Of a DNA stretch of 64,000 bases, positions 1-64,000 are shown piece after piece; the first letter of the stretch is position 1; the number at the start of each line of letters is the position of its first letter. The notes under the pieces were generated by a model. It saw only the letters and a list, made by a program, of their open reading frames with translations. It did no database searches and had not been told where the DNA came from. This stretch comes from Aquibaculum arenosum. Its GTDB lineage: Bacteria > Pseudomonadota > Alphaproteobacteria > Kiloniellales > DSM-21159. The stretch spans positions 186,001-250,000 of the forward strand of contig NZ_JARHUD010000002.1 of the NCBI RefSeq assembly GCF_029222965.1. Reading direction: 5' to 3'. Position numbers and translations under genes: made by a program.

Positions 1-158
1 GCACACCGTCCAAGCCGACCAAGGAAAGAGCCTGCCATGCCATTTCCCGCAAGGCAAACAACTCTGGAAGCAGGGCAGTATGAGCAAGGATGGCTGCTAA
101 GTACGCAGCGCGATCCACGGTGCACTCAGACGTAAGGGCCCGCGGGTCGCCTCCACGA
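1..158. other. Left edge, possible partial gene(s)
   Basis: Two reading frames look weakly coding and I cannot decide between them. On the plus strand a frame open from base 2 ends with TAA at 98-100 and would be the last 32 codons of a gene entering from the left (residues end KQGSMSKDGC). On the minus strand a frame open from about 118 (GTG) to base 1 reads MDRAAYLAAILAHTALL and would be the start of a gene downstream of the ligase. Third-position GC is somewhat higher in the plus frame. Neither peptide is recognisable. The minus frame does not look like the Lhr-type helicase that often follows this ligase. Confidence 0.25.
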
Positions 159-1727
159 TCAGGCGATCATCGCACGCAGCCGCTCCAGCGGGTCTGCCTC
201 GCCGGCCGGCTTGTCCCAGCGGATGCGGGCGATGCGGGGGAAACGCAGGGCGATGCCCGACTTGTGACGGCTGGAGGGCTGGACCGCATCGAAGGCCACT
301 TCCAGTACCAGTCCTGGCTCGACAGCCCGCACGGGCCCGAATCGATCGACCGTGTGGTCACGCACCCACTTGTCGAGGCGCTTGAGCTCCGAATCGGTGA
401 AGCCGCTGTAGGCCTTGCCAATGGGCACCAGCGTTCCCTCCTCGGTCCAGGCGCCGAAGGTGTAGTCGGAGAAGAGCGAGCTGCGCCGCCCGTGACCGCG
501 CTGCGCGTACATGAGCACCGCATCAACCGTCAGCGCATCGCGCTTGAACTTGTACCAATGGCCCTTCGGCCGGCCGGCAAGATAGGGGCTGGCCGCCCGT
601 TTCAGCATCAGCCCTTCGACGCCGCTCGTGCGCGCCTCCCGCCGTAAGCGCTTGAGCTCCGCGTGGTTCTCCACGACCACCAGCTCCGAAAGGTCCATGA
701 GCGCCGGCCGGTGGCGGGCATACCAGGCCTCCAGCCGTGCCCGCCGCTCGGAGAAGGTCAGGTGCCGCAGGTCTTCCCCGGCGTCGATTAGCAGGTCGTA
801 GAGCCGAAGATGTGCCGGATGCGAGCGCTGTAGCTTGGCTGTCGGTGCCTTGCGTCCCAGTCGTGTCTGCAGCTCGTTGAAGGGCGCTGGCGCGCCCTCG
901 CGCGCGACCAGCAGTTCTCCGTCAAGCACGGCATCGAAGCCAATATTCTGCAGCAAGTCCGGGAAAGCCGGACCAATGTCTTCGCCCGTGCGGCTGAAGA
1001 GGCGGCACTCCCCCTTGTGCGCCACCAGCTGCGCGCGGATGCCGTCCCACTTCCACTCAGCCAAGAACTCTCCCAGAGGAAGCGCGTCGACCTCCGCTTC
1101 CTCCAGGGGATGGGCCAGCATCAAGGGCCGGAACAGCGCCGCTTCGGCCACCTCCGGCTGAGGTGCCCGGCCTTCTAGCCAGGCGAAGAGGTCGTCATAG
1201 GGCGGGCGCAGGCCGTGCCAGAGTTCCTCAATTGCGCCCGCATCCTGACCGCCAAAGCTTGCCAAGGCCGTCTTCGCGAGCCGCTCGGACACGCCGACGC
1301 GCAAGCCGCCGGTGATGAGTTTGAGCAGTGCCCAGCGCCCGGTGGGATCGAGCGCATCCAGCCAGCCGGCGAGCAGCGTGGGAACTTCGGTGCGGCCGGC
1401 CTCCTGCAGTGTCTCCACCACCTCCGCCAGCCCCGGCTCGCGGTTGGCACCCCGGCGTTCGGGCCAGAGCAGCGCTGCGGTTTCCGCCAGATCGCCCACA
1501 TAATCGTAGGACCAGCGGAAGAGAACGGGATCGCAGCGCTCCTCGATCAAGGCCCGAATCATGGCCGGCTTGGCGCCCGGGAAGGTCAACCCGCCGGTCA
1601 GTGCCGCCAGGGCCCAGCCCCGATCCGGGTCGGGCACCCGGGCGAAGTAATCGCCGATGAGGCGCAGCTTGATGCTGCGACGCGGCGTGAACACCAGCCG
1701 GTCCAACAGCTCGGCGAAGTCCCTCAT
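159..1727 (-). CDS. ATP-dependent DNA ligase, ligase-associated repair cluster type
   Basis: 522-residue ATP-dependent DNA ligase that seals nicks through a covalent lysyl-AMP intermediate. Residues 1-200 form the helical DNA-binding region. Motif I is EWKWDGIRA with the predicted adenylated lysine at about K226, followed by the nucleotidyltransferase motifs (SRTGEDIG, DGELLV, EGLMLK, WYKFKRD) and a C-terminal OB fold. This architecture matches the cisATP ligase family that travels with an MBL-fold exonuclease, a helicase and a phosphoesterase. Its ATG overlaps the stop of the upstream exonuclease by 4 nt (ATGA), so the two are translationally coupled. It is a non-replicative ligase (LigA is NAD-dependent) with a likely repair role. 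I see no helicase in the 158 nt before the window edge. Confidence 0.93.
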   Translation of the reverse strand: MRDFAELLDRLVFTPRRSIKLRLIGDYFARVPDPDRGWALAALTGGLTFPGAKPAMIRALIEERCDPVLFRWSYDYVGDLAETAALLWPERRGANREPGLAEVVETLQEAGRTEVPTLLAGWLDALDPTGRWALLKLITGGLRVGVSERLAKTALASFGGQDAGAIEELWHGLRPPYDDLFAWLEGRAPQPEVAEAALFRPLMLAHPLEEAEVDALPLGEFLAEWKWDGIRAQLVAHKGECRLFSRTGEDIGPAFPDLLQNIGFDAVLDGELLVAREGAPAPFNELQTRLGRKAPTAKLQRSHPAHLRLYDLLIDAGEDLRHLTFSERRARLEAWYARHRPALMDLSELVVVENHAELKRLRREARTSGVEGLMLKRAASPYLAGRPKGHWYKFKRDALTVDAVLMYAQRGHGRRSSLFSDYTFGAWTEEGTLVPIGKAYSGFTDSELKRLDKWVRDHTVDRFGPVRAVEPGLVLEVAFDAVQPSSRHKSGIALRFPRIARIRWDKPAGEADPLERLRAMIA

Positions 1728-2749
1728 GGCAGAGCGTCCTGCTCCTCCTCGCCGCGACCAATCAGCGAAAGTGCCCGCGCCCGCATCCCCTCGCCCCGGG
1801 CCCAGTGGATCAAGGCCTCCTCGCTGCCATGCGTCACCCAGACCTCCGGCGCGCCGACCTCGCGCAGGGTCTGGGTCAGCTCATCCCAGTCGGCATGGTC
1901 CGAAATCACCAGCGGCAGCTCCGCGCCCCGCTGGCGCGCCCTTTGCCGCACCCGCATCCAGCCCGATGCCATGGCGGTCAGGGGATCAGCGAAGCGTCGT
2001 AGCCAGCGATCCGCCAGCGCGGAGGGCGGTGCCACGACAATGTCGCCCGCCAAGTCCGCCTCCGCTCGCGTGGCCGAGCGGAGCGGCCCCAGATCAACGC
2101 CCTGTTCTTCGTAGAGTTGGCAGAGCGGCTCCAGTGCGCCGTGCAGGTAGACCGGGCGATCCCAGCCCGCGTGGCGCAGCAGCGCCAGAAGCCGCTGCGC
2201 TTTGCCCAGGGAGTAGGCACCAACCAGATGCGTGCGCTCGGGAAACAGGTCCACCGAATGCAGCAGGCGGCGCACCTCCTCATCGGCCGGAGGATGACGG
2301 AACACCGGCAGCGCGAAGGTGGCTTCGGTCACAAAGACGTCGCAGGGCACCACCTCGAAGGCGGCGCAGGTGGGATCGGGCTGGCGCTTATAGTCGCCCG
2401 AAACCACCACACGCCAGCCACCCCACTCGATCACGACCTGAGCGGAGCCGAGCACATGGCCCGCGGGCACGAGCCTGACAGTGACCGGACCCAGAGAGAG
2501 CCGCTGATGATAGGCCAGGGGATGCAGGACTGCGCCGGCGCGCTCCCCGTAACGCGCCTGCATGATGGCGAGGGTCTGGGGCGTGGCGATGACCGCAGCG
2601 TTCCCCGGGCGGGCATGATCGGCATGACCGTGCGTCACCACGGCACGCTCCACGGGGCGGTGCGGATCGATGAAGAAATCCCCGGGCCGGCAATAGAGGC
2701 CGCGCGGAGTGACTTGGAGCCAGTTTTCGGGGTGGGCTTCGCGGGACAT
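1724..2749 (-). CDS. Ligase-associated DNA exonuclease (metallo-beta-lactamase fold)
   Basis: 341-residue MBL-fold nuclease related to CPSF/SNM1 enzymes. The metal-binding signature THGHADHA lies at about residues 39-46, and further conserved elements are PAGHVLGSAQ, the SGDYK stretch and a C-terminal ISDHADWDEL motif typical of beta-CASP-like members. Family knowledge says this protein is encoded next to the ATP-dependent ligase and acts as a DNA exonuclease in the same repair system. It is the upstream gene of the pair and overlaps the ligase start by 4 nt. The ATG at 2747-2749 gives a family-typical N-terminus (ENWLQVTPRGLYC). The 119-nt gap to the HIT gene on the other strand should hold divergent promoters. 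Confidence 0.92.
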   Translation of the reverse strand: MSREAHPENWLQVTPRGLYCRPGDFFIDPHRPVERAVVTHGHADHARPGNAAVIATPQTLAIMQARYGERAGAVLHPLAYHQRLSLGPVTVRLVPAGHVLGSAQVVIEWGGWRVVVSGDYKRQPDPTCAAFEVVPCDVFVTEATFALPVFRHPPADEEVRRLLHSVDLFPERTHLVGAYSLGKAQRLLALLRHAGWDRPVYLHGALEPLCQLYEEQGVDLGPLRSATRAEADLAGDIVVAPPSALADRWLRRFADPLTAMASGWMRVRQRARQRGAELPLVISDHADWDELTQTLREVGAPEVWVTHGSEEALIHWARGEGMRARALSLIGRGEEEQDALP

Positions 2750-2868
2750 GAGCCTTCAAATAGGGATAGACGCCACTCACCACCATAGTCCGGCACACTT
2801 CGGCTTGCGTTGCGCCCGGTGAAGCGGCCAAGCTGCGCACCCGACCGCAGTCTTCCACAGGAGGCTCC

Positions 2869-3282
2869 ATGAACACGTCGTTCGAACTGCACCCTGATCT
2901 CGCCCGGGACGGCGTGGAGGTGGGGCACCTGCGCCTGTCGCGGCTGCTGCTGATGAAGGAAGCGCGCTGGCCCTGGCTGGTTCTGGTGCCCGAGCGAGCT
3001 GAGATGCGCGATCTGCACGACCTAGAGCCGCTCGACCAGTACCGGGTCTGCGACGAGATCACCGCCTGCTCCGAGGTGCTCAAACGTCTTTACGCCGCGC
3101 AGAAGATCAACGTGGCGGCGCTCGGCAACATGACGCCACAGTTGCACATCCATGTCATCGCACGCTTTTCCAAGGATCCGGCCTGGCCCAAGCCCATCTG
3201 GGGCGCATTGCCGATGCAGCCCTATCCCTCGGCTGCACTGGAGGCCCGCGTGCATGAACTGCGCCAGGCCCTGAACCTATGA
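2869..3282 (+). CDS. HIT-domain protein (nucleotide hydrolase/transferase family)
   Basis: 137-residue histidine-triad protein, full length for the small bacterial HIT group. The active-site loop is QLHIHVIAR with H93 and H95. The first histidine of the canonical HxHxH triad is a glutamine (Q91), as in a common proteobacterial subgroup. LGNMTPQLH is the usual lead-in. HIT proteins act on nucleoside phosphoramidates or dinucleoside polyphosphates; the substrate here is unknown. A strong ribosome binding site (AGGAGG, about 5 nt before ATG) supports the start. The stop overlaps the start of psuG by 4 nt, so the two proteins are probably made together. That suggests, as inference only, a role near nucleotide salvage. 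Confidence 0.9.
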   Translation: MNTSFELHPDLARDGVEVGHLRLSRLLLMKEARWPWLVLVPERAEMRDLHDLEPLDQYRVCDEITACSEVLKRLYAAQKINVAALGNMTPQLHIHVIARFSKDPAWPKPIWGALPMQPYPSAALEARVHELRQALNL

Positions 3283-4202
3283 GCCGGCTGCTGCGCATCG
3301 GCGAGGAGGTCCAGGCGGCGCTTGCCGAAGGGCGCCCCGTGGTGGCGCTGGAATCCACGGTCATCGCCCACGGGCTGCCCTGGCCGGACAGCCTGGACGC
3401 GACCCAGGAAATGCTGGAAGCCGTGCGCAGCGGCGGCGCCGTGCCGGCGGTGGTGGGTGTGACCGCCGGCCGTCTGGTCGTCGGCCTGGAAGCGGGAGAC
3501 ATCGAGCGCTTTGCAAAGCATGGCCGACAGGTGATCAAGGTGAGCCGCCGCGACCTGGCGCGCGCCCTCACCGAAGGCTGCGACGGGGCGACCACCGTGG
3601 CCAGCACCATGATCGCCGCCGCAATGGCCGGCATCAGGATATTTGCAACCGGTGGCATCGGGGGCGTGCATCGCAGCGCCGAGGGCCAGGGCGACAGCTT
3701 CGATGTGTCCGCCGACCTTTACGAACTCGCACGCACCCCGGTCTGCGTCGTTTCGTCCGGCGCCAAATCGATCCTCGACCTGCGGCGCACACTGGAAGTG
3801 ATGGAAAGTCTCGGCACGCCGGTTGTGGGCTATGGTACCGACAGCTTCCCGACCTTCTACTCCCGCGACGCCGCCCTGCCCGTCACCATGCGAGTGGACT
3901 CGCCGGAGCAAGCCGCCAGTTTGCTGTCTGCGCAGTGGGAACTGGGACTGGGCGGGGTGCTGCTGGCCAATCCTGTGCCGGAGAGCATGGCGCTGCCCAC
4001 GCAGACCGTGGAGGCCTGGCTGGAGGAGGCGCTCGCAGCCGCACAGGCCGAGAAGGTGGCCGGCCCACAGGTGACACCCTTCCTGCTCAGCCACCTGCAT
4101 CGACGCAGTGAAGGTCAAACGCTCAAAGCCAATCGCGCCCTGCTGATCGACAATGCCCGGTTGGCGGCGCAAGTGGCGACCTGCTGCAGCCAGCAAGGCT
4201 GA
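3279..4202 (+). CDS. psuG: Pseudouridine-5'-phosphate glycosidase
   Basis: 307-residue PsuG/IndA-family enzyme that reversibly splits pseudouridine 5'-phosphate into uracil and ribose 5-phosphate. The catalytic glutamate sits in VALESTVIAHG (E25) and the Schiff-base lysine in SSGAKSIL (K163), matching the E. coli enzyme. The metal and phosphate loops (TGGIGGVHR, near 124-132) are present. In most bacteria psuG is next to the kinase psuK. Here the translationally coupled partner is the HIT protein, and no PfkB-type kinase is visible in the window. It ends against the convergent DUF1194 gene with only 8 nt between stops. Confidence 0.95.
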   Translation: MSRLLRIGEEVQAALAEGRPVVALESTVIAHGLPWPDSLDATQEMLEAVRSGGAVPAVVGVTAGRLVVGLEAGDIERFAKHGRQVIKVSRRDLARALTEGCDGATTVASTMIAAAMAGIRIFATGGIGGVHRSAEGQGDSFDVSADLYELARTPVCVVSSGAKSILDLRRTLEVMESLGTPVVGYGTDSFPTFYSRDAALPVTMRVDSPEQAASLLSAQWELGLGGVLLANPVPESMALPTQTVEAWLEEALAAAQAEKVAGPQVTPFLLSHLHRRSEGQTLKANRALLIDNARLAAQVATCCSQQG

Positions 4203-4203
4203 G

Positions 4204-4220
4204 CCCCCGTTCAGCGGGGG
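4204..4220. terminator. Hairpin between convergent psuG and DUF1194 genes
   Basis: CCCCCG-TTCAG-CGGGGG forms a 6-bp GC-only stem with a 5-nt loop directly after the psuG stop, and it includes the DUF1194 stop codon on the other strand. There is no long T-run, so a bidirectional terminator or RNA 3' stabiliser is likely but not certain. Confidence 0.5.
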
Positions 4221-5017
4221 GAGGTTTGCGCCCTGCCCGCTGGCTCGGGCGCGCAGTCCGCACCGGCCGGCGCATTCAAGCGGCAGTTCTGCCAGGCCAG
4301 CAACAGGCCTTCCCCCTCGGGCGCCTGCTGCGCTATGGGTGGGCCGGCCATCTCACGCACCAATTTGAGGCGCATGGCGCGGCCGAAGTCCTCATAGTTT
4401 ACTGCACTCAGAACGAAGGCGCCCGGCCCGCCGACGACATTGTCACGGTAATAGAGGTCCAGGCCCGGTTCTTCATTGAGGATCGCCAGACCATTGACCG
4501 TCACGCCGGCGGCCACGGCCGCGTCGCGTCCGGTTTGTGTGGCTATGCCCTGATTGATCCGCCCGTCTCCGGAGACGTCGATCACCTGGCGCATGCTTTG
4601 GTAAGGAGCGCTGGCGAGGAACCGGGTGGAAAAGCGCAAAGCATTGCCAATGGCCGTGCTGCCACCATCGACATAGCGCGGCGCGGCCTGCACCGCGGCA
4701 GCGAAGGCAGCAGCAGTCGCGGGATCGTAAACCAGACTCCAGTCCACCGCGACGACCTGTTCGTTCTGGCTGCCCCACTGCACCAGCGCCACAGCCATCC
4801 CGCGGTCCCCCACGCCGCTGATCGCACCCTGCACCTCGGGGTCGCGGAAAGCATCCGCGATGCCGTTCATTTGCAGATCGAACTCGTAGGCATTGACCGA
4901 AGAGGAGGCGTCCACCGCCAAGACAAGCGCGAGGTCAACGGGAGCCTGGGCCCGCAGGGGCTCGGCAAGACTTACACTCAGCAGGACCAAGAGAAAAAGG
5001 ACGCGCAGCGAGATCAT
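4211..5017 (-). CDS. Secreted DUF1194 protein with a von Willebrand A-type domain
   Basis: 268-residue exported protein. The open frame continues further upstream, but the convincing start is the ATG at 5015-5017, which begins a clean signal peptide (MISLRVLFLLVLL, cleavage likely after LRAQA). The earlier part lies over the recJ 3' end and looks non-coding. The mature protein starts with a VWA fold carrying a MIDAS-like DASSS motif (about residues 36-40), then DVSGDGRINQG. DUF1194 proteins are common in alphaproteobacteria and have no assigned function; metal-dependent adhesion or protein binding in the periplasm is inference from the fold. It sits 82 nt after recJ and may be the last gene of the hom-glpX-recJ transcript. 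Confidence 0.85.
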   Translation of the reverse strand: MISLRVLFLLVLLSVSLAEPLRAQAPVDLALVLAVDASSSVNAYEFDLQMNGIADAFRDPEVQGAISGVGDRGMAVALVQWGSQNEQVVAVDWSLVYDPATAAAFAAAVQAAPRYVDGGSTAIGNALRFSTRFLASAPYQSMRQVIDVSGDGRINQGIATQTGRDAAVAAGVTVNGLAILNEEPGLDLYYRDNVVGGPGAFVLSAVNYEDFGRAMRLKLVREMAGPPIAQQAPEGEGLLLAWQNCRLNAPAGADCAPEPAGRAQTSPR

Positions 5018-5099
5018 GCCACCAGTATAGCCGGCCAGATGCGCCGGCAGCAGTCCGTTTCCGAGAAGGCGGGCAAGAAAAGGAGGCCGCAACCCCCGT

Positions 5100-6914
5100 T
5101 CATTGAGCCAGCGCGGCGTCATCCACGATGAGCTGCACCGCCTCTGCCCCGGTCCAGGCATCGGCGCGCAGCTTCCCGGCGAGATGCACCAGTCGGCCCT
5201 CGGCACCCCGGTGCAGGGCTTCTCCGAGCGGGCTCTCGAAGGCACGGAACGCAATGGCCTTCACTTTTCCGCCGTCCTCCCCTTGGGCGATCATCCGCAG
5301 ATGATTGCCGTCTGCGCCCACCGGGTCGGCCTTGACCAGGCGCAGGTTGGGCAGGGCCCAGCGCGGCTCGGGATTGGCCGTCCCGAAGGGCGCCAGGCGT
5401 TCGAGCGCCTGCAGCAACCCATGATGTGCGCCACGCGGCGCCAGCGCACCGTCGAACCCCAATGCAGGGCGATAGGCGATGCGGATCAGTTCCTCGCCCA
5501 AGCGCTCCTCAAGAAAGGCGCGCAGGACGGGAATGGCGTCATTCGCCACGGTCAGGCCGGCGGCCATGGCATGGCCGCCGCCATTGACCAGCAGCCCCGC
5601 CTGGCGCGCCGCGATGACCGCCGCACCGAGATCGAGCCCCGGCACCGAGCGCCCCGAGCCCTTCGCCAGGCCGTCGTCCTGCATGGCCAGCACCAGGGCG
5701 GGCAGGCCGTAGCGTTCCTTCAGGCGACTGGCGACGATGCCGATCACACCGGGGTGCCATCCGGGTCCCGCCACGAACACCACACCCTGCGGCGGGGATG
5801 CCGTTTCAACCTGCTCGATCGCCTGGGCCAGAACCTCCGCCTCGATCTGGCGCCGCTCGCGGTTCCAGGCATCGAGCTTGGCCGCGATTGCCTCCGCTTC
5901 GGCTCGGTCATCCGTCGCCAACAGCCCGGCGCCCAGGGCGGCCTCCCCCACCCGTCCGCCCGCATTCACCCGCGGGCCGAGCAGGAAGCCCAGGTGATAG
6001 GCGCCCGGCCGTTCATCGAGGCCCGCCACATCGCAAAGCGAGCGCAGGCCGGGATTGTGTCGGCTGGCCATGATCTTGAGACCCTGGGAAACCAGGGCGC
6101 GATTGAGACCGGTGAGCGGCACCACATCGCAGACCGTGCCCAGGGCCACGATGTCCAGCCACTGCAGCAGGTTCGGTTCCGCACGCCCCTCGACGTACCA
6201 GCCCGACTGCCGCAGCGTTCGGTTCACCGCCACCACCAGCAGGAAGGCCACCCCCACGGCGGCGAGATGGCCCAAGCCGCTGTCGTCGTCGAGACGGTTC
6301 GGATTGACCACCGCCACAGCCGGCGGCAAGGCCGGCTCAGCCGCATGATGGTCGACCACGATCACTTCCAGTCCGGCATCCCTGGCAGCAGCAAGAGGCT
6401 CATGGGCAGTGATGCCGCAGTCAACGGTTATGACAAGGTCGACACCCTCTTCCTTCAATTGCAGTAGCGCCGCACTGTTCGGGCCATAGCCCTCGCGCAG
6501 GCGGTCGGGCACGTAGATGCGCGGATCAACCCCGACGGAGCGGAAGAAGCGGTGCAGCACGGCGGCGGAGGTTGCGCCGTCCACATCGTAGTCGCCGAAA
6601 ATAGCCAGCCGCTCACCCTTGCGGATCGCCGCAGCCAAGCGATCCGCCGCCGCCTCCATATCCTTCAGGCAGTAAGGGTCCGGCAGCTGGTAGCGCAGGC
6701 TCGGCTCCAGAAAGACTTCCGTCGCCTCCTCAGCCACGCCGCGGGCCACCAAGGCACGTGCCACCGGCTCCGGGAGCCGCAGTCGTTGGGCCAAGCCCAG
6801 CGCTGCGCGCTCATCCCGGGAACGCAGCTCCCAGCGCTTGCCAGTCAACGAGCGTTCGACGGCCAAAAAACAGGGCCGCCGCTCATTCGCCGGCGAGTCG
6901 AGCGTCAGACTCAC
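5100..6914 (-). CDS. recJ: Single-stranded-DNA-specific 5'-3' exonuclease RecJ
   Basis: 604-residue DHH-superfamily nuclease of recombination and mismatch repair. Motif I is GDYDVDG (about 107-113), motif III is VDHH (187-190) and the VDCGITAHE element is present. The DHHA1 region (SGRSVPGLDLGAAV, GGGHAMAAG) and a C-terminal OB-fold segment follow. Length is normal. The start codon is GTG at 6912-6914, whose GTGA overlaps the glpX stop, showing translational coupling in the alphaproteobacterial order hom-glpX-recJ. Confidence 0.96.
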   Translation of the reverse strand: MSLTLDSPANERRPCFLAVERSLTGKRWELRSRDERAALGLAQRLRLPEPVARALVARGVAEEATEVFLEPSLRYQLPDPYCLKDMEAAADRLAAAIRKGERLAIFGDYDVDGATSAAVLHRFFRSVGVDPRIYVPDRLREGYGPNSAALLQLKEEGVDLVITVDCGITAHEPLAAARDAGLEVIVVDHHAAEPALPPAVAVVNPNRLDDDSGLGHLAAVGVAFLLVVAVNRTLRQSGWYVEGRAEPNLLQWLDIVALGTVCDVVPLTGLNRALVSQGLKIMASRHNPGLRSLCDVAGLDERPGAYHLGFLLGPRVNAGGRVGEAALGAGLLATDDRAEAEAIAAKLDAWNRERRQIEAEVLAQAIEQVETASPPQGVVFVAGPGWHPGVIGIVASRLKERYGLPALVLAMQDDGLAKGSGRSVPGLDLGAAVIAARQAGLLVNGGGHAMAAGLTVANDAIPVLRAFLEERLGEELIRIAYRPALGFDGALAPRGAHHGLLQALERLAPFGTANPEPRWALPNLRLVKADPVGADGNHLRMIAQGEDGGKVKAIAFRAFESPLGEALHRGAEGRLVHLAGKLRADAWTGAEAVQLIVDDAALAQ

Positions 6915-7894
6915 AGATTGCCTATCTGATCGTACCAGGTCTTGCGCGTGAAGTTGTGCTCGGTCTCGACCAGCCGCACCGTGCCGGAGCGCGAGCGCAT
7001 GACCAGGGAGTGGGTCATGGCGCCACCGGGGAAGCGGCGCACACCGCGCAGCATCGAACCATCGGTCACGCCAGTGCAGGCGAACATCACGTCCTCGCCG
7101 CTGGCCAGATCCTCCAGCAGATACTTGCGATCAAAGTCGGTGATCCCGGCCTTGCGGGCGCGAGCGCGCTCATCATCGTTGCGGAAGATCAATCGCCCCT
7201 GAAACTGTCCGCCAATGGCGGTCAGCGCTGCCGCAGCCAGCACACCCTCGGGTGCGCCGCCGCTGCCCATGTAGAGGTCAACGCCAGTGTCGCCCCGGCT
7301 GGTCGCAATCACCGCCGACACGTCGCCATCGCCGATCAGCATGATCCGCGCGCCTGCTGCGCGCACCTTGGCGATTAGGTCTTCATGGCGCGGTCGGTCG
7401 AGGATGCAGACCACCAGGTCCTCCACATCCATCTTTTTGGCCTTGGCAAGTTCCTTGAGGTTTTCCTCCGGCGAGGCATCCAGGTCGACCACCCCGTCCG
7501 GCAGCCCGCCGCCTACGGCAATCTTGTCCATGTAGACGTCCGGCGCGTGGAGAAATCCCCCCTCCCCCGCCAACGCGATGACCGCAAGCGCATTGGGGCC
7601 GCCCTTGGCCGTGATCGTGGTCCCCTCCAGCGGGTCCAGCGCAATGTCCACCTTGGGACCGCCGCTGCCGACCCGCTCACCGATGTAGAGCATCGGCGCC
7701 TCGTCGCGCTCACCCTCACCGATGACCACCGTGCCGTCGATGGTCAGGCTGTTCAGGCCTGCGCGCATAGCTGTGACCGCTGCCTGGTCGGCCGCCTTCT
7801 CATCTCCACGCCCCATCAGGCGCGCTGCAGCCAAGGCCGCCAACTCTGTTGCGCGCACGACTTCCAGGGCAAGGTTGCGATCCAGGGTGCTCAC
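6911..7894 (-). CDS. glpX: Class II fructose-1,6-bisphosphatase
   Basis: 327-residue GlpX-type phosphatase of gluconeogenesis, hydrolysing fructose 1,6-bisphosphate. Visible signatures are IGEGERDEAPML, DPLEGTT with the metal-binding Asp/Glu residues, and GSGGAPEGVLAAAA. I place the start at the GTG at 7892-7894 (reads VSTLDRNLALEVVRATE). A GGAGGAAA ribosome binding site lies directly before it; the longer frame from an upstream TTG would include that site as coding. It lies 49 nt after hom and overlaps recJ by 4 nt. Some GlpX enzymes also act on sedoheptulose bisphosphate, which cannot be judged here. Confidence 0.95.
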   Translation of the reverse strand: MSTLDRNLALEVVRATELAALAAARLMGRGDEKAADQAAVTAMRAGLNSLTIDGTVVIGEGERDEAPMLYIGERVGSGGPKVDIALDPLEGTTITAKGGPNALAVIALAGEGGFLHAPDVYMDKIAVGGGLPDGVVDLDASPEENLKELAKAKKMDVEDLVVCILDRPRHEDLIAKVRAAGARIMLIGDGDVSAVIATSRGDTGVDLYMGSGGAPEGVLAAAALTAIGGQFQGRLIFRNDDERARARKAGITDFDRKYLLEDLASGEDVMFACTGVTDGSMLRGVRRFPGGAMTHSLVMRSRSGTVRLVETEHNFTRKTWYDQIGNL

Positions 7895-7943
7895 TGTTCT
7901 TTCCTCCAACTCTCGTTCTTGATCTCAGGCTTAATCTTTGGCG

Positions 7944-9236
7944 TCACGGTTGTTCGATGCGGATCATGCGCGGAGTTTCCAGGCAGCTCTTGAGCGCCTC
8001 GATCCGGGCCAGGGCCTTGGCCATCTGCGCCTCTCCGGTCTCGTGCGTGACGATGACCACGGGCACTGCCTCGCCCGGCGCCCGGCCGCGCTGCAGCATG
8101 GCCTCCACGGAAATATCTTCGTCGCGCAGGGCAGCGGCCACGTCGGCGATGACGCCGGGGCGGTCGACCACCAGCAGGCGCAAATAGTAGGCGCCGCGAT
8201 GCTCTGCCATAGGCAGGGTGGGCAAGCTTTCCAGCGCCGTTGCCGAAATTCCGAAGGTCGGCAACTGCGCCCCGCGGGCGATGTCCAGCAGGTCCGCGGC
8301 AACGGCCGAGGCGGTGGGACGTTCCCCGGCACCAGCGCCTTCAATCATGATCCGTCCGACAAAATCGCCCTCGGCATGCACGGCGTTGAACACTCCTTCG
8401 ACGCTGGCGATGGGGGCGCTCTTCGGCACCATGCAGGGATGGACGCGCTGTTCGATCGCGCCATTGCGACGCTGGGCGATGCCCAGCAGCTTGATGCGGA
8501 AACCCAACTCCTCGGCATAGGCGATGTCGATCGCACTGACGCGGCGGATGCCTTCCACCTGGATCGCATCGAAATCGACCTCGCAGCCGAAAGCGAGGGC
8601 GGTGATGATCGCAAGCTTGTGCGCCGCGTCCACGCCATCCACGTCAAAGCTGGGATCAGCCTCGGCGTAACCCAGTTTCTGCGCCTCATCCAGAACCTCG
8701 CCGAACTCGCGCCCAGTTTCGCGCATAGTGGTGAGGATGTAGTTGCAGGTGCCGTTGAGGATACCTTGCACCCGAGTGACCCGGTTGCCCGCCAGTCCCT
8801 CACGCAGGGTTTTGATCGCGGGAATACCGCCGGCCACTGCGCCCTCGTAGGCCAAGGTGACGCCCTTCTCCTCAGCAATCCGCGCCAGGGCTGTGCCGTG
8901 GTGGGCGATCAGGGCCTTGTTGGCGGTGACCACATGCTTGCCGGCGCTTAACGCCGTTGCCACCACCTCGTAAGCCACACCTTCCGACCCGCCGATCAAC
9001 TCCACCACCACGTCGAGTTCGGGATCCTTTGCGAGTGAGACCGGATCCTCGTACCAGCGCGCCCCTTCGAGGCTCAGACCCCGGTCCTTGCGGCGGTCGC
9101 GGGCTGAAACAGCCGATACCAAAAGCGAACGGCCGCAACGCTGCGCCAGCAGGCTTCCATTGGTCTCGATCAGTCGGCACAGACCGCCCCCGACCGTCCC
9201 CAATCCCGCCACGCCGATCTTCATCGCACCCGTCAC
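7944..9236 (-). CDS. hom: Homoserine dehydrogenase
   Basis: 430-residue NAD(P)-dependent enzyme that reduces aspartate semialdehyde to homoserine for threonine and methionine synthesis. Domains in order: Rossmann fold with GLGTVGGG (about 11-18), NKALIAHHG, substrate-binding core (GILNGTCNYIL, EADPSFDVDGVDAAHK) and a C-terminal ACT domain (YYLRLLVVDRPGVIADV, about 345-430) that usually gives threonine feedback. I chose the GTG at 9234-9236, giving the family-like N-terminus MTGAMKIGVAGLG; an AAAGAGG element lies about 8 nt upstream. GTG 9239 and ATG 9224 are alternatives. It heads the hom-glpX-recJ operon. Confidence 0.95.
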   Translation of the reverse strand: MTGAMKIGVAGLGTVGGGLCRLIETNGSLLAQRCGRSLLVSAVSARDRRKDRGLSLEGARWYEDPVSLAKDPELDVVVELIGGSEGVAYEVVATALSAGKHVVTANKALIAHHGTALARIAEEKGVTLAYEGAVAGGIPAIKTLREGLAGNRVTRVQGILNGTCNYILTTMRETGREFGEVLDEAQKLGYAEADPSFDVDGVDAAHKLAIITALAFGCEVDFDAIQVEGIRRVSAIDIAYAEELGFRIKLLGIAQRRNGAIEQRVHPCMVPKSAPIASVEGVFNAVHAEGDFVGRIMIEGAGAGERPTASAVAADLLDIARGAQLPTFGISATALESLPTLPMAEHRGAYYLRLLVVDRPGVIADVAAALRDEDISVEAMLQRGRAPGEAVPVVIVTHETGEAQMAKALARIEALKSCLETPRMIRIEQP

Positions 9237-9421
9237 CACAGCATCCTCTTTCTCAAGCGATTCATGTTCCGGCAGGGATAGCGCGTCTCGCCGTCCGGCG
9301 AAAGCAATAGCGGCACGTTGAAGCAAGCGTGGGACGCGCCTTCAACACGCACACGCCATCCGTCTCGGTGAGGTCGGCATGGCATCGCGCTGCAGCGGAG
9401 GCCCTCGTCCCAGCCCAAAGC
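9237..9421. other. hom leader region with a doubtful small ORF
   Basis: This 185-nt gap precedes hom. A minus-strand frame at 9233-9418 (61 codons, TTG start, central residues HRDGWRVRVEGASHACF) covers almost all of it and overlaps the start of hom. It could be a leader peptide, a gene remnant or chance; I see no ribosome binding site or known family. The hom promoter may lie here or further upstream. Confidence 0.3.
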
Positions 9422-10111
9422 TTAGAAGAGGTAGATCTCCACCCGCTGATTGGCGATTTCGCCGCTGGGCATGGATTCTTGATAGAGCTGCGCGTCGGCA
9501 CCCATGGCCTGGGCAAAAAGCGCGCCTGGCGCCACACCGGCATCGCGCAGCGCCCGGGCAACGGCATCAGCGCGACGCTGGGATATGTCATAGTGCAGTT
9601 CCAACTGCCGCTCCCGCGCCATCTGGGCCGTACGGGCCGAGGCATGCCCCACCACAAGGAGGTTTGCCCCCCGCTCCTGCTGCAAGCGGGCCACATCGTC
9701 CAGGATTGAGCGATCGCGGGAATCGAGCGAGTCGGAGTCGCGAGCGAATTGGATGACGGCTGCCAGTTCTGCTCCCTCACGCTGGGCGCCGCTTGGGCGC
9801 TCCGCCTGCTGGCTTGCCTGGGCTTGATTGCTGCCGGAGAGATCAGTCCCAGCGTTCGCTGCAACCTGACGGCCCTGGGCACGTGCGCGATCATTGCGCA
9901 GTTCCTGCAGGAGCCTTTCACGCTCTTCCGGCGGCGTCACCGCCGGCGCCTGTGTGGGCACGGAGGTCAGGGGCGGTGCGGTTTCCTCAGCCACCGCTGA
10001 CTCGTCCACGGCAATGCGCTGCGGGCGGGCCTCCTCCGACCCGAAGAGTCCCCCGGTACAGCCGGTGAGGAGCAGCGTGCCCAGTAGGATGCCGCACGCC
10101 CTTTGCACCAT
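9422..10111 (-). CDS. OmpA-family outer-membrane lipoprotein
   Basis: 229-residue predicted lipoprotein. From the ATG at 10109-10111 it has a classical lipoprotein signal (MVQRACGILLGTLLLTGC) with lipobox LTGC. The open frame extends upstream with another plausible start at about 10189-10195, but that would bury the signal peptide. After a Pro/Glu/Gln-rich linker, residues of about 120-229 form an OmpA-like peptidoglycan-binding domain (VIQFARDSDSLDSRD, VVGHASARTAQM, SQRRADAVARAL, NQRVEIYLF). It should tether the outer membrane to peptidoglycan. It is transcribed away from phaC. Confidence 0.8.
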   Translation of the reverse strand: MVQRACGILLGTLLLTGCTGGLFGSEEARPQRIAVDESAVAEETAPPLTSVPTQAPAVTPPEERERLLQELRNDRARAQGRQVAANAGTDLSGSNQAQASQQAERPSGAQREGAELAAVIQFARDSDSLDSRDRSILDDVARLQQERGANLLVVGHASARTAQMARERQLELHYDISQRRADAVARALRDAGVAPGALFAQAMGADAQLYQESMPSGEIANQRVEIYLF

Positions 10112-10414
10112 GCCACTCGTAGGCACGCGCCCAAGCGATCCGGCCTCTGCCACGAGCGGCGTGATACTGCGGAACGTCCCTAAGGCCATCTTCATCTCCG
10201 TGTTGCCCTGCCAACTTCTTACGGCATGGCCGGGGGTGAGGGAAGGCAACGAACCGGCGTTCTCAAGCCCCTGCACGCAGGTGAGGGTGTCAAATGCCGG
10301 CTGCCAAAATGCTAACGCCCCTGCGAACGGACGGTTGCAGCCGCGATTTCACTGCTCATATCGAGTGGACTGGTGTTGAATGGCTACTCGCAATCGGAGC
10401 ATAAGGAAGGGCCA
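10112..10414. other. 303-nt divergent intergenic region between the lipoprotein gene and phaC
   Basis: It holds the 5' ends of both neighbours. On the minus strand an alternative lipoprotein start (10189-10195) has a CGGAG element. On the plus side a GTG at 10373 is in frame with phaC, but the ATG at 10415 is better supported. I see no gene, RNA or long repeat, and no promoter I can name with confidence. Confidence 0.5.
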
Positions 10415-12244
10415 ATGGCCGAGCAACAGGGCACGAACGAGGGACAAGGCCACCTGCCGGACCCGGTCGCAACCGCAAAAACCATGGCCGAAATTGCCGA
10501 GCGTAGCCAAAAGATCGTGAGCGCGTTCCTTGAGCGGCAGGCGACTCAGTCGAAAGAGCCTCCCGCAGCGGACCCGCTGAACATCGGCAGCGCCTTCATG
10601 GAGATGACGGCGCGCATGATGGCCGACCCGGTACGGCTCATGCAGGCCCAGGCCAGCCTGTGGCAGGACTACATGCGGCTGTGGCAGTCCACGACCTTGC
10701 GGATGATGGGTCAGGAAACGGACCCGGTGGTGTCGCCGGAGCGTGGCGACCGTCGCTTCAGGGACCCGGCCTGGGAGGACAATCAGCTCTTCGACTTCAT
10801 CAAGCAGTCCTATCTGCTCACGGCCCGCTGGATGCAGGCCCAGGTGCAGGAGGTCGAAGGTCTCGATGCCAAGTCCGCGCAGAAGGTGGACTTCTATACC
10901 CGGCAGTTCGTCGACGCCCTTGCTCCCAGCAATTTCCTGATGACCAATCCCGAAGTGCTGCGGGCGACCGTGGAATCCCGCGGAGAGAACCTGCTGGAAG
11001 GCTTACAAAACCTGCTGGACGACCTGGAGCGCGGCAAGGGCGAGCTCGCGATCTCCATGACCGATCACGAAGCCTTCACGGTGGGCGAAAACATAGCGGT
11101 CAGCCCCGGCAAGGTCGTCTTCCAGAATGACCTCTTCCAATTGATTCAATACACGCCCTCAACGGAAAAGGTATACAAGCGGCCGCTGCTGATCGCGCCC
11201 CCCTGGATCAACAAGTTTTACATCCTCGACCTTCGCGAGAAGAATTCCTTCGTGAAATGGGCGGTGGAGCAGGGGCACACCACCTTCGTCATCTCCTGGG
11301 TGAACCCCGATGAGCGTCTCGCCGAGAAGTCTTTCGAGGATTACATGGTCGAGGGTCTCTTCGCCGCCATCGACGCCGTCGAGCAGGCAACGGGCGAGCC
11401 GGAAATCAACCTCATCGGCTATTGCCTGGGCGGCACCCTGCTGGCCGCCACGCTGGCCTATCTGCACGCCAAGCCCGCCGACAAGCCCGGTCCGGACATC
11501 AAGCGGATCAAGAGCGCGACCTTCTTCACCGCGCTGACCGATTTCACGGAATCAGGCGAGTTGGGAGTCTTCATCGACGAGGAGCAGCTACAGGCGCTGG
11601 AAAAGCGCATGGAGGAGAAGGGCTATCTCGAAGGTTCCGCCATGGCGACGACTTTCAACATGCTGCGGGCCAACGACCTGATCTGGTCCTTCGTGGTGAA
11701 CAACTATCTGTTGGGCAAGGACCCCTTTCCCTTCGATCTGCTGTATTGGAACAGCGATTCAACCCGCATGCCCGCGGCCATGCATTCCTTCTATCTGCGC
11801 AAGATGTACCAGGAGAACCTGCTGGCGCAGCCTGACGGCCTCTCCTTGCTCGGCGTGCCCATCGACCTGCGCCGCATCAAGACGCCGATTTTCATGCTCT
11901 CCACCCGCGAGGACCACATCGCCCCCTGGAAATCGACCTATGCCTTGACGCAGATGGTCTCAGGTCCGAAGCGCTTCGTGCTCGCGGCCTCGGGTCATAT
12001 CGCTGGCGTGGTCAATCCCCCTGCTGCGGGGAAGTACAGCCACTGGGTCAATACCCGCTGCCCCAAGACGCCCGACGAGTGGCTGGAGGGCGCCAAGGAA
12101 GAGCCGGGCTCCTGGTGGCCACTCTGGGGCACCTGGGTCGGAAGCAAGGGCGGCGCCAAGGTGCCGGCCCGCCAGCCCGGCGACGGCAAGCTCTCCCCCA
12201 TCGAGGATGCGCCGGGCTCCTACGTGAAGGTGAAAGCAAACTGA
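10415..12244 (+). CDS. phaC: Class I poly(3-hydroxyalkanoate) synthase
   Basis: 609-residue PHA synthase that polymerises (R)-3-hydroxyacyl-CoA into storage granules. The alpha/beta-hydrolase core has the lipase-like box GYCLGG with catalytic C337, aspartate D500 in STREDHIAPW and histidine H528 in SGHIAGVVNPP. The conserved N-terminal domain (about 60-230) and the length fit class I, which works without PhaE or PhaR subunits. Start at ATG 10415, with AAGGAAGGG just upstream; the frame is open from a GTG at 10373. The matching intracellular depolymerase lies about 50 kb away at 61372-62607. The secreted EF-hand gene follows after 14 nt. Confidence 0.95.
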   Translation: MAEQQGTNEGQGHLPDPVATAKTMAEIAERSQKIVSAFLERQATQSKEPPAADPLNIGSAFMEMTARMMADPVRLMQAQASLWQDYMRLWQSTTLRMMGQETDPVVSPERGDRRFRDPAWEDNQLFDFIKQSYLLTARWMQAQVQEVEGLDAKSAQKVDFYTRQFVDALAPSNFLMTNPEVLRATVESRGENLLEGLQNLLDDLERGKGELAISMTDHEAFTVGENIAVSPGKVVFQNDLFQLIQYTPSTEKVYKRPLLIAPPWINKFYILDLREKNSFVKWAVEQGHTTFVISWVNPDERLAEKSFEDYMVEGLFAAIDAVEQATGEPEINLIGYCLGGTLLAATLAYLHAKPADKPGPDIKRIKSATFFTALTDFTESGELGVFIDEEQLQALEKRMEEKGYLEGSAMATTFNMLRANDLIWSFVVNNYLLGKDPFPFDLLYWNSDSTRMPAAMHSFYLRKMYQENLLAQPDGLSLLGVPIDLRRIKTPIFMLSTREDHIAPWKSTYALTQMVSGPKRFVLAASGHIAGVVNPPAAGKYSHWVNTRCPKTPDEWLEGAKEEPGSWWPLWGTWVGSKGGAKVPARQPGDGKLSPIEDAPGSYVKVKAN

Positions 12245-12258
12245 CGAAGTCCGCCGCC

Positions 12259-12786
12259 ATGAGAGCACTCCTGCGGCGCCTTGCGGCGTTGCCCGTCCTG
12301 TTTGGCCTTGTTGCGGGCACGGCAAGCGCTCAGGACCCGCCCACGCCCGACGTGTTCCACCAGTTCGTCGCCATCGGCAGTCTGCTCTGCACCGAAGCAC
12401 CATCGCGCGATTGCCTGGATCACGGCTGGCAGTTCGCCGATGCGAACGGCGACGGCCATCTCGACCTTGCCGAACTTCAGGCCGTGCGCAGCGGCTTTCT
12501 CGACTGGTCCGGCAACATGCAGGACAGTCTGTCCGGCAAGCAGAGAACCGTACTTCACCTCTCCCGCGGTCTGGCACGCATCGCGCCGCTCTCCAGTGTG
12601 TTCTCCCTCTACGACACCGACGGGGACGGCCGTCTGAGCAAAGAGGAACTGACAGCGGATGTGCAACTGGACGAGCGGCCCATGGCACAGGTACTGATGG
12701 ACCGCGAAGCAACGGACTGGGCGGCCATTCGAGGACGTCTAGGTCGCGCCGCCACCCTGCTGCAGTTGCTCGGGGCCCCCGAGTAG
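12259..12786 (+). CDS. Secreted EF-hand calcium-binding protein
   Basis: 175-residue exported protein starting at ATG 12259. Residues 1-24 are a signal peptide (ending GTASAQ). Two canonical EF-hand loops are visible: DANGDGHLDLAEL (about 67-79) and DTDGDGRLSKEEL (about 120-132). Both have Asp/Asn at 1, 3 and 5 and Glu at 12. A conserved-looking Cys pair (LLCTEAPSRDC) lies before the first loop. Specific function is unknown; periplasmic calcium sensing or buffering is an inference. It begins 14 nt after phaC and is followed 75 nt later by the sigma-factor gene, so co-regulation with either is possible. Confidence 0.85.
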   Translation: MRALLRRLAALPVLFGLVAGTASAQDPPTPDVFHQFVAIGSLLCTEAPSRDCLDHGWQFADANGDGHLDLAELQAVRSGFLDWSGNMQDSLSGKQRTVLHLSRGLARIAPLSSVFSLYDTDGDGRLSKEELTADVQLDERPMAQVLMDREATDWAAIRGRLGRAATLLQLLGAPE

Positions 12787-12861
12787 AGCCCTCTCGCCAT
12801 CCGCAATGCTCCAACAGGCCGCGCCTCCCTTTCGCCATGGAGCCATTGGACCTTGAGCTCC

Positions 12862-13443
12862 ATGTCACTTCAGGACAGCGATATTTCCCGGCTGATTGCC
12901 GGCGACAGGAGCGCCTGGGACGCCTTCGTGCGTAGTGCTGCGCCGGTGGTACTGGCCGCTGCCCGCCGTACTCTCGAGCGGGCCGGTCGCACGAATGAAG
13001 CAGACGACGTTGTGCAACAGGTGTTCGAGAAGCTGGTGCGCGACGACTTTCGGCTACTGCGCACCTATGACCCTGGCCGCGCGCAGCTCTCGACCTGGCT
13101 CTCGGTGGTCACCAACTCCGCCGCCCTTGACCACCTTCGCCGCCTCAAGCGCGCACCGGAGCCCAGGGAGATCCTGCCGGAAGACGGCGAGACCACCCCT
13201 CCCGCGGCGGATCCCCTGCCCATTCCCCGCAACCTGCTCACGCCGCGGCAGGCTGCGATCATGGCGTTGCTCTACGAACGTGAATTGGATGTTTCCGAGG
13301 TCGCGCGCCTGCTCGGCATCACCGAACAGACCGTACGCTCGGCCCACCACAAGGCACTGACCCGGCTGCGGGTCTATTTTTCCGAAGAGTTTCCGGAGCT
13401 GGGGGATGCCAAGGCCCGACCGGCGCGTATCACCGGCAAGTGA
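12862..13443 (+). CDS. ECF-like RNA polymerase sigma factor
   Basis: 193-residue sigma-70-family protein from ATG 12862 (the frame extends 3 codons to a TTG). Region 2 is visible as NEADDVVQQVFEKLVRDDFRLLRTYD...STWLSVVTNSALDHLRR (core binding and -10 recognition), and region 4 as LTPRQAAIMALLYERELDVSEVARLLGITEQTVRSAHHKALTRLR with its helix-turn-helix. The absence of regions 1 and 3 makes it extracytoplasmic-function type. The gene after it encodes a single-pass membrane protein suited to be its anti-sigma factor. No obvious autoregulated promoter was identified. Confidence 0.88.
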   Translation: MSLQDSDISRLIAGDRSAWDAFVRSAAPVVLAAARRTLERAGRTNEADDVVQQVFEKLVRDDFRLLRTYDPGRAQLSTWLSVVTNSAALDHLRRLKRAPEPREILPEDGETTPPAADPLPIPRNLLTPRQAAIMALLYERELDVSEVARLLGITEQTVRSAHHKALTRLRVYFSEEFPELGDAKARPARITGK

Positions 13444-13461
13444 GCAGGAGTAGAACGGCTT

Positions 13462-13968
13462 ATGTCGACCGGAGCAGGATTGCCACACCCCAAGGATGCC
13501 GGTGCCGCCTGGAGCGCCGTAGCGCAGGCTTTGCGCGAGAGCAGGCCCATCAGCGAGCCCGATGTCAATCTCCTGGCAGCTTGGCTGGAAGGTCGGCTGG
13601 AGGAAAGCGAGGCCGCACCGGTGGAGAGCTGGATCGCCGCCAATCCACTCGAAGCCAGTACGCGTCTTGCCGAGCTGCGCGAAAGCCTGACCGAAGCACC
13701 GCCGAACGTGCCACACAAGCTGTTGCTGCGCCTGCGCGCACTGCGACCGCAGCGCAAATCAACACACCAGCCGATGCCGTCGTTCTGGCGCCGCATGCCG
13801 CAGGTAGCAGCGGTGGCGGCAACGCTGGCGATCGGTCTCTTCGGCGCCTACGGCAGCTATGAGATGGGGCTGCGCGGCAGCCTGCCGGCTCTGGAGCAGG
13901 AAAGGCAGTTTGCACAAGCAAGCCTGCCCGAGTTCCTGCCGCCGGAAGACGAGTTTTTCTTCGATTGA
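13462..13968 (+). CDS. Putative membrane-anchored anti-sigma factor
   Basis: 168-residue protein beginning 18 nt after the sigma gene, with an AGGAG element before ATG 13462. Residues 1-110 are cytoplasmic and include a short segment like the zinc-less anti-sigma fold (VNLLAAWLEGRLEESEAAPVESW). One transmembrane helix lies at about 113-133 (VAAVAATLAIGLFGAYGSY), and about 35 residues are periplasmic with an acidic end. Position, topology and size fit an anti-sigma factor, but no HxxxCxxC ZAS motif is present and I recognise no named family. The assignment rests on context. Confidence 0.7.
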   Translation: MSTGAGLPHPKDAGAAWSAVAQALRESRPISEPDVNLLAAWLEGRLEESEAAPVESWIAANPLEASTRLAELRESLTEAPPNVPHKLLLRLRALRPQRKSTHQPMPSFWRRMPQVAAVAATLAIGLFGAYGSYEMGLRGSLPALEQERQFAQASLPEFLPPEDEFFFD

Positions 13969-14021
13969 GTTGAGTGCGATCCCGCTCCCTGACCTGCCCT
14001 GAGCCAAAGGCCCCTTCCCTG

Positions 14022-14531
14022 ATGAACCGTAAACTCCCCTGGCTGCTCCTGGTCCTCTCCCTGCTCGTGAATGCCGGCTTCCTCTTCGGCGTGCTGCAAG
14101 CCCAGCAGCAGGCCGAGCGGATGTCGCATGAAGCCACCAACGAAACCGCGCAGGCGGCCGAACAGCTCGACCTTAATGCCGAACAGGAAGCTGCGCTGGA
14201 CGCGGTGCGCGATACCCTGCGCGCGCGCATAGAGCGGGACCGCAACGACGAACGCCGCGATACCCGCCAGAGCGAGGTGCTGGAAGCCCTGGTGCGCGAC
14301 AGCTACGACCGCAGCGGCATGCGCGCCATCCTGCGCGAGGACAGCGATGCCCGCCTGGAGCGTTGGCTCGACATGGGCGAGGAGGTTCACGGCTTCCTGC
14401 AGGCACTCACCCCGGAGCAGCGCCAGCGCTTCCAGCAACTGGCCGAATCAGAGCGCGGCTTCCTGCGTGCCCTGCTCTTCGCTCGCAATGGCAGCGGAAA
14501 CAGCAACGACAACGGCAACAGCCGCGATTGA
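14022..14531 (+). CDS. Membrane-anchored periplasmic CnrX/Spy-like helical protein
   Basis: 169-residue protein from ATG 14022, with an N-terminal anchor (MNRKLPWLLLVLSLLVNAG) and a highly charged all-helical periplasmic domain. The segment ALTPEQRQRFQQLAE resembles the LTPEQR motif of Spy/CpxP and CnrX-type metal-resistance proteins. The tail is rich in Asn, Ser and Gly. It follows the sigma/anti-sigma pair, an arrangement like the cnrYXH systems, where CnrX senses metal. Here only two histidines are present, so metal sensing is doubtful; a chaperone-like or envelope-stress sensing role is equally possible. Confidence 0.65.
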   Translation: MNRKLPWLLLVLSLLVNAGFLFGVLQAQQQAERMSHEATNETAQAAEQLDLNAEQEAALDAVRDTLRARIERDRNDERRDTRQSEVLEALVRDSYDRSGMRAILREDSDARLERWLDMGEEVHGFLQALTPEQRQRFQQLAESERGFLRALLFARNGSGNSNDNGNSRD

Positions 14532-14597
14532 CCTTCGGTTTGCCCCGTGCATAACGTCGCCCTCCCCCGTAATCCCGACGCTGGAGTGTGCGCGATC

Positions 14598-16196
14598 ATG
14601 ACGAGCGATAGAGAGCTGGCATTGGCGGCCAAGGCCTGGCCGTTCGAGGAGGCGCGCAAGCTGCTGGCTCGCTTGGGGGACAAAGCGCCAGAGAAGGGCT
14701 ATGTGCTCTTCGAGACCGGCTATGGCCCGTCCGGCCTGCCGCACATCGGGACCTTCGGCGAAGTGGTCCGCACCACCATGGTGCGCCGTGCCTTCGATAC
14801 ACTGTCGGACATCCCCACCCGGCTGTTCTGCTTCTCCGACGACATGGACGGCCTGCGCAAGGTGCCGGACAATGTGCCGAACCAGGAGATGCTGCGCTCC
14901 CACCTGGGCAAGCCGCTGACAAAGATCCCCGACCCCTTCGGCGAGCACGAGTCCTTCGGGCATCATAACAACGCTCGCCTGCGTCATTTTCTGGACTCCT
15001 TCGGCTTCGAGTACGAGTTCCAGTCCTCAACGGACTGGTACTTCTCCGGCCGCTTCGACGAGACCCTGTTCAAGGTCCTTGAGAACTACGACGCCATCAT
15101 GGAGGTGATGCTGCCGACCCTCGGCTCCGAGCGGCAGCAGAGCTACAGCCCCTTTCTGCCGATCTCCCCCAAGACTGGTGAGGTGCTCCAGGTGCCGATC
15201 CTGGAGCACAATGCGCAAGCGGGAACGATTGTCTTCGAGGATGTGGACGGCACACGCACCGAGCTGCCGGTCACTGGCGGGAACTGCAAGCTGCAGTGGA
15301 AGCCCGACTGGGGCATGCGCTGGGCCGCGTTGGGCGTCGACTACGAAATGAGCGGCAAGGATCTCATCCCCTCTGTGCAGCTTGCCTCGCGCATCTGTCG
15401 CATTCTGGGCGCACCGCCGCCCGAGGGCTTCAACTACGAGCTCTTCCTCGACGACCGGGGCCAGAAGATTTCCAAGTCCAAGGGCAACGGCCTATCGGTC
15501 GATGAGTGGCTGGCCTATGCACCGCCGGAGAGCCTTTCGCTCTTCATGTTCCAGAAGCCGCGCACCGCAAAGCGGCTCTACTTCGATGTGATTCCGCGCA
15601 CGGTCGACGACTATCTCACCTTCCTGGGCAAGTATCCGCAGGAAGAAGCGTCCAAGCAGCTCGAGAACCCGGTCTGGCACATCCACGAGGGCAAGCCGCC
15701 TGCTCAGGTGCCGCCGCTCACCTTCTCCCTGCTGCTGAACCTGGTGGGCACGGTCAATGCCGACGAGCCTTCGGTAATCTGGGGCTACATCAGCCGCTAT
15801 GCACCCGGCGCCAGCGCTGAAAGTGAGCCGCTGCTGGACCGGCTGGTGGGCTACGCCATCGCCTACTATCGCGACTTCGTGAAGCCCACGAAGCGTTACC
15901 GCGCACCGGACGAGATGGAGCGCGTCGCGCTGTCCGATCTGCTGCAGGCCCTGGAGGAGTTGCCGGCCGATGCCGATGCGGAAACCATCCAAAACCAGGT
16001 CTACGAAGTCGGCAAGCGTCACCCCTTCCCCGGCCTGCGCGACTGGTTCAAGGCCTGCTACGAGATCTTGCTGGGCCAGGAGCAGGGCCCCCGCCTGGGC
16101 TCCTTTTTCGCGCTCTATGGGTTGGAGAACGCAATAGGACTGATCCGTGCCGCGCTGGCAGATGAGCAGCCATCATCTACCCAGTCATCCGATTGA
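14598..16196 (+). CDS. lysK: Lysyl-tRNA synthetase, class I
   Basis: 532-residue class I LysRS charging tRNA-Lys, the archaeal-like form typical of alphaproteobacteria. The HIGH-type motif is PHIGTFGE (about 48-55) and the KMSKS-type motif is QKISKSKG (about 289-296). The zinc/helix-bundle C-terminal region is present and length is normal. I chose the ATG at 14598 ([19 protein letters not shown]). The longer frame from 14547 has no family support. It is the last gene of the plus-strand block that starts with phaC and ends convergent to the ferric-reductase-like gene, with 22 nt between stops. Confidence 0.96.
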
Positions 16197-16218
16197 ATGA
16201 CTGTTCCTCGCGCGTGGG

Positions 16219-17598
16219 TCAGCGGAAGTAGAAATCCTCCGCTATCACTCGTTCGCGGGGCAAGCCGGCGGCTACGAACTGCTTTGTCATCGCCCGAACG
16301 AACTGCGGTGTGCCGCAAAGCATCACCGCGTAGTCGTCCAGCGGCGCAACGGCTTCCATCACCTGTTGCGCAGTGAGCCGCCCCTTCTCCGAGGTCAGCC
16401 AGAGTTCGTAGTCGACGTAAGAATCCGCTGTCTCGACAGCATCCTGCAACTCGTCGTCATAGGGCGCATCGGCTTCGGTCCGGGCGACATACCACAGCCA
16501 GATGCGGCGAAAGTCGTTGTTGCTGGCTTCAAAGCGCAGCATGGCCATGAAGGGCGTGATGCCAATGCCTGCCCCAATACAGACAAGCCGCCGGTAGCGG
16601 GCATAGCGATGGGGCGTGAAACCGCCGAAGGGACCAAAAACCTCGACGGGTTCACCGGGCGCCATCGCCGGCAAGGCGCGCGTGAAATCGCCAACCATCC
16701 GGGCCGAAATGCGCAGATCACGCTCGGTGGGAGAGGAGGACACCGAGAAGGGGTGCAACTCCCATCGCTTTCCTTCCGGACCTGGCCGGTTGATGAAGAC
16801 AAAAGTACCCGGTTCATGCAGCATCCGCCGGTCCTGGGGGCGCAGTATACAGTCGACCGTATCGTGATTGCGGAGGGTCACGGCCTCCACCCGGTAATTG
16901 AAACGCGGGGCGATCCAGCGGTAGGCCACCCGATAGGCCCAGGCGCCCAGCCCGACGAGGATCAACAGCCAGATCCAGAAGCGCAGGGGTTCGTAGTGCA
17001 CCACCGTTGTGCCGGGATTGCGGATCGCAATGGCGGTTCCGATTAGGAAAATCGGACCGATGAAGTTGTGGAGGGCCAGCCAGCCCTCGTAACTCCACCA
17101 GCGGGCATAGGCGAAGCCGGTCCAGATCAATAGCGCGATCAGTGCCAGTGAATCTGGGGTGAAGGCGGTTGGCGACCAGAAGGGTATCAAGAGATCACCC
17201 AGGGAGCCGCCCTCCCCGATCGTCATGGGCACCAGCATCGCCACATGCACCACGATCAGTCCCACAGCCCAGGGCGCGAGCTGACGATGCAACCGGATGG
17301 CCCGATCAAGCCCGCCGAACAGCGGCTCGATCATGGGACTGCGCACGGTGGCCAGAAGGACAACGGCCATCAGCCCGACCGCCAGGATCGCCAGCAGCAT
17401 CGAGGGGCCGAACCAGGGCCAGAAGGCGTGCGATGAGGGGGTGTGCATGCGCCCGAGGACCCAGAGCACGGTCGTCACCCCAAGAACGCCGATGGTGAGG
17501 CGCCACCCCGGTGGATTTGCGCGCAGTCGCTTCCAGAAACCCGAGAATTGTCCGGCGCCGAGCCCGTCAATTGGCCCGCCGGTTGTGTCCTGCGCCAT
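16219..17598 (-). CDS. Ferric-reductase-like membrane flavoprotein (FAD/NAD(P)H oxidoreductase)
   Basis: 459-residue fusion of a ferric-reductase-like transmembrane domain (about 35-225, roughly six helices) with a ferredoxin-NADP reductase module. Candidate haem ligands are H104, H118 and H177 in the membrane part. The FAD-binding motif is HPFSVSSSP (about 282-290), the nucleotide-binding loop is GAGIGITPF (about 342-350) and LCGTPQF closes the NAD(P) fold. There is no 2Fe-2S domain. By family it moves electrons from cytosolic NAD(P)H through haem to an external acceptor such as Fe(III) or O2; the acceptor is unknown. A GGAGGGAC site supports ATG 17598. Confidence 0.85.
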   Translation of the reverse strand: MAQDTTGGPIDGLGAGQFSGFWKRLRANPPGWRLTIGVLGVTTVLWVLGRMHTPSSHAFWPWFGPSMLLAILAVGLMAVVLLATVRSPMIEPLFGGLDRAIRLHRQLAPWAVGLIVVHVAMLVPMTIGEGGSLGDLLIPFWSPTAFTPDSLALIALLIWTGFAYARWWSYEGWLALHNFIGPIFLIGTAIAIRNPGTTVVHYEPLRFWIWLLILVGLGAWAYRVAYRWIAPRFNYRVEAVTLRNHDTVDCILRPQDRRMLHEPGTFVFINRPGPEGKRWELHPFSVSSSPTERDLRISARMVGDFTRALPAMAPGEPVEVFGPFGGFTPHRYARYRRLVCIGAGIGITPFMAMLRFEASNNDFRRIWLWYVARTEADAPYDDELQDAVETADSYVDYELWLTSEKGRLTAQQVMEAVAPLDDYAVMLCGTPQFVRAMTKQFVAAGLPRERVIAEDFYFR

Positions 17599-17753
17599 CC
17601 GTCCCTCCCCGCCCAGATCCTTTCACGCCACGGCGTCGACGCCCAGCATCGCCGTGCCCTACAACCCACCTTATAGAGCACACCCTTCCCGGAGAAGTTG
17701 GATTACTGAGACCGGGGCGTTGGACAAGTCCTCTTTCTTGAGCGGGGAAATCT

Positions 17754-19883
<2,130 letters not shown>

Positions 19884-20011
19884 GTCCTTGCTCCTTCCGC
19901 CAGGCAGGGTGCGGCGCCAGACCAGAGCCGCATCACGACTGACGAAACGAGGAGGGCCGGCAAGGGTTCCTGCAAGCGCCTCAGAGGGGTGCAGTTCGGT
20001 CAGCTATCGCG

Positions 20012-21394
20012 TCACTCGACGTCGGCTGGCAATCCCACGCTGTCCAGGGCCGCGCGCTGTCGGGCGGCAAGCTTGTCGACGTCGAAATCTGCAATCAGAT
20101 CATGGAACAAGCGATACCAGTTGATCTCGGCATTCAAGTGCATGAAGACCGATCCCAGCCCCACCGCGGCACGATCCATGAGCACGAACTCCCGCGGCGG
20201 CTTCACACCGCCCAGACGGCGCAGCTCCTTGTGTACAAGACTTGCAGTCTGGGCGCCTTGGGCGCCGCCGGAGCCTTCCATGATTGGCTGGCTGCGATCC
20301 TGCAACAGCGGCCCATATATGAAGCGCGCCCAGATGTTCAGCGCGTCCACCAGTTCCGCATTGTCGCCGGCCTGTTCGAACCCCCAGGTGCGATAGGCAT
20401 GGATCGCCAGATCGCGATCATCGTCGCGGATCGCCCGATAGAGGTCGATCACGCCTTCGACGAAGCTCGGCTTGAAGATGCGAATACAACCGAAATCCAG
20501 GAGGTTGACCGAGGTATCTTCATTCACGGTGTAATTGCCGAGATGCGGATCACCGTGGATGACCCCGTAGTAGTAGAAGGGCGTGTACCAGGCCCGGAAC
20601 ATGTTGTAGGCGACCTGATTGCGCATCTCCTGATCCGGGTGGGCTGCTATGTAATCCAGCAGCCGCTGTCCCTCGAGCCAACTCATGGTGAGCAGCCGCG
20701 GCGTGGTGAGGTCCATCGCCGGCTCTGGCACATGAACTTGCGGCTCCTCGGCCAGCATGTGGCGGTAGAGCAGCATGGCGCGCGCTTCGCGCTCATAGTC
20801 GAGTTCTTCCTGCAGACGCGCCGTCAATTCCTTGTAGATGTCAGAGGTATCGATCGCGGAATCGTACTGGCGATAGGCGGCAAAGGCCCAGCGCAACTGC
20901 TGCACGTCGGCGGCCACGGCCGATGCCATGTCCGGGTACTGGAGCTTGCATGCCAGCGTGCGGCCGCCCTGTTCGGCGCGATGCACCTGTCCCAGTGAGG
21001 CTGCCGCGGCGGCTTCCCGCTCGAAGCTGTCGAAGCGCTTCTCCCAGCCCGGCCCCAGTTCGGTGCGCATGCGCCGACGCACGAAGGGCCAACCCATCGG
21101 CGGCGCGTTGGACTGCAATTGCCGCAATTCCTCGGCATACTCCCGCGGCAAGGCATCGGGAATGGTGGCGAGGATCTGCGCCGCCTTCATCAGCGGCCCC
21201 TTGAGACCGCCGAGGGCCGTTTTCAGCTCCGAGGAATGGCGGCCGCGGTCGATCTTTCTGCCCAGCACGCGCGCACCGGCCAACTGCGCTGCCAGCACCC
21301 CGACTTCACTTCCCACCTTCGCATAGCGACGCAAGCGCCCACCAAAGCGTGCACTTTCGTCATCGAATGCCTTTTCGTTCTCGGGATCGCTCAT
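20012..21394 (-). CDS. ABC1/AarF (UbiB-family) atypical kinase
   Basis: 460-residue UbiB-family protein-kinase-like ATPase. The family KxGQ motif appears as KAAQ (70-73). The Ala-rich nucleotide loop AAAAASLGQVHRAE, the ATP lysine K150 (ACKLQYP), the catalytic loop GVIHGDPHLGNY and the metal-binding NLLDFG are all present. Members support ubiquinone or other isoprenoid-lipid metabolism. The absence of C-terminal transmembrane helices separates it from UbiB itself and places it with AarF/COQ8-like soluble members. AAAGGA lies about 6 nt before ATG 21394. The exact substrate is unknown. Confidence 0.88.
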   Translation of the reverse strand: MSDPENEKAFDDESARFGGRLRRYAKVGSEVGVLAAQLAGARVLGRKIDRGRHSSELKTALGGLKGPLMKAAQILATIPDALPREYAEELRQLQSNAPPMGWPFVRRRMRTELGPGWEKRFDSFEREAAAAASLGQVHRAEQGGRTLACKLQYPDMASAVAADVQQLRWAFAAYRQYDSAIDTSDIYKELTARLQEELDYEREARAMLLYRHMLAEEPQVHVPEPAMDLTTPRLLTMSWLEGQRLLDYIAAHPDQEMRNQVAYNMFRAWYTPFYYYGVIHGDPHLGNYTVNEDTSVNLLDFGCIRIFKPSFVEGVIDLYRAIRDDDRDLAIHAYRTWGFEQAGDNAELVDALNIWARFIYGPLLQDRSQPIMEGSGGAQGAQTASLVHKELRRLGGVKPPREFVLMDRAAVGLGSVFMHLNAEINWYRLFHDLIADFDVDKLAARQRAALDSVGLPADVE

Positions 21395-21468
21395 CGAGGT
21401 CCTTTAAGGGAAGGTTACAGGTGCCATGGCGGACAGCACGCCTGCGTACCACTGCCGCGGACGAGCGC

Positions 21469-23277
21469 TCAGCGTTCCATAGCCTCCAACTCGTCGATCA
21501 TGTTTTCCACCACACCCAGGCCCTTGCGCCAGAAGGCAGGGTCGGAGGCATCGAGGCCGAAGGGTGCAAGGAGTTCCTTGTGCCGCTGGCTTCCGCCGGC
21601 GGCGAGAAGCTCGAGGTAGCGCTGGGCAAAGCCCTCATGCGCCTGCTCATAGACAGCATAAAGCGAATTCACCAGACAGTCGCCAAAGGCGTAAGCGTAG
21701 ACATAGAAAGGCACGTGCACGAAGTGCGGCACGTAAGCCCAGTAGATGGCGTAGCTGTCATCGAGGGTGAAGGCCGGGCCGAGCGCCTCCTTCTGGGTTT
21801 CCATCCAATGCCGACCCAGCTCTTCCGGCAGCAACTCGCCCTGGCGCCGGGCGTCGTGCACCCGCTCCTCGAAGCGGTGGAAGGCGATCTGCCGCACCAC
21901 GGTGTTCAGCATGTCCTCCACCTTGCCGGCCAGCATGGCTTTGCGCTTGGCGAGATCCTTGGTCTGGGCCAGCAGTGCCCGGAAGGTCAACATCTCTCCG
22001 AACACGCTTGCCGTTTCCGCCAGGGTCAGCGGCGTGTTGGACAGGAGATGCCCCTGACGTTCGCCGGCGAGCACCTGGTGCACGCCATGACCCAGTTCAT
22101 GCGCGAGGGTCATGACGTCGCGCACCCGCCCCTGGTAGTTCAGCAGAAGATAGGGGTGGGCCGAGGGGACGGTGGGATGAGCGAAGGCTCCCGGCGCCTT
22201 GCCGGAGCGTGGCGACGCGTCAATCCAGTCGTTATCGAAGAAGCGCTGCCCCACGGCCGCCAGGTCCGGTGAGAAGGCGGCATAGGCTTCCAGCACCGTC
22301 TGGCGCGCCTCGTCCCATGGAATGCGTCGGTCGTCGCTTTCGGGCAGCGGTGCGTTGCGGTCCCAGAAGGCGAGCGTGTCGAGGCCGAGCCAACGCGCCT
22401 TCAGAGCATAGTAGCGATGGGACAGGCGCGGGTAGGACTCCGCCACCGCCGTGACCAGTGCATCGACCACCTCGTCCTCGACGAGATTTGCCAGATTGCG
22501 CGAGGAGACCGGTCGCGGGAAATCGCGCCAGCCATCCTCGATGGCCTTGTCTTTGGCCAGGGTGTTGGTGATGAGGGCTAGGAGGCGCTCCTGCCCCTTC
22601 AGCCCGGCGCCGAAGGCCTGCCCGGCGCGTTGACGCAGATCGCGGTCGCGTGACGTGAGCTTGTCGAGGATTTCCGTTTCCGAGAGCTGCGCGCCGTCCA
22701 GATCGAAACGCATCGCACTCATCGATTCGTCGAACAGACGGGTCCAGGCCGCGCGCCCGGTGACGTGCTTTTCATGCAGCACCCGCTCGACCGCGTCTTC
22801 AAGCTGATGCGGGCGCCAGGCGCGCTGATCGCGCAGCCAGGGTGCCCAGCGCGCTAAAGCCGGGTCGACAAACTTCTCCTGGAGAGCCTGCTCGTCGATG
22901 CGGTTCAGCTCCAGCGCGAAGAACAACAGATGGGTGGAAACGCCGGTCACCCGCTCCTGTATCGCCTGGTAGAAGCGTCCGTTCTCTGCGCGGCTCATAT
23001 CGCCGGCGTAGGTGAGATGCGCATAGGATGCGATGCGCCCGAGCTGCTCCTGGATTCGCTCATACTCAGCGATGGCCGTGGCCAGGGTGGCACCGTCACT
23101 GTCGCTCAGCCGGCCCTGCCATTGCGCCTCGAACTTCCGGGCCGCAGTTTCCGCCTCGACGAGATCGCGCTCCAATTCCGGAGAGTCCGGTGCCGGGTAG
23201 AGATCGCTCAGATCCCATTCCGGCAAGGGACCTAGTGTTGCTTCGGGCGTGCTCTCTGGCTGTGCGACGTCGCTCAT
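21469..23277 (-). CDS. pepF: Oligoendopeptidase F (M3 family)
   Basis: 602-residue cytosolic zinc metallopeptidase that cleaves short oligopeptides. The zinc motif is HELGH (393-397) with the third ligand E421 in LAETASVFGE. The N-terminal oligoendopeptidase domain (about 110-180) and the M3 catalytic domain are complete. I start at ATG 23275-23277 (MSDVAQPEST), with GCGGAGCACC upstream. The frame is open for 30 more codons with poor coding character. Divergent from the acyl-CoA synthetase gene, with 125 nt between the starts. Confidence 0.95.
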   Translation of the reverse strand: MSDVAQPESTPEATLGPLPEWDLSDLYPAPDSPELERDLVEAETAARKFEAQWQGRLSDSDGATLATAIAEYERIQEQLGRIASYAHLTYAGDMSRAENGRFYQAIQERVTGVSTHLLFFALELNRIDEQALQEKFVDPALARWAPWLRDQRAWRPHQLEDAVERVLHEKHVTGRAAWTRLFDESMSAMRFDLDGAQLSETEILDKLTSRDRDLRQRAGQAFGAGLKGQERLLALITNTLAKDKAIEDGWRDFPRPVSSRNLANLVEDEVVDALVTAVAESYPRLSHRYYALKARWLGLDTLAFWDRNAPLPESDDRRIPWDEARQTVLEAYAAFSPDLAAVGQRFFDNDWIDASPRSGKAPGAFAHPTVPSAHPYLLLNYQGRVRDVMTLAHELGHGVHQVLAGERQGHLLSNTPLTLAETASVFGEMLTFRALLAQTKDLAKRKAMLAGKVEDMLNTVVRQIAFHRFEERVHDARRQGELLPEELGRHWMETQKEALGPAFTLDDSYAIYWAYVPHFVHVPFYVYAYAFGDCLVNSLYAVYEQAHEGFAQRYLELLAAGGSQRHKELLAPFGLDASDPAFWRKGLGVVENMIDELEAMER

Positions 23278-23402
23278 GGTGCTCCGCTTATCGTGGCTTG
23301 GTGGCAGGGACTTTGGCATATAGTTGCAGCGCCAAAGCGAACCAAGGGTGGATGCCTTGCGGCTCACCCTGCGCTAACAAGGCCCGGGGAGAAAGGGAGG
23401 AC

Positions 23403-25190
23403 ATGGACTACACCAACGCAGCCAACCTGCCCGCTGTCTTTTTCGAACAGGCCGAACGCCTCGATAGCCGCCCCTTTCTCTGGGCGAAACGCGAAGGCCG
23501 ATATCAGCCCTGGACCTGGGCCGAAGTCGCGGCGGAGGTATGCAGGGTGGCTGCCGGTCTCTCGATGTTCGGCGTCACGGCCGGCGACCGAGTGCTGCTT
23601 GTCTCGGAGAACCGGCCGGAGTGGTTCATCGCAGACTTCGCCATCATGGCGCTGGGCGCCATCACGGTGCCCGCCTACACCACCAATCGTGCGGGCGATC
23701 ACAGGCATATCCTGGCGGATTCCGGCGCCTGCTGTGCCATTGTTTCCACTGCGCAACTGGCCGCCCCGCTCTGCGAAGCCCTCCCGGATACGCCGGACTG
23801 CCGGCATCTAGTCACGATGGACGAAGCGGCAGCGCTGGACGGCCCCTGGAGCAATCATGCCTGGGGCGCGCTGGCCGGACCTGAGGAGGCCACGGCGGAA
23901 ATCGTAAAAGCCGCATCCAATATCGCCCGGCATGAGCTGGCCTGCATCATCTACACCTCGGGCACGGGCGGTGCGCCCAAAGGGGTGATGCTCAGCCATG
24001 GCAACATTCTGGCCAACTGCCTTTCGGCTTACGACCTGCTGAATGAATACGGTATCGGCGAGGAAGTATTCCTGTCCTTCCTACCACTGTCCCACTCCTA
24101 CGAGCACACCGCGGGCCACATCTTCCCCGTCACCATTGCCGCCCAGATCTACTATGCCGAGGGTGTGGAGACGCTGCTGACCAACCTGGCCGAAGCGCAG
24201 CCCACCATCATGACCGCGGTGCCCCGGCTCTATGAGGCCATGTACCAGCGCATTCATCGCGGTCTGCGGAAGGAACCGACCTTCAAACAGTGGCTCTTCG
24301 CCGCCGCCGAGCGCATTGGCCGCAAGCGCTATGCAGACCCGAACAGCCTCACGCTCTGGGAAAGAATCTTCGACCTCGCATTGGAGCGCCTTGTGCGTGA
24401 CAAGGTGCGCCAGCGTTTTGGTGGCCGCTTGAAAGCAATGATCTCCGGCGGTGCGCCCCTCAACCCGGAAATCGGCCTCTTCTTTCACGCGCTGGGCCTG
24501 CGCATCCTACAGGGATATGGCCAGACCGAAGCCTCCCCCGTCGTCAGCGCCAACCGCCCCTTCAAGATCAAGATGCACAGCGTTGGCCCACCGCTGAAGG
24601 GCGTCGAGGTCGCTCTGGGTGAGGACGGGGAAATCCTGGTGCGCGGCGAACTGGTCATGCAGGGCTACTGGCGCGATGAGGCCGCTACGCAGGCAACGCT
24701 GCGCGACGGGTGGCTGCACACCGGTGATATCGGCAGCATCGACGCCGACGGCTACATATCCATCACCGATCGAAAGAAGGACATCATCGTCCTGTCAGGC
24801 GGCGACAACATCTCCCCGGCCCGCGTCGAGGGGAAGCTGTCGCTACAGCCCGAGATCGGACAGGTCATGGTGATGGGTGATCGGCGGCCCCATCTCGTCG
24901 CCCTCATCGTCCCCGACGAAACCTGGCTCCAGGAATGGGCACGCAGCAATGGCAAGCGAGGCGACCTGGAGGCGCTGTTCGATGACTCGTCGCTGCGTAA
25001 ATCCATTTCCGAAGCTGTGGAGCGGGTCAACGGCGAGGTGTCGAACATGGAGAAGGTGCGTCGCTTTCTGATCGCCCCAGAACCCTTCTCTGTCCATAAC
25101 GGCATGATCACGCCAACGCTCAAGGTGCGGCGCCATGCTGTACGCGCTGCCTTCGGGGAAAAGCTCGAGGCTTTGTACGAGCGAAGATAA
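23403..25190 (+). CDS. AMP-forming long-chain acyl-CoA synthetase
   Basis: 595-residue ANL-superfamily enzyme that activates a fatty acid through an acyl-AMP. The P-loop-like motif YTSGTGGAPKGVMLSH (about 184-199), GYGQTEASPV, the core motif LHTGDIGSIDADGYISITDRKKDIIVLSGGDNISP (A8 hinge) and a C-terminal catalytic region are all present. The lid insert (about 280-320, RIGRKRYADPNSLTLW) is typical of long-chain enzymes. GAAAGGGAGG just before ATG 23403 fixes the start. Chain-length preference cannot be read; fadD is a fair analogue but not proven. It is followed after 173 nt by the phosphonate-type ABC operon. Confidence 0.9.
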   Translation: MDYTNAANLPAVFFEQAERLDSRPFLWAKREGRYQPWTWAEVAAEVCRVAAGLSMFGVTAGDRVLLVSENRPEWFIADFAIMALGAITVPAYTTNRAGDHRHILADSGACCAIVSTAQLAAPLCEALPDTPDCRHLVTMDEAAALDGPWSNHAWGALAGPEEATAEIVKAASNIARHELACIIYTSGTGGAPKGVMLSHGNILANCLSAYDLLNEYGIGEEVFLSFLPLSHSYEHTAGHIFPVTIAAQIYYAEGVETLLTNLAEAQPTIMTAVPRLYEAMYQRIHRGLRKEPTFKQWLFAAAERIGRKRYADPNSLTLWERIFDLALERLVRDKVRQRFGGRLKAMISGGAPLNPEIGLFFHALGLRILQGYGQTEASPVVSANRPFKIKMHSVGPPLKGVEVALGEDGEILVRGELVMQGYWRDEAATQATLRDGWLHTGDIGSIDADGYISITDRKKDIIVLSGGDNISPARVEGKLSLQPEIGQVMVMGDRRPHLVALIVPDETWLQEWARSNGKRGDLEALFDDSSLRKSISEAVERVNGEVSNMEKVRRFLIAPEPFSVHNGMITPTLKVRRHAVRAAFGEKLEALYERR

Positions 25191-25363
25191 TCATGTTCGC
25201 TCGCGGCGCGAGTCGGCAGCCAGTTGTCACGGCGCTTTCATATCTTGGTAAACTTGCTCTATCATTCTTCCCCAGGGGCCGGGCTTTGGGGGATCGGACG
25301 ACACGCTCGACTACTCAGCCGGGTTCTGAGCGCTTATCGCCTTAACATAACGGGGAGACATTC

Positions 25364-26395
25364 ATGTCCAGTCATCGCAGGGGCGGGCTTTTCCGCTCGC
25401 TGATCGCCGGAACGGCGATTGCCGCCGTCGCCGGAATCGCAGCGGCACAGGCCGACTCCATCACCGTCTACACCTCCTATGAAGAGGACGAGCTGGCCGC
25501 CTTCCTCGAGCGCATGGAAGAAGATCTGCCCGACTTGGAAGTCAACGTTCTGCGCCTGTCCACCGGCGATCTGCACGCCCGCATCCTGGCCGAAGCCGGC
25601 AACCCCCAGCACGATGTAATCTGGGGCTGGGCTGTCACCTCCATGGTCGACCCACGCATCCAGGACATGCTGGAGCCCTACGAGCCCGCGAACATCGACC
25701 GCGTGCCCGAGCGCTTTCGCGATCCCGACGGACGCTGGTTCGCCGTCACCGGCTACATGGGTGCCTTCTGCGTCAACAACATGGTGCTGGAAGACAAGGG
25801 CCTGCCTATGCCCAGCTCCTGGGAAGACCTGCTGGATCCGGTCTACGAGGGCGAGATCGTGATGCCGAACCCGGCCAGCTCGGGCACCGGCTACCTGCAA
25901 ATCGCGTCCCTGCTGCAGATGAAGGGCGAGGAAGAGGGCTGGGAGTTCCTGCGCGCCCTCGATAAAAACATGGCGCAGTACATCAAGAGCGGCTCGCGCC
26001 CCTGTAACGTCGCCAGCCAGGGCGAGTATGCCATCGGCGCCTCCTACGCCCTGCGTGCCATCAAGAACATCAACGAGGGCTATCCGATCACGATGGTGAT
26101 CCCCTCCGAGGGTGCGGGCAACGAACTGGAAGCCCACGGCCTGATGGCGAGTTCCGATAACAAGGACGCCGCCAAGCGCTTCCTCGACTGGACACTGAGC
26201 GACGCGGCCGTAGACGAGTACTACAACTGGAAAGAGATTGTGACGGTCTCCGGCGGCAGCATCCCGCAGAACTTCCTCGACGCGGGCCTGCCGGAGGACA
26301 TCGGCTCTGTGATGTACGACATGGATTTCGCCTGGTCGGCGGAGAACCGCGACCGCATCCTGGAGCAGTGGCAGTCCGAGTTCGAGTCCGAATAA
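25364..26395 (+). CDS. ABC transporter periplasmic substrate-binding protein (putative 2-aminoethylphosphonate type)
   Basis: 343-residue class of Fe/AEP-like binding protein. The signal peptide ends about residue 31 (IAAAQA). The mature protein begins ITVYTSYEEDELAAF and carries HDVIWGWA and GYMGAFCVNN, resembling the putative aminoethylphosphonate binding proteins and more distantly FbpA. AACGGGGAGAC lies before ATG 25364. It is the first gene of a three-gene importer whose ATPase and fused permease match the same subfamily. The ligand is not proven; iron or thiamine are the alternatives within the superfamily. A strong hairpin follows the gene. Confidence 0.85.
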   Translation: MSSHRRGGLFRSLIAGTAIAAVAGIAAAQADSITVYTSYEEDELAAFLERMEEDLPDLEVNVLRLSTGDLHARILAEAGNPQHDVIWGWAVTSMVDPRIQDMLEPYEPANIDRVPERFRDPDGRWFAVTGYMGAFCVNNMVLEDKGLPMPSSWEDLLDPVYEGEIVMPNPASSGTGYLQIASLLQMKGEEEGWEFLRALDKNMAQYIKSGSRPCNVASQGEYAIGASYALRAIKNINEGYPITMVIPSEGAGNELEAHGLMASSDNKDAAKRFLDWTLSDAAVDEYYNWKEIVTVSGGSIPQNFLDAGLPEDIGSVMYDMDFAWSAENRDRILEQWQSEFESE

Positions 26396-26425
26396 GGCTC
26401 GGGGCACCCGCTCGCTCCGCAAGTC

Positions 26426-26451
26426 GGGTGGAGGCCCCAGCGCCTCCACCC
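26426..26451 (+). terminator. 10-bp hairpin after the binding-protein gene
   Basis: GGGTGGAGGC-CCCAGC-GCCTCCACCC is a perfect 10-bp stem with a 6-nt loop, 30 nt after the binding-protein stop and 92 nt before the ATPase gene. No T-run follows, so it is more likely a 3' mRNA stabiliser or partial terminator. Such an element would raise binding-protein output over the membrane components, as known for maltose-type operons. Confidence 0.7.
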
Positions 26452-26542
26452 GCTGCCTGCCATTACCGTAAGCAAGCGCTCGGAGCGGCCACCTTCCCTT
26501 TCTCAGCAGCAGAGCGTCCCTACCCTTTCCTGGAGCCACCTT

Positions 26543-27595
26543 ATGTCCCTGCGCATTCGCGAGGTCGTGAAGCGATTCGGCAATCTGACCGCGCTCGACG
26601 GCGTGTCCCTCGATATCGATGCCGGAGAGTTCGTCTGTTTCCTTGGCCCATCGGGTTGCGGCAAGACCACGCTGCTGCGTGTGGTTGCCGGATTGGAGCA
26701 GGCCGATGGCGGCGAGGTGTTGCTGGACGACCGCGATCTCATCGCAGTGCCGGCTCGTCTGCGCAACTTCGGGGTTGTCTTCCAGTCCTATTCCCTCTTT
26801 CCCAACATGACGGCGGCGCGCAACGTGGCCTACGGCCTCGAGTGCCGGCGCTGGCCGAAGAACCGCATTGCCGAACGGGTGGATGAGATGCTCCGCGTGG
26901 TCGAGCTTGCCGACCAGGCGCAGAAGTATCCGCCGCAGATGTCCGGCGGCCAGCAGCAGCGCATCGCCCTGGCCCGCGCCCTGGCGCCCGATCCGTCGCT
27001 GCTCCTGCTCGATGAGCCGCTCTCGGCACTGGATGCGAAGGTACGTGAAGACCTGCGTCTGGAGATCCGCGCGCTGCAGCAGCGCCTGGGCATTACCACC
27101 ATCATGGTCACGCACGATCAGGAAGAAGCGCTGACCATGGCCGACCGCATCGTGGTCATGCGCTCCGGCCGCATTGAGCAGGTGGGCAGTGCGCACGAGC
27201 TCTATCAGAAGCCGGAAACCCGCTTCGTCGCCGAGTTCATCGGCAGGATGAACGTGCTGCCCGTAGAAGGCGGCGCCGAGGCGCTGCACTTTGCCGGGCA
27301 CCCCCTGCACCTGCAGCGCACCACGAAAGACCGCACGCCCGCCGTACTGGGGCTACGCCCGGAGGAAATTCGCCTGTCCAGCTCCGGGGGCACAGAGGCA
27401 CCCAACCGCATTCCCGTGCGGGTGCGCCAATCCATCTTTCTCGGCAACATCACCCACGTGGTTCTGGAAGTCAGTGACAACGCCCAGCCGCTTGTTGCCG
27501 AGGTTCATGCCGGCGACGACCAGCCCGTGACTGAAGGGACGATGCTGCAGGCCGAACTGCCGGCCAACGCATTGCGGGTGTTGGAATGGCGGTGA
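26543..27595 (+). CDS. ABC transporter ATP-binding protein (putative 2-aminoethylphosphonate importer)
   Basis: 350-residue importer ATPase. Walker A is GPSGCGKTT (35-43), the signature is MSGGQQQR (133-140), Walker B is LLLLDEP (153-159) and the H-loop is VTHDQEEAL. A C-terminal TOBE-type regulatory domain occupies about 265-345 (LGLRPEEIRL, FLGNITHVVLEV). A TGGAG site supports ATG 26543. Its 3' end overlaps the permease gene by 10 nt, so these two are coupled, while the binding-protein gene is separated by a hairpin. Confidence 0.92.
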   Translation: MSLRIREVVKRFGNLTALDGVSLDIDAGEFVCFLGPSGCGKTTLLRVVAGLEQADGGEVLLDDRDLIAVPARLRNFGVVFQSYSLFPNMTAARNVAYGLECRRWPKNRIAERVDEMLRVVELADQAQKYPPQMSGGQQQRIALARALAPDPSLLLLDEPLSALDAKVREDLRLEIRALQQRLGITTIMVTHDQEEALTMADRIVVMRSGRIEQVGSAHELYQKPETRFVAEFIGRMNVLPVEGGAEALHFAGHPLHLQRTTKDRTPAVLGLRPEEIRLSSSGGTEAPNRIPVRVRQSIFLGNITHVVLEVSDNAQPLVAEVHAGDDQPVTEGTMLQAELPANALRVLEWR

Positions 27596-29268
27596 GCGCC
27601 ACAACCGCCGGCACGGGCGCCACCCGGAAGACCAACCACGACCGCATGCCAATGATCGTGGCCAGCCTTCTGGTCGGCGTGCCTCTGCTGCTGTTCATCG
27701 TCTATCCCCTGGCCTTCATTCTGGGCCGCAGCTTTTCGACGCCGGAGGGCTTCGGGTTCGACAACTATCTGTCGATGCTCACCACCTCCCGCTTCCAGGG
27801 CATCCTCTACAACTCCTTCGAGGTCACGCTGGTTTCGACGGCCTTTGCCGTGATCATGGCCTATGCCTTCGCCTACGCGGTGCAGCGCACCTTGATGCCG
27901 GGCAAGAACGTGCTTCGCATTGTTGCACTCATCCCGCTGTTCGCCCCTTCTCTGGTGCAGGCGCAGGGCCTGGTGCTGCTGTTCGGGCGCAACGGCCTGA
28001 TCAACCGCACCTTCGGCACCGACATCGACATATACGGCTATTGGGGGATCGTCATCTCGATGGTCCTCTACGTCTTCCCCTATGCCTTCCTGATCCTCTC
28101 CACCGCACTGGCCGTGACCGACTCACGGCTTTACGAGTCCGCCAAGATGCTGGGCGCGGGCCCCTGGCGCACCTTCCGGACCGTGACACTGCCGTCCACC
28201 AAGTACGGTCTGGCCGCATCGGTCTTCGTCTGCTTCACCCTGGTGATCACCGATTTCGGCAACCCCATGGTGATCGGCGCGAACTACAACGTGCTCGCGA
28301 CCGAGGTGTATAACCAGGTCATAGGCCAGGCAAACTTCGAACGCGGCACGGTGATCGGCATGGTGCTGCTGGTACCCGCCGCCGTGGCCGCGATCCTGGA
28401 GAAGTATATCAGCCGGCGGCAGTATTCCCTGGTCTCTGACCAGTCCCGCCCGCTGGTCATCGTGCCCGACCGGGTACGCGACCTCGCGTTTGCCGGCATC
28501 TCCGCCTTCATCGCCCTGATGATCCTCTCGATCGTCGCCGTGGTGATCTTCGCCAGCTTCGTACACCTCTGGCCCTACAACATGACCATGTCGCTGCGGC
28601 ACTATGCCTTCGATGTGCAGAACGGCATCGAACCGCTGTGGAACTCGATCTACATCTCGCTCATGGCGGCCGGGCTTGGCGTGGTGGTGGTGACGGCTTC
28701 GGCCTATGTGATCGAAAAGTTCAAGTCGCCGGTCACGCGGCCGCTCTACTTCCTGTCGATCCTGCCCGCCGCCGTACCGGGCATGGTGCTGGGCCTGGGC
28801 TACATCCTGGCCTTCAACAACCCGTCGAACCCAGTCTACCTGATCTACGGCACACTCATCATCATCGCGATCGCCAACGTCTACTACTACCATGCGCAAG
28901 GCTTCCTGATCGCCTCCACCTCGATGAAGCAAATCAGCGGCACTTTCGATGAAGCCTCGGCGACGCTGGGCGGCACCCGGGTGCAAACCCTGCGCAAAGT
29001 CACCCTGCCGCTGATCGCACCGACGCTTATCGGGGTGGCCGTGTTCTTCTTCATGCGCTCGATGGTCACGCTGTCGGCCGTGATCTTCCTGATCACACCG
29101 CAGACCCAGGTTGCCGCCGTCTCGGTGCTGCTCCTGGAAGACCGTGGCGCGACAAATCAGGCCGCAGCCTTCTCGGTCTGCATCATGGCAACCGTGGTTG
29201 GCTTCCTGCTGCTGGTGCGCCTGCTGCTGCGGCTTGCAGGGATCAAGAACGTGAGCTTGATCCGCTAA
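27586..29268 (+). CDS. Fused ABC transporter permease (two FbpB/PhnU-like halves)
   Basis: 560-residue inner-membrane protein with about 12 transmembrane helices. It is built from two binding-protein-dependent transport permease halves in one chain. The EAA-type coupling loops are in the first half near ESAKMLGAGPWRTFRTVTLPS and in the second near EASATLGGTRVQTLRKVTLPL. One chain therefore supplies the whole channel, as in FbpB and the putative aminoethylphosphonate permeases. It begins inside the ATPase gene (ATG 27586) and ends the operon; no strong terminator follows, only a weak 5-bp GC hairpin at 29321-29334. Confidence 0.92.
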   Translation: MAVSATTAGTGATRKTNHDRMPMIVASLLVGVPLLLFIVYPLAFILGRSFSTPEGFGFDNYLSMLTTSRFQGILYNSFEVTLVSTAFAVIMAYAFAYAVQRTLMPGKNVLRIVALIPLFAPSLVQAQGLVLLFGRNGLINRTFGTDIDIYGYWGIVISMVLYVFPYAFLILSTALAVTDSRLYESAKMLGAGPWRTFRTVTLPSTKYGLAASVFVCFTLVITDFGNPMVIGANYNVLATEVYNQVIGQANFERGTVIGMVLLVPAAVAAILEKYISRRQYSLVSDQSRPLVIVPDRVRDLAFAGISAFIALMILSIVAVVIFASFVHLWPYNMTMSLRHYAFDVQNGIEPLWNSIYISLMAAGLGVVVVTASAYVIEKFKSPVTRPLYFLSILPAAVPGMVLGLGYILAFNNPSNPVYLIYGTLIIIAIANVYYYHAQGFLIASTSMKQISGTFDEASATLGGTRVQTLRKVTLPLIAPTLIGVAVFFFMRSMVTLSAVIFLITPQTQVAAVSVLLLEDRGATNQAAAFSVCIMATVVGFLLLVRLLLRLAGIKNVSLIR

Positions 29269-29436
29269 ACTCTTGCTTCGGGAGACCTCCTCGCCCTCTA
29301 CCTCTCGGAAAGCGCTTGTCGCCCCGACGGGGGCTCCACTACCCTTGCGGCTGAATTTGCCCGCGATTCCGGGGAACGCTGCGGCACGCCTGCGGGTTGA
29401 TGCAGGGATCGGGTTGAGAGCGAGAGGGAGATGAGC

Positions 29437-30555
29437 ATGCATCGGCCTGCCGGATGGGAGCGACGCGCCAAGGGAATGGCGCTGCCATTTCTGGCGCTTT
29501 CCGGCATGCTGGTGTTAAGCGCCTGCGAAACTTTCCAGAGCGCGCCGAGCGACCCGGCACAGAGCGCACAGCCGCTGGGCCAAGGCTTGCCGCCGGCGCT
29601 GCAGGCGGCACGGCTCCTGCCCCCACCTGGCGAAGCGCCGCGCTCTCGCCTTTTGATCGAACCCGGTAGCAGCGGTGGTCAGCAGAGGCCTGAAGCCCCT
29701 GCCGCCAGCGAGCGGCAGCAGCCGATACCCGCCGCGCCACCGGCGCGCAGGGACGAGCCCAGCACCACTGCGTCGCCTCCTGCGCCCCGCAATGCCTCGG
29801 ATGCGGGTGCTCCAACGCCTGAGCAGGACGCTGCCGTGCCGCCAGTGCCTCCCACACGGCCCCGGGGTTTGCTGCCGGAAGAGACAGAGACGCAAGCCGC
29901 GACGGAAGCACCAGAGGCATCGCAAACGCCGAGCGAGCCCACAGCGCCGAGTGAACCCTCAGCTGAACCGGCGCGTGATGTGGGCAAGCCCGAGGAGCAG
30001 CCCTCGGAGCCCACAGAGGCCCCGGCTGATCCTACGCCCGAACCGCGGGCACGGCCGGAGCAGGACGCATCAGCGCAAGCACCGCAAGAAGAACCAACCG
30101 CCGAGCAGGCTGACCCTGAAAGCACCGCTGCGCCCGCGGCCAGCGCACTACCCAGCGCGCCAGAAGAGCAGGAGATCGATCTCGATACCTTTGAGGAAGA
30201 AGAGCGCCCCGTTCAGCAGGCCGCCCTGCCCTCGCCTGCTCTCGCCGAAGGGGTACGGCTGGAGTTCGAAAGCGGCTCCTCTGATCTCACCCGAGCGATG
30301 GAAGATCGCCTGTTGGCGCTCGCGCAGCAACTGCGCGAAGAGGAAGGCCAGCGCCTGCGCTTGGAGGCCTATGCGGCAAACTATGACCAGGACATGAGCG
30401 GCTCGCGGCGCCTGTCCCTTTCCAGGGCACTGGCCGTGCGCGCCTTCTTACTCGATCAGGGCATCCGCTCTACCCGGATGGACGTGCGCGCCATCGGGCG
30501 CAGCGCAAGCGGTCAGCCGGCGGATCGCGTCGACATTCTGCCTGCAGAGCGTTGA
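29437..30555 (+). CDS. OmpA-like lipoprotein with a long low-complexity linker
   Basis: 372-residue predicted lipoprotein. The signal MALPFLALSGMLVLSAC ends in a lipobox (cysteine at about residue 30). ATG 29437 is preferred over ATG 29431 because the GAGGGAG site abuts the latter. Residues of about 40-265 are a disordered Pro/Ala/Glu/Ser-rich linker. The C-terminal 105 residues are OmpA-like (RLEFESGSSDLTRAMEDRL, SLSRALAVRAFLLDQGIR), but the peptidoglycan-binding GHTD is replaced by AYAAN and NRRVE by DRVDI. Binding may therefore be lost or altered. It precedes the MotA/MotB-like genes and may be part of the same envelope complex. Confidence 0.78.
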   Translation: MHRPAGWERRAKGMALPFLALSGMLVLSACETFQSAPSDPAQSAQPLGQGLPPALQAARLLPPPGEAPRSRLLIEPGSSGGQQRPEAPAASERQQPIPAAPPARRDEPSTTASPPAPRNASDAGAPTPEQDAAVPPVPPTRPRGLLPEETETQAATEAPEASQTPSEPTAPSEPSAEPARDVGKPEEQPSEPTEAPADPTPEPRARPEQDASAQAPQEEPTAEQADPESTAAPAASALPSAPEEQEIDLDTFEEEERPVQQAALPSPALAEGVRLEFESGSSDLTRAMEDRLLALAQQLREEEGQRLRLEAYAANYDQDMSGSRRLSLSRALAVRAFLLDQGIRSTRMDVRAIGRSASGQPADRVDILPAER

Positions 30556-30659
30556 AAAACAGCAGAATCTGCGTGCAACCGATGGATCGGCAATTTCCTC
30601 ACGGGGACAACTGCACTAGGCTGCGCTTGCGCCGATCGATTAAGAGAACAGTCTAAGCA

Positions 30660-31817
30660 ATGACGCGTCCCCAAATTTACCTCATCCGCATGGGCATCTT
30701 TCTCGCCCTTGTGCTGGCCGCCGGCGCTGCGCTCTACCCGCAGTTGGCGGATGCCTTCTTCGCCAATGCGGTCCTGAACGGGATGATCCTCGGGGTCCTG
30801 GTTCTGGGAATAATCTACTCCTTTCGTCAGGTGTTCCTGCTGCGGCGAGAGATTGCGTTCCTTGCGCAGTTGAAACGCGAAAGCAGTGGCGGGCTGATCT
30901 TTCCCGGTCAGATGACCCAACTCGAAGCGCCGCGCCTGCTCGGTCCGATGGCGCGCATGCTACGCGAGCGCAAGGGACGTATCACCCTTTCCGCCATGGC
31001 GATGCGCACCCTGCAGGACGGCATCCGCCTGCGCATCGACGAAAGCCACGATATTTCCCGCTATCTGATTGGTCTGCTGATCTTCCTTGGCCTGCTGGGC
31101 ACCTTCTGGGGTCTGGTGGAGACGGTGAATGCCGTGGGCGAGACCATCGGCGCGCTCTCGCTGGGCGATGGTGATGCCGCCGCCTTGTTCGGGGACCTGC
31201 AGCGCGGGCTGCAGCAGCCGCTGGGCGGCATGGGCACGGCATTCTCCTCCTCGCTTTTCGGTCTCGCCGGCTCCCTTGTCCTGGGCTTTCTGGAACTACA
31301 GTCAGGCCAGGCGCACAACCGCTTCATGAACGAGATGGAGGAATGGCTCTCGGGCATGACCCGGATCGGCGGCAGCAGCTTCGGCGGCGGCGAAGGCGAA
31401 GCATCGGTGCCGGCCTACCTGCAGGCGTTGCTGGAGCAGACGGCCGACAGTCTGGAAAACCTCCAGAACACCATTCAGCGCGGCGAGGAGGATAAGCAGA
31501 CCGCAAATCGCAACCTGGCCACCCTGACCGAGCGCCTGACGCTGCTGACCGATCAGATGCGCACGGAACAGGAGGTCTTGCGCAAGCTGGCGGAAACCCA
31601 CGCCGCTATCCGCCCGCTCCTGGCACAGCTCTCGGAATCGCAGATGTCGAACGGCGGGATGGACGATGCCACCCGCGACCACATCCGCAACATCGACATG
31701 CACCTGAGCCGCATGGCCAACGAGATGCGCGGGGGCCGTGAACAGACTGTGGAACAGATCCGCAGCGAGATACGCCTGCTGGCGCGCACCATCGCCGCTT
31801 TGGCGGAAGAAGGCTGA
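30660..31817 (+). CDS. MotA/TolQ/ExbB-like proton-channel protein with a coiled-coil tail
   Basis: 385-residue inner-membrane protein with four predicted helices (about 9-27, 40-60, 134-160 and 190-213). The ion-channel signature is in helices 3-4 (LGLLGTFWGLVETVNA and GTAFSSSLFGLAGSLVLGF), as in MotA/TolQ/ExbB. A cytoplasmic loop lies between helices 2 and 3, and residues 230-385 form a cytoplasmic helical tail with heptad character. With the next gene it should form a proton-driven stator. Neither flagellar genes nor TolR/TolA/TonB lie nearby, so what it drives is unknown. The sigma/start signals upstream of ATG 30660 are weak. Confidence 0.85.
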   Translation: MTRPQIYLIRMGIFLALVLAAGAALYPQLADAFFANAVLNGMILGVLVLGIIYSFRQVFLLRREIAFLAQLKRESSGGLIFPGQMTQLEAPRLLGPMARMLRERKGRITLSAMAMRTLQDGIRLRIDESHDISRYLIGLLIFLGLLGTFWGLVETVNAVGETIGALSLGDGDAAALFGDLQRGLQQPLGGMGTAFSSSLFGLAGSLVLGFLELQSGQAHNRFMNEMEEWLSGMTRIGGSSFGGGEGEASVPAYLQALLEQTADSLENLQNTIQRGEEDKQTANRNLATLTERLTLLTDQMRTEQEVLRKLAETHAAIRPLLAQLSESQMSNGGMDDATRDHIRNIDMHLSRMANEMRGGREQTVEQIRSEIRLLARTIAALAEEG

Positions 31818-31835
31818 GGCCGGACCCAGCACCCC

Positions 31836-33623
31836 ATGTACTCGCTCAACCGCACCGGTCGCACTCGCTCCACCAACATCTGGCCCGGCTTCGTCGACGG
31901 GCTGGCGACGCTGCTGCTGGTGGTGATTTTCGTGCTGATGGTCTTTGTGATTGCGCAGTACTATCTGTCCGTCGCGCTCAGCGGACGAGACGAGCGCCTG
32001 GCCCGGCTTGACCAACAAATCGCCGAACTCAGCGAACTCCTGGCCCTGGAGCGCGAAACCACCACCGAGCTACGCAGCACGCTCGACAGCCTGACGAGCG
32101 AACTGCAGGATTCCATGGCCCTGCGCGAAACGCTGGTGCAGGAACTGGCGCGGGTGGAGGATCAGCGCGATTCCCTGGCTTCGCAGCTTTCCGCCCTGGC
32201 GGAGGAACACGAGGCCGTGGAGGAAGAACTGCTCGCTGTCACGGAAAGTCGCGAGCAGCTGCGTGAGGACCTGATGCTGGCGGAAGATCGCGGCGACAGC
32301 CTCGACCAGGCGCTGCTCGAGGCCGAGAACACCATCGAAGCCGATCGCGAGACCATTCAGGTTCAGCTGGCGGAACTGGCGCTGATGCGTGATCTGCGCA
32401 ACGAGCTCGAGCAGCAGATCGCCGACCGGGAAAACGACCTGCGGGCCACGGAGGCCCTGCTGGCCGAAAGCCGTGCCGCACTCGAGGACCTGGAGCGACA
32501 GGTGGCCGAACGCGAAGCAGTTCTGGCCAGCACCCGTGAAGAGCTGGAGCGCAGCGAAACGGACCTGTCGGAGACCCGCGCCGCCCTGGCGGAAAGCGAG
32601 GAACTGGCGACCCGGCAATCCGAGGAAATTGCAGCCCAGGCCGAAGCCCTGGAAGCCCGCGCGGATGAGATCCAGCTCACCCGCACGACCCTGGAGCGGA
32701 TGGAAGAAATACTGGCTGCGCGCGAAGCCATGCTGGCCGAACAAGAGGAAAGCCTCGAGGCTCGCACAGAAGAACTAGCCTTGAGCGAGGAAACCCTCTC
32801 CCGGGTGCGCGAACAGATCGCCGAGCGTGACCGGCGGATCGATGAGTTGGAAGCGCAACTGGCGCAGATGGACGAAAGCGAGCGCGAGCGGCTGGACGAG
32901 CTGCGGACATTGCGCGCGGCCCGCGACGCCCTGATGCAACGCCTGCAGGACCGTGGGCGCCAGGTGGAGTCGGAATCGGAACTTGCTGCCGAGGCGCAGC
33001 AGCGCGTTGAACTGCTCAACAGCCAGATCGACGCCTTGCGCCGGCAGCTTGCCGCCCTGCAAAGTGCCCTGGAGGCCACCGAAGAACGCGAGCGCGAGCA
33101 GCAAGTGCAGATCGCGGATCTCGGGCGCCGGCTCAACATGGCCCTGGCCAGTCGGGTGCAGGAACTGGCGCGCTATCGCTCCGAGTTCTTTGGGCGCCTA
33201 CGGGAGATCCTTGGCGACGACAATCCGAACGTCCGGATTGTCGGCGACCGCTTCGTCTTCCAGGCCGAGGTGCTCTTCCCCAGCGGCTCGGACGCCTTGC
33301 AGGCCGAGGGGCGGGCGCAGATCCGACAACTGGCGAGCCTGCTGCGAGACATCGCCGAACAGATTCCCGAAGACATTGACTGGGTTCTTCGGGTCGACGG
33401 CCACACCGACCGCCGACCAATCTCGACTCCGCTCTTCCCCTCGAACTGGGAGCTGTCGAGCGCACGGGCGATCTCGGTCGTGCGGCTCTTGATCCAGGAA
33501 GGAATCCCACCCAACCGCCTCGTGGCCGCCGGCTTCGGCGAGTACCAGCCGCTCGATCCGAGCGACAGCGAGACGGCCTTCCAACGCAACCGGCGCATCG
33601 AGCTCAAGCTGACCGAACGCTGA
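31836..33623 (+). CDS. MotB-like stator protein with a very long coiled coil and an OmpA domain
   Basis: 595-residue inner-membrane protein starting 18 nt after the MotA-like gene. The segment NIWPGFVDGLATLLLVVIFVLM carries the MotB-type transmembrane helix with the likely proton-carrying D21. Residues of about 48-450 are an almost unbroken coiled coil of Glu/Leu/Arg heptads (roughly 400 residues), far longer than the 100-150-residue plug/linker of MotB. The last 130 residues are an OmpA peptidoglycan-binding domain (VLFPSGSDAL, VDGHTDRRPI, RNRRIELKL) with the key Asp and Arg residues intact. The pair is thus a peptidoglycan-anchored proton channel of unknown output. Confidence 0.85.
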   Translation: MYSLNRTGRTRSTNIWPGFVDGLATLLLVVIFVLMVFVIAQYYLSVALSGRDERLARLDQQIAELSELLALERETTTELRSTLDSLTSELQDSMALRETLVQELARVEDQRDSLASQLSALAEEHEAVEEELLAVTESREQLREDLMLAEDRGDSLDQALLEAENTIEADRETIQVQLAELALMRDLRNELEQQIADRENDLRATEALLAESRAALEDLERQVAEREAVLASTREELERSETDLSETRAALAESEELATRQSEEIAAQAEALEARADEIQLTRTTLERMEEILAAREAMLAEQEESLEARTEELALSEETLSRVREQIAERDRRIDELEAQLAQMDESERERLDELRTLRAARDALMQRLQDRGRQVESESELAAEAQQRVELLNSQIDALRRQLAALQSALEATEEREREQQVQIADLGRRLNMALASRVQELARYRSEFFGRLREILGDDNPNVRIVGDRFVFQAEVLFPSGSDALQAEGRAQIRQLASLLRDIAEQIPEDIDWVLRVDGHTDRRPISTPLFPSNWELSSARAISVVRLLIQEGIPPNRLVAAGFGEYQPLDPSDSETAFQRNRRIELKLTER

Positions 33624-33645
33624 TCAATTCAAGGGGGTGCCGACC

Positions 33646-34134
33646 ATGACTCTGATCCGCCGCTGCAAGGCGACGCTCGTGGCCGGCATCGCGCTCTTCT
33701 TCACGCTGGTTGCCTTCGGCAACATCACCGACTACGGCAGCAATTTCGCCTTCGTGCAGCATGTGCTCTCGATGGATACGATCTTTTCGGATTCCGCCCT
33801 CTCTTGGCGAGCTCTCACCAGTCCAGCGATCCATCATGCGGCCTACGCCTTGATCATCGCCTGGCAGACGGTGACGGCCCTGCTCTGCTGGTACGGTGCC
33901 TACCGGCTTTGGGAGGCCAGCGATGATGGTATTGCCTTCGCCCAGGCTCGGCCCACGGCAGTGCTGGGCCTGACCGCGGGCTTCCTGCTTTATGCCGTGG
34001 GCTTCATGACCATCGGCGGCGAGTGGTTCGCCATGTGGCAGTCGGACACCTGGAACGGCCAGAGTGCCGCCGCGCGCTTTCTACTGATGATCGGGATCGT
34101 GCTGCTTGCCGTGCTTGCCCGGGAAGAGGCCTGA
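33646..34134 (+). CDS. DUF2165 small integral membrane protein
   Basis: 162-residue protein with four predicted transmembrane helices (about 10-28, 61-82, 100-122 and 140-158). The TLVAGIALFFTLVAFGNITDYGSNFAFVQHVLSMDT motif region and the GGEWFAMWQS segment are characteristic of DUF2165. No function is established for the family. I start at ATG 33646 with AAGGGGG upstream; a GTG at 33637 is in frame. It follows the MotB-like gene by 22 nt and could be part of the same transcript. Confidence 0.85.
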   Translation: MTLIRRCKATLVAGIALFFTLVAFGNITDYGSNFAFVQHVLSMDTIFSDSALSWRALTSPAIHHAAYALIIAWQTVTALLCWYGAYRLWEASDDGIAFAQARPTAVLGLTAGFLLYAVGFMTIGGEWFAMWQSDTWNGQSAAARFLLMIGIVLLAVLAREEA

Positions 34135-34142
34135 TCGCGCGG

Positions 34143-35057
34143 TCAACGAGGAGCGCGGCGCACCACCACCAACGCAACCCCCAGGACGGCAACGGCCATG
34201 CCGGCCAGGGCCAGCGGGCCCATCCGGTCGCCGAAGAGGATCCAGGCGGAGGTCGCGGTGGCCGGGGGCACGAGATAGAAGAGGCTGGCGGTGCGCGCCG
34301 CCTCGCCCAGTCGGATCAGCAGCATCAGCAGGCTGACCGCACCCAGCGACAGCACCAGGGTCAGCCATCCCAGCGCAAAGAGAAAATCACCCGTCCACTG
34401 GATCCGGTTGGTCTCGAAGACAAAGGCCACCACGCCGGTGACCAGGCCGGCCGCGGCGTACTGCACCAGGGCACCGCTCCAGAGGTGGACCTGACCGCAA
34501 AAGCGCTTCTGATAAACGACGCCCAGCGTCATGCCGAGCAGCGCACCCAGCGAGAAGACGATGGCCCAAAGGTCGAAGCCCTCGAAGACGCTCCCGCTGC
34601 CCGCCGGTGCCAGCTTCTCCGCCAGCACCAACGTCACCCCCATCAGGCCGAGCAGAAGGCCGAGCACCTGGCGCAGGGTCACCCGCTCGCCCAGCAACGG
34701 CCCGACGAGTACGGCCGTCAGGAGCGGCTGCAGACTGACGATCAGTGCCGAATAGGCCGCCGGCAGCCCCCGAGCCATGCCGCCGAAGGCGCCGCCAAGA
34801 TAGATCGCATGGACGAGGAACCCCACCACTGCGATATGGAAGACCTGGGTTTTCGACTCGAACTGCAATGCCCGGAAGAACAACAGTGGCGGCAGGAGCA
34901 GTGCCACGGTCAACGCGAAGCGCAGGGTTAGGAAGGTGAAGGGCTCCGCATAGGGCAGCCCCCAGATCGCGCCGATGAAGCCGGTCGACCAAAGCAGCAC
35001 GAAGACCGCCGGCATGCAGAAGAGGAGAGCGCGCTGAAGGGCTGCAGGCACGGGCAC
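34143..35057 (-). CDS. EamA/DMT-family membrane transporter
   Basis: 304-residue drug/metabolite-superfamily protein with two EamA repeats and about ten helices. Recognisable elements are LLWSTGFIGAIWGLPYAEPFTFLTLRF near the start and the repeat ends VGPLLGERVTLRQVLGLLLGLMGVTLV and LFGDRMGPLALAGMAVAVLGVALV. These are usually exporters of amino acids or other small metabolites; the substrate is unknown. The start is GTG at 35055-35057. It converges on DUF2165 with 8 nt between the stops. Confidence 0.88.
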   Translation of the reverse strand: MPVPAALQRALLFCMPAVFVLLWSTGFIGAIWGLPYAEPFTFLTLRFALTVALLLPPLLFFRALQFESKTQVFHIAVVGFLVHAIYLGGAFGGMARGLPAAYSALIVSLQPLLTAVLVGPLLGERVTLRQVLGLLLGLMGVTLVLAEKLAPAGSGSVFEGFDLWAIVFSLGALLGMTLGVVYQKRFCGQVHLWSGALVQYAAAGLVTGVVAFVFETNRIQWTGDFLFALGWLTLVLSLGAVSLLMLLIRLGEAARTASLFYLVPPATATSAWILFGDRMGPLALAGMAVAVLGVALVVVRRAPR

Positions 35058-35114
35058 CTGACCTGTGGCAGGAAAAGAGAGGCTGCGCTCGGCGGGGCCG
35101 GGTAAGCCGGCCCG

Positions 35115-36575
35115 CTAACCGCCGAGCTTACGCTTGAGGATCTGGTTCACGGTTCCCGGGTTCGCCTTGCCCTGGCTGGCTTTCATCACTTGGCCCACGA
35201 ACCAGCCGATGACCTTGGGATTGGCGCCGCTGCTATACTGCTCCACCTGGCCCGGGTTGTCGGCGATCACCTTGTCGACGATGGCCTCGATGGCGCCCTC
35301 GTCGGTGATCTGCTTCAGCCCCTTCTCCTCGACTATGGTCGCGGCATCCTTGCCGCTCTCCCACATCGCCTCGAAGACTTCCTTGGCAAGGCGGGAGGAC
35401 ACCGTCCCATCGGCAATCAGATCGAGCAGGCCGCCCAGCTTCGCCGCATCCACGGGCGCGTCATCCAGATCCGTGCCCGAGGCGTTCAAGGCACCGAAGT
35501 AGTTCACCGTCACCCAGTTGGCCGCGAGCTTCGGGTCACGCTTGCCGCCGGCCAGCACGGACTCATAGAAGGCCGCATTGGCCTGCTCCGCGACGAGCAC
35601 GCCGGCGTCATAAATCGACAGTCCGTAGTCCTCCATGAAGCGGCGCTTTTTCTCGTCGGGCAGCTCCGGCAGCTCGGCCGCCAAGCCGTCCACAAACTCC
35701 TGTTCCAGCACCAGCGGCAAGAGGTCGGGGTCTGGGAAGTAGCGATAGTCGTGCGCCTCCTCCTTGCTGCGCATCGAACGACTCTCGCCCTTGCGTGCAT
35801 CGAAGAGGCGGGTTTCCTGCTCGATCACGCCGCCGGCCTCCAACACCTCTACCTGACGGCGGGCCTCGTATTCGATGGCCTGCTGGACGTAGCGGATGGA
35901 GTTTACGTTCTTGGTCTCGGTGCGCGTGCCGAGCGGCTCGCCGGGCCGGCGCATGGAGAGATTGACGTCACAGCGCAGGCTGCCCTCATCCATGTTGCCG
36001 TCGCAGGTGCCGAGGTAGCGCAGGATGGAGCGCAGCTTGTGGATATAGGCCCCGGCCTCTTCCGCGGAGCCGATGTCCGGCTTGGAGACGATCTCCATTA
36101 GGGCAACACCCGAACGGTTGAGATCGACGAAGGTGCGGCGCGGGTCCTGGTCGTGCATCGACTTGCCGGCATCCTGCTCCAGATGCAGGCGTTCGATGCC
36201 AATGTCCTTGGTGCTGCCGTCGGGCAGATCGATGGTCAGCACGCCCTCCCCCACGATCGGCTGCTGATACTGGCTGATCTGATAGCCCTGAGGCAGGTCG
36301 GGATAGAAGTAGTTCTTGCGCTCGAAAACCGAGGTCAGGTTGATCTTCGCTTTCAGGCCGAGCCCGGTCCGCACGGCCTGCGCCACGCACTCGCGGTTCA
36401 GCACGGGCAGCATGCCCGGCATGGCGGCATCAATCAGCGACACCTGAGAATTCGGCGTCGCACCGAAAGCCGTGGATGCGCCGGAAAAGAGCTTCGCATT
36501 GGAAATGACCTGGGCGTGGACCTCCAGCCCGATGACCATTTCCCACTTACCGGTCTCACCTTCGATCAGAGCCAT
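35115..36575 (-). CDS. gatB: Asp-tRNA(Asn)/Glu-tRNA(Gln) amidotransferase subunit B
   Basis: 486-residue kinase/transamidation subunit of GatCAB, which converts misacylated Glu-tRNA(Gln) and/or Asp-tRNA(Asn). The catalytic cradle ([18 protein letters not shown]-like [50 protein letters not shown]) and the C-terminal YqeY-like tail domain are present. The frame opens at a GTG at 36609-36611, but ATG 36573-36575 ([16 protein letters not shown]) gives the usual length; neither has a strong ribosome binding site. It is the last gene of gatC-gatA-gatB. Confidence 0.95.
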
Positions 36576-36626
36576 GCCCGTCGCCCGTCCACTTGCTTCA
36601 TTCCGTGACACATTCTCATCGTTGGT

Positions 36627-38105
36627 TCAGTCACCGGCGATGAAGGCCGGCTCCGCCGTGAAAGCGGCGGCTTCTTCCAGCACGCCAGCCGTCCGCACCA
36701 GAGTCTCCTCGTCGAAGGCCCGACCGATGAGCTGCAGACCCAGCGGCAGACCATCCATCGACAATCCCGCCGGCACCGAAATGCCAGGCAGGCCCGCCAG
36801 ACTGGCCGGCACCGTGAAGACGTCATTGAGGTACATGGCGACGGGATCATCCATGTTGGCACCCATGGCGAAAGCTGCCGAAGGCGCTGTCGGGGTCAAG
36901 ATCACGTCTACGGTCTCGTAGGCAGCCTTGAAATCCCGCGCAATCAAGGTGCGCACCTGCCGGGCCTTGTTGTAATAGGCGTCGTAATAGCCGGCCGAGA
37001 GCACGTAGGTGCCGATCAGGATGCGGCGTTTGACCTCGTCGCCGAAGCCCGCCCCTCGGGTGGCTTCGTACATCTCGTCCAGGGTTTCACCCTCGACCCG
37101 CAGTCCGTATCGCACGCCGTCATAGCGCGCCAAGTTGGAGGAGGCCTCCGCGGGCGCGACGATGTAATAGGTCGGCAGCGCGTATTTGGTGTGTGGCAGG
37201 GAAATCTCCACCGGCTCCGCACCGGCTGCCTTGAGCCAGTCGATGCCCTGTTGCCAAAGGCTATCGATCTCCGCCGGCATGCCGTCGACACGATACTCCT
37301 TGGGAATGCCCACCTTCAGGCCGCGAACATCGCCGGTCAGAGCCTGCTCGAAGTCCGGCACCGCCACATCCACCGAGGTGGAGTCCTTGGCGTCGAAACC
37401 GGCCATGGAGCGCAGCAGAATGGCGCAGTCCCGCACCGAGCGCGCCATGGGACCGGCCTGGTCCAGGGAGGAGGCAAAGGCGATAATGCCCCAGCGCGAA
37501 CAGCGCCCGTAGGTGGGCTTCAGCCCCACGACTCCAGAGAAGGAAGCCGGCTGACGGATCGAGCCGCCGGTATCGGTGCCCGTTGCTCCCAGGGCGCAGC
37601 GCGCGGCCACGGCCGCCGCCGATCCGCCGGAAGAGCCTCCAGGCACCAGCTTCTCATCGCTGCCATTACGTCGCCAGGGATTGACCACCCCGCCATAGGT
37701 GCTGGTCATGTTGGAGGAGCCCATGGCGAACTCGTCCATATTCACCTTGCCCAGCATCACCGCCCCATCGCGCCAGAGATTGGCAGTGACGGTGGACTCA
37801 TAGGCCGGCTTGAAGTCCTTGAGGATATGGCTGCCAGCGGTCGATTCCACCCCTTCGGTGCAGAAGAGGTCCTTGATCGCAAGCGGTATGCCCTCCAGCG
37901 GGCCGGCCTCGCCCTTGGCGAGCCGAGCATCCGAGGCATCGGCCATGGCCAGGGCCTTTTCCGGCGTCTCCACCGTGTAGGCGTTGAGCGGCCGCGCCGC
38001 CTCGACCGCCGTCAGGTGCGCTTCGGTTAATTCGCGTGCAGAAATCTTCTTGGCGGCAAGGGCATCGCGCGCCTGCGCAAGCGTCATACGGGTGGGAGCG
38101 CTCAT
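36627..38105 (-). CDS. gatA: Asp-tRNA(Asn)/Glu-tRNA(Gln) amidotransferase subunit A
   Basis: 492-residue amidase-signature enzyme that releases ammonia from glutamine or asparagine for GatB. The Ser-cis-Ser-Lys triad is K78 (PLAIKDLF), S158 (GGSSGGSAA) and S182 ([10 protein letters not shown]). Length is standard. Its ATG shares one base with the gatC stop (TAATG), so translation is coupled. Confidence 0.97.
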
Positions 38106-38392
38106 TATTCCACCACCTTCGGGACAACAAAGAAGCCATGAGCAGAATCGGGCGCGTTGCGCAGAACCGGCTCAGGATCGCCCCCGTCGGTCACCCGATC
38201 CTCACGCAGGGGCTGGCCGCGCTCAACGACCGAGGTCATGGGCGGCACGTCCTTGGTGTCGAGTTCACCCAGTTGCTCCACCCAGCCGAGGATGTTGTTC
38301 AGTTCGCCCACCAGTGCCTCGGCCTGTGCCGGCTCGACCCGAACCCGCGCAAGCTTGGCGATGTGCCGGACCGTATCCAGGTTGACCGACAT
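38105..38392 (-). CDS. gatC: Asp-tRNA(Asn)/Glu-tRNA(Gln) amidotransferase subunit C
   Basis: 95-residue GatC, the small belt subunit stabilising GatA-GatB. It has the family pattern [17 protein letters not shown] at the N-terminus, [18 protein letters not shown] in the middle and LREDRVTDG near the end. It is first in the gatCAB operon and overlaps gatA by 1 nt. Confidence 0.95.
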
Positions 38393-38521
38393 GCTGCCCT
38401 ATCCTCGTTGTTACGTCGTGCTGATCCGAAACTCGGAATGGCGCGGAACCTAGCACCGGCCCCGGTGACCGGCAAGGCGGGCGCGCGCGCAATCACCCCC
38501 AGAAATCGATCGCCTGCACCT

Positions 38522-40042
38522 TCAATAACGCGGGCCCGACCAGCCGAAAGCAACGAAGGCAATGCGCGTCGCGAAAATCCCGCCCATGGTCGTCATCAGC
38601 GCCCAGAAGATGACATGCGGTTCCGCGGAGAGGCCGAAGTACTGCAGGTAAAGCGACAGCCCCAGCGACCAGAGAATCACGGTCTCAGCGTAAAAGGAAT
38701 GATGCAGGATGGCGTTACCGCTGTCACTTCGGATCATATCGCGGATGATTGCACCGCCAGCAGCCGTCAAAGCGGCCAGTACAGGGCCCCAGAGCCAGAG
38801 AGGATGGCGGCCAAACTCCACCGCGATGGTCACCGCCAGCACCGTTAGCGCGGCAATGCCCGCTGTGTCGAACACTTCCAGCAAGATCTGCGGCTTCGCG
38901 CGCTGCCGCACGATGAGAATGAGATTCACGAGGTCAAAGAGGAGCAACGATCGCCCGCGCAAGCGATCGAGAATACGGTTGATTACATAGCCCACAGCGA
39001 GAGTTGAAAGCACGATATACACGTAAATGGGGTAATCGAAAATGTAAGGCTCGCGCAGGATGAGCACATCGCGAACCACTCCCCCACCCAGCGCCGGCAA
39101 GGACGCCAACACCACCACACCGAAAATGCCGTAATCTCCCGCTCGGGCGATCACCGCGGCGGAGATGGAGAAGGATACCATCCCAACGATCAGAATGATC
39201 TCAAACCAAGCGCCGTAGAGCGCAATGTCCAACAGGACGGGCAGGACGAAACGTCTCTCGATGACCTGGCGTTCGCCGCTCTCATAGACCCGTTCCAACC
39301 CCCAGTTGAAACGTTCGACAAGACCTGGAGCAACCGAGGCACGCGAGAAGAGCGCAACGACATCTTCCTCAAGAATCGGTAAAGGGTGTGATTCCAGGCC
39401 CCACAGATGTCGTTCGGAAAGTTCGTGATAACCGGCCAGGCGATCTATGACGAAGCCGTCCACTTCTCCCGTCTCAAGAAGATGGAGACTCTGTGCCAGG
39501 TCGACTGTCTGGACGATTACGTCGGCATGCGCCGGATCGTCACGGAACCTGTTGAAAGTGGCACCAAGATCATAGTCCTCGACCACGGCGATTCGCAGCT
39601 GCTCGCGTATCAGTGCGTCCAAGAGTTCCGATAGGGTATTGGCTGTCGGCATTCGGTCAGCCGGAAGAAAGATGTTCTCGGTCGCAAAGCGGATCGGATC
39701 TGAGAAGTGGGCGTAGTCTGCACGTTCCGGTGTCGGGTACGCGCCCAGCACAGCGTCGATGCTGCCCTCTTCAACACCCTTGAGAGCCTGTTCCCAGGGA
39801 ACCTGGTCCAACACCACGCTCAACCCAGCATGTTCCGCCGCCGCTCTGAAGGTGGTCACGTCGATGCCGGTGACATGCGCTATCTCGCTGTCCGAGCGCA
39901 GGAATTGATAGGGTGCTTGCAGTGACCAGGCTACACGCAGCACGCGGTCGTGACCCTGGGCGGCCGTCTCACCAGCACACACCACAACCGCCAGTAGGCA
40001 ACAGAGTAAGGAGAGAAAGGCGCGGAACGGGGACAAGGACAC
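38522..40042 (-). CDS. Periplasmic solute-binding domain fused to TRIC/UPF0126 channel, copy 1
   Basis: 506-residue two-part membrane protein. Residues 1-29 are a signal peptide. About 33-265 form a type-3 solute-binding domain of the amino-acid-binding kind (LRVAWSLQAPYQFL, TGIDVTTFRAAAEHAGL, VPWEQALKGVEEGSIDAVLGAYPTPERADYAHFSDPI). Residues 278-500 are a seven-helix TRIC/UPF0126 domain (YicG-like) with both diagnostic loops, GGGVVRD (319-325) and AGGAIIRD (428-435). TRIC proteins are trimeric K+ channels or, for YicG, proposed glycine transporters. A ligand-gated channel or single-chain binding-protein transporter is inference. The start is GTG at 40040-40042. It lies downstream of its paralogue by 201 nt. 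Confidence 0.85.
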   Translation of the reverse strand: MSLSPFRAFLSLLCCLLAVVVCAGETAAQGHDRVLRVAWSLQAPYQFLRSDSEIAHVTGIDVTTFRAAAEHAGLSVVLDQVPWEQALKGVEEGSIDAVLGAYPTPERADYAHFSDPIRFATENIFLPADRMPTANTLSELLDALIREQLRIAVVEDYDLGATFNRFRDDPAHADVIVQTVDLAQSLHLLETGEVDGFVIDRLAGYHELSERHLWGLESHPLPILEEDVVALFSRASVAPGLVERFNWGLERVYESGERQVIERRFVLPVLLDIALYGAWFEIILIVGMVSFSISAAVIARAGDYGIFGVVVLASLPALGGGVVRDVLILREPYIFDYPIYVYIVLSTLAVGYVINRILDRLRGRSLLLFDLVNLILIVRQRAKPQILLEVFDTAGIAALTVLAVTIAVEFGRHPLWLWGPVLAALTAAGGAIIRDMIRSDSGNAILHHSFYAETVILWSLGLSLYLQYFGLSAEPHVIFWALMTTMGGIFATRIAFVAFGWSGPRY

Positions 40043-40111
40043 GACTCTTGGCAGAGGTGGTGTTTACACGCTTTGGACGTAGAGTTTGCCCAACCAGTTA
40101 CCGTCAAGAAA

Positions 40112-40122
40112 GCCGATTCGGC
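40112..40122 (-). promoter_or_regulatory. Palindrome in the copy 1 leader, possible operator
   Basis: GCCGATTCGGC is an 11-nt perfect palindrome (central A/T) 70 nt upstream of the copy 1 start. The corresponding position upstream of copy 2 keeps 10 of 11 bases. Conservation in a duplicated leader suggests a protein-binding site or RNA structure, but no regulator is identified. Confidence 0.4.
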
Positions 40123-40243
40123 CAGAACTGTAACGAAAAAGTGACCACAGCCATTGATTCACGCTGCGGGAATGTACAAACACAACTAAAATTTCCGAGG
40201 TTCCTTTGTCCGGTCTGATCTCGCGAAACGTGCTTCCTTATGA

Positions 40244-41758
40244 TCAATAGCGAGGGCCCGACCAGCCGTAGACCACGAATGCGATGCGCGTCGCGAAGAT
40301 CCCGCACATGGTGGTCATCAACGCCCAAAAGATGACCTGCGGATCGGCGGAAAGCCCGAAGTACTGCAGATAGAGTGAGAGCGGCAGCGACCAGATAATC
40401 ACCGTCTCCGCGTAGAAGGCGTGGTGGAGGATCTCATTGCCGCTGTCCTTGCGGATCATGTCCCGGATAATCGCCCCGCCGGTAGCCGTCAGCGCTGCGA
40501 GCACAGGGCCCCAGAGCCAGAGTGGCTCGCGCCCGAACTCGACCGCGATGGTGACTGCCACGACGGTAAAGGCAGCTATGCCGGCGGCGTCGAAAATTCC
40601 CATTAGCAGCTTCGGCTGAATCCGCTGGCGCATCAAAAGCACCAGGTTGACGAAATCGAAGAAAAGCAGGGAGCGGCCGCGCAATCGTGCCAGCACACGA
40701 TTGAAGAGGAAGCCTCCCACCAGAGTGCCGAGCACAATATAGACGTAAACGGGAAAGGCGAATATGTACGGTTCGCGCAAGATGAGGACATCGCGTACCA
40801 CGCCGCCGCCCAAAGCGGGGAGCGACGCCAGCACAACGGCGCCGAACAGGCCGTAGTCGCCGGTACGGGCAATCACCACGGCCGATATGGAGAACGCCAC
40901 CATCCCCACAATCAGGATGATCTCGAACCAGGCACCGTAGAGCGCCATGTCGAGCATGACCGGTAAGACGAAACGTCGCTCGATGACGCGTTGCTGATCA
41001 TCCTGATAGACCTGCTGCAGGCCCCAGTTGAAATATTCGACCAGAGCGGAATCCACAGAGGCTCGCGAAAAAAGCGCGACGATATCTTCCTCATGAATCG
41101 GGACAGGATGCGACTGAAGGCTCCACATGTGTCGCTCAGACAGTGCGTTATACCCCGCCAAGCGATCCATGACGAAGCCGTCCACTTCTCCCCGTTCCAG
41201 CAGGTGGAGGCTTTGCGCCAAGTCCGCTGTCGGAACGACCAGGTGGGCGTGCTCCGGGTCGTTGCGGAAGCGGTTGAAGCGGTCGCCAAGTTCGAAATCT
41301 TCGATCGCTGCAATCCGCAGGCCGTCGCGCGCCAGTGCGTCCAGCAGTTCTTCCAGGGAACGTGCATGGGGCATGCGATCGCGGAGCAGAAAGATACTTT
41401 CCGTCGCGAAGCGGATAGCGTCGGAGAAGTAGGCATACTCCGCGCGCGCCGCCGTCGGAAAGGCCCCGAGAACAACGTCGATACTACCCTCTTCCACTCG
41501 TTCCAAAGCTTCTTCCCAGGGCAACTGACTGAAGATCACACTCAGGCCGGCATGCGCCGCCGCAGCCCGAAACATCGCCACATCGATGCCGGTGACTTGT
41601 TCCACCTCGCTGCCCGAGCGCAAAAACTGATAGGGTGCCTGCAGGGACCAAGCCACGCGAAGGACGCGATCATGCCCTTGGGATCGGCTTTCTTCTGGAA
41701 AAAGCGCGACCGTCAGTAAGCAACACAAGATGGAAAGCAGCGCACGAAGAGCTAACAA
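40244..41758 (-). CDS. Periplasmic solute-binding domain fused to TRIC/UPF0126 channel, copy 2
   Basis: 504-residue paralogue of copy 1 with the same order: signal peptide (ALRALLSILCCLL), type-3 solute-binding domain (LRVAWSLQAPYQFLRSGSE, TGIDVAMFRAAAAHAGL, LPWEEALERVEEGSIDVVLG) and a TRIC/UPF0126 domain with GGGVVRD and TGGAIIRD. The membrane half is more conserved between copies than parts of the binding domain, where divergence (for example LDQVPW versus FSQLPW, EDYDLG versus EDFELG) could alter ligand choice. The start is TTG at 41756-41758 with AAGGGTG about 7 nt upstream. It is the promoter-proximal copy. Confidence 0.85.
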   Translation of the reverse strand: MLALRALLSILCCLLTVALFPEESRSQGHDRVLRVAWSLQAPYQFLRSGSEVEQVTGIDVAMFRAAAAHAGLSVIFSQLPWEEALERVEEGSIDVVLGAFPTAARAEYAYFSDAIRFATESIFLLRDRMPHARSLEELLDALARDGLRIAAIEDFELGDRFNRFRNDPEHAHLVVPTADLAQSLHLLERGEVDGFVMDRLAGYNALSERHMWSLQSHPVPIHEEDIVALFSRASVDSALVEYFNWGLQQVYQDDQQRVIERRFVLPVMLDMALYGAWFEIILIVGMVAFSISAVVIARTGDYGLFGAVVLASLPALGGGVVRDVLILREPYIFAFPVYVYIVLGTLVGGFLFNRVLARLRGRSLLFFDFVNLVLLMRQRIQPKLLMGIFDAAGIAAFTVVAVTIAVEFGREPLWLWGPVLAALTATGGAIIRDMIRKDSGNEILHHAFYAETVIIWSLPLSLYLQYFGLSADPQVIFWALMTTMCGIFATRIAFVVYGWSGPRY

Positions 41759-41832
41759 CAGAGCACCCTTGGAGGGACTGGTGTTCAGGCCCTTTATGCG
41801 TACACTCTGCCCATCCAGGTGCTGCCGGGGAA

Positions 41833-41843
41833 GCCGATTCGGT
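41833..41843 (-). promoter_or_regulatory. Imperfect palindrome in the copy 2 leader
   Basis: GCCGATTCGGT matches the copy 1 palindrome at 10 of 11 positions and lies at nearly the same distance (75 nt) from its start codon. It is 77 nt from ruvX on the other strand, so it could act on either gene. Confidence 0.35.
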
Positions 41844-41919
41844 CAGGCTGCGACAAAAGGCAGGCTAAGCGACCATCCGTGACTCGCTGCGAACCGCTCG
41901 TAATCAGGGTCTTTCTCCC

Positions 41920-42417
41920 ATGACCATCATCGATCTGCGAGACCTGCCTTCGCGCATGCCTGCGCGCAGCCGGCCTCTTGGGCTCGATCTCGGCGAGAAG
42001 ACCATTGGACTGGCGCTGGGAACCAGTGATTTCACCCTTGCGTCCCCACTGGAGACGATCCAGCGCAGCCGGTTTCGCGAGGACGCGGCGAAGCTGACGG
42101 ACCTGTGCAAAACCCACAACGTCGGCGCGCTCATCATCGGCCTGCCGCTGAACATGGACGGTACGGAAGGGAAGCGCGCGCGCTCGACCCGGCAGTTTGC
42201 GCGCAATCTCTCAGAGATCGCGTCGCTTAACCTACCAATTGCCTTCTGGGACGAGCGCCTCTCCACGGCTGTGGTGGAACGCTTTCTGATCGGAGAGGCG
42301 GATATGAGCCGGCGCCGGCGTGGCGAGGTGGTCGACAAGATGGCGGCCGCTTACATCCTGCAAGGCGCCTTGGACTTCCTCCGGCACACCACGCCACCCG
42401 CAAGAACGTCGAATTGA
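41920..42417 (+). CDS. ruvX: Pre-16S rRNA processing nuclease / Holliday junction resolvase-like YqgF
   Basis: 165-residue RNase H-fold protein of the essential YqgF/RuvX family, implicated in 5' maturation of 16S rRNA. Active-site motifs are PLGLDLGEKTIGLAL (first Asp), GLPLNMDGTEG, FWDERLSTAVVE (second acidic pair) and DKMAAAYILQ (last Asp). Length is typical, with a short alphaproteobacterial N-terminal extension. The upstream neighbour is divergent, so it has its own promoter within 161 nt. Confidence 0.93.
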   Translation: MTIIDLRDLPSRMPARSRPLGLDLGEKTIGLALGTSDFTLASPLETIQRSRFREDAAKLTDLCKTHNVGALIIGLPLNMDGTEGKRARSTRQFARNLSEIASLNLPIAFWDERLSTAVVERFLIGEADMSRRRRGEVVDKMAAAYILQGALDFLRHTTPPARTSN

Positions 42418-42680
42418 ACAGACCCGGGTGTCTACCAGCACCCCTTATTTCTTGGAATCACGGGAACAAGTAGGTAGCAACAGCGGCTGACAGCACAGGA
42501 AGTCGACCGAGGCGAGTCAGGTTTGCGCCTAATCCCGGATTCTCTGGAGCCTTTGTCCCGTTCAGGCTAGAAAAACTTGAGGGTCTCGGTGAGGAAGGGC
42601 TCTTTCGCATCAGCAGCCCATAGCGATGACCAGCTTGGGCGAAGTGCAGTTGCAGACATAACATATGGCGGCAGTCAGGA

Positions 42681-44516
42681 TTGAAGCACTTACTCTATCG
42701 TCTGCTTAGAGCAGGGACCCTCCGCTGGACCGGAGCGGCCTTCGCGATTCTGCTCCCCATATCCGCCGCCGCACAGAACGAGGAGCCGACGCCGGACAGC
42801 GAAAGCACACCGCCGGGCCTCGCCTACACCGCCGAGATTGAAGGTGATCTTTCCAATAGACTTCGCAGTCTGATTGATGAGAGCGCCGCCCTTCTCACGG
42901 AAACGGAAAGGCTACCCGCCAGCGAGGCGGCCCTGCGTCGTCGCCTTCGTGACGATATCGATCGCATCGCCCGCGTATTGCGTTCCGAGGGCTATTACCG
43001 AAACGAGATCGAATCGGTGGTCGACGACAGTGCCGACCCGATCCACATTCGCATCGACGTCGAGCCTGGACCGCGCTTTCGGCTCGAAAACTACGAGATC
43101 AGCTATCAAGAGCCGGTTCCGGACAGCGCGCCACGAACGGCCGAGGACGTCGGCCTCGAGTTGGGGCAGCCAGCAAGAGCGGCAGCTCTGCAGGCGGCGG
43201 CACGCGAGATTCCCTTGTGGCTCAATCAGAATGGCTACCCCTTCGGCCGCGTGGCTAATACCCGCTATCTGGCCGACATGGACGACGCCACCGTCCGCGC
43301 TGAAATCATCGTCGCACCCGGTGAACCCGCAGCCTTCGGACCGCTGTCCATCATCGGGGTGGAATCCGTGCGCAAGGATTATCTCCACCGCATTTTAGGT
43401 TGGGAGGAAGGGCGAACTTACGACCAGCGTGAGACCGAGCGGGTCCGTCGGGAACTGTCTCGCACCGGCCTGTTCGATACGGTCATTGTCGACACTCCCG
43501 ACGAAGTCGAAGCCGACGGCGAGCTCCCGGTCACGGCAGAGGTGGCCGAGCGTCCCCACCGCACCATCGGCGCCGGCGTTTCCTACTCCACCGACGAAGA
43601 TGGACCTGGGATCGAGGTGTTTTGGGAACACCGCAACCTCTTCTCGGAAGCAGAGAGCCTGCGCCTCGAGGCCAGCGCCACCCGGCCGCGCCAAAGCCTC
43701 ACAGCCGACTTCCGCAAGCCCAACTACCTTCGTCTTGAACAGGCGCTGCTGTTCGAGAATGAGTTGCGGCATGAGCGCAGCGAGGCATTCGATGAACTGA
43801 CCAGCAGTCACTTTCTCGGGCTAGAACGGCGCTTGAGCGACAATTGGACCGCGCGTGCCGGCCCCTCACTCCTGCTCACCCGCGTGACAGAAGATGATGA
43901 AACGGAGTTGTACGGGCTCGTCGGGCTGACCGGCGGCGTCAGCTACGACGGCAGTGACGATCCCCTGAACCCCACCAAGGGCGCAAGATTGGACGCCAGC
44001 GTCACGCCCTACATCAGCGCCGTGGGCGAATCCGCGCGCTTCGTCCGGGCTGAGACCAGCGGATCCTTCTACCTCTCGCCCTTCGACAGCGACCGCCTGG
44101 TGCTTGCAGCTCGCGGGCGCTTCGGCACCTTGGCCGGCAGTTCCCATGGCGACATTCCGGCAAACCTGCGCTTTTACGCCGGCGGCGGCGGCTCGGTGCG
44201 CGGCTTCGCGTTTCGCAGCGTCGGGCCGCTGGACGATGATGACGACCCGATCGGCGGCCGGGCCGTTGCCGAGATCGGCCTGGAAGCGCGCATTAAGATC
44301 ACCGACACCATTGGTATCGTGCCCTTCGTGGATGCGGGCCAGGTCTACAAAACATCCTGGCCGACGGGTGAAGAGCTGCGCATCGGTGCCGGTTTGGGCC
44401 TGCGCTACTACACCAGCTTCGGACCGCTGCGCCTCGACGTCGCCACGCCGGTGAACCCGCGCAAGGGCGTTGACCGCGCCTATCAGTTCTACATCTCCAT
44501 TGGACAGTCCTTCTAA
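42681..44516 (+). CDS. tamA: Autotransporter assembly outer-membrane protein TamA
   Basis: 611-residue Omp85-family protein. The frame has no ATG near the start, and TTG 42681 opens a signal peptide (HLLYRLLRAGTLRWTGAAFAILLPISAAAQ). Three POTRA domains lie at about 50-270, then a 16-strand barrel with the VRGF loop (GGGGSVRGFAFRSVG, about 512-526) and a C-terminal strand ending YQFYISIGQSF, the usual BAM-recognised aromatic end. With TamB it forms the TAM complex across the periplasm for outer-membrane protein and lipid transport. tamB follows after 4 nt. Confidence 0.92.
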   Translation: MKHLLYRLLRAGTLRWTGAAFAILLPISAAAQNEEPTPDSESTPPGLAYTAEIEGDLSNRLRSLIDESAALLTETERLPASEAALRRRLRDDIDRIARVLRSEGYYRNEIESVVDDSADPIHIRIDVEPGPRFRLENYEISYQEPVPDSAPRTAEDVGLELGQPARAAALQAAAREIPLWLNQNGYPFGRVANTRYLADMDDATVRAEIIVAPGEPAAFGPLSIIGVESVRKDYLHRILGWEEGRTYDQRETERVRRELSRTGLFDTVIVDTPDEVEADGELPVTAEVAERPHRTIGAGVSYSTDEDGPGIEVFWEHRNLFSEAESLRLEASATRPRQSLTADFRKPNYLRLEQALLFENELRHERSEAFDELTSSHFLGLERRLSDNWTARAGPSLLLTRVTEDDETELYGLVGLTGGVSYDGSDDPLNPTKGARLDASVTPYISAVGESARFVRAETSGSFYLSPFDSDRLVLAARGRFGTLAGSSHGDIPANLRFYAGGGGSVRGFAFRSVGPLDDDDDPIGGRAVAEIGLEARIKITDTIGIVPFVDAGQVYKTSWPTGEELRIGAGLGLRYYTSFGPLRLDVATPVNPRKGVDRAYQFYISIGQSF

Positions 44517-44520
44517 GCCC

Positions 44521-47500
44521 GTGAGCGATCAAACCAATCCTCAACCGGCCCCACGCCGGCGACGCTGGCTATCCCGCATCCTCTGGGGGCTTTTCATCCT
44601 CCTGGTGGGCTTGCCGCTTTTGCTCTTGGGCGGCCTCTATCTCGCGCTGCAAACCGAAGGCGGGCGCGCCACTCTCGCCACCCTGATCGAAGACGTCGTG
44701 AGTTCTCCGGATGGGCTGCAGCTTGAAATCGGCCGGTTGGATGGCCCCCTGCCCCAGCAGATCGTGCTGCGCGACCTGGTCTTACGGGACCCCGAGGGCG
44801 TGCTCATCGACCTCGACTGGGCGGAACTCGCCTGGCGCCCCTGGTCGCTGCTGCAAAGGCGGGTAGAGATCGAGCATCTCAGGGCGAACCGGCTGGAGCT
44901 TCAGCGCCTTCCGGCCGGTAGCGACACTGAGGAAGAGCCGGCGCCAAGCGACGCACCGCTGGACATTGCTCTGCCGGAGCTGCCGGTCAGCTTGCAACTT
45001 GAGCAACTCGAGGTACAGGAGCTCTATCTTGGGCAGGAGATCGCCGGCACGCCGGCCCTGCTCGGCCTTTCCGGCAGGGCCAGGGTCGACCGCGAGGGTG
45101 CGCTGGACACGCAGCTGGCTGTGGAACGCAAGGACGAGCAACCCGGCCGGTTGGATCTGGAACTGGCGCTGACCGCGGGTGGCGAACGGCTGACGGCGCG
45201 GATCGATGGCGCCGAACCCGCCGGTGGGCTGATCGCCGAGCTGCTCGACCTCCCGGAGCGTCCTCCCGTAAGCATCCGACTCGAAGGGGACGGCCCACCC
45301 GAGGGCTGGCGCGCGCAGTTGGTTGCGGAGGCTGACGCAACAGCCCGGCTCGAAGCCGATCTCCTGCTACACAGTCTGGAGCCGCTTGATCTCTCGCTTG
45401 AAGCGAAAGGCCAGGCTACGGCCTTGGTGCCGGAAGACTTTCGTTCGCTCGTAGGGGATGAACCCAGCCTCGCGTTGCGCGTGCAGCGCACCGAGGAAGG
45501 GGCCTTGCGGGTGCAGGATCTTCGAGCTGGTGTTGCGGCGCTACAAGCGACGGGCCACCTCGCCTTGCAGGCGGATGGCCAGACGCTGGACGGCGCCCTC
45601 GACCTGGAACTGCTGGATCCCGAAGCGATCGCAGCGCTCACCCAGCCGGCGCGCTTCGACGGCGCCATCCTTAACCTGACGGTGAACGGCAGCCTGAATC
45701 AACCGATTCTGCAGGCCAACGCCAACCTAACAGCGCTTTCATTGCCCGAAGCGACGGCCGAAAGTCTGCGCCTCACCCTTGACGCCAAGACCGAAGCTCC
45801 GCTGGACGGGCCGGAAGCTGCGGTATTGTTCGACATCTCCTTCGCCGCAGAAGCTCTCGAGGCCAGCGAAGCGGCCCTCGAGCAGTTGGCCGATGGCGAT
45901 CTGACTTTGCAGGGCCAGGGGCGCTATGGTCTTGCCGAGAAAAGATTGACGGTGATCGCTCTTGATGCCGGACTGAACGAGCTGGCGCTGTCGTTGTGGG
46001 GAGAAGCGACGCTGGCCGACGCCGGTCCCACGGCCGACCTGGGCATGAGACTGGATCATCCGAAGCTCGAGCGCTTCGCCGGCCTCTCGGGCCTTGACCT
46101 CTCAGGTGCACTGGGGATCGACCTGCAGGCCAACCTGGCAAGTGACGGCAGCCTGGATGCCCGGCTCAATGCCCTTACCGATCGCCTGCAACTGGGCATC
46201 CCGATCGCAGAAGCGGTGCTCGGCGAGCGCCCCGGCCTCTCGATGCAACTGCGCCGCGATGCCAGTGGTCGCATCCTGCTTGACGAAGCACGCCTGGATG
46301 CAGCAACAGCAGCGCTCACCGCCTGGGGCACCCTGGACGCCGCCTTCTCGGAAGTTGACGCCGGCTATCGCTTGGATGTCTCGGCACTGGAGCCCTTGGG
46401 CGACGCCCTGGGACAGCCTCTTGGCGGCTCGCTCTCGCTCGAGGGGATCGCGCAGGGCGCCTTGGCGACGCCCCGGGTGGAGGCACGGCTGACGGGCGAA
46501 GAGCTGTCGCTGCCGGGCGAAGCGCTCAGAACGCTCAATGCAGCGCTCAACGTGGACCTAGACGCCCCAGGCCCACGTGGTCGTCTTGAAGTGAACGGCT
46601 CTGAGGGGCAGTACGGCCCCCTCTCCTCGGAGGTGGACTTTCAGCTCGTCGAGCAGGAGCTGACACTCGACAATCTGAACCTGCGCCTCGGAGATGCCGC
46701 CAGCGTGAGCGGGAATCTGGTCTGGCCGCTGGACGGGCGACCCGGCCGCGGTGCGGTCGAGGGGAACGTGCCGCAGTTGGGGGCGCTTGCGAGTATTGCC
46801 GGCGTCGAGGCGGGCGGTAGCCTGACCCTGAATGCGGAGCTCCTGCCCCAAGAAGCACAGCAGGCCCTGCGCGGGACTCTCGCGCTGCGCAGCGTCAGGA
46901 TGGGACCGGCGAGCGAACCCAGCGTGACAGGCGAGCGGGTCGACATGCAGTTCACGCTAAGCGACCTGCTGGGTGCGCCAGGCGTGCAAGCCGGCCTGAC
47001 CGCGGCGGGATTGTCCGCGGGCGGGGCTGAAATAGAGACTGCGGAAATCAACGCCACCGGAGACCTTGCGGCGCTGCGGATCGATCTGGACGCCGATGGA
47101 CAAGTGGCCGAAGATCCTTTGCGACTGCGGGCGCAGGCCGACGTGGGACTCGAAGGACCCATTACTCGAATCCAGCTGCCCCTGCTCACGGCCGACTGGG
47201 GCGAGGAAACCGTCGCTCTCGCCAGTCCCGCCACTTTGACCATCGCCCCGAACGATCTGGCGCTGCAATCCCTGGACCTGACCCTGCTGGGAGGTAGCCT
47301 GGCGGGCGAGGCCCGGCAAGAGGGCGACACCATTCAGGCCGATCTGCGGCTTGCGGATATCCCTTTGGATCGTCTGGCCGATCTGGCGGGTGGCAGCGAC
47401 GTCACTGGTGAACTCTCCGGCGAGCTCTCCCTCGCGGGGTCAATGAACGCACCGCGTGGCCAGCTCAATCTCTTCGCCGATGACTTCGCTTCTGGCACAG

Positions 47501-48978
47501 AAGCCGAACTCAGTGACCGTCCGCCGCTCGACATCCGTGCCGATGCCACGCTGGAGCCGGGACGCCTGCAATTGACCACTCGGATGGAAGGGTTTGCCGA
47601 GCGCCCCCTCAGCCTGGACGCTGATCTGCCGCTGAGGCTTTCACTCGCGCCCTTTGCGATCGACACCATCGCCGAACGGCAACTGAGCGCCCGCCTGCAG
47701 TGGAGCGGCGACATGGCTCCGGTCATGTCCCTGATGCCCGTGGACACCCTGCGGCTCACTGGCCAGGCGGACATTGACCTGACGGCCTACGGTACCCTCA
47801 ACGCACCTCAGCTTGGCGGCCAGCTGGCGCTGACCGACGCGCGCTATGAGAACTACACCAGCGGCACGCTGCTCGACCCGCTGGAACTGGTGGTGGTGGG
47901 CGCCGGCAACACCCTCACCATCGAGCGCTTCAACGCCAGTGACAGCAATGACGGCAACATGGATGGCCGCGGCACGGTGACCTGGCTTGGTGAGGAAGGG
48001 GTGGAGACCGACCTCCGCGTAACCCTGAACAACATGCGCCTTGCGCAGCGCGATGACGTCACCGCGCGCATCAGCGGGGAGATCGATGTCATCGGCAATC
48101 CCATGCAGCGCGCCGAGGTCATTGGCCGCCTGACCAACGACTTTATCGAAGTCAGGTTGGTAGACGCACTCCCGCCCAGCGTTGCCGAGATCGAGGTTGT
48201 CGAGGTCCGCGCTGGAGAGCCGGTGGAGCCGGTGGAGGAGCCCGATACCGGGCCCCCGGCCCCCTCCCCCATCCTGCTCGATGTCGAAATCGATCTGCCG
48301 CGCCGCGTTTTCGTGCGCGGCCGTGGTCTCGAATCCGAGTGGGGCGGCAGATTCCGGGTCGAGGGCCATGCCAATGACCCGCAGATCAGTGGCCAGCTTG
48401 AACCGCTGCGTGGTAGTTTCACGGTCATCGGCAAGACCTTCATGTTGCAGGAAGGCGCCATCACGCTGCCCGTGGGCGCGAGCAGCCTGGATCCTGAGCT
48501 CGATCTTCACGCCGTCTATACCGGCAGTGGCTTCACGGCGATCGTCGGCGTAGAGGGTACGGCCTCCGACCCCCAGATTGCGCTCTCCTCCCAGCCTGAA
48601 ATGCCGCAGGACGAAATCCTCTCGCGCGTCCTCTTCAACAAGACATCGGCCAACCTCTCCGCTCTGGAAGCCGTGGAGCTCGCCGATGCCGCCGCCAGTC
48701 TGGCGACGGGTGGCCCGGGGGTGACCGCGCTCATGCGCAGGGCCGTGGGCGTGGACGTTCTTGGGTTCAAGCCGGGTGCGAACGAGGACGATCCCGGCGC
48801 GGTCGCCATCGGCACCTATCTCGACGACGGCATCTACGTCGGCGTCGAACAGGGATTGGGGTCCAGCGGCACAGGCGTCAGCGTTGAGATCGACATCACC
48901 GACCAGATCAAGGCGCACAGCGACGTGGGCGCCGACGGTCGCAGCCGCGCCGGCGTCCGCTGGCAAATGGATTACTGA
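44521..48978 (+). CDS. tamB: Translocation and assembly module protein TamB
   Basis: 1485-residue AsmA/TamB-type bridge protein. One N-terminal transmembrane helix (WLSRILWGLFILLVGLPLLLLGG) is followed by about 1,200 residues of beta-rich repeats forming the hydrophobic groove, then the conserved C-terminal DUF490 domain (RGSFTVIGKTFMLQEGAITL, LDPELDLHAVY, DEILSRVLFNKTSANLSALEAVELA) ending VRWQMDY. I start at GTG 44521, since that gives a basic cytoplasmic head directly before the helix. TTG starts at 44470 and 44500 inside tamA are possible. Together with TamA it links inner and outer membrane; lipid transfer is the current family model. Confidence 0.92.
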   Translation: MSDQTNPQPAPRRRRWLSRILWGLFILLVGLPLLLLGGLYLALQTEGGRATLATLIEDVVSSPDGLQLEIGRLDGPLPQQIVLRDLVLRDPEGVLIDLDWAELAWRPWSLLQRRVEIEHLRANRLELQRLPAGSDTEEEPAPSDAPLDIALPELPVSLQLEQLEVQELYLGQEIAGTPALLGLSGRARVDREGALDTQLAVERKDEQPGRLDLELALTAGGERLTARIDGAEPAGGLIAELLDLPERPPVSIRLEGDGPPEGWRAQLVAEADATARLEADLLLHSLEPLDLSLEAKGQATALVPEDFRSLVGDEPSLALRVQRTEEGALRVQDLRAGVAALQATGHLALQADGQTLDGALDLELLDPEAIAALTQPARFDGAILNLTVNGSLNQPILQANANLTALSLPEATAESLRLTLDAKTEAPLDGPEAAVLFDISFAAEALEASEAALEQLADGDLTLQGQGRYGLAEKRLTVIALDAGLNELALSLWGEATLADAGPTADLGMRLDHPKLERFAGLSGLDLSGALGIDLQANLASDGSLDARLNALTDRLQLGIPIAEAVLGERPGLSMQLRRDASGRILLDEARLDAATAALTAWGTLDAAFSEVDAGYRLDVSALEPLGDALGQPLGGSLSLEGIAQGALATPRVEARLTGEELSLPGEALRTLNAALNVDLDAPGPRGRLEVNGSEGQYGPLSSEVDFQLVEQELTLDNLNLRLGDAASVSGNLVWPLDGRPGRGAVEGNVPQLGALASIAGVEAGGSLTLNAELLPQEAQQALRGTLALRSVRMGPASEPSVTGERVDMQFTLSDLLGAPGVQAGLTAAGLSAGGAEIETAEINATGDLAALRIDLDADGQVAEDPLRLRAQADVGLEGPITRIQLPLLTADWGEETVALASPATLTIAPNDLALQSLDLTLLGGSLAGEARQEGDTIQADLRLADIPLDRLADLAGGSDVTGELSGELSLAGSMNAPRGQLNLFADDFASGTEAELSDRPPLDIRADATLEPGRLQLTTRMEGFAERPLSLDADLPLRLSLAPFAIDTIAERQLSARLQWSGDMAPVMSLMPVDTLRLTGQADIDLTAYGTLNAPQLGGQLALTDARYENYTSGTLLDPLELVVVGAGNTLTIERFNASDSNDGNMDGRGTVTWLGEEGVETDLRVTLNNMRLAQRDDVTARISGEIDVIGNPMQRAEVIGRLTNDFIEVRLVDALPPSVAEIEVVEVRAGEPVEPVEEPDTGPPAPSPILLDVEIDLPRRVFVRGRGLESEWGGRFRVEGHANDPQISGQLEPLRGSFTVIGKTFMLQEGAITLPVGASSLDPELDLHAVYTGSGFTAIVGVEGTASDPQIALSSQPEMPQDEILSRVLFNKTSANLSALEAVELADAAASLATGGPGVTALMRRAVGVDVLGFKPGANEDDPGAVAIGTYLDDGIYVGVEQGLGSSGTGVSVEIDITDQIKAHSDVGADGRSRAGVRWQMDY

Positions 48979-49014
48979 GGGTCGTGAGGAGCCCCGCGGC
49001 CTGTGATAGGAACA

Positions 49015-49032
49015 GCGCTCCAATGCGAGCGC
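49015..49032. terminator. Small hairpin in the tamB-purB gap
   Basis: GCGCTC-CAATGC-GAGCGC makes a 6-bp stem with a 6-nt loop 37 nt after the tamB stop and 87 nt before purB. There is no T-run, so termination is only a possibility. Confidence 0.35.
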
Positions 49033-49118
49033 CCCCGGTCGGTGCAGCGTAGTCTATGCGGCGCCTGCTCTTTCGGGCCTGCACACAGCCGTGACGACAG
49101 CCATTTGAGGAACGAGAC

Positions 49119-50411
49119 ATGATTCCCCGCTACAGCCGGCCGGAGATGGCCGAAATTTGGTCGCCCGAGAGCCGCTTTCGCATCTGGTTCGAGATCGAGG
49201 CCCATGCCTGCGATGCCATGGCTGAACTGGGCGTGATCCCCAAGGAAGCCGCAGCGGCCATCTGGGAGCGCGGTGCCTTCGAGGTGGAGCGGATCGACGA
49301 GATCGAGCGGGAGACCAAGCACGACGTCATCGCTTTCCTCACCAACGTGGCAGAGCATGTCGGCCCCGAGGCACGTTTCCTGCACCAGGGCATGACTTCT
49401 TCCGATGTGCTGGACACCTGCCTCGCAGTCCAGCTCATGCGCGCTGCCGACCTGCTACTGGCGGATATGGATCGGCTGCTTGCCGCCCTGAAGTCCCGCG
49501 CATTCGAATTCAAGGACACGCTCTGCGTCGGCCGCAGCCATGGCATCCATGCCGAGCCCACCACTTTCGGCCTCAAGCTCGCCGGCCACTACGCCGCCTT
49601 TGCCCGCAACCGCGCCCGCCTCGAGGCGGCACGGACTGAAATCGCCACCTGCGCCATCTCCGGCGCGGTTGGCACCTTCGCCAACATCGACCCCTTCGTG
49701 GAAAATTATGTGGCGGAGAAGCTAGGACTGACGCCGGAGCCTGTTTCGACTCAGGTCATCCCGCGTGACCGCCACGCAGCCTTTTTCGCCACGCTTGGGA
49801 TCATAGCCTCCTCCATCGAGAACCTGGCCACGGAGATCCGCCATCTGCAGCGCACCGAGGTGCGCGAGGCTGAGGAATACTTTTCGCCGGGGCAGAAGGG
49901 TTCGTCGGCCATGCCGCACAAGCGCAACCCGGTCTTGACCGAGAACCTGACCGGACTTGCCCGCATGGTGCGCTCTGCCGTCGTCCCGGCGATGGAGAAC
50001 GTGGCGCTCTGGCATGAGCGAGACATCTCCCACTCCTCCGTCGAGCGCATGATCGGGCCAGATGCGACCGTGACCCTCGATTTCGCGCTCAACCGTCTCG
50101 CCGGCGTGATGGAAAAGCTTCTGGTCTATCCCGACCAGATGCAGCGCAACCTCGACCGGCTTGGCGGACTGGTGAATTCACAGCGCGTGCTGCTGGCCCT
50201 CACCCAGGCTGGCGTCAGCCGCGAGGACGCCTACAGTTTGGTGCAGCGCAATGCCATGAAGGTCTGGCTGGAAGGCAGGGATTTCCGCAAGGAGCTCGAA
50301 TCCGATCCGGAGGTGGTTCTGGATGCCGCTGCGCTCGATACCTGCTTCGACCCTTCCTACCACACCAAGCGGGTGGACCAGATTTTCGAGCGGGTGTTCA
50401 ACGTCGGCTGA
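49119..50411 (+). CDS. purB: Adenylosuccinate lyase
   Basis: 430-residue fumarase/aspartase-superfamily enzyme used twice in purine synthesis (SAICAR to AICAR, and adenylosuccinate to AMP). The signature loop is SSAMPHKRNP (262-271). Catalytic H141 lies in RSHGIHAEPTTFG, and TSSDVLDT (93-100) binds substrate. Length is normal. TTTGAGGAACG precedes ATG 49119. No other pur genes are in the window. Confidence 0.96.
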   Translation: MIPRYSRPEMAEIWSPESRFRIWFEIEAHACDAMAELGVIPKEAAAAIWERGAFEVERIDEIERETKHDVIAFLTNVAEHVGPEARFLHQGMTSSDVLDTCLAVQLMRAADLLLADMDRLLAALKSRAFEFKDTLCVGRSHGIHAEPTTFGLKLAGHYAAFARNRARLEAARTEIATCAISGAVGTFANIDPFVENYVAEKLGLTPEPVSTQVIPRDRHAAFFATLGIIASSIENLATEIRHLQRTEVREAEEYFSPGQKGSSAMPHKRNPVLTENLTGLARMVRSAVVPAMENVALWHERDISHSSVERMIGPDATVTLDFALNRLAGVMEKLLVYPDQMQRNLDRLGGLVNSQRVLLALTQAGVSREDAYSLVQRNAMKVWLEGRDFRKELESDPEVVLDAAALDTCFDPSYHTKRVDQIFERVFNVG

Positions 50412-50466
50412 GATAACGGCGGCTTCCGATAGCGGTCATGCCAGGCGGGAGCCGCCCAGTCTCCGA

Positions 50467-50883
50467 TCAGTCGTCGCGTTGAGTGCGTTCCATACGCTCG
50501 TGACGTTCCTGCGCTTCGAGCGATAGGGTTGCGATTGGCCGTGCCTCCAGACGCCCGATGGAGATCGGTTCCATCGTGTCCTCGCAGTAGCCGTAGGTTC
50601 CGTCCTCGATCCGTTTCAAGGCGGCATCGATCTTGGAGATCAGCTTGCGCTCCCGATCGCGGGTCCGCAGCTCCAAGGAGCGATCCGATTCCAGTGATGC
50701 GCGATCGGCGATATCCGGCTCCGCCAGGCTCTCGCTCTGCAGATGCTCCAGCGTCGTGCCGGACTCCCGCAGCAGCTCAGCTTTCCACTTCAGAAGCTTT
50801 TGCCGGAAATGTTCCCGCATGCGCGGGTTCATGAAAGGTTCGCTTTCGGTCGGTCGGTAGTCAGGATCCAGCGTAAGCGTCAT
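50467..50883 (-). CDS. dksA: DksA-type RNA polymerase-binding transcription factor
   Basis: 138-residue DksA homologue with the coiled-coil finger (about 25-95) and its DxxDxA tip (PDIADRAS, about 56-63). It acts with ppGpp in the RNA polymerase secondary channel. The zinc finger is reduced: only one cysteine remains in YGYCEDTMEPISIGRLEARPIATLSLEAQE, where the four-Cys form would have CxxC...CxxC. Such zinc-independent forms are common in alphaproteobacteria. A good promoter lies just upstream. It converges on purB with 55 nt between stops. Confidence 0.92.
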   Translation of the reverse strand: MTLTLDPDYRPTESEPFMNPRMREHFRQKLLKWKAELLRESGTTLEHLQSESLAEPDIADRASLESDRSLELRTRDRERKLISKIDAALKRIEDGTYGYCEDTMEPISIGRLEARPIATLSLEAQERHERMERTQRDD

Positions 50884-50918
50884 TTTACCCTAACCGCAGC
50901 CTGCCAAGTTGCGGCGCG

Positions 50919-50946
50919 AGTATAGTTTTTTTGACTCCCCGAACAA
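50919..50946 (-). promoter_or_regulatory. Sigma-70-type promoter of dksA
   Basis: Reading the minus strand, TTGTTC (-35, 50941-50946), a 16-nt spacer with an A-run, and TATACT (-10, 50919-50924) lie 36 nt before the dksA ATG. This is one of the clearest promoters in the window. An A-tract spacer and a GC-rich start region (CGCGCCGC) resemble stringently controlled promoters, which is inference. Confidence 0.65.
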
Positions 50947-50961
50947 GCCCCGACACGGAAA

Positions 50962-51017
50962 AGCCGGGACGGCCCATTCCGGGGCCTTCTGGCTCCCCGA
51001 AAGTGGCCTTCCCGGCT
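50962..51017 (-). terminator. Structured ppdK 3' region, likely terminator
   Basis: On the minus strand, AGCCGGGA (51010-51017) pairs with TCCCGGCT (50962-50969), which is followed by TTTTCC. GGCC-rich sequences between them can form nested stems. It lies 36 nt after the ppdK stop and upstream of the dksA promoter. Confidence 0.5.
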
Positions 51018-51052
51018 GCTTTCCAGAACGCGCTGCCCCGACAGAGCGGCAA

Positions 51053-53725
51053 TCAGACGTCGCGCTCGGTCTGTTCCAATGCCGCCTGGGCTGCCGCCAA
51101 GCGGGCGATGGGCACGCGGTAGGGCGAGCAGCTGACGTAATCCAGGCCGACATGATGGCAAAAGCGCACCGACTCGGGGTCGCCGCCATGTTCGCCGCAG
51201 ATGCCGAGCTTGATGTCAGGCCGACTGGCGCGCCCCCGCTCAACACCAATCTTCACTAGTTCCCCGACTCCATCCTGGTCCAGGCTGACGAAGGGGTCGC
51301 GGTTCAGGAGACCGCGGGCTTCATAGGTCGGCAGGAAACTGCCGGCGTCGTCGCGGGAAAGACCGAAGGTCGTCTGGGTGAGGTCGTTGGTACCGAAGGA
51401 GAAGAACTCCGCCGTTTCCGCAATCTCTGAGGCCCGAAGCGCGGCCCGCGGCAGTTCGATCATGGTGCCGACGAGATAAGCGATCTCGCAGCCGGCCGCC
51501 TCCATGGTTTCTTTCGCCACGCGGTCGACGACGTCCTTCAGGATCTCGAACTCGCGCCGCACCGAGACCAGCGGAATCATAACCTCCGGCTCGACCGTAT
51601 CGCCGGTTTCCTTGTGCACCTGCACCGCCGCCTCGAATATGGCACGGGCCTGCATCTCATAGATTTCGGGATAGGTGATGCCCAGGCGGCAACCGCGATG
51701 ACCGAGCATCGGATTGCTTTCCTGCAGCTTCAGCATGCGCTGGCGCAGCTTCTCCGGCGAAACGCCAGTGGCCTGGGCCACCTCTCGGATCTCCTGCTCG
51801 CCATGGGGCAGGAATTCATGCAGGGGCGGGTCAAGCAGGCGAATGGTAACCGGCAACCCCTTCATGATCTTGAAGATCTCGACGAAGTCCTGGGTCTGCA
51901 TCGGCTGCAGCTTGGCCAGCGCCTTGCGCCGCCCGTCCTCACTGTCGGCCAAGATCATCTCGCGCACCGCAACGATGCGCTCGGCCTCGAAGAACATGTG
52001 CTCGGTGCGGCATAGCCCAATGCCCTCGCATCCGAACTTGATTGCAGTGCGACAGTCGAGAGCAGTCTCGGCATTGGTGCGTACCTTGAGGCGCCGGATG
52101 TTGTCCGCCCAGACCATCAGCTTGGCGAAATCGCCGGTCAACTCCGGCTGCACCGTGGGCACCTCGCCCAACATGACCTCGCCGCTGCTGCCGTCCAGGG
52201 TGATGACCTCCCCTTCCTTCAACTCGCGTTCGCCGGCGCGCAGCACGCCTGCCTTGTAGTCGATGCGCAGTTCACCAGCCCCGGCGACGCACGCTCGGCC
52301 CATGCCGCGAGCGACCACGGCCGCGTGGCTGGTCATGCCGCCGCGGGTGGTGAGGATACCCTGGGCCGCGTGCATGCCGTGGATGTCTTCCGGGCTGGTT
52401 TCGATCCGACAGAGGATGACCTTGCGACCTTCAAGGGCCGCGGCCTCGGCCTTGTCGGCAGAAAAGGTAATCTCGCCCGAGGCGGCACCCGGCGAAGCAG
52501 GCAAACCGCGACCGATGACGTTGCGCTCGGCCTTGGGGTCCAGCGTCGGATGCAGCAGCTGGTCCAGCGAGAGAGGATCGACACGGCGCACAGCCTCCTG
52601 CTGGTCGATCAGGCCCTCATCGACCATGTCGACTGCGATCTTCAGCGCTGCTTTTGCCGTACGCTTGCCGGTGCGCGTCTGCAGCATGTAGAGCGTGCCC
52701 GACTGTACGGTGAACTCGATGTCCTGCATCTCGCGGTAATGGGTTTCCAGCAGTTCGCGCACCTTGCAGAGCTGCTGAAACACCTCCGGCATCACCTCTT
52801 CCATGGCCGGCAGGTCCGAGCCCTGCTCTTCCCGGCCACGAATGGAGATTGATTGAGGCGTGCGAATGCCGGCCACCACGTCCTCACCCTGGGCATTGAC
52901 CAGGTACTCGCCGTAGAAGCGGTTCTCGCCAGTGGAGGGGTCGCGGGTAAAGGCCACGCCGGTGGCGCAATCATTGCCCATGTTGCCGAAGACCATGGCC
53001 TGGACATTGACCGCCGTGCCCCACTCTTCCGGGATGTGGTGCAGCCGGCGATAGGTCACGGCCCGCTGGTTGGTCCAGGACTGGAAGACAGCGGCAACCG
53101 CGCCCCAGAGCTGATCCTGCGGGTCCTGAGGGAAGGGCGCGCCGGTCTCCTCCTCGACGATTGCCTTGTAGCGCTCGATCACCTGGTGCCAGTTATCGGC
53201 ATCAAGATCGGTGTCCAGGCTGACACCCTTGTCCTCCTTGGCCAGTTCCAGCACCTCCTCGAAGAGGTGATGCTCCACATCAAGGACGACGTTGGCGTAC
53301 ATCTGGATGAAGCGGCGATAGCTGTCATAGGCAAAGCGCGGGTCCTGGCTGCGTGCGGCCAGGCCAGCCACAGTGGTGTCGTTCAGGCCCAAGTTCAGCA
53401 CGGTGTCCATCATGCCGGGCATGGAAACCCTAGCGCCCGAGCGAACAGAAACCAGCAGCGGGTTTTGGGCGTCCCCGAAGCTGGTGCCCGTCACCGTCTC
53501 GACCTTCTCTAGCGCCGCCTTGATCTGGGCATCCAGATCGTCCGGGTAGCTTCCGGTCTTGGTGAAATGCGTGCAGACCTCGGTGGTGATGGTGAAGCCC
53601 GGCGGGACAGGCAACCCAATTGAAGCCATTTCGGCCAGATTGGCTCCCTTTCCGCCCAGCAGATTGCGCAGATCTGCCCTGCCCTCGCTATCGCCACCGC
53701 CAAAGCCATAGACCCACTTGCTCAT
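51053..53725 (-). CDS. ppdK: Pyruvate, phosphate dikinase
   Basis: 890-residue enzyme interconverting pyruvate + ATP + Pi and PEP + AMP + PPi. Order: N-terminal ATP-grasp domain (GGKGANLAEMASIGLPVPPGF at about 24-44), the swivelling phosphohistidine domain with GGMTSHAAVVARGMG (H467 phosphorylated; T465 is the position used by the PPDK regulatory protein) and the C-terminal PEP/pyruvate barrel (GLCRTEHMFF, VMIPLVS, FSFGTNDLTQ). I start at ATG 53723-53725 (MSKWVYGFGGG). It lies downstream of glyS, an order common in alphaproteobacteria. Confidence 0.97.
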   Translation of the reverse strand: MSKWVYGFGGGDSEGRADLRNLLGGKGANLAEMASIGLPVPPGFTITTEVCTHFTKTGSYPDDLDAQIKAALEKVETVTGTSFGDAQNPLLVSVRSGARVSMPGMMDTVLNLGLNDTTVAGLAARSQDPRFAYDSYRRFIQMYANVVLDVEHHLFEEVLELAKEDKGVSLDTDLDADNWHQVIERYKAIVEEETGAPFPQDPQDQLWGAVAAVFQSWTNQRAVTYRRLHHIPEEWGTAVNVQAMVFGNMGNDCATGVAFTRDPSTGENRFYGEYLVNAQGEDVVAGIRTPQSISIRGREEQGSDLPAMEEVMPEVFQQLCKVRELLETHYREMQDIEFTVQSGTLYMLQTRTGKRTAKAALKIAVDMVDEGLIDQQEAVRRVDPLSLDQLLHPTLDPKAERNVIGRGLPASPGAASGEITFSADKAEAAALEGRKVILCRIETSPEDIHGMHAAQGILTTRGGMTSHAAVVARGMGRACVAGAGELRIDYKAGVLRAGERELKEGEVITLDGSSGEVMLGEVPTVQPELTGDFAKLMVWADNIRRLKVRTNAETALDCRTAIKFGCEGIGLCRTEHMFFEAERIVAVREMILADSEDGRRKALAKLQPMQTQDFVEIFKIMKGLPVTIRLLDPPLHEFLPHGEQEIREVAQATGVSPEKLRQRMLKLQESNPMLGHRGCRLGITYPEIYEMQARAIFEAAVQVHKETGDTVEPEVMIPLVSVRREFEILKDVVDRVAKETMEAAGCEIAYLVGTMIELPRAALRASEIAETAEFFSFGTNDLTQTTFGLSRDDAGSFLPTYEARGLLNRDPFVSLDQDGVGELVKIGVERGRASRPDIKLGICGEHGGDPESVRFCHHVGLDYVSCSPYRVPIARLAAAQAALEQTERDV

Positions 53726-53873
53726 AGCCGCCTTTTGCCTCCTCGATTCGCAAACCGGCCTGCTCACCAGGTCGATTACAGCGGGACACTTCCGTTTAGC
53801 AACCCTTGGTTAACATGCTCTATTCCGCTGCCCGTCTGAGCACGGAACAGCTGCGTCGCAAGACCGCTCCGCA

Positions 53874-56093
53874 TCAGCCTTCGATGGCTGAGAAATCCGC
53901 AACTTGACCCAGAGTGCCGCCAATCTGCGCCAGCAGCGCCAGGCGATTGGCACGCAGGCCTGGATCCTCGGCATTGACCGTCACCTTGTCGAAGAAGCCG
54001 TCGACCGGGGCACGCAGCCGCGCCAGCGCGGCCATGGCTGCGGTGAAGTCTTCCCGGGCCAGGGCATCGCGGGCCTGCGCCTCGGCGGTCTGCAGCGCTT
54101 TGTGCAGCGCTTGCTCCTCATCCACGACCAAGGCGGAGGCATCGGCCGGTCCCAGGTAGTCGCGGCCATCCTTCTTCGCCTCGATCCGGACGATGTTGGC
54201 CGCACGGCGGAAGGCGATCAGGAGATTGGCCCCCTCCTCGCTCTCCAAGAAGCCGGCCAAGGCATCGACCCGCGCCAACAATCGCACGAGATCGTCTTCC
54301 CCTCCGAGATTGAACACGGCCGTAACCAGATCGTGGCGCACGCCCTTCTCACGCAGCACCACCTTCATGCGATCGGCAAAGAAGGCGAGTAATGCGTTGA
54401 CCACGAAGGCAATGCGTCCTTCATCGACCTCGGCAATATCCAGGTTCTTCAGAAGGTTGGTTTCCAGCTCGACCAGGCGCTGCCCGCTGCTGCCTTCCTG
54501 CACCAGTCGGTCCAAAGCCTCGATGGGTGCCAGCTGTTCGCGCAGCTTCATCTCGTTGAGGATTGGCGCCACCGCTTCCGCCAGCACCCGGGCAAGCGGC
54601 AAACGCAGCCCGTTCTCGACGATCAAGCGGATCACACCAAGCGCAGCACGACGCAGGGCATAGGGATCCTTGGAGCCGGTCGGCGTTTCGCCGATGGCCC
54701 AGAAACCGGCCAGGGTATCCAGCTTGTCCGCAAGCGCCACCGCCACGGAAACCGGGGCCGAGGGACAGGCGTCGTTGGGGCCGAGTGGGGCGTAGTGTTC
54801 GGCGATGGCGGCGGCGACTTCCTCTGCCTCGCCGTCGTTTGCGGCATAGTAGCGCCCCATCACGCCCTGGAGTTCGGGGAACTCGCCCACCATGCCGGTG
54901 GTCAGGTCGGCCTTCGCCAGCATGGCCGCGCGATCTGCAAGCGCCGTATCTGTGCCAAGTTGTGCCGCCAGGCTGCGCGCCAGGACCGCCACACGCAGCA
55001 CCTTCTCTTCCAGACTGCCGAGCTTGGCATGGAAGACCATCGGCCGCAGCGCGGGGATACGCGTTTCCAGTCGCTGCTTGCGATCCTGATCCCAGAAGAA
55101 GGCCGCATCCGCCAGCCGCGCCCGCAGCACCCGCTCATTGCCGGCCACGATGGTGGCCGCAAGTTCGGAGTCTGCCGGTGCCTCCAGATTGGCAACGACC
55201 AAGAAACGATCTGCCAGGCGGCCATCGGGCTTCATCAGGGAAAAATAGCGCTGATGACTGCGCATGGAGGTGACGAGAACCTCCGGCGGCAGGGTCATGA
55301 GCTCCGTCGCAATCCGGCCCATGAGCACACAGGGCCATTCCACCAGACCCGTGACCTCATCGATCAACCCGCTGTCGGGCCGCACCGCCAAGCCGGCCGC
55401 ATGGGCCAGGGCCGAACACTGCTCCACGATCGACTTCCGCCGTTCATCGAAGTCGGGAATGACAAAGGCCTGCTTCAGACTCTCGACATAGCCCTCATGG
55501 TCGCGCACCAGGAAGGAGTCCGGGGCGAGAAAGCGATGGCCGACCGTACCGTCGGTGAAAGCAAGGCGGCGCTCTCCCCCCAGATCCAGACCGCCCTGCA
55601 GCGCTTCGCCATCGAAGACCGCCAGGATGTTCTGCATGGGCCGCACCCAGCGGAACTCCCCTTCCGCCCAGCGCATGGACTTCGGCCAGCCGAGCGCGCG
55701 GATCACGTCGACCAGTACCTCCGGCAGCACGCTGCGGGTGGCACGCCCCTGAACGTGACGGACAGCGAAATAGAACCGCCCCTTGGGCGTGTCGCGCAGC
55801 TCCGCCTCATCGAGAGAGGAAAGCCCGGCACCCTTCACGAAGCCCTGCAGTGCTTTCTCCGGCGCGCCCTCTTTGGGTCCCTTGCGCTCCTCAGTCACAT
55901 CCGGCTGCCGCTCGGGCAGGCCGGCCACGTGCAGGGTCAGCCGGCGCGGCGTCACGAGGCTGCCCAGGCTTTCGTACTGCAATCCGGCCGCCTGCAGCTT
56001 CTCGCCCGCGATGCGCTCAAGATCAGCCACTGCGCGTTGCTGCATACGGGCCGGGATTTCCTCGCTTAGGATCTCGAAGAGCAACTCAGGCAC
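53874..56093 (-). CDS. glyS: Glycyl-tRNA synthetase beta subunit
   Basis: 739-residue beta subunit of the tetrameric bacterial GlyRS, carrying tRNA recognition and HD-like domains. It begins [17 protein letters not shown], the family N-terminus, from GTG 56091-56093, overlapping the glyQ stop by 8 nt; a GGGGGAGAC site lies before it. Family blocks [32 protein letters not shown] and [11 protein letters not shown] are present, with a C-terminal anticodon-binding (DALR-like) region. Confidence 0.96.
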
Positions 56094-57000
56094 TGGCCGT
56101 CTCCCCCTGCGCCGCACTGACCGCCACCCAGGTTTCGCAGCACCCCTTGGCCAGCGCCCGAACCCGGCCGATGTAGGCCTGTCGCTCGGTGACAGAGATC
56201 ACGCCCCGCGCGTCAAGAAGATTGAAGAGATGGCTGGCTTTCAGACAGTTGTCATAGGCTGGCAGCGGCAAGCGCTGCTCCAGCAGCAAGGCGCATTCTC
56301 GCTCCGCATCCTCGAAGTGCCGGAACAGCCGCTGTGTATCGGCGTGCTCGAAGTTGAAGGCGGAGAACTCGCGCTCGGCCTGCAGGAAGACATCGCCGTA
56401 GCATTTGCCTCCCTTCTCTGTCGGCACTCCGTCCCAGTCGAGGTCGTAGACTCGATCCACACCCTGGACGTACATGACCAGCCGCTCGATCCCGTAGGTC
56501 AGTTCGACCGGAACAGGGTTGCAGTCGATCCCGCCAACCTGCTGGAAGTAGGTGAACTGGGTCACCTCCATCCCGTCGCACCAGACCTCCCAGCCTAGGC
56601 CCCAGGCGCCCAAAGTCGGGCTTTCCCAGTCGTCCTCGACGAAGCGGATGTCGTGCGCCAGGGGGTCGATACCAATCGCCCTGAGTGAGCCGAGATAGAG
56701 TTCCTGAATGTCCGACGGCGACGGCTTCATCAGCACCTGAAACTGGTAATAGTGCTGCAGCCGGTTCGGATTCTCGCCGTAGCGCCCATCGGTGGGACGG
56801 CGCGACGGCTGGACATAGGCGCAGTTCCAGTGATGGTCGGGCCCCAGCGCCCGGAGCGTCGTCGCCGGATGGAAGGTTCCGGCTCCCACTTCCATGTCAT
56901 AGGGCTGCAGGATGGCGCAGCCTTTGTCGGCCCAATAGCTCTGCAACTTCAGTATGATGGACTGGAAGCAGCTATCCTTGTCTGCGTGTCGCTTGGGCAT
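56086..57000 (-). CDS. glyQ: Glycyl-tRNA synthetase alpha subunit
   Basis: 304-residue catalytic subunit. The diagnostic blocks are [43 protein letters not shown] (split here by its motif-1-like region), [34 protein letters not shown] (motif 2), and [13 protein letters not shown] (motif 3). Start at ATG 56998-57000. It is the first gene of glyQ-glyS, with ppdK further downstream. Confidence 0.97.
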
Positions 57001-57116
57001 AAGGCCGTGATTCTTGTTGCAGTGCGGGAAAAGACGTTGCCGACCCTAAAACCCGGGCTGAGGATAATCAAGCGGCGCTGAGCGGTGGAAACGACAGCAG
57101 GACAAGCACTTTGCGC

Positions 57117-57383
57117 TCAGTAGGGGCAATCGGGCCGACCGCAGTTGCTGGGATTGGTTGCAGGCACATAAGCGCGGCATGCCGGACAGGCGACCATTTC
57201 CTCAGCATCCGGAACCGCCGCGCGGGGCGCCCTCCCCTTATTGGCTTTCGGGCCGCGGCCCTGCTGCTTGGCCTGCACCTTGCGGGCGGCATCGAGCTTG
57301 CCGACGAATCTGAAGCCGTACCAGACTGCCAGAATGATTCCGGCGAGTACCAGCAGCTTCGTCAGGGAGGGGAGACCGAACAT
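57117..57383 (-). CDS. Small membrane protein with a C-terminal zinc-ribbon-like motif
   Basis: 88-residue protein. One transmembrane helix (about 8-26, KLLVLAGIILAVWYGFRFV) is followed by a Lys/Arg/Gly-rich cytoplasmic linker. A short tail has four cysteines as CPAC...NCGRPDCP (about 67-87), a likely zinc site. No named family is recognised; homologues in related bacteria are annotated as hypothetical in my memory, which I cannot check. It lies 53 nt after the dioxygenase gene and 116 nt before glyQ, so it is probably translated from the dioxygenase transcript. Confidence 0.7.
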   Translation of the reverse strand: MFGLPSLTKLLVLAGIILAVWYGFRFVGKLDAARKVQAKQQGRGPKANKGRAPRAAVPDAEEMVACPACRAYVPATNPSNCGRPDCPY

Positions 57384-57436
57384 GGCATTCTTCTAGGCGG
57401 CAGGGCCGCACCCGGTCAAGCGAAGCCGCAGCGCAC

Positions 57437-58420
57437 TCATGCCATGGCCACCAGGACGCGGCGGGCGCCGGTGAAGGGCTTGCGTCCATGCATGGTGAGC
57501 AGGTTGTCGAGCAGCATGATGTCGCCGGCGCGCCAGGGAAACAGCACTTCGCAGCCGCGGGAGACCTCGCGCACCACCTCGAGGTCGGCCGGGTCGATCT
57601 CGCCCCCGTCGCCGTAGGTCGCATGATTGCCCAGAGTCGCCTCGCCGGCAGTGCGCGGATCGAAGCGCAGGTCGTCCTGGCGGCCGATGGCCACCTTGAC
57701 GCTATCGAAAGCCCGATGCCATTGGTCCGCCTGATTGTACCAGCAGGTCTCGCCGGTCACGGGATGTACCCGCACCGCAGCATGGCGGGCGCGGGTCCGC
57801 AGCCCAAACGTCGTCCACTCGAAATCCATGCCCGCCTCGCGCAGATAGCACTCGGCTGCCGCCCGGTCATTGGTTTCGAAGGTTTCCTGCCAGCTCTTGC
57901 CCACACCGGGCTCGCCCTCTGCATCCCAGAGGTGCTGGTGATAGATCACCCCCCGCTCCTCGAAAGCCTCTCGAATCGGCGCCGGCAGGGAACGATAGAT
58001 CGCCCTGCCATCGGCAATCTGGGTCTCGCCGCCGGTCTCGGCCGGTATCAGGCAGCAGAAGAACACGCGCTCCGGTGACCAGCCCGCATAGGACAGCTCG
58101 TTGTGCAGCAGCACCTCCAGATGGCTCGGGTACTCCGTGGAAGTGTAGACCTGTTCGCCCACGGCGCTGCGTGGCGAATCGCCGCCTGCGTAGCCTTTCA
58201 GATCCGGGCGAATGGCCCGACACACGGCACGAAAATCCTGCACAGTCTCGATCGCAAAGCCGCGGAGCAGCAGCGCGCCACTGCGGCTAACCAGAGCATC
58301 CAAGGCCGCTGCGTTTGCTTCCGCCCAGGCAACAGCTCCCTCCGGCGAGGTCGACGTTTCAGCAGTCACGACGGGGACCAGTGGCATAGGCGAGCCGGCA
58401 AGCAGGGGTTGGGCGTCCAT
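57437..58420 (-). CDS. TauD/TfdA-family Fe(II)/2-oxoglutarate dioxygenase
   Basis: 327-residue non-haem iron enzyme, closest in motif style to the SyrP/clavaminate-synthase-like branch. The metal site is HNE in LLHNELSYAGW (H106, E108, an HxE rather than HxD) with the distal histidine H311 in LLTMHGRKPFTGARRVLVAM. The arginine after it binds 2-oxoglutarate. GGETQIADGRAIYRSLP is a typical substrate-loop segment. The substrate is unknown; no biosynthetic or sulfonate genes are nearby. ATG 58420 is preferred (GTG at 58423 is in frame) with GGAAGGACC upstream. Confidence 0.88.
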   Translation of the reverse strand: MDAQPLLAGSPMPLVPVVTAETSTSPEGAVAWAEANAAALDALVSRSGALLLRGFAIETVQDFRAVCRAIRPDLKGYAGGDSPRSAVGEQVYTSTEYPSHLEVLLHNELSYAGWSPERVFFCCLIPAETGGETQIADGRAIYRSLPAPIREAFEERGVIYHQHLWDAEGEPGVGKSWQETFETNDRAAAECYLREAGMDFEWTTFGLRTRARHAAVRVHPVTGETCWYNQADQWHRAFDSVKVAIGRQDDLRFDPRTAGEATLGNHATYGDGGEIDPADLEVVREVSRGCEVLFPWRAGDIMLLDNLLTMHGRKPFTGARRVLVAMA

Positions 58421-58482
58421 CACGGTCCTTCCAGATAAGCGCAGTGAATCACATCGCCGGAGCCTATCGGCGCCGCTGGCGC

Positions 58483-59919
58483 CTAAGCAAGCTGCGCTGA
58501 GGCCTGCGATGCTTTCTGGTCGGCTGGGTGGTCAGCACCCGGGTCCGGGGGCACGACCAGGCCGCCCGAAATCACCATCTTCAAGCCTTCCTCGATGCTC
58601 ATGGCCAAGGGGACCGTGTCGTCGCGCGGCACGAACATGAGGAAACCGGAGGTCGGATTGGGCGTGGTGGGCAGAAAGACGTTCACGACCTCCTTTTCAG
58701 TCAACTCCTGGACCTGCCCCTCGGTCTTGCCGGTCACCAGCCCAATGGCCCAGCAGTCCTTGCGGGGATACTGAAAAAGCACGCAGGAGCGAAAGGCATC
58801 GGACCGGCTGGCCAGGATCGTCTCCACGATCTGCTTCAAGGCGCTGTAAATCGAGCCCAGAATAGGCAGGCGGCTGAACAGCCACGCCGAGGTGCGCAGG
58901 AGCCAGCGGCCGAGGATCCCGGCAGCCAGCATGCCGATCAGGGTGAGTGCGATCACCGCCACCACCACGCCCACGCCGGGCACGCCGACACTCGGCAGCG
59001 TGACAGGGATGTAGGTTTCAGGACGCCAGGCATCCGGCAAGAGAGGCTTCACGCGCGAATCGACGAAGGAGATGAACTGGGCGATGAGCCAGAAGGTAAT
59101 CGCCACTGGTGCGGTCACCAGGATACCGGCGAGCAGATAGTTGCGCAGGCGGCGCATCAGGCTGAGCCGCGGCGGCGCGGCCGGTGGCACTGCTTCCGTC
59201 TCAACTGATTCGACAGGTCGCGCTGCCAATTGCTCCGGTGTGACGATGCCGCCGGACACCACAAGTTTCAGCCCCTCCTCCACTGTCAGGTCGAGGGGGC
59301 GCACCGTCTCCCGCGGCACGAAGAGCAGGAACCCCGTGGTGGGGTTGGGCACCGCCGGCATGAAGAGAGACACCGTCTCGCCCGGCAGCAGGCGCTGCAC
59401 CTCGCCCTTGGTCTGGGAGGTGACAAAGGCCACGACCCAGACACCGCGGTAGGGATACTCGACCAGCACCACCTCACGGAAAGCGCGTGAGCGATCGGCC
59501 AGGATGGTCTCAAAAACCTGCTTCACGGCGCTGTAGATGGAGCGCACGACAGGAACGCGCGCCAGCAGGCGTTCGCCCACATGCATGAACCAGCGGCCAA
59601 GAAGCCCGGCCGTGAACATGCCAATGGCAATCAGCCCCGCCAGCACCAGCAGCAAACCCAACCCCGGCACGGAAAAGGGCAGGTAGTTCTCAGGATCCCA
59701 GGGTTCCGGGATGAGCGGCCTCACGCGATTGTCGACAAAATCGATGACTGCCCACGCGATCCAGATCGTGATCCCGATCGGGGCTGTCACCAGCACGCCG
59801 GTGAGAAACCAGTTACGCAGGCGTCCGAACAATCCGGGCCGCAGTTCCAGCTTTGAGAGGGGATCGTCGTGGCCGCTCCGAGGATCGGGCGGCGGAGGGG
59901 ACGGGCGTTTGGCACTCAC
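58483..59919 (-). CDS. Tandem DUF502 membrane protein
   Basis: 478-residue protein made of two complete DUF502 units. Unit 1 (about 31-235) and unit 2 (about 255-455) each have two transmembrane helices, an SIYSAVKQ(V/I)xETIL motif, a PNPTTGF/PNPTSGFLLFVPR motif and a conserved VEEGLK(L/M)V(V/I)SGG end. Single DUF502 proteins are about 200-240 residues and are widespread but of unknown function (related in style to plant COV proteins). The start is GTG at 59917-59919. A proline-rich N-terminus and an acidic C-terminal tail flank the units. Confidence 0.88.
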   Translation of the reverse strand: MSAKRPSPPPPDPRSGHDDPLSKLELRPGLFGRLRNWFLTGVLVTAPIGITIWIAWAVIDFVDNRVRPLIPEPWDPENYLPFSVPGLGLLLVLAGLIAIGMFTAGLLGRWFMHVGERLLARVPVVRSIYSAVKQVFETILADRSRAFREVVLVEYPYRGVWVVAFVTSQTKGEVQRLLPGETVSLFMPAVPNPTTGFLLFVPRETVRPLDLTVEEGLKLVVSGGIVTPEQLAARPVESVETEAVPPAAPPRLSLMRRLRNYLLAGILVTAPVAITFWLIAQFISFVDSRVKPLLPDAWRPETYIPVTLPSVGVPGVGVVVAVIALTLIGMLAAGILGRWLLRTSAWLFSRLPILGSIYSALKQIVETILASRSDAFRSCVLFQYPRKDCWAIGLVTGKTEGQVQELTEKEVVNVFLPTTPNPTSGFLMFVPRDDTVPLAMSIEEGLKMVISGGLVVPPDPGADHPADQKASQASAQLA

Positions 59920-60020
59920 GTTACGGCATCCAGGTTCCGGAGGCCTTCTAACATGGGTGTGCTATGAGGAGTACACCAGAGACCGTTGCTGCACCGAACA
60001 CGGTGGCCCCAGAAAGCAAA

Positions 60021-60042
60021 AAACCCCTCGCGAGAGGGGTTT
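60021..60042 (-). terminator. Intrinsic terminator of the tRNA-Leu operon
   Basis: On the minus strand, CCCCTC-TCGC-GAGGGG (60024-60039) is followed by TTTTTTG, and flanking A/T pairs extend the stem. It abuts the 3' CCA of the CAG-anticodon tRNA. This is a textbook rho-independent terminator. Confidence 0.88.
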
Positions 60043-60128
60043 GGTGCGGCTGAGTGGACTCGAACCACCACGGTGTCTCCACCACAGGTACCTGAAACCT
60101 GCGCGTCTACCAATTCCGCCACAGCCGC
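60042..60128 (-). tRNA. tRNA-Leu (anticodon CAG)
   Basis: 87-nt class II tRNA with encoded CCA. The acceptor stem pairs GCGGCTG with CAGCCGC, discriminator A. The D arm has GGCGGAATTGGTAGACGC, the anticodon stem-loop is CAGGT-TTCAGGT-ACCTG (CAG), the long variable arm is GGTGGAGACACC-like, and the T loop is GGTTCGAGTCC. It reads CUG, the main leucine codon in GC-rich genomes. Confidence 0.96.
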
Positions 60129-60235
60129 AGCGTCTTTGCTGGGGACCCGGTGAAACCGGGCGGTAGTCCCCTGTTCTTCGCCATCCCGCCGGTGTCTGTC
60201 AAACCCTTTTCGCAGCCCGCTATCGTGCCTGCGAA

Positions 60236-60322
60236 TGGTGCGGCTGAGAGGACTTGAACCTCCACGGGGTCTCCCCCACAGCGCCCTCAACGCTGCGCGT
60301 CTACCAATTCCGCCACAGCCGC
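60236..60322 (-). tRNA. tRNA-Leu (anticodon GAG)
   Basis: 87-nt class II tRNA with encoded CCA. The first about 30 nt and the acceptor stem match the CAG tRNA. The anticodon stem-loop is CAGCG-TTGAGGG-CGCTG (GAG), reading CUC and CUU. It is upstream of the CAG gene by 107 nt and shares its promoter and terminator. Confidence 0.96.
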
Positions 60323-60386
60323 ATAGGTTTGCAACAACGGGCCACAAGCGGCCCGGTACACCGTCCGGGCGACCCGAACGAGCGAC

Positions 60387-60415
60387 TATCTAGCGACCTT
60401 GAAAGCACAGCACAA
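60387..60415 (-). promoter_or_regulatory. Promoter of the tRNA-Leu operon
   Basis: Minus strand TTGTGC (60410-60415), 17-nt spacer, TAGATA (60387-60392), about 65 nt before the mature 5' end of tRNA-Leu(GAG). The region just after -10 is GC-rich, as is usual for stable-RNA promoters. It lies in the divergent gap to the small membrane protein gene at 60473. Confidence 0.55.
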
Positions 60416-60472
60416 GACCTCTTTGTTTTACCCTACTGGTTTTGCGCTGAGGGCACTGTTAGCCTGCTAATC

Positions 60473-60808
60473 ATGCGCACTTTCCTCATCATCGCATTCC
60501 TGGGCGCCTTCCTGCTGGGAGCGCTTTTCATCGGCGTTAAGGCCTGGAGTGGACTGGCCGGTGTCGACATGCCCTGGCAGGGATGGTTGGCGCTGATTGG
60601 CGGTTCGGTGCTGACGCTGGCGCTTGGCATCGGCTTGATGGCGCTGATGTTCTACTCCGCGCGCCACGGGCATGACGACACGCACCACGAACAGGGCGTC
60701 CACCGCGAGCCGGACCCGCATCAGCCGGGCGCGCCCGATGCCCCAGGTGCACCCGAAGACGCGGCCGACGACAGGGGCAGCAGCGAATCCCGCGGTTCTC
60801 ACCGCTGA
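60473..60808 (+). CDS. Small two-helix membrane protein
   Basis: 111-residue protein starting at ATG 60473. Residues 1-24 and 38-62 are hydrophobic helices (MRTFLIIAFLGAFLLGALF; WLALIGGSVLTLALGIG), followed by an exposed His/Asp/Pro-rich tail (HGHDDTHHEQGVHRE) that might bind metal. No family is recognised. The start lacks a clear ribosome binding site, and the longer frame overlaps the tRNA genes, so this start is the only sensible one. Confidence 0.6.
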   Translation: MRTFLIIAFLGAFLLGALFIGVKAWSGLAGVDMPWQGWLALIGGSVLTLALGIGLMALMFYSARHGHDDTHHEQGVHREPDPHQPGAPDAPGAPEDAADDRGSSESRGSHR

Positions 60809-60901
60809 GTTTTCCCTGAACAGGTCTACTTTTTGCAGGTCGCGCTGCGCAGTTGAGCCGCCTATGCTGTTCGCCTGGGGCATCCACGCGAGGAACAGAG
60901 C

Positions 60902-61327
60902 ATGTTCAACGAATTCAAGGCCTTCATTTCCCGCGGCAACGTAATCGATCTTGCTGTGGGCATCATCCTGGGCACGGCCTTCACGGCGATCGTCAATTCC
61001 CTGGTTACCGACATCCTCATGCCGCCCATCGGCCTGCTGCTGGGCGGAGTGGATTTCTCCAGCATTTTCATCACGCTGTCCGGCGGCGAGTACACCTCAC
61101 TGGCCGAGGCGACCGAGGCCGGTGCCGCCACGCTTAACATCGGCGTGTTCATCAACACGGTGATCAATTTCCTGATCATCGCCCTGGCGGTCTTCGTCCT
61201 GGTCAAGCAGGTAAACCGCCTCTATCGCCGCGAAGCGGAGCAGCCTTCGGCGCCGCCGGCACCGCCACGCCAGGAAGTGCTGCTAGAAGAAATTCGTGAC
61301 CTGCTGGCACAGCAGCGTCGGGAATGA
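60902..61327 (+). CDS. mscL: Large-conductance mechanosensitive channel
   Basis: 141-residue MscL, which opens under membrane tension to release solutes in hypo-osmotic shock. TM1 is VIDLAVGIILGTAFTAIVNSLV preceded by the amphipathic FNEFKAFISRGN. The periplasmic loop and TM2 (GVFINTVINFLIIALAVFVLV) follow, then a C-terminal helical bundle (QEVLLEEIRDLLAQ). Length is typical. GCGAGGAAC supports ATG 60902. Confidence 0.97.
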   Translation: MFNEFKAFISRGNVIDLAVGIILGTAFTAIVNSLVTDILMPPIGLLLGGVDFSSIFITLSGGEYTSLAEATEAGAATLNIGVFINTVINFLIIALAVFVLVKQVNRLYRREAEQPSAPPAPPRQEVLLEEIRDLLAQQRRE

Positions 61328-61330
61328 TCT

Positions 61331-61360
61331 GCCCGCCGAGACGCCATCGCCCCGGCGGGC
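61331..61360. terminator. Hairpin between convergent mscL and phaZ
   Basis: GCCCGCCG (61331-61338) pairs with CGGCGGGC (61353-61360) around a 14-nt loop, 3 nt after the mscL stop. The 8-bp GC stem could serve both convergent genes, but no U-run is present on either side. Confidence 0.55.
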
Positions 61361-61371
61361 GTTGAACAGCC

Positions 61372-62607
61372 CTAACGGGACCCCTGCGCGTGCTTGCGCA
61401 CGAAAGCGCCGATCGCCGGCTTGATCTCTTCGCGCCAACGGCGACCGTTGAAGATGCCGTAGTGGCCGACAGAGGGCTGCAGATGGTTGGCGCGCATGCT
61501 TTTCGGCAGGCTTGCGCAGAGATCGTGCGCCGCAAGGGTTTGCCCCGGCGCAGAGATGTCATCCATCTCCCCCTCGACGGTCATGAGTGCCGTGTGGCGG
61601 ATGGCCTCGGGGCGTACTGTCAATCCGCGCCAGGTCATCTGTCCGCGCGCCAAGACTTGGCGCTGGAAGACCTGGTCCACCGTCTGCAGGTAATAGTCCG
61701 CCGGCACGTCCATCACCGCCAGATATTCATCATAAAAGCGCCGGTGCGCCTCCACGGAGTCCCCGTCCCCCTGCACCAGATGGCGGAACATCTTGACGTG
61801 CGACTCGAAGTGTCGAGCCGGGTTCATGGATATGAAACCGCCGAGCTGCAGAAAGCCGGGATAGACCTCACGCCCTGCGCCTGGATAGTAAGCTGGGACC
61901 TGGGCGATCAGCGACTGCTGGAACCATGACAGCGGGCGCGACTCGGCAAAGCGCGTGACCTGAGTCGGCGCCGCCCGTATATCCACCGGGCCGCCCATCA
62001 GGATCATCGAACGTGGCTGCGCCGCGTCGCCGGCCTGAGCCAGCAGCGCCACGCTGGCCAAGACCAAGGGCGCCGGCTGGCACACCGCCATCACATGCAC
62101 ATCGGGGCCCAGATGGCGGATGTAGCGCAGCACCTCGTCAATGTAGTTCTCGATGCCGAAAGGCCCCGCGTCGGCGGGAACCTCGCGCGCGTCCTTCCAA
62201 TCGGTAATCCAAACTTCGTGATCGGGCAGCAGTGCCTGGACGGTCCCGCGCAGCAGCGTCGCGTAATGTCCGGACAGTGGGGCAACCAGCAGAATGCGCG
62301 GATCCTTGCGTTCCGCACAGCCCTGGCGCTTGAAGTGCAGCAGGGTGCAGTAGGGACGATCCAGTTCGGTTTCGAGACTGACCGCAACCTCGCGACCCTC
62401 GACCTCGGTGCGATCGATGCCCCAGGCCGGGCGCTCGCGCTGTCGCGTGGCATGGTCGAAGACCTCCAACCCTGCCTTCAGGCTGCGTCCTGCATGGGTA
62501 TGCGTGGCGGGAAAAAGGGGATTGCTCAACAGACCCTGGGTCATGTTGCCCAGCATGCGCCAGGGCATCAGGGCTGTGTGCTGAAACTCATAGATCTGAT
62601 AAAGCAT
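61372..62607 (-). CDS. phaZ: Intracellular poly(3-hydroxybutyrate) depolymerase
   Basis: 411-residue i-PHB depolymerase family protein (C-terminal domain named for that family), which mobilises storage granules. The N-terminus MLYQIYEFQHTALMPWRML is diagnostic. The nucleophile is a cysteine, C176 in VMAVCQPAPL, rather than serine, as in the Ralstonia enzyme. The acid and histidine residues lie in VEGEMDDISAPGQT and SVGHYGIFNGRRW. It complements phaC at 10415-12244; the two are not in one operon. Confidence 0.95.
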   Translation of the reverse strand: MLYQIYEFQHTALMPWRMLGNMTQGLLSNPLFPATHTHAGRSLKAGLEVFDHATRQRERPAWGIDRTEVEGREVAVSLETELDRPYCTLLHFKRQGCAERKDPRILLVAPLSGHYATLLRGTVQALLPDHEVWITDWKDAREVPADAGPFGIENYIDEVLRYIRHLGPDVHVMAVCQPAPLVLASVALLAQAGDAAQPRSMILMGGPVDIRAAPTQVTRFAESRPLSWFQQSLIAQVPAYYPGAGREVYPGFLQLGGFISMNPARHFESHVKMFRHLVQGDGDSVEAHRRFYDEYLAVMDVPADYYLQTVDQVFQRQVLARGQMTWRGLTVRPEAIRHTALMTVEGEMDDISAPGQTLAAHDLCASLPKSMRANHLQPSVGHYGIFNGRRWREEIKPAIGAFVRKHAQGSR

Positions 62608-62727
62608 CCGCTCATCCGAACTGTTGATCCTTTAAATCGGCAGCAGAGCACCGCCGACTCTCGTGCGCTTGAGTCGCAGGACGTGAAAGAGTGAACGGGA
62701 CGTCAGGGAAAGCAAGCGGTCACTTGG

Positions 62728-62762
62728 TAAGAATTGTTGTTCTTAGCCCCAGGGCGTATTGC
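62728..62762 (+). promoter_or_regulatory. Candidate promoter with overlapping inverted repeat upstream of the thioesterase
   Basis: TTGTTG (62734-62739), a 17-nt spacer and TATTGC (62757-62762) point toward the thioesterase. The -35 lies in the centre of a perfect inverted repeat, TAAGAA-ttgttg-TTCTTA (62728-62745), which is a good shape for a repressor operator. The phaZ start is about 120 nt away on the other strand. Confidence 0.4.
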
Positions 62763-62843
62763 ATGTTGGATCAATCGGGCCCGGCAGGCGAGAGAAAATT
62801 CCAATCGGTGCCGGCATAGGTGAAGTGCGAGGAGAGCGAGAGA

Positions 62844-63293
62844 GTGAGTTCAGTAGCACCGGAACAGCGTGAGGCCTACCGGCATTTCCGGTCCATCCCA
62901 ACCCGCTGGATGGACAACGACGTTTACGGACACGTCAACAACGTGACCTATTACAGCTACTTCGATACGCTGATCAGCGGCTATCTCATCGAGGTCGGCG
63001 GCCTGGATATCCAGCAGGATCCCGTCATCGGCATCACGCCCGAGACCTTCTGCCAGTTCCGCAAATCTCTGACCTTCCCAGATGTCATAGAGGCCGGTCT
63101 AGCCGTCGAGCGCCTGGGGCGGAGTTCGGTGAAGTACCTCGTCGGTCTGTTCCGCAAGGGGGACGAAAGCCCGGCGGCGCTCGGCCACTTCGTGCATGTC
63201 TTCGTCGAGCGTGAGTCCATGCGCCCGACCGCCATGCCCGACAAGATTCGCCAGGCCCTGGCGCCCCTGGTCATCGAGCGCTGGGAGACCTGA
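62844..63293 (+). CDS. Acyl-CoA thioesterase, hotdog fold (4HBT family)
   Basis: 149-residue single hotdog domain. RWMDNDVYGHVNNVTYYSYFDT (about 22-43) contains the catalytic-loop pattern D-x-x-G-H-V-N-N of 4-hydroxybenzoyl-CoA thioesterase-like enzymes, and the C-terminal strands (SVKYLVGLFR, HFVHVFVERE) follow. It hydrolyses an acyl-CoA; the chain specificity is unknown. I start at GTG 62844 with AGGAGAG upstream. The frame is open from GTG 62820, but that part contains the ribosome binding site. Divergent from phaZ, which may hint at acyl-CoA balance, as inference. Confidence 0.88.
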   Translation: MSSVAPEQREAYRHFRSIPTRWMDNDVYGHVNNVTYYSYFDTLISGYLIEVGGLDIQQDPVIGITPETFCQFRKSLTFPDVIEAGLAVERLGRSSVKYLVGLFRKGDESPAALGHFVHVFVERESMRPTAMPDKIRQALAPLVIERWET

Positions 63294-63304
63294 AGACGCT
63301 GGGA

Positions 63305-63341
63305 CCGGATCGCGTTCGCTTCCTTCGTAACGCCGATCCGG
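63305..63341. terminator. Bidirectional hairpin between thioesterase and holin-like genes
   Basis: CCGGATCGCGTT (63305-63316) pairs with AACGCCGATCCGG (63329-63341) with one bulged C and a 12-nt loop. It sits in the 62-nt gap between convergent genes and has no U-run, so a bidirectional 3'-end element is likely. Confidence 0.6.
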
Positions 63342-63355
63342 CAACCCAGTCCGGT

Positions 63356-63811
63356 CTACAATCGGTCCGCTTCCTTGCGGAGCAGCCGTGCTGCTTCCCG
63401 GCGGATCTCAGGCGAAACCCCGAAAGCGAAGCCAGCAATCACCGCCACGGTCAGCGGTGACCAGGTGCCTCCAGCCATCAAATCCCGTGCCAGTTGGCTG
63501 GGGTCTCCTGCGCCAGGGCGCGCCGCTTTGGAAGTTGTGGAAGCTGAGCGCGCTTTTGACGCAGGCTTGGCCGGGCTGCGCAAGAGCGCAATCGCCACCA
63601 GGCCCATCACCCCAGCACCCACCAGCAGGATGCCTGCCGTGATCGCCGCAGCGCCTTCCGGCGAAAAGCTGCCCTCGAGCAGGCGGTGCAGCGCGGCGAT
63701 GCCAAAACCCATCGCAGCGAAGGCCAGCAGCAGCGCGAGCAGCAGAAAGAAGGATGCGATCGCCGCGCGCCGCAGACTGGCGCGCAAGCGATCGACGATC
63801 CTGCTCATCAT
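63356..63811 (-). CDS. Holin-X/phage-holin-like integral membrane protein
   Basis: 151-residue protein with two central hydrophobic helices (about 17-40 SFFLLLALLLAFAAMGFGIAAL and 53-77 AAAITAGILLVGAGVMGLVAIALL), an Ala/Ser/Lys-rich linker, and a third hydrophobic stretch near 117-131. The N-terminal part resembles the putative holin-superfamily proteins that are commonly paired with ElaB/YqjD (DUF883) proteins in proteobacteria. It is not evidence of a prophage. Its start lies 3 nt after the DUF883-like stop. Function is unknown; a membrane stress role is inference. Confidence 0.7.
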   Translation of the reverse strand: MMSRIVDRLRASLRRAAIASFFLLLALLLAFAAMGFGIAALHRLLEGSFSPEGAAAITAGILLVGAGVMGLVAIALLRSPAKPASKARSASTTSKAARPGAGDPSQLARDLMAGGTWSPLTVAVIAGFAFGVSPEIRREAARLLRKEADRL

Positions 63812-63814
63812 CGG

Positions 63815-64000
63815 TTAGTTCCGATCCAGCAGCTTGCCGAGTAGCAGCCCCACACCGAATGCGGCGGCGAGGCTGGCCAGCGGATGGCGCTCGACCTGTC
63901 GCTCCACGCTCTCGATCGAGGCCTGGCCGCCGGAGACTGCGCGGCCGTAGAGTTCGTCGAGTTCGGCGCGCAGGCGGGTCAGCTCGGCCTGCGCCTCTTC
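63815..64000 (-). CDS. DUF883 (ElaB/YqjD-like) protein, C-terminal part, truncated by window edge
   Basis: The last 61 codons of a gene entering from the right edge. An amphipathic helix (EEAQAELTRLRAELDELYG) is followed by the characteristic C-terminal membrane anchor (RHPLASLAAAFGVGLLLGKLLDRN, written here in two overlapping halves of that pattern). YqjD/ElaB proteins are inner-membrane tail-anchored proteins linked to ribosomes in stationary phase. Only 3 nt separate its stop from the holin-like gene, so the two form an operon. Confidence 0.8.
   Translation of the reverse strand, partial: EEAQAELTRLRAELDELYGRAVSGGQASIESVERQVERHPLASLAAAFGVGLLLGKLLDRN

Follow-up and report, generated by a model that had tools for sequence, protein, structure and literature searches.

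The prokaryotic TRICs of solved structure form trimers in which each protomer has its own pore, and UPF0126 proteins of the YicG/YadS type have been linked to glycine use. In GluR0, the ligand domain is interrupted by the pore. GluR0 is described as a K+ channel that carries its ligand-binding domain in the same chain (PMC13099474), and insertion of the pore into the ligand domain is also reported for the NMDA-type glutamate receptors in PMC549065, which further describes bacterial Cys-loop channels of alphaproteobacteria with a PBP-I or Cache domain fused in front. On the TRIC side, SaTRIC gave single-channel currents in bilayers and possesses a cytoplasmic lock, D99-R139-D140-Y155, and a constriction at F20/F106 (PMC5477506); in the topology given there, the short TM2-TM3 helix is extracellular, the TM5-TM6 one is intracellular and the C-terminal end of TM7 is cytoplasmic. 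For 11 bacteria, UPF0126 members are reported as important in the utilisation of glycine, with a predicted role as glycine transporters (PMC12173739). A role of prokaryotic TRICs in metabolite efflux was suggested by an earlier study in bioinformatics, which PMC5401562 cites.

The window analysed here (the whole stretch of DNA, 64,000 nucleotides) carries a gene that a sequence-only reading had described as encoding one polypeptide with a signal peptide, a complete type-3 solute-binding protein (SBP) domain and a complete seven-helix TRIC domain with both glycine-rich loops. We found that gene 1 is a single open reading frame with a GTG start and no internal stops, and hmmscan, the domain search suggested in that reading, detected PF00497 once and PF03458 twice in the one frame, while phmmer matched the protein to the TRIC structure 5wuf (1.7e-11) and to the amino-acid SBP 3hv1 (6.1e-08). 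The N-terminal hydrophobic segment, centred at residue 15, is signal-like, and both loops are present as described. A second gene, absent from the earlier reading, lies directly upstream of gene 1 on the same strand, 201 bases apart, and in both genes the two Pfam families exceeded their curated cut-offs. The features of the tandem pair are summarized in Table 1.

Table 1. Coordinates of the two fusion genes in the window and of the features predicted in them
Feature	Position	Strand	Description
Fusion gene 1	38522..40042	(-)	506 aa; signal-like segment, type-3 SBP, TRIC domain
Probable signal peptide, gene 1	39953..40042	(-)	residues 1-30, approximate; hydrophobic peak at residue 15
SBP_bac_3 domain, gene 1	39245..39937	(-)	residues 36-266; PF00497, 57.5 bits, 1.6e-15 (hmmscan)
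Arg107, predicted alpha-carboxylate ligand	39722..39724	(-)	kept in 20/21 fusions; equivalence to GlnBP Arg75 inferred from AncQR profile alignment
Asp200, predicted alpha-amino ligand	39443..39445	(-)	kept in 21/21 fusions; equivalence to GlnBP Asp157 inferred from AncQR profile alignment
Joint, gene 1	39200..39280	(-)	residues 255-281, last SBP helix to TM1; within indel-free stretch 245-300
TRIC domain, gene 1	38534..39196	(-)	residues 283-503; PF03458 (Gly_transporter) x2, 72.4 bits, 2.8e-20; predicted fold of paralogue matches 5wuf
First pore loop GGGVVRD	39068..39088	(-)	residues 319-325
Extended TM3-TM4 loop	38873..38977	(-)	residues 356-390; cytoplasmic by TRIC topology
Second pore loop AGGAIIRD	38738..38761	(-)	residues 428-435
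Fusion gene 2	40244..41758	(-)	504 aa; paralogue of gene 1 in tandem, with the same architecture and 75% identity
SBP_bac_3 domain, gene 2	40970..41659	(-)	residues 34-263; PF00497, 5.6e-14; predicted LAO fold, Z 19.3
TRIC domain, gene 2	40256..40918	(-)	residues 281-501; PF03458 x2, 2.9e-21; predicted 5wuf fold, Z 23.8

The fold was predicted for gene 2 as a single chain, from seven aligned rows that included two added TRIC rows from viral contigs, and the model had a mean pLDDT of 74.4 and a pTM of 0.66; a first model, of gene 1 and from five rows, was poor (pLDDT 58.3) and was set aside. When VIA-align was applied to the Foldseek matches, model residues 277-502 superposed on CpTRIC 5wuf with Z 23.8 and 2.2 Å, 192 of the 195 residues in the chain being aligned, and the solved TRICs gave Z 21.5-23.8 over seven entries, which is consistent with the seven-helix fold that had been claimed. 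Model residues 28-268 matched the LAO-binding protein with Z 19.3 over 219 aligned residues, and the GluR0 ligand core fitted the model with Z 16.9. The N-terminal part was assigned to the type-3 SBPs on its Pfam match above the cut-off and the bilobed fold of the model.

The same architecture, a search for which had been proposed in the earlier reading, recurs in the window's class, Alphaproteobacteria, where 13 of 385 genomes carry the fusion, and five genomes of this class yielded other matches, namely a lone SBP (G043, G269), a lone TRIC (G110, G240) or an NMT1 fusion (G257). Within the window's order, the fusion was detected in 3 of 61 genomes, these being the source genome with its two copies, G006 (59% identity) and G013 (43%), and the other 10 matching genomes matched in the SBP part only. 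A second class of the phylum, probably Gammaproteobacteria, gave four SBP-only matches and no fusion in 369 genomes, and a sample of the phylum gave the fusion in 3 of 398 genomes. A 7.9-kb contig from a metagenome bin assigned to Thiohalocapsa (L032) also carries the fusion and may be misbinned. All 21 fusions in our alignment A3 matched both Pfam families; this alignment leaves out further G273 copies, the second G303 copy (L072) and a truncated G279 copy, and L072 was taken into the trees and into the spacing comparison of 22 fusions only. A scan of a contig collection returned 3 loci, a number that does not count the wider family since the scan used two short patterns, one of which fits the window's own sub-group. 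Among plasmids, 7 records matched, all in the SBP part and none covering >80% of the query. Viral contigs yielded two plain TRICs and no fusion, and none in a further search. One plain TRIC gene, on an IMG/VR contig (L102:2191-3348), is near a gene that we named by eye as Zot-like (filamentous phage), so this contig probably includes host flank.

In a TRIC tree, the fused domains together with two SBP-less TRICs (L047 and L048, from G110 and G240) split from 18 canonical alphaproteobacterial TRICs with support of 100/99. Excluded from the trees were L086 (truncated), L090 (sub-threshold) and second-half duplicates; the tree with the NMT1 fusion and the AU test omitted the long-branched L056, and the SBP tree omitted L021, which has a stop inside. 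The NMT1 fusion, L115:2362-4197 in G257, consists of an NMT1/THI5-like domain (PF09084, 89.5 bits) joined to a TRIC domain (PF03458, 107 bits), and when the tree is rooted on canonical TRICs, it branches off first among the members of the fusion side, the others being grouped with support of 99/95. It shares W279, W416, W418 and E453 with the fusions, all absent at those places in the 18 canonical TRICs, and it has intermediate or canonical spacings (52 and 41), a different linker and a second RD that reads LD. This is a single case, no further NMT1-TRIC fusion being found in the 298 genomes searched with it. Thus, TRICs on this side of the family have been fused to two unrelated periplasmic binding domains. 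One clade comprising the SBP-3 fusions alone is compatible with the data (p-AU 0.12), and the SBP tree, in which the fused rows need 2 changes, is weak at depth; therefore, SBP loss in G110 and G240 and two separate SBP gains are both possible, and L047 and L048 represent either an SBP loss or a pre-fusion form. In these two proteins, the TM3-TM4 loop is long (68 residues) and Met replaces the first RD Arg.

GlnBP contacts the alpha group of its ligand by Gly68, Thr70 and Arg75, and Asp157 is a ligand contact of its small domain (PMC7400645). A profile alignment with AncQR and the GlnPQ domains placed R107 and D200 of gene 1 on the Arg and Asp of this amino-acid site, the residue assignment being our own reading. 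The first Thr of the GxTxT motif (position 102) is Thr in 12 of 21 fusions, as in canonical amino-acid SBPs; the window copies carry Tyr or Phe there, and what they bind may thus be unusual rather than a plain amino acid. The second Thr (position 104) is kept in 13 of 21, both window copies included. The best profile match of the SBP part was 6h30, the GlnPQ substrate-binding tandem. Identity was higher in the TRIC than in the SBP domain for 169 of 210 fusion pairs, and gene 1 and its same-genus relative have identities of 0.72 and 0.48, respectively, in these two domains. The faster SBP divergence would fit sensors diversifying on a more constant effector, although a generally faster SBP rate may also account for it.

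Between the two domains, residues 245-300 (56 residues) aligned with zero gaps across the 21 fusions, the identity of which to gene 1 goes down to 21%. Column scores were 2.03 bits for the linker (residues 267-281, 15 columns), 1.96 for TM1-3, 2.05 for TM4-7, 1.82 for the SBP and 1.23 for the TM3-TM4 insert, and since TM4-7 is conserved as much as the linker, the linker is not exceptional. P268 occurs in 19 of 21 fusions and W279 in 20 of 21. In the gene 2 model, one helix spans residues 255-273 and TM1 starts at 276, with block pLDDT values of 66, 65 and 72 over residues 251-280. These data suggested that the joint may be a rigid connection. TM1 starts with 'WF' not only in the fusions but also in the SBP-less TRICs of G110 and G240 and in the NMT1 fusion, indicating that this pair belongs to the TRIC part and that W279 is not necessarily in contact with the SBP.

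The TRIC domain exhibits the glycine-rich kinks and the D-R-D-Y cytoplasmic lock of its family. Upon alignment, the SaTRIC lock fell on D392 (20/21), R434 (20/21), D435 (19/21) and Y451 (19/21) of gene 1, and because these residues are so widely kept, the gate is probably still there. The SaTRIC constriction aligned to F291/L399; residue 399 (38846-38848) is a Leu at the F106 place in gene 1, the tandem copy and the other 19 fusions of A3 having Phe or Tyr. The spacing from the first RD to the TM4 Asp is 55-69 residues in 22 fusions versus 43-49 in the 18 canonical TRICs, and that from the TM4 Asp to the second RD is 42-43 versus 40-41; W418 and E453 are both present in 22/22 fusions and in 0/18 canonical TRICs. 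The window copies lack the SaTRIC N144 of the three-fold cation site, and this absence was rejected as a sign of new gating because the canonical TRICs of alignment A4, inspected by eye, lack N144 too. The published topology places the N terminus outside, which would allow direct attachment of a binding domain in the periplasm to TM1. One divergent fusion of G170 (L056, at L071:5891-7369) has lost R107, R324, R434 and part of both glycine motifs, and is perhaps a non-conducting paralogue.

In the window, the tandem pair is flanked on one side by OmpA-type, DUF2165, EamA, gatB, gatA and gatC genes and on the other by ruvX, Omp85/POTRA (TamA-like), TamB and purB-like lyase genes. The earlier statement that no ABC ATPase or kinase is adjacent proved true of these ten flanking genes, among which we also found no ABC permease and no signalling gene, and Pfam detected no ABC ATPase, ABC permease or kinase part in the fusion protein. 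The same-genus relative (59%) carries its fusion in the same place, between ruvX and gatC, and a single ordinary TRIC with two repeats is encoded elsewhere in the source genome, on C24. Elsewhere, 242 ORFs from 20 regions were clustered, and beyond the same-genus pair (the window and L029), no neighbour occurred in more than 4 of 20 regions; RND-pump genes (4 regions) and a few pairs recur, and no recurring amino-acid operon was seen around the fusions in the 20 regions. Shared neighbours could be missed in the G+C-rich L030, L058, L069 and L070, where the ORF picker, which takes the longest frame, chose antisense frames. The RND-pump genes adjoin the fusion in two of their four regions, L068 (G362) and L071 (third copy of G170), where HlyD membrane-fusion and RND pump genes are closely downstream on the same strand, the G362 pump being assigned by similarity to that of G170. 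In L065 (G308, 5412-9602), the fusion follows an aspartate decarboxylase gene and overlaps the start of a downstream dCache-guanylate cyclase gene. We regard the cyclase and pump contexts as leads only. Riboswitch or other RNA control of the fusions was considered and rejected: there was no Rfam match in window positions 30000-50000, the Rfam matches of 17 related loci were only tRNAs and one rpsB sRNA, and scans for promoters and terminators yielded no excess over shuffled sequence.

Selection acts on both domains of the tandem copies, for which Nei-Gojobori dN/dS values were 0.11 in the SBP, 0.05 in the joint (15 codons) and 0.08 in the TRIC domain, dS being near saturation at 1.6. That the fusion is an artefact, with mis-assembly or a frameshift joining two genes, or a pseudogene, has a negligible probability: nothing in the window speaks for it, and the only doubtful record is the Thiohalocapsa contig, whereas two intact tandem copies have dN/dS of ~0.1, the same-genus relative has the gene at the same place, and fusions are present in two one-contig genomes (G125 and G170). 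Nor is the fusion a matter of chance, because relatives exist at 59% and at 42-43% and 21 fusions align end to end. The fusion architecture is real, old and maintained. It is very improbable that the binding domain is merely tethered and acts independently of the TRIC domain, even though both domains occur alone in nature and two TRICs of the clade lack an SBP, since the joint is conserved and of fixed length, a second SBP family sits on a related TRIC and the two parts have a long shared history. A functional coupling of the SBP to the membrane domain is favoured by the absence of indels in the joint, by the retention of the predicted amino-acid-binding residues and by the NMT1 domain on a related TRIC. 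The sequence-only reading had proposed that the binding domain gates or feeds the channel; the coupling in this proposal is favoured, and as far as sequence goes, either gating or feeding may be its mode.

For the coupling itself, we propose that both genes encode putative inner-membrane receptor-channels in which the ligand gates the TRIC pore, to which we assign about an even chance; in this proposal, the placement in the periplasm, the class of ligand, the trimer, the conduction of ions and the gating itself are all putative. The N-terminal type-3 domain would close clam-like in the periplasm around an amino acid or a closely related compound, and the closure would be transmitted from the last SBP helix through the short fixed-length joint to TM1 of the TRIC pore, where it would change the opening so that K+ or another small cation crosses. 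With one pore per protomer in TRIC trimers, each pore would carry its own sensor. On the strength of the fixed-length joint, the retained lock, the topology in the literature and the GluR0 precedent, we favour such ligand-gated opening over the delivery of substrate to a carrier, which we consider appreciably less probable although a serious competitor. In the latter case, the SBP would capture glycine or a similar amino acid and the TRIC domain would carry it inward or outward with no ATPase, comparable to the SBDs of GlnPQ, the tandem of which is the best profile match of the SBP part; the metabolite efflux suggested for prokaryotic TRICs points the same way, as do the Pfam family name and the role of UPF0126 members in glycine use, a role compatible with either a carrier or a channel. 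Nonetheless, the short indel-free joint seems unlike a delivery tether, which would need to dock and undock, a passive pore would supply no energy to strip the ligand from a high-affinity SBP, and the fusions are not surrounded by a recurring amino-acid operon. Improbable, in our estimate, is a signalling receptor whose TRIC domain does not conduct and serves mainly as a membrane transducer or anchor that passes the ligand state to a partner. The overlap with the guanylate cyclase gene in G308 and the position ahead of HlyD/RND pump genes in G362 and G170 would suit such a role, as would an extended TM3-TM4 loop able to contact a partner and the degenerate pore motifs of L056; those contexts, however, come from one and two genomes, each lock residue is retained by 19 or 20 of 21 fusions, and the ten window flanks contain no signalling gene.

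Compared with the described systems, the fusions share with prokaryotic TRICs (SaTRIC, CpTRIC, SsTRIC and RsTRIC; UPF0126, PF03458) the seven-helix fold, both glycine-rich kinks and the cytoplasmic lock residues, and differ from them in the N-terminal SBP, the separate clade, the longer spacings and W418/E453. YicG/YadS-type UPF0126 proteins belong to the same Pfam family, but they have no SBP, and the PRK10578 match is weak (36 bits versus an equivalog cut-off of 326). The logic of a ligand domain and a pore in one chain, together with the fit of the ligand core to the model, likens the fusions to GluR0; in contrast to GluR0, in which a K+-channel pore module is inserted in the ligand domain, their SBP is uninterrupted and placed before an unrelated pore, the membrane part being TRIC. 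The PBP-I- and Cache-fused Cys-loop channels likewise have an extra solute-binding domain ahead of a ligand-gated channel, but the pore and the binding superfamily differ. GlnPQ-type ABC importers and SBP sensor kinases (BvgS, 3h7m) carry a homologous binding domain on a membrane protein, and the fusions are without their ATPase, ABC permease and kinase part. Among the literature matches listed (the best 20 of 4,474 for one query), titles and abstract openings contained no description of a TRIC/UPF0126-SBP fusion. In the abstract of the TRIC family survey by Silverio and Saier in 2011, prokaryotic TRICs with domains fused at the N or C terminus are reportedly mentioned, and that survey may therefore already list the SBP-TRIC architecture.

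Only tentatively, then, do we suggest a new class of bacterial ligand-gated channel, in which periplasmic binding domains of type 3 (in one lineage, of the NMT1 family) would be mounted on a distinct TRIC group, the pore of each protomer would be gated by its own sensor, and the sensors would diversify while the pore stays more constant. If so, this would be a third, separately evolved wiring of an SBP to an ion pore, beside the glutamate receptors and the PBP-fused Cys-loop channels, and it would reveal which stimulus a TRIC channel opens to. With the sensor built into the TRIC protein, one can test directly whether the ligand alters ion flow or itself crosses, and gating, if true, would offer another natural design of an amino-acid-gated channel and possibly a biosensor scaffold. 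The fusion, which recurs in scattered alphaproteobacteria, suggests a bacterial channel or carrier under the control of an external small molecule.

At least two full-length copies (two or three) are present in 6 genomes (G000, G170, G273, G303, G341 and G408), and G279 has one full copy and one truncated. The two tandem copies of the window may answer to two ligands or to two concentration ranges, as the faster SBP divergence would suggest. The multi-copy genomes G170, G273, G279, G303, G341 and G408 are small (1.2-1.6 Mb), and an ORF near the fusion in G303 appeared F-box-like by eye, features that hint at host-associated bacteria.
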